Origin: a virus
Reading direction: 5' to 3' (one strand)
Virus record (IMG/VR): IMGVR_UViG_3300011113_000648
Span: 1-24,961 of that record
Length of the DNA stretch: 24,961 bases
Positions 1 to 24,961 of this stretch are shown piece after piece. The position numbers were made by a program, and so were the translations under genes. Within the stretch, counting starts at the first letter, position 1. Each line of letters begins with the position of its first letter. The notes under the pieces were generated by a model. It worked only from the letters and a program-made list of their open reading frames with translations, was not told where the DNA came from and ran no database searches.

Positions 1-454
1 TATGAGACCCAAGGTCGCCGTATAATTTTATTGAAAAAGAGTCTCCAACACTAAAACCGTTAGCGGGAACTGATAATGTACCCTTACCAGACCCCAAAAG
101 AGAAAACTCAGAAGTGGTGCCCGATATTGTATCACTTGTACCTGTTTGTGAAAAAAGACCATAAACGTAAGGATAAGCACTTACGGGCGAAGTACCTGAC
201 GAACCTGATGTTCCATTAGTACCATTAGTACCTGAAGTTCCGTTTGTGCCTGATGTCCCATTTGTTCCACTACTACCTGATGACCCACTTGTCCCACTAC
301 TACCTGAAGTTCCAGCAATTGATGCTGTTATCGCACTAAAAGGTACAGCCTCAGTTCTACCACTTGTTATTGGGTTGTAATTAACAATAACTAATAATGA
401 ATTGGCGTATCCTGTGGTGGCTGCGGGTAAGGAGGATATCGGTAAATCTGGCAT
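1..454 (-). CDS. Collagen-like Gly-X-Y repeat virion protein (3' end cut by window edge)
   Basis: I translated this by hand from an ATG at 452-454; 151 codons are open to the window edge, so the C-terminus is missing. Residues 1-47 form an ordinary-looking head with an NPITSGRTEAVPFSAI stretch. Residues 48-89 are 14 uninterrupted Gly-X-Y triplets built only from Thr, Ser and Asn (GTS, GSS, GTN). A Gly/Ser/Thr-rich beta-type region follows. Triplets of this kind form trimeric collagen-like shafts in phage tail fibres, but here no triplet contains proline, so a stable collagen helix is uncertain. It is the last visible gene of the surface-protein group, 23 bases after the preceding stop, with a CTATTTAT motif in that gap. 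Likely role, by inference: tail fibre or capsid/tail decoration that may touch the host. The start is not preceded by a Shine-Dalgarno sequence. Confidence 0.8.
   Translation of the reverse strand, partial: MPDLPISSLPAATTGYANSLLVIVNYNPITSGRTEAVPFSAITASIAGTSGSSGTSGSSGSSGTNGTSGTNGTSGTNGTNGTSGSSGTSPVSAYPYVYGLFSQTGTSDTISGTTSEFSLLGSGKGTLSVPANGFSVGDSFSIKLYGDLGSH
188..313 (-). repeat. Collagen-like triplet tract (14 Gly-X-Y units)
   Basis: This stretch encodes residues 48-89 of the left-edge protein as 14 consecutive Gly-X-Y triplets. Glycine is written with all of ggt, gga, ggg and ggc, and Thr/Ser codons also vary, so the nucleotide copies are diverged although the protein pattern is exact. That argues for selection on the protein pattern rather than a fresh slippage expansion. 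Confidence 0.9.
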
Positions 455-466
455 AGTTTTTTATAG

Positions 467-474
467 ATAAATAG
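467..474 (-). promoter_or_regulatory. CTATTTAT motif before the collagen-like gene
   Basis: On the minus strand the gap reads CTATTTAT followed by 12 bases and the ATG. The same octamer sits at similar distance before two other genes that follow a gap (7153-7160 and 15654-15661). It could be a late-promoter element or a translation-start enhancer; it is not the T4 late consensus TATAAATA on this strand. Function is inferred only from recurrence and position. Confidence 0.3.
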
Positions 475-477
475 TTA

Positions 478-765
478 TTAAGTTATTTTGATTCTAAAAC
501 CATCCTCTTGAAGAATGTAGAATCCATCTTCTTGTAATAAATAACTTCCACAATCGACTCTTAACTCCCTAATACAACCATCTGCTGTTATTACTTTTAT
601 GTAAATAACATCTTCGTTAGGGAAAAAATTTGATGAATTAATTACAACGTTTGGTGGGATAGAAGTTACTCCCGAAACATAAAAACAAGACACGTTCGTG
701 GGGTCGCAGATATAAACATCATATGGACTTGTACCGCTTGTAACTCCTGTTATTTCTATTGTCAT
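478..765 (-). CDS. Small four-cysteine SprB-like domain protein with a duplicated LQEDGF tail
   Basis: A 95-residue protein starting at ATG 763-765, three bases after the stop of its upstream neighbour. Residues 1-72 form one compact beta-type domain with cysteines at 20, 27, 64 and 72. The pattern Y-x-C-D-x5-C, then x-D/N-G-C-x7-C, is shared with the neighbouring 69-residue protein, so the two are paralogues. The ITGVTSGTSPY opening and the ADGC segment also resemble units of the 768-residue repeat protein upstream. The C-terminus carries an eight-residue tandem duplication (LQEDGFYI then LQEDGFRI, residues 77-92) that the 69-residue paralogue lacks. No signal peptide or membrane segment is visible. 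It probably belongs to the tail-tip or surface cassette; exact function is unknown. Confidence 0.8.
   Translation of the reverse strand: MTIEITGVTSGTSPYDVYICDPTNVSCFYVSGVTSIPPNVVINSSNFFPNEDVIYIKVITADGCIRELRVDCGSYLLQEDGFYILQEDGFRIKIT
490..537 (-). repeat. Tandem duplication encoding LQEDGFYI / LQEDGFRI
   Basis: Two adjacent 24-base units at the 3' end of the 95-residue gene encode LQEDGFYI and LQEDGFRI (residues 77-92). The copies are diverged at synonymous positions. The short repeat probably forms two beta strands appended to the four-cysteine domain. Confidence 0.8.
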
Positions 766-768
766 AAT

Positions 769-978
769 TTAACAAGTTAATAGTTCAAATGTTTCACAAC
801 CATTACTATCAATCGCTTTAATTATTAAAGACGTAGCCCCACTATAGTAGGTTGATAGTACGTAGGTTGTTAGAGTTGTTCCGAGTAAAGAACAGTTGTT
901 ACCATTTTGGTCACAAACATAATAATTGACGGGTGGAGTACCGCCAGTTAAACCTGTTATGTCTACAGAATAAGGCAT
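769..978 (-). CDS. Small four-cysteine SprB-like single-domain protein
   Basis: A 69-residue protein whose ATG (976-978) directly abuts the TAG stop of the 768-residue repeat protein, so translation is likely coupled. It consists of one domain: ITGLTGGTPP opening, cysteines at 22 and 29, then an IKAIDSNGC segment (Cys61) and a terminal Cys69. The four-cysteine spacing matches the downstream 95-residue protein, and the opening and DSNGC segment resemble units of the upstream repeat protein. I see no signal peptide or membrane helix. I infer a small virion or tail-fibre-associated module, possibly derived from duplication of a repeat unit. No specific function can be assigned. Confidence 0.75.
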   Translation of the reverse strand: MPYSVDITGLTGGTPPVNYYVCDQNGNNCSLLGTTLTTYVLSTYYSGATSLIIKAIDSNGCETFELLTC

Positions 979-3285
979 CTATGTATAACAGGTTACGTCG
1001 TACTCTATTGTTAATTCCAAAGTAAAATTGGCATCGGAAAGTGGGTCGTAATCACCTTCACAATTTGATTCGATGTGGATTGTATTATCGGTTAAACTTA
1101 TTGTGTAAAGACTTATATCGGTAATTCCACTTAAGACTCCTTCTATTGTTGATTGCCATAGTGTATCCTGTGGAACGTCATTTAGTGTTGTTGCGGTATA
1201 GAATGGTTGTGTAAAACCTGAACCATTTATATCTAACTCAAGTATGAATTCAGCAGTATTTAAACTACAACCCGTATAACCACTTGTGACATCAATATAT
1301 CCTTCATTTAACATTTCTAAAAACCCTCTTTTTGCGCCAACTGTCGTAGTAAACACATCGTTACATAATGTAACAACAGAATATGTTGTTACATTATTTC
1401 CTGAACACGTAATTGTAAAATTGTGAGTTTGTGAACAACCACTACTATCTATAACTTCAACCGAGTAAGTACCAGCAGTTAATCCTGAAATAGTGGAGCC
1501 TGTTTGTCCTGACGGTACGTTAGTAGACCAATCATAAGTAAATGTTGGTTCACCAGCGTAAATTAAAACTTCGGCAGCCCCATTTTGTCCATTATAACAT
1601 TGTGTTGTAGAAATTGAGGATTGCAAACTACCCCCTGTGGATATTGTTACCCTTTCTTCAATTTGACACCCGTCTCCATCAACTATAGTGAGTGTATAAC
1701 TACCTGCTACCAAATTATTAAAAGTGTAGGCTGTTGCCGATGTATCAATCACAGACTGACCATCACTTAATATATAATCTAATGGTAATGTATATCCTGA
1801 ACTTACTTCAACATATAATATACCATCATTTTGTGAACAGGTCGAACCTGTTGTAGACGTTGTTGCACTAAACTTATCTGTTGATGCGATTGTAAATAAT
1901 GTCGTATATTCACAATTAGTTCCTGTTGCTGATATTGTTAGACTATACGTATCATTTGTCAAACCTGAAAATGAACTTGTAGTACTTTGTGTTGTGTTGG
2001 TGTAAACAAATCCGTTTGTTTGTCCTGACAAACTGTAAGTATAGAAATTGTTTGAACCTTGGATATCAATTGAAATTGCACCTAATTGTTGACTACAACT
2101 TGAATTTGTAATTTGTGTATCAACCACAAAAAATGAATTTGTTGCGTTTATAAATGCACTTATTGTTTCTTTACAAAAATTACCATCGGTTATTTCTAAG
2201 TTATAGTTTCCACTAGATAAACCTGATAAAGTTAAAGTATTGCTCAATGTATATCCAACTTGTGAGGTACTTGCAGAATAATAGTACGGAACACTACCTC
2301 CCGTTATTGTAAATGTTATACTACCATCTGATGAAAAACACGTAGGATTAACTGCAGTTGTTATTCCAAGACCTAATGGGTCAGCTTGACCTATTGTTTC
2401 ACTTTTTGTTGTTACACAACCATTCGCGTCCGTAACCGTACAAGTGTAAACCCCTAAAGTAAGACCTGTTATTGTTTGTCCTGTTTCACCATTACTCCAC
2501 AAGTATGTATATGGTGGTGTTCCTGTAACCCCTGTTATGGATAATTTACCTTGGTTAATAACACAAGTTGATGTGTTCACTTTCCAAAACCCAAAATCCA
2601 AAGAACTACTTCCTGAAATTATTGCATTAGCCGTTGTTGCAGTAGTAAGACCATAATCAACAACTTCAACAAAGTAAGTATCCGCAGAAAGATTTGTAAA
2701 AGTATATGGAAAAATAGTTGTTGTTTGTGATTGTAATGTTGACCCACTATTTTTTAAAAACAAAGTATAGGGTGATGATTGTGAATTTGCACTTACAGTT
2801 AAAGTTCCGTTATTTTCACCACAATTTGTCCCTGTGACTTCAATTATATCGGTATAAAAACATCCTGTTATTATTACATTTATGTACAATTCATTATTTT
2901 CATAACCCAAGGAGTCGTTCAATCTAAAAACATAAGTATCGGCCGTTAAACCTGTAAATGTTATTGGTGATGATGAAGTTTGAGCACTTATTCCTCCCGG
3001 TATTACGTTATCGATTGTATAAGGTGGAATTCCTCCGTAGGATGAAAATGTAACTGAACCTGTTGGGTCGGAACAAACACCGGTCACAGAAAAAGACAAC
3101 CCCAAAGGTTGTTCTTCACAAGTAGGACTACAAGAACTTGTTTCGTCAATGTATATACCAAAAGAAGACCCTGAAAACGCGCCGTCCAAACAAATACTTT
3201 CACCCAAAGACGCACCTGTTCTTGTGACGCCACAACAATCAACGTAAGAATAAACACCGTCTGTTAATCCTGTATAACAAGCCAT
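979..3285 (-). CDS. Large SprB-repeat, adhesin-like virion protein
   Basis: A 768-residue protein in three parts. Residues 1-62 are a Cys-rich head (Cys 3, 17, 18, 32, 52, 56). Residues 63-626 hold seven SprB-type units of about 65-80 residues. The clearest is unit three (about 235-300), with TGTPPYTYLWSNG, a GLTLGVYTCTV strand and TDANGC. Residues 630-768 form a distinct C-terminal domain. Units 4-7 each carry exactly two cysteines 54-61 residues apart (316/371, 397/458, 483/540, 563/617), which suggests one disulphide per unit. SprB repeats are known from Bacteroidota gliding adhesins, so this is probably a tail-fibre or surface adhesin of a phage infecting that phylum. There is no signal peptide. 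The ATG overlaps the upstream stop as TAATG, placing it in the baseplate operon. The adhesive role is inferred. Confidence 0.85.
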   Translation of the reverse strand: MACYTGLTDGVYSYVDCCGVTRTGASLGESICLDGAFSGSSFGIYIDETSSCSPTCEEQPLGLSFSVTGVCSDPTGSVTFSSYGGIPPYTIDNVIPGGISAQTSSSPITFTGLTADTYVFRLNDSLGYENNELYINVIITGCFYTDIIEVTGTNCGENNGTLTVSANSQSSPYTLFLKNSGSTLQSQTTTIFPYTFTNLSADTYFVEVVDYGLTTATTANAIISGSSSLDFGFWKVNTSTCVINQGKLSITGVTGTPPYTYLWSNGETGQTITGLTLGVYTCTVTDANGCVTTKSETIGQADPLGLGITTAVNPTCFSSDGSITFTITGGSVPYYYSASTSQVGYTLSNTLTLSGLSSGNYNLEITDGNFCKETISAFINATNSFFVVDTQITNSSCSQQLGAISIDIQGSNNFYTYSLSGQTNGFVYTNTTQSTTSSFSGLTNDTYSLTISATGTNCEYTTLFTIASTDKFSATTSTTGSTCSQNDGILYVEVSSGYTLPLDYILSDGQSVIDTSATAYTFNNLVAGSYTLTIVDGDGCQIEERVTISTGGSLQSSISTTQCYNGQNGAAEVLIYAGEPTFTYDWSTNVPSGQTGSTISGLTAGTYSVEVIDSSGCSQTHNFTITCSGNNVTTYSVVTLCNDVFTTTVGAKRGFLEMLNEGYIDVTSGYTGCSLNTAEFILELDINGSGFTQPFYTATTLNDVPQDTLWQSTIEGVLSGITDISLYTISLTDNTIHIESNCEGDYDPLSDANFTLELTIEYDVTCYT
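1408..3099 (-). repeat. Seven SprB-type protein repeats
   Basis: This region encodes residues 63-626 of the 768-residue protein as seven diverged units. Approximate residue ranges are 63-141, 142-224, 235-300, 308-380, 388-467, 474-548 and 555-626. Shared features are a Cys near the start, a GG/GTPPY turn, a GLxxGxYxxxVxD strand, and usually a closing GC. Divergence between units is high, so they are old rather than recently duplicated. Confidence 0.8.
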
Positions 3286-6233
3286 TAATTACAATTTATA
3301 CTAAGGTTTATTCCTATATTTAGGTATAGTTTTTTATTTGTGAAGTCATCGTAACAAGTAGAATTACTAATAACCAAAGTTTTACCCGCAAAATAATAAT
3401 TCAACCCATGATTATATAAACCAACCAATTCATTATTAATCGCATCAGATATTTGAACAAATGTTGGTGTGTCGTAAAATCCATAACCCGTATAGAATTG
3501 TTCTTGGACTAATATTGTATTATCTAATCTACAATCTATAAACCAGTCTGAAACAATACTTGTTAAATCACAATTTGATTGTGTGTAACCACTTTGAGCG
3601 ATTACCGAGTTTAAAACTTGAGTTAAATAAGTTTGTGGACTTTGTATATTTAAACCACAAGATAAAGTTTGGTCAATACAATCATATCCAAATAATTGAC
3701 CGTCGAACGTACACGGAACACATTCTACAGGAATAAATTGACAACCTCTTTGTCTTCTCCAAACAAATTTTTGTCTATGAAAAATTGAATTTTCCATTTT
3801 TTGACCTGTAAGCCAAAGTGTTGTTGCTGGAACCAATTGTTCTAATAATCTTTGCCAATAATCACCAATACCTAAGGTATAATCAATCATTTTTTGATAT
3901 GTAAATTGATTAGAAGGTATTCCTACGGTTTGTTGAGACTGAAGATATTTCCAATATATTGATTGAAGTGTTGGGTATCCGCCAGTTTTACCGTCAAATA
4001 TTGTTTGTCTGTTACGCACATTAATCATATTCATAAAAAATGATTGGGCAAATTCAAAGAAGGTTTTTTCTTTTGGTTTTGGATTTACAAATGTCCAATC
4101 AATAGCTCCCGGATATGGATAAGGTGAGGTTAATCCTGAGTTTGGAATTGGATAGTCGTATTTAACACACATGTCCCAAACATCATATACTAAACCTTGT
4201 CCCATATTGATATTTAATTCGATGTTTTTTGAATTTATAATTTGTTTATCACTTGTAACTGTATAATCTACACCATTAAAATTTGAATTATTTTTTCTAT
4301 TTCCTATATCATCTACAGACCAAGATTTTTGGTTGTCAAATATTTTTGTTATTGTATAACCTTCATTTAAAAAAGGAAATTTTGTGAACCTATCCAAATA
4401 TTCTTGACCAAAAGATGGTGGTTGTAGTTGTGTAACAACACTAGGTATATTTTGATTCAATTGTGAGTTTTCCAAATCAACTACTTGCGGAGCCCTATGT
4501 TTTGGACTCGACTCAAACCATCCTGAACCTTTTTGGAAGAAAAAGTCATCGGATTGTTGCGGAGCTTTTGGGTATCCATCGTTTGATATACCATAATCAT
4601 TCAACGTAGTTGTTACGGTTTCAACATTTCCATCGGTTGTAAAACCTGTGTAAGTAACTCCATGTACCGAAAAAGTATTTGTTGGGTCTAGAGCCGGTCT
4701 TTCAACATATACTGTGCCTCCACTAATTTTGGCATAGTTTTCTTTGAATTGCTCGACATTAATTTTTGAATCTACTAAATAAACAACTTCATTAAATTCT
4801 GTAATGGCCTCAGGAGCACCAATAAGTCTCATTATATATTCTAAAGAATTTCTTGTTCCTTTAGATTTAAACATATATGCCGAGTTTAATATCACATTTC
4901 TATAATATTGATAATTCAACTCTGAAGGGGTTTGGTTTTGAGCCTGTCCTGTATATATTTTGTTTGTTGGAGTACTAAATACCGCTTCTAATAATTGGTC
5001 ATTGTTTATTGGTGAAATATTTGTATTAACCCCAAGTGTTTGTGCTAAATTTACTAAAAGTTGTGAAGGTATGTCATTTCCAACAACATAGTTTACTGAG
5101 TTCATATTCGCAAGAGCGTCTATAAACTTTTTAACTTCGTCAAAACTTCTACCATATATTTGCAAGATTTTTTCCATTCTTTGGTCTTGCGTGTCAAAGT
5201 CTTTGAGGGAACCTGTTGTTAAAAATCTTGATATTAAATTTGTTTTATAATCATCCAAAAATGTTGCAATACTACTTAATTTTTCTAAATATGTGTCAAA
5301 CTGAGACGACACAATATCCAAATTCCAACTACCATCTAAAAACCAAGTTACACTTTCAATTTTTAAAGTATATTCTCCGTTTGAATCATAATAAGGATAT
5401 TGAAATGTTGATGTATACTTTGGTTGGGTATTTCTATTTAAAATAAAATCTTCAACTTCATCAAATTCATCTTGGAATATTTCAGCGGTTTTTTGTGTGT
5501 TTGGTTTTATAATTAAATTGTCTGTTGATGCGGTTGCACCTGAAAATGGATTACCAACTACTGTCATAGTGATTGTTCCTGCAGTAAGTGTTTGTGATGG
5601 TATGAAATCCACTAACGGATATTCTGTAGTTACACTAGAAAAATATAAACTGTAAAACTGAAAATTACTTGTTATATCTCTAAAGTTTGATGTTCTAATT
5701 GGCCTGACTAATAAATTTCTTTTGGCGTTTGATGAGTAATCAATATCAAATGGGTTTACAATCCAAGGAACATTAACATCAAAAGTTGTTAAATTCTCTA
5801 TCGGGTCAAAAGTAATGTTTATGGCCGTATATCCTGATGTGAGTGAGAGCGTTTTACTTCTAACGTCTAATGCTGCTGGAAAATTACTTATAATTTTTGT
5901 AATCGAAGCAGACAATCTTTTTTGTAAAGAACCATAAAGAGTAAAACTAGTAATCTGTGAAATATCAAAATTTGGATATACCGCAAAGTTTTTTTGAATT
6001 ATTTTTTTGGTTTGTTCAATGTCTTCAATATTTAGATTTTCTAAATTGTAAAGTTGTGAAAAAACACCTAAATCAAAATTTCTATTTACCTTTTCGTATA
6101 TGGCGGTTGTAAATTGAAAATTTCCCTGTGTTAGTCCACCACCAGTGACCAACTGAAATCCAACTATGTTGTTAAACGCAGTTGAACTACCTACAGGAGG
6201 TGCTGGTGGGTATTTGAAAATTTGTTTAGCCAT
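3285..6233 (-). CDS. Large baseplate protein with a P2 gpI / T4 gp7-like segment
   Basis: A 982-residue protein whose ATG overlaps the upstream stop as TAATG; its own stop overlaps the next ATG in the same way. The middle (about residues 325-490) resembles the P2 gpI-type tail family: helices around FLDDYKTNLISRFL and YGRSFDEVKKFIDAL, then SKGTRNSLEYIMRLIGAPE with Lys-Gly-Thr at 458-460. In P2, W-J-I correspond to T4 gp25-gp6-gp7, and this window has W and J homologues upstream, which supports a wedge role. The protein is far longer than P2 gpI, and the flanking 300-500 residues are unassigned. A C-terminal cysteine cluster (831, 838, 841, 852, 859) could bind metal or form disulphides. A virion baseplate role is well supported; the exact gp7 equivalence is an inference. 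Confidence 0.75.
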   Translation of the reverse strand: MAKQIFKYPPAPPVGSSTAFNNIVGFQLVTGGGLTQGNFQFTTAIYEKVNRNFDLGVFSQLYNLENLNIEDIEQTKKIIQKNFAVYPNFDISQITSFTLYGSLQKRLSASITKIISNFPAALDVRSKTLSLTSGYTAINITFDPIENLTTFDVNVPWIVNPFDIDYSSNAKRNLLVRPIRTSNFRDITSNFQFYSLYFSSVTTEYPLVDFIPSQTLTAGTITMTVVGNPFSGATASTDNLIIKPNTQKTAEIFQDEFDEVEDFILNRNTQPKYTSTFQYPYYDSNGEYTLKIESVTWFLDGSWNLDIVSSQFDTYLEKLSSIATFLDDYKTNLISRFLTTGSLKDFDTQDQRMEKILQIYGRSFDEVKKFIDALANMNSVNYVVGNDIPSQLLVNLAQTLGVNTNISPINNDQLLEAVFSTPTNKIYTGQAQNQTPSELNYQYYRNVILNSAYMFKSKGTRNSLEYIMRLIGAPEAITEFNEVVYLVDSKINVEQFKENYAKISGGTVYVERPALDPTNTFSVHGVTYTGFTTDGNVETVTTTLNDYGISNDGYPKAPQQSDDFFFQKGSGWFESSPKHRAPQVVDLENSQLNQNIPSVVTQLQPPSFGQEYLDRFTKFPFLNEGYTITKIFDNQKSWSVDDIGNRKNNSNFNGVDYTVTSDKQIINSKNIELNINMGQGLVYDVWDMCVKYDYPIPNSGLTSPYPYPGAIDWTFVNPKPKEKTFFEFAQSFFMNMINVRNRQTIFDGKTGGYPTLQSIYWKYLQSQQTVGIPSNQFTYQKMIDYTLGIGDYWQRLLEQLVPATTLWLTGQKMENSIFHRQKFVWRRQRGCQFIPVECVPCTFDGQLFGYDCIDQTLSCGLNIQSPQTYLTQVLNSVIAQSGYTQSNCDLTSIVSDWFIDCRLDNTILVQEQFYTGYGFYDTPTFVQISDAINNELVGLYNHGLNYYFAGKTLVISNSTCYDDFTNKKLYLNIGINLSINCN

Positions 6234-7141
6234 TACTCAATTATGTTAGTAAAGTTTTTACTGTAATCGATATTGTTATTTCTATCTTGTCTAACTTCAT
6301 AAAGAAGCTCGTTGAATGTATCTCTAATTTCGAATAAATTGTATTGTTTGTATATATTACCTGCAGAATCGTACAATGTGTATATACCATCTTCAATACT
6401 TTTAGTTTGATTTCCATACAGAGCAATTGCCAAAGTGTCAATATCGTATTCGGCCATTTGTATGTCTATTGTAATTGGATTAAAAAAAGTATTTGTAATT
6501 ATAATATTTTGATTTGGTTGCCCAATAAAAGGTACTGCATTTGGCTTGTTGGATGGTGATGAAGATGGAGTCAAAGTACAAAAAATTAAATCTGTTGGGT
6601 TGTCAACGTATCTATATCTGATTGCTTTTTGTGACGTATTTACTTGTTCTGTAACAACAGGTTCACAATAAAATGATGATGTTACAATTCTATAAAAATT
6701 TGGTATTTTAGAACCGTCGGAATTCAAATATTCGACTCTAAATCCAACAAGTCCTTGTGTAACAAACTTGTTTCTATATTGTGAAGGAACACCATTGATG
6801 TCAATTATTATCCCTTTGACATTTGGTAATGCAGACAAAACACCACAATCAGTTATTGTTGTTCTTATTTCGGCAGGCCTAATCATTAAAGTATATATTC
6901 CTAACTTACTAAATTCAGTAGCAGGTAATTTAAGATTATATAGTCCGCCTAAGATTTCTACATTGTTATTTCCACCTGTATTTGAATTATGAAAATACGG
7001 TGTTAATATGTTTGCGGTATTTAATTTTTTTAATAAAAAATTATCAGTTACATCTCTTGAAGTTGTATAATGTAAAATAATTTCAACATCTTCTGGAGAT
7101 ACATCAGCGGGTCTTGTTATTCCATATGTGCCAAGTGCCAT
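6233..7141 (-). CDS. Uncharacterised baseplate-region structural protein (302 residues)
   Basis: I do not recognise this family. It is a 302-residue, mostly beta-type, soluble-looking protein without signal peptide or membrane helix. Visible segments are an N-terminal GTYGITRPADVSPEDVEIIL and a C-terminal stretch that looks helical (LFEIRDTFNELLYEVRQDRN). Its ATG follows a 32-base gap containing CTATTTAT. Its stop overlaps the start of the 982-residue gene as TAATG, so it is probably made together with it. Position inside the tail operon suggests a virion or baseplate component. That is inferred from location only; no catalytic motif is visible. Confidence 0.75.
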   Translation of the reverse strand: MALGTYGITRPADVSPEDVEIILHYTTSRDVTDNFLLKKLNTANILTPYFHNSNTGGNNNVEILGGLYNLKLPATEFSKLGIYTLMIRPAEIRTTITDCGVLSALPNVKGIIIDINGVPSQYRNKFVTQGLVGFRVEYLNSDGSKIPNFYRIVTSSFYCEPVVTEQVNTSQKAIRYRYVDNPTDLIFCTLTPSSSPSNKPNAVPFIGQPNQNIIITNTFFNPITIDIQMAEYDIDTLAIALYGNQTKSIEDGIYTLYDSAGNIYKQYNLFEIRDTFNELLYEVRQDRNNNIDYSKNFTNIIE

Positions 7142-7152
7142 TCTTTTATTCT

Positions 7153-7160
7153 ATAAATAG
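7153..7160 (-). promoter_or_regulatory. CTATTTAT motif before the 302-residue gene
   Basis: On the minus strand CTATTTAT lies 11 bases before the ATG at 7141, inside the palindrome CTATTTATAG (7151-7160). Because of the palindrome, TATAAATA, the T4 late consensus, is read on the plus strand here. It is one of three identical octamers before genes that follow a gap. Candidate late-promoter or start-region element only. Confidence 0.35.
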
Positions 7161-7173
7161 TTTATGTCTTTTT

Positions 7174-8262
7174 TTATGTTTCATTAATTTTATAATAACC
7201 ATACCCGTATCTAACCATGTCACCTATATTATCAACTTCATTTAATCTTTGTAAAGGTTCAAATGCGGTATATTTACCTCTTTCAATATAAACATTACTT
7301 TGAACTTCCGGGTCCATAACAAAATCTAATAGGTATTCATTTTTTGTTATTGCAGAAAATAATAAGTCATTTTGAGTAAATCCTGAACTTTGTAATAAAT
7401 AAAGTGTTTGACCATTTGAAAAATCATAATATGTTATGTCATTAATTGTGTATGAAGTAAATGTAGGGGTAATTGAATTAATTTGACCGTATGGTACACC
7501 ATTTTTAATGAACGTGTATCCTATTGTGTATGGATTTGGCCCATATCTTTTTACTTCAGTTAATTTTGATTTTGTAAAACCTGAAACAGGGAATGGGACA
7601 GTGGTATATGAACTTGATATTTGTGAAGCAACATTGTTTTGCGAATCACCTGTGGCAATAAAATCATAACTAATTGGAATTCCTGACCACATACCCCCCT
7701 GAGGTGTAAATGTAAAATTACCTTGTAAATTTGTTATTGTTACACCAGTAAGTGGAACAAAAATAGGTTTTTGAATTACAGTAGTGCCAAAAGTGTTTTG
7801 ACCCGAAAAGGTTATAGTATATGCGCTTGGAGTTGTTGGGTATAAATGATTAATAGGTTGGTTTGAAACTTGTTGTATTGGACTTCCGTCCCCCCAATCC
7901 ACAAAATAATTCGAAAGGTTTATAAATGATATTTCAATATCACCTGATGTATTATAAAAATGTACATCATATGGACTTAAAGTGTTTGCAGAAAATAACA
8001 AATTTGTTAATACATCTTTTTGTAATAATAATCCGTCAAACTCACTATAAAAACCAATGTCATTCATTGTTTGTGTTAACATTATAGGAATAGTTAGCCC
8101 TGTAAGTAATGAAGTTCCACCTGTACCACCACTTAAAATATAAGACATACCTGAATAAACACCAAATGTTTGAAGTCCAGTGTCTCCACTATATGTTTTT
8201 GTAAAAATGTCCGATACAATGTTTTCGGGGGATACAACAATTGAGTATTTTTCTGCTTCCAT
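7174..8262 (-). CDS. PKD-domain baseplate-region protein
   Basis: A 362-residue protein. Residues about 105-170 fit a PKD-type immunoglobulin-like fold: VDWGDGS at 121-127, a HLYP turn at 139-142, and an AYTITFSGQNTFG strand pair. PKD domains mediate binding in secreted and surface proteins and occur in phage tails. The N-terminal 100 residues are rich in Gly, Thr and Ser. The C-terminal 45 residues (IERGKYTAFEPLQRLNEV, then a Tyr/Gly-rich end) look like a separate conserved docking segment, but I cannot name it. The ATG overlaps the upstream stop as TAATG, and a 32-base gap follows its stop. The operon position points to a virion tail protein. The domain call is made by eye from motif spacing. 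Confidence 0.75.
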   Translation of the reverse strand: MEAEKYSIVVSPENIVSDIFTKTYSGDTGLQTFGVYSGMSYILSGGTGGTSLLTGLTIPIMLTQTMNDIGFYSEFDGLLLQKDVLTNLLFSANTLSPYDVHFYNTSGDIEISFINLSNYFVDWGDGSPIQQVSNQPINHLYPTTPSAYTITFSGQNTFGTTVIQKPIFVPLTGVTITNLQGNFTFTPQGGMWSGIPISYDFIATGDSQNNVASQISSSYTTVPFPVSGFTKSKLTEVKRYGPNPYTIGYTFIKNGVPYGQINSITPTFTSYTINDITYYDFSNGQTLYLLQSSGFTQNDLLFSAITKNEYLLDFVMDPEVQSNVYIERGKYTAFEPLQRLNEVDNIGDMVRYGYGYYKINET

Positions 8263-9104
8263 TATGGGTTTCCGTATTCATACCATTTTATGACATTAGT
8301 CGTATCGCCAACTCTTAAAAGTGAGGGTGCTTGGTTTTGTTGTGGAATTTCTTTATAAACTTGGTATTCGTAGTTTGTGAAATCTAATTCCACTTTATAA
8401 TAAAAATATTGTGATTTATTAAAATTAAATTTATTTCCCGCAGAAAATGTTGATTGCGGTTCATTCATAAATCTAACAAATTGACCTGTTTTTGCATTAA
8501 AGAACTTTGCAGTCATATAAAATTCTGTTATGTTAATAAAATCTCTTTCTTTCAACCAGTAAATAAAAAACCCTTCCTTATCCGCTCCCGTGTAGTCCAA
8601 TTTCATTTTTGGTTTTTTTACTTTCACCTGTGTTTGATTATTCAACGGACCTAAAAACCCAACTCTTGTTTGTCCTTGTTGTGTTGGTATTATTACACTA
8701 AAATACGCTTTCTGATTTTCGTTTGTTTTGGTGTCGTAAAAATCTAATTTAAAAAAACTTCCTTTAAATGAGTTTGAAAAATAATATAGTTCTGAATCCG
8801 TAAAAGTTGCGTTTGCATAATCAACGGACCAATCACTTGAAGTCGCAGCTGTTACTTGTACGGTAGAATCTAAAAAGTAAAAATCGTAGTTTATATCTGT
8901 CTTATCGGGGGTTTGTAAATAAGGTTTATTTGCAAACCTTGTGGTTTCAAAATCATCAATACCGTTTATTAAGTCTTGTAATATATCATTTTCAAATTTG
9001 ACTATTCCATCATTTCTTCCTGCCATATCAAAAGTCATTTCAACAGGTATGTTAATGAATGTATCATTTGGTGTAACACTAAATCTGTAATAATTATTAT
9101 TCAC
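8262..9104 (-). CDS. Uncharacterised baseplate-region protein with GTG start (280 residues)
   Basis: I do not recognise this family. The start is GTG at 9102-9104: an in-frame TAA lies four codons upstream, and the first in-frame ATG is not until residue 23. The GTG gives an 8-base overlap (GTGAATAA) with the preceding gene, like the 8-base overlap at the next junction upstream, which supports it. The protein is soluble-looking and rich in aromatic residues (many Phe/Tyr), with no membrane helix or catalytic motif visible. The N-terminal part, VTPNDTFINIPVEMTFDMAG, looks like a beta-sandwich start. Context, between two structural-looking proteins in the tail operon, suggests a virion component. 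Confidence 0.75.
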   Translation of the reverse strand: MNNNYYRFSVTPNDTFINIPVEMTFDMAGRNDGIVKFENDILQDLINGIDDFETTRFANKPYLQTPDKTDINYDFYFLDSTVQVTAATSSDWSVDYANATFTDSELYYFSNSFKGSFFKLDFYDTKTNENQKAYFSVIIPTQQGQTRVGFLGPLNNQTQVKVKKPKMKLDYTGADKEGFFIYWLKERDFINITEFYMTAKFFNAKTGQFVRFMNEPQSTFSAGNKFNFNKSQYFYYKVELDFTNYEYQVYKEIPQQNQAPSLLRVGDTTNVIKWYEYGNP

Positions 9105-10812
9105 AATCGTCGTTTATAATTTGTTGATATTCATTAGAGAATGTGTTGTTATTTCTTTGTATTGGGTATTGTAAGAAAATACAATTTAGAAATGGATAAT
9201 GGGCTCCGTTTATAAATGGATTATTAACACCTATACCGTCACTATCAATAAACCCATACGTATATAAATCTCTCCATAACCATTTATTGTTAAACTCACT
9301 AAACCAAGAATAACCTGGTATCCCATCTACAGATTTTTTATCACCATTTTCAACATAATCACTAAAAGCCCTAATTGGTATCGAGTGGTGAGGGTTATAT
9401 AAATAACCATCAGGATAGTTTTGAGTTCCTGAAGTTTGAAATAATGTGTCATTAAATGAATATTTATGGACCATTTTTGACAAAACATATTCTTTTTGCT
9501 CAATATAATTGTATTCGCAAAAATCCCCCAAAATAACATCACCTTCATTTAATATATCATTATAGTAAAAAGTTTGACCATTATAAAAGTAAGATAATGT
9601 TGGTATGTTATCTTTATTTAAAGAACTACTGTGATTCCACCACGTATCTATTGAATTTTGTAAAAAGTTAAAATTCCACCCAACGTCAATACCACTTGGT
9701 GTTCCATTTTGATTTGGAAAAGGTTTGTTAAACCATCCCATATATCCTCTGTTTACTACAGTAAAAAATAATTCAGTTATTGGTTTTCCATTGTTGTCCA
9801 TATAAGGGGCAATTTTTATATCTTTGTCAAAGGTAAATGAAAAACTTTGGGTATTATTTTTAATCGAAACTCTTTGTATTTGATTGGGGGTTAGTGCCGA
9901 ATATTCTAATTTTTTATCAATAGCAAATGGATTGTTTTCAAATCCAATTTTACCAACATTACACTGCTCGTTATTTTTTATTATTTTGTGTAATCTTACA
10001 TAGTATATCGATTTTGTTTCTGCAGAGTTTGCAGTTTCCGTAATTCTTTTAAGATTTCCATATATACCGGTTTGGACATCAACAGGTGGGTATTTTAAAT
10101 CATAAATTGTAAAAACTTTTTCCTCTGAATTAATTGTTCCATCACCCAAAGAATAAACTTGAAAAATTGTTCTGTTGTTAATTGGGACCGATAGTTCAAC
10201 AAAGTCTCCAATTTTTAAGTTGTGAATTGTCCCACAATAAAAATAAACAAGTTGTTTACCGTTGAACTTACCTGTGGTTAAAACATAAGGAATGCCGTCA
10301 CCAGATAAAAAACCACTATTTGTTACACCAAACTTTTCATCGGTATAGGACATTGTTTGAGCCGTAGTACTGGAAAATGCGTAACTAATATAAAATGACC
10401 AATTATATGACGATGCACTTTTAGTAACAAATGGGATGTGCCCTGTAATTCCACTTACTCTTACCATTGTAAATTCATCAAATTGTGGATTTCCTTCCCA
10501 AAAATTAGAATTATTTGTAGCGTTTGTTATAGCATTTGTGTAATACAGATAATTTTTAAATGGTGTGTATGAAGTTTTACCGGTAACTACGTTATCAAAA
10601 AGATTTGTAATTTTACCAGCGACTCTAAATTTATCACTCGATTGTCTTTCTTGGTCAAAAACAGTTTGTTGATTTACTAAAATACTTCTATCCCCTTCAA
10701 TTAAATCTCTTCTATCCCCAATTAATGGTGGTTGTATCCAAACATCTCTATCAACACTACCAGCACTTCTTTCAGAACCAAGAACTATTCTTATTTCATT
10801 TTGATTACTCAT
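9097..10812 (-). CDS. Uncharacterised large tail/baseplate protein (571 residues)
   Basis: I do not recognise the family. The 571-residue protein starts at ATG 10810-10812, overlapping the stop of the 1611-residue gene by 8 bases (ATGAGTAA). The N-terminus is polar and Arg/Asp-rich (GSERSAGSVDRDVWIQPP, then GDRRDLIEGDRS). The remainder is beta-rich with many Tyr, Phe and Asn residues, as is common in phage tail proteins. Two stretches stand out: an aromatic WWNHSSS segment and a His-containing YNPHHSIPIRAFSDY segment, but neither forms a recognisable active site. There is no signal peptide or membrane helix. The tight overlap with the 1611-residue protein suggests the two products act in the same substructure. 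Structural role inferred from context. Confidence 0.75.
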   Translation of the reverse strand: MSNQNEIRIVLGSERSAGSVDRDVWIQPPLIGDRRDLIEGDRSILVNQQTVFDQERQSSDKFRVAGKITNLFDNVVTGKTSYTPFKNYLYYTNAITNATNNSNFWEGNPQFDEFTMVRVSGITGHIPFVTKSASSYNWSFYISYAFSSTTAQTMSYTDEKFGVTNSGFLSGDGIPYVLTTGKFNGKQLVYFYCGTIHNLKIGDFVELSVPINNRTIFQVYSLGDGTINSEEKVFTIYDLKYPPVDVQTGIYGNLKRITETANSAETKSIYYVRLHKIIKNNEQCNVGKIGFENNPFAIDKKLEYSALTPNQIQRVSIKNNTQSFSFTFDKDIKIAPYMDNNGKPITELFFTVVNRGYMGWFNKPFPNQNGTPSGIDVGWNFNFLQNSIDTWWNHSSSLNKDNIPTLSYFYNGQTFYYNDILNEGDVILGDFCEYNYIEQKEYVLSKMVHKYSFNDTLFQTSGTQNYPDGYLYNPHHSIPIRAFSDYVENGDKKSVDGIPGYSWFSEFNNKWLWRDLYTYGFIDSDGIGVNNPFINGAHYPFLNCIFLQYPIQRNNNTFSNEYQQIINDDCE

Positions 10813-13800
10813 CTTGATTTAAAATGTATAATTTGATGTATCTGTTTATCGCACTTTTACCTTTATTTAATCCATAATAAAAATGATTTGGTCCTCCAAC
10901 AACATACTGTTGAGGTGTTCCTGCCGGCCAATTAGGATTTGACAATCCTTGTGGAGTCTGATTAAAAATAAATCCTCTTCGTCCCGTAGTTGAAGAATTA
11001 AAATATGGTGTTGTTGGTGGTTTAAAACTAAAATTTTGATAGGCTTGTGAGTAAAATCCTCCACTTGGTAATACGTCGGTGTACCAATCATTTTTATCTG
11101 AACCAAATATTGTTGTTGTAACATCAGATTTCCATTGGTAAGTTGGTACAACTTGTGTTTTTGGATATCCAAAAAAGTTAGTCAGTGTTGGTGTGAAAGT
11201 TTGAATTCCAGGACTTAAAGTCAATCTGTTTACTGTGTTAGAGCTAAAAAATATCCCCATAAGTGCATCTCCCGTACCTAAGTAAAGTTCATTGTCAGAA
11301 TAGTTATCTTCATCAAATTCTTCTATACCATATTCAGAATTTATTGAAAACATTTGAGCAACGTCACCATCTATTCTATCTTCACTTCTTGAAAACATCC
11401 TATTAATTGATGCATCACCTAAACCTAAAACTTGTCCCCAAAAGTTAGAATTTATGAGTCTCGATATAATGAAAAGTTGTAAAATTTCAGAAGTATCATT
11501 ATATGATGTACTTTTTATTGTTTCAATCATATATCCTTCAAAATTTGGATTTGTACAAATTTCTTTTGTGAATTCATCTCTTGGTCCTAAATCCATAATT
11601 GTTGTTGGGAAAAACAAATTACGAACATTCATTCCTTTAAAATTTGCATCTTGCATGTCTTGTCTAGGTTTTTGTCCTATGAAATTAGTTCCATCGTAAA
11701 CAGCACTTCTATAAAAAAGTGAGTTACTCGTCCCTCTAGTGTAGAAAATTGGACCTTGATATGCTCTTCTTGTACTATCGGGAGTTCCGCAGAACTTATA
11801 TTTTTTTGGTTGTCCCGTTATACTTAATATTGTTTGTTTTTTTAATGAAAACATGTATAATGTTCCATTTACCCAATTATTTTGAAAAACTTGTGAAAAT
11901 ATTCCACGGCAAGCGGCAAACACCATTCTGAATCTTGATTTCCATTCAAAAAAGTAAACCACATCTTTAGGTATTGATACTATCAATGGGTTATCAACAA
12001 ACTTATAACAACCTCCTGACATTCTCTTACCGTTAGGATTTTCACTACATGGATTTTGAACCGAAAAAGAAGTTCCTCCTCCTTGATAACATTTTAATAC
12101 TGTCATATTTTCACAAGTCAAAGAGGCTAATACCGTACTAGATACTTGACTTGGAGTATCTCCTGTAAGGTCCTGAGCATTATTAGTTGTGTCTCCAGGT
12201 CCATTAGTTGTGGGAGCCAATGTCACACCTCCGCCTCCATCAATAGTATATATAGAAAAGTTGTCATTTAAAAATAAACTGAAAGAACTGTTACCACTTA
12301 CCTCAGTTATATCTGAAGTTGGTAATCTATCTGACCTAAATACAATATTTGTTGGGTTTGATACCGTTATATTTGTACTAACGGTTGTGTGGTAGGCCGG
12401 TGAGTAAACTCTAGTTGTTGTGTTTGTAGTATTTAAAGGGGTGCCAGGAACTGCGGTTGACGCAATTAATGAACCGCCTTCGATATTACCTTGAGGACTT
12501 AAAACACCATTTGTCCATTGGAATGCCAATCTGTTATTTCCAACGCTAGGTTGTATATTAGAATAGACCCCTTGTGGTGATGTAAAATACCCCAAATTAA
12601 GAGCATCTGAACTGTAAGCTTTAAATGCACTTTGTGATTTATCGGTCGAGTTGTAATAGTATGGACTGTTATTTGTAAATGCCGAAAATAATACAGGGTC
12701 AGGAATAAAACCAAATGATGGATGATAAAGAGAAACGTTTGTGTTATTTGAAACCAAATGTGATTCTGGCGTCTTATAATCATTAAACCACAAACCACTA
12801 CCCGTATTTTGTTGTATTGGTATATTCAGATGATAACTACCCTCAACAAATGGCCCTGTTCCTAAGTTATAACCAAATAGTTTTGATAAATCATATTTTA
12901 TGTTTTGTTTTTCTGTATATGGGTCAGTTCCTCTTGTTAAGAAAATTACCTCGTAATTTGCAAAATTATCGATAAATTTGATTGGGAATACATAGTCGCA
13001 CTGTTGAGGTGATAAACCATAACAAAATCTTTGTGTTTTTTTAAATAGGTATTTATTTAGTAGTCCACCTGAAGTGTTTGTCATACCAGAAAACTGTGTT
13101 ACGGTTCCTCCTGTAATTACTTGGAAGTATTCTACACCGGCAGGAAATTTGTAATCTTTTCCGTCTTCAGAGATTTTTAACTTTAGGTTTGCGGTTTGTT
13201 GTGTTCCATTTTGATTTATATAATTCACAGGCACTGTCACTAAACTTGATGCATTATATAAAGTTGTTCCTGTTATAGAGTTAGTATTAAATTGGTTAGC
13301 GTTTGTAATACCTGTTAAATTAGGGTCATTAATTTTACTAATGTCTTGAAATGTTAATATTTGTCCAGGAGGTAATCCGTTAAATGTTCCACTATCAACA
13401 AACAACATTAATACATTATCGGTAAATGGTTGTGACGCATCAACCGTTACAGTATTTGGAATTGTGTTTCTAACCGTAGTTTGAATGAGGTTTTCTCCAT
13501 CAAAATATCTTTGTCTTATATTTGCAAGATTTAAAGATTGTGATAAAGTAACATCATTTGCTAAAAATTTTGTCCCTCCTTGAGCCGGAATTTCAGCAAT
13601 TGGTGTTTTTATTAGTTTATCATCATTATTACCTAAATTTTGAAATTGATATCCTGCCATGGCTTGTGAAACGCCGTTGTTGTATGCTGGTACATCGTTA
13701 GAGTTTGCGGCCAATATTGAATTATACGTACTAAAACTGACCGTAGAATTTGTATCACCAAGTGGGCTATTATTTTGTGACGATATTGAACTGTTTGCCG

Positions 13801-15640
13801 TCTGTGCAAATGAGGATTGTGTAGTGTCTTCTGTTAATGGCTCATCGGTACATGGACAAGCCTCACAATCGGGGTATGACAACATCGGTAATGATATTCT
13901 TTTGAAAGGGTTGTCTTTATCGAGAGGTTTAATAGCTTCTTTTTTACAACCACCCTTAGGTCTTGCACCGAATGTTATCGCACTAATAGCCAAACAAATA
14001 CCGTAAATAACGACGTTAATTAACCAAATTAATAAATTTATTATTATTCTAATTATTGGATATAAGAGCGCCAATACATGTAAAATAATTATTAAAGTTA
14101 TAAAAGTTGGAGTTATAAGTATTGTTAATAAACTAAAAAGAAAAAATATAAAATCAAAATTTCTCACACCGTCATTAACGGGAAACCTGTTTGTTGTTGT
14201 TGTACATCTTCTATCTGTTATTTCTTTAATACCTAAGTGTCGACTTCTATTAAATCCCCATTTCCATCTATCAATAAAATTAGAAATTGTATAAACTTTG
14301 TTAAAGTGAAATTCATAAAACTTATCTTGACAATTAACCGCCTCTTGAATCATTTGTTGTCCGATTGTGGTATTAACATCTCCATAGTCGTCCCAATCCA
14401 AACTAAAGGCATAAGATTTTAACTGAGCTGTTGGGTCGGTAGGTGTATCCACATTTGCAGTTGTCCAACCCCATTCTTTTATATTAGGAACAAGGTAGTC
14501 TGCTCTTAAAACACTTGACCTCATACCATCCTCATTTTGGTATTGAATTCTAAATCTATATTTACCTTTTGTGGGAATACCAACTTTGGGGTCTTGTGAT
14601 ACGACTTGTTCTCCAAATTCATTAGTTGTAACATAATCTAAATTCATAGGGACATTAACCAACCAAGTACCGTTATCATCAATAACTTTTCCTCCTTCAG
14701 GTAATGAGTACTGTTCTAATGCAGGTCTACCATTTACATCGTAATTAATTGTTTGTCTTATTGCCAAAATAGTTCCTTGACCTGTTACCAAATCACATAA
14801 ATTTCCAGAGTCTTTTTTAGGTTTACAATTTGATTTTAAAAAATCTTCTTCACTTGTTGAAAATATAGACCCCATAAAAACCGCTTGAGGGGTAATTTCT
14901 ATACCCAAATCTCTTAAATCAAAATCAACCCTTGTTATTCCAACATTACAAATATTCTCTTCACCCCAAAAAGATGCTACATCAATATCTTTTTTCTGTC
15001 CAACTATTTGTGGTAAAGAATCTAAATCCGTAGATGATTTAAATTTGTCCCCATCGAATTGTTCAGAAGTTCCACGACCCAATCTAATTAAATCTGCAGG
15101 TCTAAGAGAAAAACACCCAATGTTTGATAAGTCCAAATCTAATACCGCAGTTTGAATTCCTAATGGAACACCAACAATCATAAAGTCACCACTTTCGTTT
15201 GTTTTTACAGTATACTTATAATATTTTTCGTAAATTTCTAATACTTCTTTTCTTTTTAAAACGTCTTCAACATCAGGAAATGTTCCAGTAGCCGTGTGTC
15301 CTCCATATTCTTGAACATATGGTAATAAATTGTATCTGAAACCTTCTTCGTTTTTTTGGTCTGGTCTTTTGTATGGGTATAGTGTTGAGATAATTGGGTC
15401 ATTTTCATCAAAAGCGTCTAAAGGGACAAAAATCGATACGTTTGCATTTGGTACTCCGTAACCACCGTTAACTACAACCCTTCCCGCCACTACACCATAA
15501 TCTGCACAAAACCTAGTGTACACATCTTCTTGTCTCAATTTTAGAGAAAGTATTTCTAAAAAATCAAAATCTTGAGTTACGTTGATTCTTAAGTTTTGGT
15601 CTTTGAGCGGTTGAGCCTTTAGTCTATATGTTTTTGTCAT
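10805..15640 (-). CDS. Giant baseplate-region protein with an internal hydrophobic multi-helix segment
   Basis: A 1611-residue protein, the largest in the window. Residues about 50-172 resemble a carboxypeptidase-regulatory-like beta domain: VAGRVVVNGGYGVPNANVSI at the start, TNESGDFMIVGVPLG near the end, with an insertion between. Residues 495-557 are almost uninterrupted Phe/Leu/Ile/Val and could make two or three membrane-spanning helices, broken at TP and YP. A basic patch (RPKGGCKK) and a Cys motif (C592-x2-C595-x-C597) follow. The remaining thousand residues are beta-type, with further Cys-rich segments. It lies between gp6 and the other wedge genes, has ATG at 15638-15640, and its stop overlaps the next gene by 8 bases. 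Possible roles are a tail-tip protein that enters the membrane during DNA entry, or a protein with a buried hydrophobic core. No known family is assigned. Confidence 0.8.
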   Translation of the reverse strand: MTKTYRLKAQPLKDQNLRINVTQDFDFLEILSLKLRQEDVYTRFCADYGVVAGRVVVNGGYGVPNANVSIFVPLDAFDENDPIISTLYPYKRPDQKNEEGFRYNLLPYVQEYGGHTATGTFPDVEDVLKRKEVLEIYEKYYKYTVKTNESGDFMIVGVPLGIQTAVLDLDLSNIGCFSLRPADLIRLGRGTSEQFDGDKFKSSTDLDSLPQIVGQKKDIDVASFWGEENICNVGITRVDFDLRDLGIEITPQAVFMGSIFSTSEEDFLKSNCKPKKDSGNLCDLVTGQGTILAIRQTINYDVNGRPALEQYSLPEGGKVIDDNGTWLVNVPMNLDYVTTNEFGEQVVSQDPKVGIPTKGKYRFRIQYQNEDGMRSSVLRADYLVPNIKEWGWTTANVDTPTDPTAQLKSYAFSLDWDDYGDVNTTIGQQMIQEAVNCQDKFYEFHFNKVYTISNFIDRWKWGFNRSRHLGIKEITDRRCTTTTNRFPVNDGVRNFDFIFFLFSLLTILITPTFITLIIILHVLALLYPIIRIIINLLIWLINVVIYGICLAISAITFGARPKGGCKKEAIKPLDKDNPFKRISLPMLSYPDCEACPCTDEPLTEDTTQSSFAQTANSSISSQNNSPLGDTNSTVSFSTYNSILAANSNDVPAYNNGVSQAMAGYQFQNLGNNDDKLIKTPIAEIPAQGGTKFLANDVTLSQSLNLANIRQRYFDGENLIQTTVRNTIPNTVTVDASQPFTDNVLMLFVDSGTFNGLPPGQILTFQDISKINDPNLTGITNANQFNTNSITGTTLYNASSLVTVPVNYINQNGTQQTANLKLKISEDGKDYKFPAGVEYFQVITGGTVTQFSGMTNTSGGLLNKYLFKKTQRFCYGLSPQQCDYVFPIKFIDNFANYEVIFLTRGTDPYTEKQNIKYDLSKLFGYNLGTGPFVEGSYHLNIPIQQNTGSGLWFNDYKTPESHLVSNNTNVSLYHPSFGFIPDPVLFSAFTNNSPYYYNSTDKSQSAFKAYSSDALNLGYFTSPQGVYSNIQPSVGNNRLAFQWTNGVLSPQGNIEGGSLIASTAVPGTPLNTTNTTTRVYSPAYHTTVSTNITVSNPTNIVFRSDRLPTSDITEVSGNSSFSLFLNDNFSIYTIDGGGGVTLAPTTNGPGDTTNNAQDLTGDTPSQVSSTVLASLTCENMTVLKCYQGGGTSFSVQNPCSENPNGKRMSGGCYKFVDNPLIVSIPKDVVYFFEWKSRFRMVFAACRGIFSQVFQNNWVNGTLYMFSLKKQTILSITGQPKKYKFCGTPDSTRRAYQGPIFYTRGTSNSLFYRSAVYDGTNFIGQKPRQDMQDANFKGMNVRNLFFPTTIMDLGPRDEFTKEICTNPNFEGYMIETIKSTSYNDTSEILQLFIISRLINSNFWGQVLGLGDASINRMFSRSEDRIDGDVAQMFSINSEYGIEEFDEDNYSDNELYLGTGDALMGIFFSSNTVNRLTLSPGIQTFTPTLTNFFGYPKTQVVPTYQWKSDVTTTIFGSDKNDWYTDVLPSGGFYSQAYQNFSFKPPTTPYFNSSTTGRRGFIFNQTPQGLSNPNWPAGTPQQYVVGGPNHFYYGLNKGKSAINRYIKLYILNQDE

Positions 15641-15653
15641 TTATTGTTTTAAA

Positions 15654-15661
15654 ATAAATAG
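15654..15661 (-). promoter_or_regulatory. CTATTTAT motif before the 1611-residue gene
   Basis: On the minus strand CTATTTAT lies 13 bases before the ATG at 15640, in the 74-base gap (15641-15714) after gp6. The gap is otherwise AT-rich. It also contains a weak interrupted inverted repeat, minus-strand TAGTTTTT with AAAAACCTA, which I do not rate as a terminator. This is one of three identical octamers at comparable spacing. Regulatory function is a hypothesis. Confidence 0.3.
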
Positions 15662-15714
15662 ATAATTTAGGTTTTTTATTAAAAACTAATCATCTAAGTA
15701 ATAAAATAAATGAT

Positions 15715-17553
15715 TTAGTAGAAGTCTACAGTCCTTAATTGTTTAACTCGCACATTAATGTCTCGAGAATCAAATCTAATTTGATATATTTGGTCAGGCT
15801 CTGCGAATATTGTGTCATCAATCAAAAGAATTTCTTTTGTTTCCAAGTCCACATACCTTTGTGAAGTTTCAGATGAAGAATATTGACCACCTACTTTATT
15901 GTAAATTTTCAAATCGGTAAGTGTGTTTACTCCGGCAGTATTTTGAATTAATCGTCTTACTTCAGAAACGTTGAGGTTTTGACCTAAGTCTCTATTTTGT
16001 GGATTCATGTATCTCGATACTTGGTCAATAATTTGAGTTATAATTTGACTTTGAGCTGTATTGTTTTCTATTACAACTGAAATTTCAAATTCTAAATCAA
16101 TAACTTTAGCAACATCAATAGATATGTAGTCGTTTATCATCCTATATTTTGATAGATAAGTTGCAAGATTTGTTTTAAGAGTATTTGGGACTGTCTGTGT
16201 CAAATTACCATCACCATCATAAGATAAAATTTGAACGGTAATTTTATTGTTATTTTCAGTGATTGCAACTTTCGATGGTGCACCAAACTTACCAGGCATT
16301 GTGTCTATCAAAGATTTGTAATCATTTACAGTCACTGCTCTTTTTTGAGATGCAAAATTAAATGCCACCATGTTTCTAGTCTCTTCGATTGTTGGTTGGT
16401 TTGCCCCTCCAACAGCACTTGTAACATTATTTACTTTTATTGATTGTATGACACTTTGATTAATTTGTGACGAAGGCCCATTTACCGACAAATCAATCAA
16501 TCCAACTTGATTGATTGCACCAACACCAACATTCGAAACCGTTCCTCCACCAACACGATATTGGACAAACAAAGTAGTATTTGGTGTTACGGTTAAACCT
16601 AATCCAATATTATTTTGATAATTCTGTATTTTCAAAGGCATTCCAATATTTGCGAACTGTTGTAATTGTTGGTTCGGTGTTGTTGTTGCAGCACCAAATT
16701 GAATTTTCATATATCCTTCTGGTGTGTATTCTGTAATAAACCTATTATCTGTTTTAATATATTTTCCTACCTTTATACCTGCATTATCAATTGGTTTTGT
16801 TGTATCTTCAATAAACACCGTATCTTCCGCTAATGCGTCGACTTCATACCATTTATTTTGACTTGTTATAAATTCAGCGTTAGTTGGTGTTGATTGATAT
16901 TGTGTCCCATCTTTTTGAATTATGGTTGTAACAGATAATACATCTTTTTCAGGTAAGAAAAAATTATAAAAAGGAACTACATCTGCAGCGTTAACAACTT
17001 GTTTATAAACTTTGGTTACACCATTGAGAACTACTTCTCTTTTTGTAATTATATAACTAATTATTTTATTATTGGCGTCAAAAACGGGAATTTTTGTTCT
17101 ATTATTAAAACCTTCGTTATTATATTGTGTTGAAAAGTCAACGTCGTATACAGTTTCAAAAGTTTGTCCTCCACCATTAAACTGAGCACCAGCCCTCAAA
17201 ATACCAAGATAACGTGTGTCTTCATTGTCTCCAAATGCCGGAACTTGTATTGAAATATCCGCTAAAGCAACTGATGGTCTAAAACCTGGAATTTTTAATC
17301 CATAGGTCCTTGCAATATTGAAAATAGACGACCTTTGTTGTGCGTATTGTAGAACAGTTTCTTGAATACTTCTATCAATATGAAAATGTAGATTGTCACC
17401 GATAGCGGCATTCAAATCCATTAATACTGAAAAAATTGACGCATCATTAAAGTTTTGTATTACTTCGGGGTAATATTGTTGTGTATAATTGATGAGGTCT
17501 TTTCTGAGACTATCAAAATCTCTACTAGTATAGTTAATTTTTTGTGTTGCCAT
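15715..17553 (-). CDS. gp6: Baseplate wedge protein, T4 gp6 / P2 gpJ family
   Basis: A 612-residue protein, close to T4 gp6 (660 residues). In T4, gp6 forms the ring joining the wedges of the contractile-tail baseplate. Diagnostic parts are the N-terminus NYTSRDFDSLRKDL with YYPE, the helical DASIFSVLMDLNAAIGDNL, and the J-type core at about 370-415: SAVGGANQPTIEETRN, then the RAVTVNDYKSLI strand-helix. The C-terminal region, about 470-600, looks like the gp6/J tail that contacts neighbouring wedge subunits. The ATG is one base after the gp25 stop (TAACATG), so the pair is a tight unit in the same W-J order as in P2. A 74-base gap follows. Family assignment is firm; no unusual residue changes are evident. 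Confidence 0.92.
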   Translation of the reverse strand: MATQKINYTSRDFDSLRKDLINYTQQYYPEVIQNFNDASIFSVLMDLNAAIGDNLHFHIDRSIQETVLQYAQQRSSIFNIARTYGLKIPGFRPSVALADISIQVPAFGDNEDTRYLGILRAGAQFNGGGQTFETVYDVDFSTQYNNEGFNNRTKIPVFDANNKIISYIITKREVVLNGVTKVYKQVVNAADVVPFYNFFLPEKDVLSVTTIIQKDGTQYQSTPTNAEFITSQNKWYEVDALAEDTVFIEDTTKPIDNAGIKVGKYIKTDNRFITEYTPEGYMKIQFGAATTTPNQQLQQFANIGMPLKIQNYQNNIGLGLTVTPNTTLFVQYRVGGGTVSNVGVGAINQVGLIDLSVNGPSSQINQSVIQSIKVNNVTSAVGGANQPTIEETRNMVAFNFASQKRAVTVNDYKSLIDTMPGKFGAPSKVAITENNNKITVQILSYDGDGNLTQTVPNTLKTNLATYLSKYRMINDYISIDVAKVIDLEFEISVVIENNTAQSQIITQIIDQVSRYMNPQNRDLGQNLNVSEVRRLIQNTAGVNTLTDLKIYNKVGGQYSSSETSQRYVDLETKEILLIDDTIFAEPDQIYQIRFDSRDINVRVKQLRTVDFY

Positions 17554-17554
17554 G

Positions 17555-18019
17555 TTATATATTAAGTATTATGAATTCCCTTGAACCAAACGCATTATTG
17601 TCATCAGTGTAATCGATAGTAAGTTTAGCAGTATATTCTTGAGTTTCTTTTCCAGGTATTTTATAAATCTCACTTGTTCCTAATAAATTTTGATTTAATT
17701 CTCCTGGTGCTTCATCAGACTGTAAATATGGAACTACACTTATATCATTAATTGTTAGGTTAGGAATGTATTTTTCAATCTGTTGTTGGACTTCTGATTT
17801 TATTGCATCAAAAGTTTCACCATCAAGTGGGTCAAAAATAAATTCATATATTCTAGTCCCAAAATCAGGATTATAATATCTACTTCCCTTAGCCGTTAAC
17901 AATAAATGTAAAAGATTGGCTCTAATTTCATCACCAGCATTCTCACTTAAACCAAAATAATAATTTAGAGGACTTCCTATAAATGGAAAAATAACTCCGT
18001 AAGTATTTCCTTGTGCCAT
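17555..18019 (-). CDS. gp25: Baseplate wedge subunit, T4 gp25 / P2 gpW family
   Basis: A 154-residue protein of the gp25/GPW family (T4 gp25 is 132 residues), which sits at the sheath-proximal face of the wedge and helps start sheath assembly. Visible family features are SPLNYYFGLSENAGDEIRAN (about 16-35), LLLTAKGSRYYNPDFGTRI (about 39-57), and FIFDPLD at about 60-66. The GSR-x4-FGTR arrangement matches the family's conserved Gly-(Glu/Ser)-Arg...Phe-Gly core. It is the first gene of the tail operon, lying after the nrdA terminator. The 78-base gap before it is AT-rich, with CTATTTAA about 31 bases before the ATG but no clear promoter consensus. The slightly longer C-terminus, ending in a beta-type SREFIILNI, is unremarkable. 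Confidence 0.93.
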   Translation of the reverse strand: MAQGNTYGVIFPFIGSPLNYYFGLSENAGDEIRANLLHLLLTAKGSRYYNPDFGTRIYEFIFDPLDGETFDAIKSEVQQQIEKYIPNLTINDISVVPYLQSDEAPGELNQNLLGTSEIYKIPGKETQEYTAKLTIDYTDDNNAFGSREFIILNI

Positions 18020-18061
18020 ATTTAATAAATATAATATTCAATATTTTTAGTTAAATAGAAT

Positions 18062-18091
18062 AAAACAAAAAATCCGAGTGTAACTCGGATT
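18062..18091 (-). terminator. Intrinsic terminator after nrdA
   Basis: A perfect 9-base-pair inverted repeat (18071-18079 and 18083-18091) encloses a 3-base loop. On the minus strand it is followed by TTTTTT-G-TTTT (18072-18062). It begins seven bases after the nrdA stop codon and lies before gp25, so it should end the DNA-metabolism transcript and separate it from the tail operon. The plus strand also has a T run after the stem (18094-18099), but no plus-strand gene needs it. Confidence 0.9.
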
Positions 18092-18097
18092 AGTTTT

Positions 18098-20515
18098 TTA
18101 AGAAGAACATCCAAAACATTCAAATTCAGAATCAGTTGGTCTTGTTGGTAAAACACTTTCTTTTAGTATCCTATCAGGTGATGGTGGAGATGGTACTTGT
18201 TTTTTAGACATATCTAAAGCCAAATGTTTAGCCCCAGTCGATATTGCTTTAGTTCTAACATAATAACACAAAGTCTTTAAACCACTTTCCCATGCGTGAA
18301 AATGTGATGAGGTTATTTTTGACAAAGTTGGATTTGACATATAAATGTTCATGGACTGTGATTGGTCAATAAACGGTGCCCTCTCAGCGGCCATGTCAAT
18401 TAGTTGTTTTTGTGATATCTCCCAAATGGTTTTATACTTGGGTATCAAGTGTTCTATTCTTTTGACTTTTTTATTATAGTTCTTGTCTTCAGAATCTAAA
18501 TAATTATTAAAATTAATGTTTTGAATTGAACCTTCATTCATAATAATTTCATTTTTCAAATCTTCTGACCAAATACCAATTTTTTCAAAGTCATTTATTA
18601 GATATTTGTTTACAATCATGATTTCACCACCAACAACTCTTCTATTAAACAATGCCGAATGTGCTGGTTCGGTCATTTCAAATGAACCAGTAATTTTAGC
18701 AGAAGATGCAACAGGCATTTGTGCGGTAAACAAAGAATTACAAACACCATACTTCATTACATTTTCTTTCAACTCTTTCCAATTCCAAAATAAGTCACTT
18801 TCATCTAATCCCCACATATCAAATTGAAATACCCCTTTTGACATTGGTGAGCCGTTAAAAAAATCATATGGTTTGTATTTACCTTCCATACATAGTTGAT
18901 TGCTTTCATAAACTGATGCGTAGTAAATTGTTTCAAAAATTTCTTTGTTTAATTTTTTTGCCTCATCTGAAGTGAATATGTAGTCCATTAGATAAAACAC
19001 GTCAGCGAGTCCTTGTGTACCAATTGCAATTGCTCTTTGTTCAAGACCTCCTTTTAGACCTTTTTTTGTTGAGTAGTTGTTAATGTCTACAACTTTGTTC
19101 AAAGCTCTAACAACTTTTCTAACTTCATTAAAAAGTTTTTCAAAATCAAACTTATTTCCGTTGACAAAGTTCTTCAACACAATTGAAGAGAGTGTGCAAA
19201 TTGCTGTAGTATTTTCATCGGTATATTGATAGATTTCATTACAAAGGTTCGATTGTTTGATAACACCAATATTTTGATGGTTGGTTTTACTGTTTGCACT
19301 ATCTTTAGAACACAAATAAGGAACACCTGTTTCAACTTGTGACTCTATAATTTTAGTCCAAATAGTTTGTGCTGAAACTTTTTTACCTAAACCTAACTCA
19401 ACAGCTCTATTATAAATCTCTTCATATTCATCCCCATAACATTCTTGTAGTGGTTTTAAACCCGCCTTTTTAATGTCATTAGGACAGAACAAATACCAAT
19501 CTCCATTATTTTTGACCGCCCTCATAAAATTGTCAGGTATCCAAAGAGCAGTAAATAAATCACGAGCCCTTAACTCTTCAGCCCCCGTATTCTTTTTAAT
19601 GTCGAGTAAATCAAAAATGTCTTTGTGCCATGGTTCTAAGTAAATAGCTGCAGAACCTGGTCTTCTACCTTGCTGATTAAAAAATCTTAGTGACTCATTT
19701 ACTATTTTTAAATACTTAAGTAATCCACCTGCATATCCACCTGAAGTTGTAATTCTACTTTCTTTACTTCTAATATTAGACATAGAAAGACCTATACCTG
19801 CAGCGTCTGAAGAAAAAGTAGATATATCATTTAGTGTCCCTAATAAACCTTGTCTTGAATCAGAGTCGTTGTAATGTAAAACACATGACGCTAACTGAGG
19901 AACTTTAGTTCCTGAATTAATCATTATAGGTGTTGCTTTAGAAATCAACTGATTAGAAAGTGACTTGTAATATTCAACAGCGTCTTCAAAAGTATCGGTA
20001 ACCCAAAGAGCAACTCTCATGTACATGTGTTGTGGTCTTTCTATAACTTTACCATTTGGTTTTTTTAACAAGTACATCTCTTGTAAAGACCTCCAAGCAA
20101 AGTAATCAAAGTTATAATCATTATCGTGATTAATTACCGCATCTATTAAATTTTCACCATAGTTATCAATTTTTTTAATTAGTTCTTCGTTAATTATACC
20201 ATCTAAATATAACTCTTTCATAGTTTGTGAAAAACTATCGTTTGTTTCTTTATGATATGATGATATTGCGACTGATGATGCTAATCTTGAATAATCGTGG
20301 TGACTACCAGTGTATGATGCGGCTATTTCATAGATTAACTTATCTAATTCTTTTGTTGTTACTTCACCTTCTGTTGGTACAGAAGTGATTACCTTGATAA
20401 AAATTTCATCAGAATTTACGTTCAAACCTTTTGCTGAACGTTTTACTCTATTGTAAATTTTTTGTGGGTTAAAGGCAACATTCTCCCCCACTCTTTTAAT
20501 AATTTTTAATGACAT
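18098..20515 (-). CDS. nrdA: Ribonucleoside-diphosphate reductase alpha subunit, class I
   Basis: This enzyme reduces ribonucleoside diphosphates to deoxyribonucleotides for phage DNA synthesis, working with NrdB. The 805-residue chain opens with an ATP-cone (about 1-90), the allosteric activity switch. Catalytic residues are all present: Cys211 (ASCVLHY) and Cys440 (AICTLSS) as the redox pair, and Cys425 in NLCNE as the thiyl-radical residue, with Asn423 and Glu427. Tyr751-Tyr752 (LCYYVRTK) serve radical transfer. The C-terminal CFGCSS (Cys800, Cys803) is the shuttle for thioredoxin or glutaredoxin. It starts at ATG 20513-20515, ten bases after nrdB, and ends at the terminator. The gene is uninterrupted by intein or intron, which often invade phage nrd genes. 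The order nrdB then nrdA is the reverse of E. coli and T4. Confidence 0.97.
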   Translation of the reverse strand: MSLKIIKRVGENVAFNPQKIYNRVKRSAKGLNVNSDEIFIKVITSVPTEGEVTTKELDKLIYEIAASYTGSHHDYSRLASSVAISSYHKETNDSFSQTMKELYLDGIINEELIKKIDNYGENLIDAVINHDNDYNFDYFAWRSLQEMYLLKKPNGKVIERPQHMYMRVALWVTDTFEDAVEYYKSLSNQLISKATPIMINSGTKVPQLASCVLHYNDSDSRQGLLGTLNDISTFSSDAAGIGLSMSNIRSKESRITTSGGYAGGLLKYLKIVNESLRFFNQQGRRPGSAAIYLEPWHKDIFDLLDIKKNTGAEELRARDLFTALWIPDNFMRAVKNNGDWYLFCPNDIKKAGLKPLQECYGDEYEEIYNRAVELGLGKKVSAQTIWTKIIESQVETGVPYLCSKDSANSKTNHQNIGVIKQSNLCNEIYQYTDENTTAICTLSSIVLKNFVNGNKFDFEKLFNEVRKVVRALNKVVDINNYSTKKGLKGGLEQRAIAIGTQGLADVFYLMDYIFTSDEAKKLNKEIFETIYYASVYESNQLCMEGKYKPYDFFNGSPMSKGVFQFDMWGLDESDLFWNWKELKENVMKYGVCNSLFTAQMPVASSAKITGSFEMTEPAHSALFNRRVVGGEIMIVNKYLINDFEKIGIWSEDLKNEIIMNEGSIQNINFNNYLDSEDKNYNKKVKRIEHLIPKYKTIWEISQKQLIDMAAERAPFIDQSQSMNIYMSNPTLSKITSSHFHAWESGLKTLCYYVRTKAISTGAKHLALDMSKKQVPSPPSPDRILKESVLPTRPTDSEFECFGCSS

Positions 20516-20525
20516 AGCTTATATT

Positions 20526-21473
20526 TTAGAAGTCTTCTGTAAATGTTATTGTTTCGTTTAACTTAGCTTTTTGGTATTCGACCGTTCTTGATTCAAAGAA
20601 ATTACCTTTTGTTTCAACCGCAATCTGTTCCATGAACTTAAAAGGTTGTTCTACGTTGTATTCCTTAGAACATCCCATTTTTACTAAAAGTCCATCTACA
20701 ACAAACTCTAAGTATTGTTTCATTAGATTTGAATTCATACCGATAAGTGAAACAGGTAAAGACTCAGTGATAAACTCTTTTTCTATTTCAAGAGCCGACA
20801 ACAATATTTCTTTAATTCTTTTTTCTGATGGTTTTTCTTCCAAGTGATTGTTTAACAGGTGTATTGCAAAATCACAATGTAAGTTTTCATCTTTAAAGAT
20901 AAGTGAGTTAGCGTTACATAGACCTTGCATAATTCCTCTTGACTTCATCCAAAAGATGGCACAAAATGAACCTGAAAAGAAGATACCTTCAACAGCCGCA
21001 AACGCCACCAATCTTTCGGCAAATGAAGCCTTTTCAATCCATTCTAATGCCCATTTTGCTTTTTTCTGTACTGCAGGTAATCTATCAATCGCATTGAAAC
21101 ACTCATCTTTTTCTTTTGGGTTTCCAATGTACGTATCAATTAATAAAGAATACATAAGTGAATGAATGTTTTCCATTGCCAACTGCATACCGTAGAAAAA
21201 CTTTGCTTCAGGGTATTGTACTTCACGATAAAAGTTTTCAGCCAAGTTTTCATTTACAATACCATCGGAAGCGGCAAAAAATGACAATACATTTTTAATA
21301 AAGTACTTTTCATTGTCTGTAAGATTTTCCCAATCTCTGATGTCATTTGTTAAGTCGACTTCTTCTGCCGTCCAAAATGCAGCTTGGTGTTGTTTGTAAT
21401 ATTCCCATATATCGTTATGTTCGATAGGGAAGATGACGAAACGTCCAGGATTTTCTGTTAATATTTTTTCCAT
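20526..21473 (-). CDS. nrdB: Ribonucleoside-diphosphate reductase beta subunit, class I
   Basis: The radical-generating partner of NrdA. The 315-residue chain is near the short end of the class I beta range. The di-metal ligands are visible as Asp40 (WTAEEVD), Glu101 and His104 (ENIH), Glu162 (AVEGIFF), and Glu196 and His199 (DENLH). Tyr108, four residues after His104, is in the position of the E. coli stable tyrosyl radical, so this looks like an ordinary tyrosyl-radical enzyme. The C-terminal tail (TITFTEDF) is acidic and aromatic, as expected for docking into NrdA. It begins 13 bases after the helicase stop and is followed within ten bases by nrdA, so the two are co-transcribed. Confidence 0.97.
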
Positions 21474-21486
21474 AGTTTTAATTAAA

Positions 21487-22866
21487 TTAAGATTGTTGTT
21501 CTTTTAACTTCTTTTTTTCTAGAAGTTCTTTGACACGGTTTTTGTTTCTTTCTTCTTTTTGTTCTTCTAAACCTAAGAAGGTCATACTTTGTTCTGTGTC
21601 TATTTCTAACATTGCGTTATCAAACTTACAGTTTTCAAACACAATACCGTCCTTACCTATTCTTGACTTTGTAATTGCAATTGTTGCCAAGTTCATTTCT
21701 TTTTGTTGTAAACTTTTGGCAACTGTTATGATTACGTGACCTACTTGTGCCTTTTTGATTGACCCACCCATTTGGTCTGTTGTTACAACTTCAGACGAAA
21801 TTGAGTTACGATTACCTTGAGTTGCTGTCCAACCAGCCAAGTCTAACTCGTGGCACATCGCCTCAAAAGCCCTCATTACAGACCCTTCACTTTTCCACTC
21901 ATCCCCTAACATTTTATCAGGGACAACACAATCAATGTAGTCTAAAATAATCATATCAACTTTGTTACCCTCAGCAATCATTTTTCTAATTTGATTTTTG
22001 ATTTGATTCATGGTTACGGTGTCAGATGGTAACTTTTTTAAAATCAACTTATTTTTTCTTGTTGCTTGAATATGTTTAACTTTTTCTATCACATCTTTTC
22101 TGTTTTCGGTCAAATCATCAGGGTGAATTTCCGTCCAAAGAGTAATATGTTTTCTTTGGATAATTTTTGGGTTGTCTTCAAAAAATATCTGTAAAACGTT
22201 ATACCCTAAATTAAATGCGTGGTTTGCAATTTTTGTAGTAAAAGTAGACTTACCGACACCCGTGGGCGCTAAGATAACACCTATTTCTCCTTTTGCCAAA
22301 CCTCCTCGTAACAAATTATCAATACCAGGTATTCCTATTGGAATTGGATGTCTGTAATCGTCGTATAATACGTCATCAAGATTGAAGAATACATCGGTAG
22401 TACCTTTATCTACTTCACCTACCTGTAAAGCTCCTCGTACCATTTCTTCTAAGTGGTCATAACTTTCAAAGTCACCCTTATCAATAATCGATTGAGCCTT
22501 AGTCATTACCTTTTGTAATTCTTGTTGTTTACAGAACTTCAATGATTTTTCTTGGACAAACAAAGAACCCTCATCGGAAACGTTTTTTACTTGCTCAATG
22601 GTGTCTAAAATACTTTTTTGAGCCATAGGTGATGATATTTCAGACTTGGTAAGTTGTTCTAAAGTATCAAAGGTTGGGGTGTGTTCGTATTTTGAATAAT
22701 ATTCCTTAACCATTTGGCAAATTATACGAAAATATTGGTTATCAAAATAATGTGGGTCAATTACTTCAAGAATAGAATTTGAGAAATCTTTATATAAAAT
22801 AATATTATTTAAAAGTTGTATTTGAAACGTATTTCCTAAGTATCCGAAGTTTTTTTTGTCTGACAT
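21487..22866 (-). CDS. Replicative DNA helicase, DnaB / T4 gp41-type
   Basis: A 459-residue RecA-fold helicase that should unwind DNA at the phage replication fork. The N-terminal part (1-150) is the helical domain with [17 protein letters not shown], typical of DnaB-type N-domains. The C-terminal ATPase has Walker A at 201-208 (PTGVGKST), a candidate catalytic glutamate in FFED (229-231), and Walker B MIILDY (305-310) ending in Asp309. TQGNRN (349-354) is the sensor-like motif, and SRIGKDG (401-407) probably includes the arginine finger. The C-terminal tail (435-459) is highly charged and helical. It lies between the 150-residue protein and nrdB, with gaps of 39 and 13 bases. T4 gp41 is 475 residues, so length fits. 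No primase gene is in the window. I did not assign a symbol because gp41 and DnaB orthology cannot be separated by eye. Confidence 0.9.
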
Positions 22867-22905
22867 ATTATATGATTTTTTTCTTTTTGTATTTGATAAA
22901 TATGA

Positions 22906-23358
22906 TTAAACTAATGAATAATTCATATAGTTGTAAGATAAATTTTTAGCTGAAAAAATGTCAGTTAAGTCTTTAAGAATGGTTTTTATTGTTGGTCGTA
23001 CATCCAGGGTATATCTAGCCTTTGGTGGGTATACTTTAGCGTCAATCTGTCTATGACAAATTGTCTCATTTCCAATTCGGACAATTAGATTGAAGACTTC
23101 AGGACCATCGGTGTTAGACGTATCTAATATACTTGGGTCTTCTTCAATTTGAAATCTGTTTTCCAACATATAAAATACAGACTTGTTTCTGAGTTTTGTA
23201 TGTAAATCGTTTGATAGATTATTCATGTAGTTTAAAAGTTCGAGGCTATTTTTTGCCTTTTGATTCATGCCCCTGACATTGAAAAATCTTTGTACAACGA
23301 AATTGTCATTCAAAGTAATTAAAAACTCAACTTTAGTAATGTCTTGATTTTCTTTCAT
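22906..23358 (-). CDS. Uncharacterised 150-residue protein between helicase and 5'-nuclease
   Basis: I do not recognise this protein. It is soluble, mixed alpha/beta, with a conserved-looking core ETICHRQIDAKVYPPKARY (about 97-116) and a C-terminal helix TIKTILKDLTDIFS. It has no Walker motif, zinc cluster or nuclease signature. The ATG at 23356-23358 follows the nuclease stop by four bases, and 39 bases separate its stop from the helicase start. Sandwiched between core replication genes, it is a candidate replication accessory factor: for example a helicase loader (gp59-like), a recombination mediator (UvsY-like, T4 UvsY is 137 residues), or a DNA-binding protein. The size fits UvsY but I see no sequence proof, so no function is assigned. 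Confidence 0.8.
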   Translation of the reverse strand: MKENQDITKVEFLITLNDNFVVQRFFNVRGMNQKAKNSLELLNYMNNLSNDLHTKLRNKSVFYMLENRFQIEEDPSILDTSNTDGPEVFNLIVRIGNETICHRQIDAKVYPPKARYTLDVRPTIKTILKDLTDIFSAKNLSYNYMNYSLV

Positions 23359-23362
23359 AATT

Positions 23363-24370
23363 TTAATTTTTTCTTTTAAATTTTGTTTTTTCTTTTCTTG
23401 TTAATTTTAAGAATGGTTTTAGAAAAAAAGTCCAATTGTCGTCAGTTTTTGGTAAAAACTTGAACAACCCATCTTCCATCATCATCCTAATTAAATTTTT
23501 ATATCCTCTACCATCAGGGTCTAAACTTTCGGAATAGTAAAGTTGAACCATTTCTTTACCTTCTTCATTTATAAGAGGATTATCTAAATCTACAAGTTTT
23601 TTATTTATTTCAAAAAACTCTTGACCAAAGATGCCCTCTTTTGTTTTACCACTTAATAAATTTTGAAGTGCGGTATTATCTTTATTTTCTTTAAGTAATT
23701 CTTCACCTCTTGTTAAAATATCGGTGAAACTAACTTGTTTTTCAAGTAGCTCAGGAAAAAATTTAATTAGTGTTTTTTCACCTAAATAAAATATACCATC
23801 AATATTATCTGAACCATCACCTGTTAGTATTTTAACAGTTTTTACATTATAATGAGGTATTAGACTTTCATATAATTTAATTTTATCCCCTAATTTGAAG
23901 TATGTTTTATTAGATGGTGAATATATAGTAACCTTATCTGAGATGAGTTGTGTGAGGTCCCTATCACTTGAAAATATTGTTTTTTGTTCGTCTTCAGATA
24001 TTTTACAATAATATGCAATCAAATCATCGGCTTCTGAGTGTTCGACTTCTAATTGTCTTACAAACATTTCTTCCAAGTATTGTTTCACTCTTTGTTTTTG
24101 AAGGTCAAAAGATTCTTCTTTCAATTCGTTATCCGAACTTTTTCTATTCAACTTATACTTTGGGTATATCAATCTTCTTTGTGATGTACTGGTGTTGCTG
24201 TCCCAAAACACAACAACTTTGTCAAAATTAGATTCTTCTAAAAATTTACGTAGAGTGTTCAGAAAGTGCCAAATACCTCCGACGTGTTTCCCATTGTGGT
24301 AGAATTCTCTAACACCATGAAATCCAATTTTTAATAAATTATTTCCGTCAACAAGTAATGTCTTTGACAC
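23363..24370 (-). CDS. rnh: RNase H / flap-type 5'-nuclease (T4 Rnh family)
   Basis: A 335-residue FEN-type 5'-nuclease (T4 Rnh is 305 residues), which removes RNA primers and flaps from lagging-strand fragments. The metal-binding acids are visible: Asp8 (LLVDGNN), Asp57 (VVVFWDS), Glu113/Asp115/Asp116 (EADD), Asp136 and Asp138 (SSDRD), and Asp185/Asp188 (TGDGSDNI). The basic YPKYKLNRK helix (about 69-77) suits the arch region. The start is GTG at 24368-24370, because an in-frame TAG lies two codons upstream and the next in-frame ATG is beyond residue 100, which would lose Asp8 and Asp57. It follows uvsX by 21 bases. The basic C-terminus (KLTRKEKTKFKRKN) may bind DNA or a partner. Bases AGGGA precede GTG directly, too close to act as a normal Shine-Dalgarno. 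Confidence 0.9.
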   Translation of the reverse strand: MSKTLLVDGNNLLKIGFHGVREFYHNGKHVGGIWHFLNTLRKFLEESNFDKVVVFWDSNTSTSQRRLIYPKYKLNRKSSDNELKEESFDLQKQRVKQYLEEMFVRQLEVEHSEADDLIAYYCKISEDEQKTIFSSDRDLTQLISDKVTIYSPSNKTYFKLGDKIKLYESLIPHYNVKTVKILTGDGSDNIDGIFYLGEKTLIKFFPELLEKQVSFTDILTRGEELLKENKDNTALQNLLSGKTKEGIFGQEFFEINKKLVDLDNPLINEEGKEMVQLYYSESLDPDGRGYKNLIRMMMEDGLFKFLPKTDDNWTFFLKPFLKLTRKEKTKFKRKN

Positions 24371-24391
24371 TCCCTAAAAATTAAATTGTTA

Positions 24392-24961
24392 CTACTCTAC
24401 TTCTTCTTTTTCTGTTTTCAAATCGAAGTCACCGTCAACTCCGATTATTTCTTTCCAATAATCAGCATATTCTTTTTTATACTTTTCTATTGAAGCCTTT
24501 TCTTCCGTGGTATCTTTACCAGGTAAGAACCCGTGTGGGGTTACAATAATTTTACCATCTTCAAATCCGAGTCCGTTAATATGGTTTTTCATAACAGAAA
24601 CTTTTGTTCGTGATGCAAACTTAACGGTTCTTTTGTCTTTTGTGGCTGTAATCTTAGTTGTGCCAGCACCTTTTTGATTTCCAAATAAAAACACTAAGGA
24701 TGAATTCAACCAAATTGCTTCACCACCTTTTGCTTTAATTTTAGGTTGCCCAAATGGATTGTCGGGTAGCTCTACCCATGGTTGGTTTACAATTACCAAA
24801 GTGTTTTCATATTTAGAGTCTGATTTACGAGACCCTGAAATTCTTTGATTTATTCCCATACCAATTTTGTCTGCCAGTGCTGCCTCATTATGTTGTTTTC
24901 CACCGCGACCTTCATATGTCATTTTACAGGGAACAGAACCTACGAAGTCCCACATTTTACA
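24392..24961 (-). CDS. uvsX: RecA/UvsX-type recombinase, C-terminal part (5' end cut by window edge)
   Basis: A strand-exchange recombinase used for recombination-dependent replication and repair. 189 residues are visible and the frame runs open past the right edge; the internal ATG at 24955 is not the true start. The retained RecA core shows an LVIVNQPWVE strand (equivalent to the RecA IFINQ strand), the GEAIWLNSSLVFLF strand after the L2 loop, and TKVSVMKNHINGL (equivalent to RecA KVVKNK). Walker A and B lie outside the window. The C-terminus is acidic (EKEEVE), as in RecA proteins. It is followed within 21 bases by the 5'-nuclease. UvsX is chosen over host-type RecA because of the T4-like neighbours. 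Confidence 0.88.
   Translation of the reverse strand, partial: CKMWDFVGSVPCKMTYEGRGGKQHNEAALADKIGMGINQRISGSRKSDSKYENTLVIVNQPWVELPDNPFGQPKIKAKGGEAIWLNSSLVFLFGNQKGAGTTKITATKDKRTVKFASRTKVSVMKNHINGLGFEDGKIIVTPHGFLPGKDTTEEKASIEKYKKEYADYWKEIIGVDGDFDLKTEKEEVE

Follow-up and report, generated by a model that had tools for sequence, protein, structure and literature searches.

A giant protein of the baseplate region, here called protein X (1611 aa; 10805..15640 on the minus strand of the window, which is the whole 24,961-nucleotide stretch of DNA analysed), carries a hydrophobic segment of membrane grade, and we give a probability of roughly one half to the reading that this segment is a latent membrane-inserting element for genome delivery. 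This reading draws on hydrophobicity, conservation among relatives, a predicted helix, gene context and the presence in X-bearing records of a tape-measure candidate without such a segment, all of which were computed.

Fifty-one windows of 19 residues with a mean Kyte-Doolittle hydropathy (KD) above 1.6 set the bounds of the segment at residues 491-561 (13958..14170, minus strand, as are all features given below), where the best window, at residue 516, reaches 2.65 as against a maximum of 1.56 in the rest of the protein. The initial annotation had described a membrane-helix-like segment at residues 495-557 of an otherwise soluble protein, and both its location (13970-14158, its own coordinates being right to within two bases) and the hydrophobic contrast held. 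Free-energy sums for the segment were taken from the residue values of the biological hydrophobicity scale, position terms being left out. Six of the other ORFs with 400 aa or more in the fetched loci, 563 in all, had a KD of at least 2.0, namely the copy of X in the window itself, three near-identical gp6-like proteins (2.07, L091-L093) and two ORFs of 1375 aa (2.65, L081 and L082); the same value was reached by 142 of 150 X ORFs. The membrane-grade hydrophobic segment is a sound feature of X that lies beyond chance, and a stretch of this kind is what is expected of membrane-inserting delivery segments.

Ahead of the helix predicted within the segment, alignments reveal the motif RFPVNDGVRNFD (residues 485-496, 14153..14188), and the pattern [RK][FLMY]PxN is found at this place in 88 of 97 distinct relatives. 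Behind it a Lys/Arg patch and a C-x2-C-x-C motif had been noted earlier and both are present, the patch at residues 560-581 (13898..13963; residues 556-585 hold 8 K/R versus 3 D/E) and the cysteines at C592, C595 and C597 (residues 592-597, 13850..13867) within LPMLSYPDCEACPC. Positive charge is greater after the segment than before it in 41 of 64 sequences and equal in 9 of 64, a weak bias. The cysteine motif is invariant or almost so in the close family and CxxCxC occurs inside residues 441-760 in 54 of 97 distinct relatives, compared with 3.7% of shuffles; the distant clade has other Cys-rich stretches.

Two overlapping fragments of X were modelled with AlphaFold2, one covering residues 1-640 (64 sequences, mean pLDDT 73) and one covering residues 430-1611 (35 sequences, mean pLDDT 62), and in both of them residues 497-555 are predicted to form a single continuous helix of ~59 residues. 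The models bear out the helical character of a segment first annotated as two or three helices and not that number, although the length would suffice for two passes if the helix were broken at Pro511 or Pro528. The models contain one helix and no hairpin and 59 residues are long for a single pass, which speaks against a part in delivery. Confidence in the helix is moderate, with 10-residue pLDDT means of 65-84 in the core and less at the ends. Directly ahead of it pLDDT is below 50 in both models, indicative of a poorly predicted linker, and behind it values are 57-69 until they fall under 50, at residues 583-600 (first model) or 588-593 (second model); as modelled, this rear stretch is not clearly flexible. 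The single-chain models were read for secondary structure and pLDDT, and at that level the tightly packed soluble bundle that the initial annotation would have taken as a refutation was not seen.

Residues 497-527 (14060..14152), which make up the first half of the helix, are transmembrane-like and include no charged residue, with a mean hydrophobicity of 0.73-0.91 and a moment of up to 0.21 for windows starting at residues 495-513, and their amphipathicity is not above that of shuffles (p 0.54). The second half (residues 528-555, 13976..14059) is predicted to be amphipathic with an Arg/Asn stripe, the moment being 0.40-0.48 for windows starting at residues 519-531 and the amphipathicity of residues 528-548 exceeding that of shuffles with p 0.004-0.006. 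This test covered 11 of 18 chosen sequences, all related and of the close clade, since the aligned stretch was too short in the remaining seven, L027 and the sequences of the distant clade, and the second half was amphipathic at p <0.03 in 10 of the 11 including the window. The second half of L071 is not amphipathic (p 0.13), an observation that goes against the delivery role. Members of the distant clade have shorter forms with one transmembrane-like helix and one amphipathic helix.

The N-terminal part of X (residues 46-455, 14276..15505) is modelled as beta-sandwich domains, carboxypeptidase-regulatory or transthyretin-like followed by pilin-like. As the structural matches to carboxypeptidase-regulatory, transthyretin and pilin beta sandwiches go no higher than Z 7.1 the likeness may reflect just a common arrangement. 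The first match among predicted viral structures (BFVD) is A0A8S5LA66 of Myoviridae sp. ctPuP5, an uncharacterized protein that matches the N-terminal model over 439 alignment columns at 38% identity and E 2.5e-41; later rows, at E 2e-4 and weaker, were unused. For the fold of residues 430-1611 the best Foldseek match had E 0.40. The C-terminal core contains the conserved stretch FxNNWVNGxLYxF (residues 1252-1264, 11849..11887).

Relatives of X were collected by scanning viral contigs with X itself (75 loci at 34-100% identity, from the best 80 of 266), with L080, a relative from a metagenome-assembled genome (80 loci, of which 75 bore new ids, from the best 80 of 225), and with L083 (12 loci). 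The three lists overlap, and since 266 and 225 relatives stand behind the first two the true number is larger. L190 repeats L083, and L145 and L152 stem from the same records as L056 and L014. Of 151 loci with an X ORF, 7 are too short to judge and 144 are at least 600 aa. The hydrophobic segment lies within residues 401-720 in 142 of these 144, or 96 of 98 distinct sequences, and in a further set it was found in 10 of 10 loci that were long enough, several of them near-identical, with L201 too short. Complete X proteins that bear the segment range from 1160 to 2401 aa and the distant clade shares ~29% identity with X along its full length.

Alignment statistics are based on 64 to 66 representatives out of the 151 loci. 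For 64 of these, mean pairwise identity is 0.60 over residues 1-240 and 0.50 over residues 241-455, compared with 0.33 over residues 497-527 and 0.31 over residues 528-555. Mean hydropathy of residues 497-527 is at least 1.46 in all 64 and charge-free runs of at least 20 residues are found in 61 of 64, which suggests that the property is kept more than the sequence. The dN/dS of the segment was 0.07-0.13 in six pairs, with dS near or beyond saturation in some and a seventh pair not computable. Size and composition also differ, the segment being ~45 residues in L027 and the hydrophobic blocks of L063 and L069 being split by polar inserts. Variable sequence, length and make-up with a constant character are as expected if hydrophobicity is what this part is retained for.

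The segment is missing from two relatives, L080 (a complete protein of 747 aa) and L083 (753 aa, running off the contig end), in both of which the N-terminal domains run into the C-terminal core without the helix and without the Cys-rich middle; the FxNNWVNGxLYxF stretch is retained in L080 and present in a varied form in L083. The helix appears to belong to a region that some relatives lack altogether, and we met no relative of the kind that the initial annotation held would count against it, in which the segment is absent and the rest unchanged. That L080 and L083 manage without the segment is itself a point against a delivery function.

Sequence searches with the X of the window gave no match above threshold in PHROG, Pfam, PDB sequences or named phages, and L080 and L037 as queries found no match in named phages. 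Among 22 members of the X family two match phrog_8884 weakly (best E 0.0011) and one matches phrog_16573 (E 0.066). Immuto, Mel-JY01 and LR756508 gave no X profile match above the inclusion threshold over 32-34-kb stretches, and tblastn did not find X in their whole genomes; phages without detected X are so called on the basis of the profile search over these stretches and of tblastn alone for whole genomes.

Gene context places X within a recurrent baseplate block, in agreement with the baseplate-region label it had been given from the start. Directly upstream of X lies a gp6-like baseplate wedge protein (15715..17553; phrog_219 E 5.1e-22, Baseplate_J E 1.5e-5), preceded by a gp25-like baseplate wedge protein (17555..18019; phrog_261 and phrog_43), and X is followed by a 571-aa protein assigned by synteny (9097..10812). 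A 982-aa protein (3285..6233) has a profile match to a 1337-aa protein of Mel-JY01 (E 8.7e-9). The recurrent order is gp25, gp6, X, 571-aa, (280, 362), 302, 982. Where X is complete and followed by 2.5 kb of DNA (90 loci), the 571-aa gene is the first labelled gene past X in 88. On the other side gp6 lies within the strict distance upstream of X in 83 of 139 loci and no labelled gene does so in the other 56; in L084, L092 and L101 gp6 is the next labelled gene upstream. The gp6-X adjacency is absent in L083, where the X gene lies elsewhere, behind a 982-aa gene. A nearby 768-aa protein contains SprB repeats, from which a Bacteroidota host appears plausible.

The passage of DNA through the host membrane is usually credited to the tape-measure protein. 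The tail genes of the 120-kb record behind L009 run tube, hub, a 669-aa protein, a 2129-aa protein, a gp53-like protein and a 2191-aa protein, and the 669-aa protein is a tape-measure candidate on the strength of weak PHROG (E 0.0027) and Pfam TMP_3 (E 0.0022, short of its cut-off) matches that cover the same region. The weakness of this tape-measure label counts against the delivery interpretation. The candidate follows the tube and hub genes directly or one gene later in 9 of 9 X-bearing records and in none of the nine does it have a membrane-grade segment (best KD 0.81-1.45, the ninth homologue read to 1076 aa). The 2129-aa and 2191-aa proteins and their homologues show a KD of at most 1.70 as far as they were read, several large tail ORFs being cut by the end of the stretch. 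In two of the 11 X-bearing records searched (G007 and G009) neither a tube match nor a tape measure was found. X itself is encoded after gp25 and gp6 rather than with the tube and hub genes, and the X of the window has no PHROG or Pfam match to tape-measure profiles.

The picture differs in phages without detected X. In Flavobacterium phage Immuto, the nearest annotated named phage by gp6, the genes come in the same order of sheath, tube, hub and tape measure; the last of these, annotated as such and 1006 aa long, has a stretch of KD 2.24 near its end. The counterparts in Mel-JY01 and LR756508, the latter identified by position alone, reach 2.37 and 1.92, and gp29 of T4 reaches 2.20. A tape-measure candidate without the segment in nine of nine X-bearing records fits a shift of role to X, and this contrast is the most telling pattern in the data. 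It may represent one event as the nine records are related. In five distant-clade records (G003, G004, G005, G008 and G011) other ORFs between tube and hub have a KD of 1.92-2.15; with such an ORF in five of five, X is not the sole candidate there, so that the contrast is clean in only four of the nine. Of the segment-less relatives, the 29-kb record of L083 had no tube match and no tape-measure match. In the L080 assembly a contig carries just 408 residues of the tape-measure candidate, with a best KD of 0.84, and the tail gene expected next was looked for in the same assembly and not found.

In the mechanism that we propose X would be a structural baseplate protein in a large clade of uncultured contractile phages, and its middle would act as a conditional membrane-inserting element composed of the ~59-residue helix, a transmembrane-like half followed by an amphipathic half, with the poorly predicted linker before it and the Cys-rich region behind. 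In the virion the helix would be shielded inside the baseplate, and rearrangement of the baseplate on the host would let it out. The first half would then enter the host membrane, and the Arg/Asn-striped amphipathic halves of several copies of X may line or rim a passage for the DNA. X would in this way fill the role proposed in other phages for hydrophobic segments of tape-measure or tail-tip proteins. A more specific version, in which the role has moved from the tape measure to X and a ring of X copies releases its helices to form the DNA conduit, we put forward only tentatively, as the less probable form of the idea; such a layout for contractile phages was not found described in the accessible parts of the literature searched.

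The main rival to membrane insertion during delivery is that helices from several copies of X, or from X and its wedge partners, pack into a buried core of the baseplate and meet no membrane, which we consider rather unlikely. One long continuous helix in both models is as seen in coiled-coil bundles, and in the amphipathic second half Asn recurs at near-heptad spacing. Helix bundles commonly contain buried Asn. The first half, however, has no charge over 31 residues and a low moment, leaving no evident polar face, and the length and make-up of the segment vary among relatives where a fitted bundle should resist variation. What keeps this alternative alive is gp7 of T4, a component of solved baseplates despite a KD of 2.07 in a hydrophobic stretch at residues 886-904 between domains V and VI. 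Its gene comes right after gene 6 and carries the GenBank note 'predicted integral membrane domain'. X resembles gp7 in being large, in following gp6 as the next gene and in having a hydrophobic stretch; gp7 differs in having one short stretch near its C-terminus. A position directly after gp6 holds for X in the window and for the 83 of 139 loci counted above and not for L083. The absence of profile similarity argues against using gp7 as a model for X: with gp7 as a single sequence hhalign gave probabilities of 0.2, 0.1 and 0.2%, compared with 82.7% for the gp6 control, and the identification of X as T4 gp7 was rejected on this ground. Among the structural matches listed for the X models gp7 does not occur, which excludes nothing. 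A Ser-Lys-Gly stretch of the 982-aa protein resembles, by eye, part of gp7, with no profile match between the two, and by this likeness it may be the 982-aa protein, and not X, that partners gp6 in the wedge core. Baseplate proteins with no known membrane role, gp7 and the gp6-like L091-L093, thus reach a KD of 2.07, an observation that runs counter to a delivery role.

A good deal less probable is an assembly anchor, in which the segment would hold baseplates at the host inner membrane while they form within the infected cell. There is a precedent in Cis13 of the thylakoid-anchored contractile system of Anabaena, which is described as baseplate-bound (PMC8894136) with a putative transmembrane helix, its truncation leaving particles that are often free-floating. 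Cis13 is like X in its baseplate association and putative transmembrane helix; unlike X, its helix is C-terminal and it anchors a cell-bound machine to the membrane of its own cell. An anchor formed by a helix pair would keep both large ends of X cytoplasmic. Against an anchor, the shorter forms of the distant clade might put one end outside, and free virions must exit the cell with the segment hidden. That X is a non-virion membrane protein of the infected cell encoded by chance within the baseplate block fits the lack of a family match above threshold for the X of the window in the libraries searched and is highly improbable given the recurrent gp25-gp6-X-p571 block, the size of X, its adhesin-like beta domains and a hydropathy scan in which no hydrophobic N-terminal stretch was found.

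Membrane insertion for delivery has its closest functional parallels in the segments of tape-measure and tail-tip proteins, much as the initial annotation had pointed to tape-measure and ejection proteins. The tape measure pb2 of T5 offers such a parallel (PMC10038345); it belongs to a siphophage, whereas X is encoded in the baseplate block of phages that have a tape-measure candidate of their own. Outer-membrane insertion is proposed for helices H1/H2 of lambda gpI and for the iris/penetration domain of the roseophage R4C megatron (PMC11101478, PMC10276861). Like X these are tail proteins other than the tape measure with helices of this kind; they are tail-tip proteins of siphophages and are likened to X by function. 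The tape measures of R4C and of diffocin are further parallels, and deleting the first hydrophobic region of the TP901-1 tape measure abolished plaques and lysogeny. The literature compared also includes PMC10996793, PMC5099701 and PMC10457771. In the accessible text of the open PMC literature searched, with most subscription journals outside it, no myophage baseplate protein had a membrane segment like that of X.

Tail proteins with a membrane segment are in themselves of a known kind. The presence of such a segment in a giant protein of the baseplate block beside a tape-measure candidate without one is a variant that we did not find described in the accessible literature. How contractile phages pass their DNA through the inner membrane is poorly known, and a clade with a membrane-grade helix in a baseplate-block protein and a tape-measure candidate without such a segment provides a testable comparison for DNA entry.

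Hydrophobicity equal to that of the segment in the 1611-aa baseplate-region protein X (best 19-residue Kyte-Doolittle mean, KD, 2.65) was matched among the other large ORFs of the fetched loci solely by the 1375-aa ORFs of two loci, L081 (2473-6597, minus strand) and L082 (3088-7212, minus strand), each with a stretch of KD 2.65. Hydropathy also picked out a stretch of KD 2.07 in the gp6-like protein of three near-identical loci (L091, L092 and L093 7663-9552). In the distant clade, whose members are ~29% identical to X, all five records carry extra genes between tube and hub, each with an Ala/Gly-rich hydrophobic stretch (for example ALDIASIAVLAIPGVGLAL) of KD 1.92-2.15. These lie at L170 4463-6799, L172 2304-5795 and, in reverse-complement coordinates, L171 1228-3438, L173 4637-6121 and L174 2281-4116.

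X itself varies among its relatives. It reaches 2088-2106 aa in L052, L053, L055, L060, L064 and L076, some 480 residues beyond the protein of the window, and in L085 (4978-8481) a LamG-like module, judged by eye, seems to stand in place of its C-terminal core. The X of L083 (9992-12262) is placed downstream of the 982-aa gene and is without the hydrophobic segment, and gp6 is followed there by an 807-aa ORF resembling the 571-aa protein encoded next to X in the window. Pieces of an X-clade phage occur on at least two contigs of a 'Candidatus Wolfebacteria' metagenome assembly (L080; G013 contig 16), where they are perhaps misbinned.

Genes for the large and small subunits of ribonucleotide reductase (18098-21473, minus strand) adjoin the baseplate genes in the window, as they do in L009; none was found among the labelled genes of L052 and L084. 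The 768-aa protein (979-3285, minus strand) contains SprB repeats (Pfam PF13573, E 2.2e-12), a repeat carried by gliding adhesins of Bacteroidota, and because of these repeats its sequence hints that the host of this phage may belong to the Bacteroidota.
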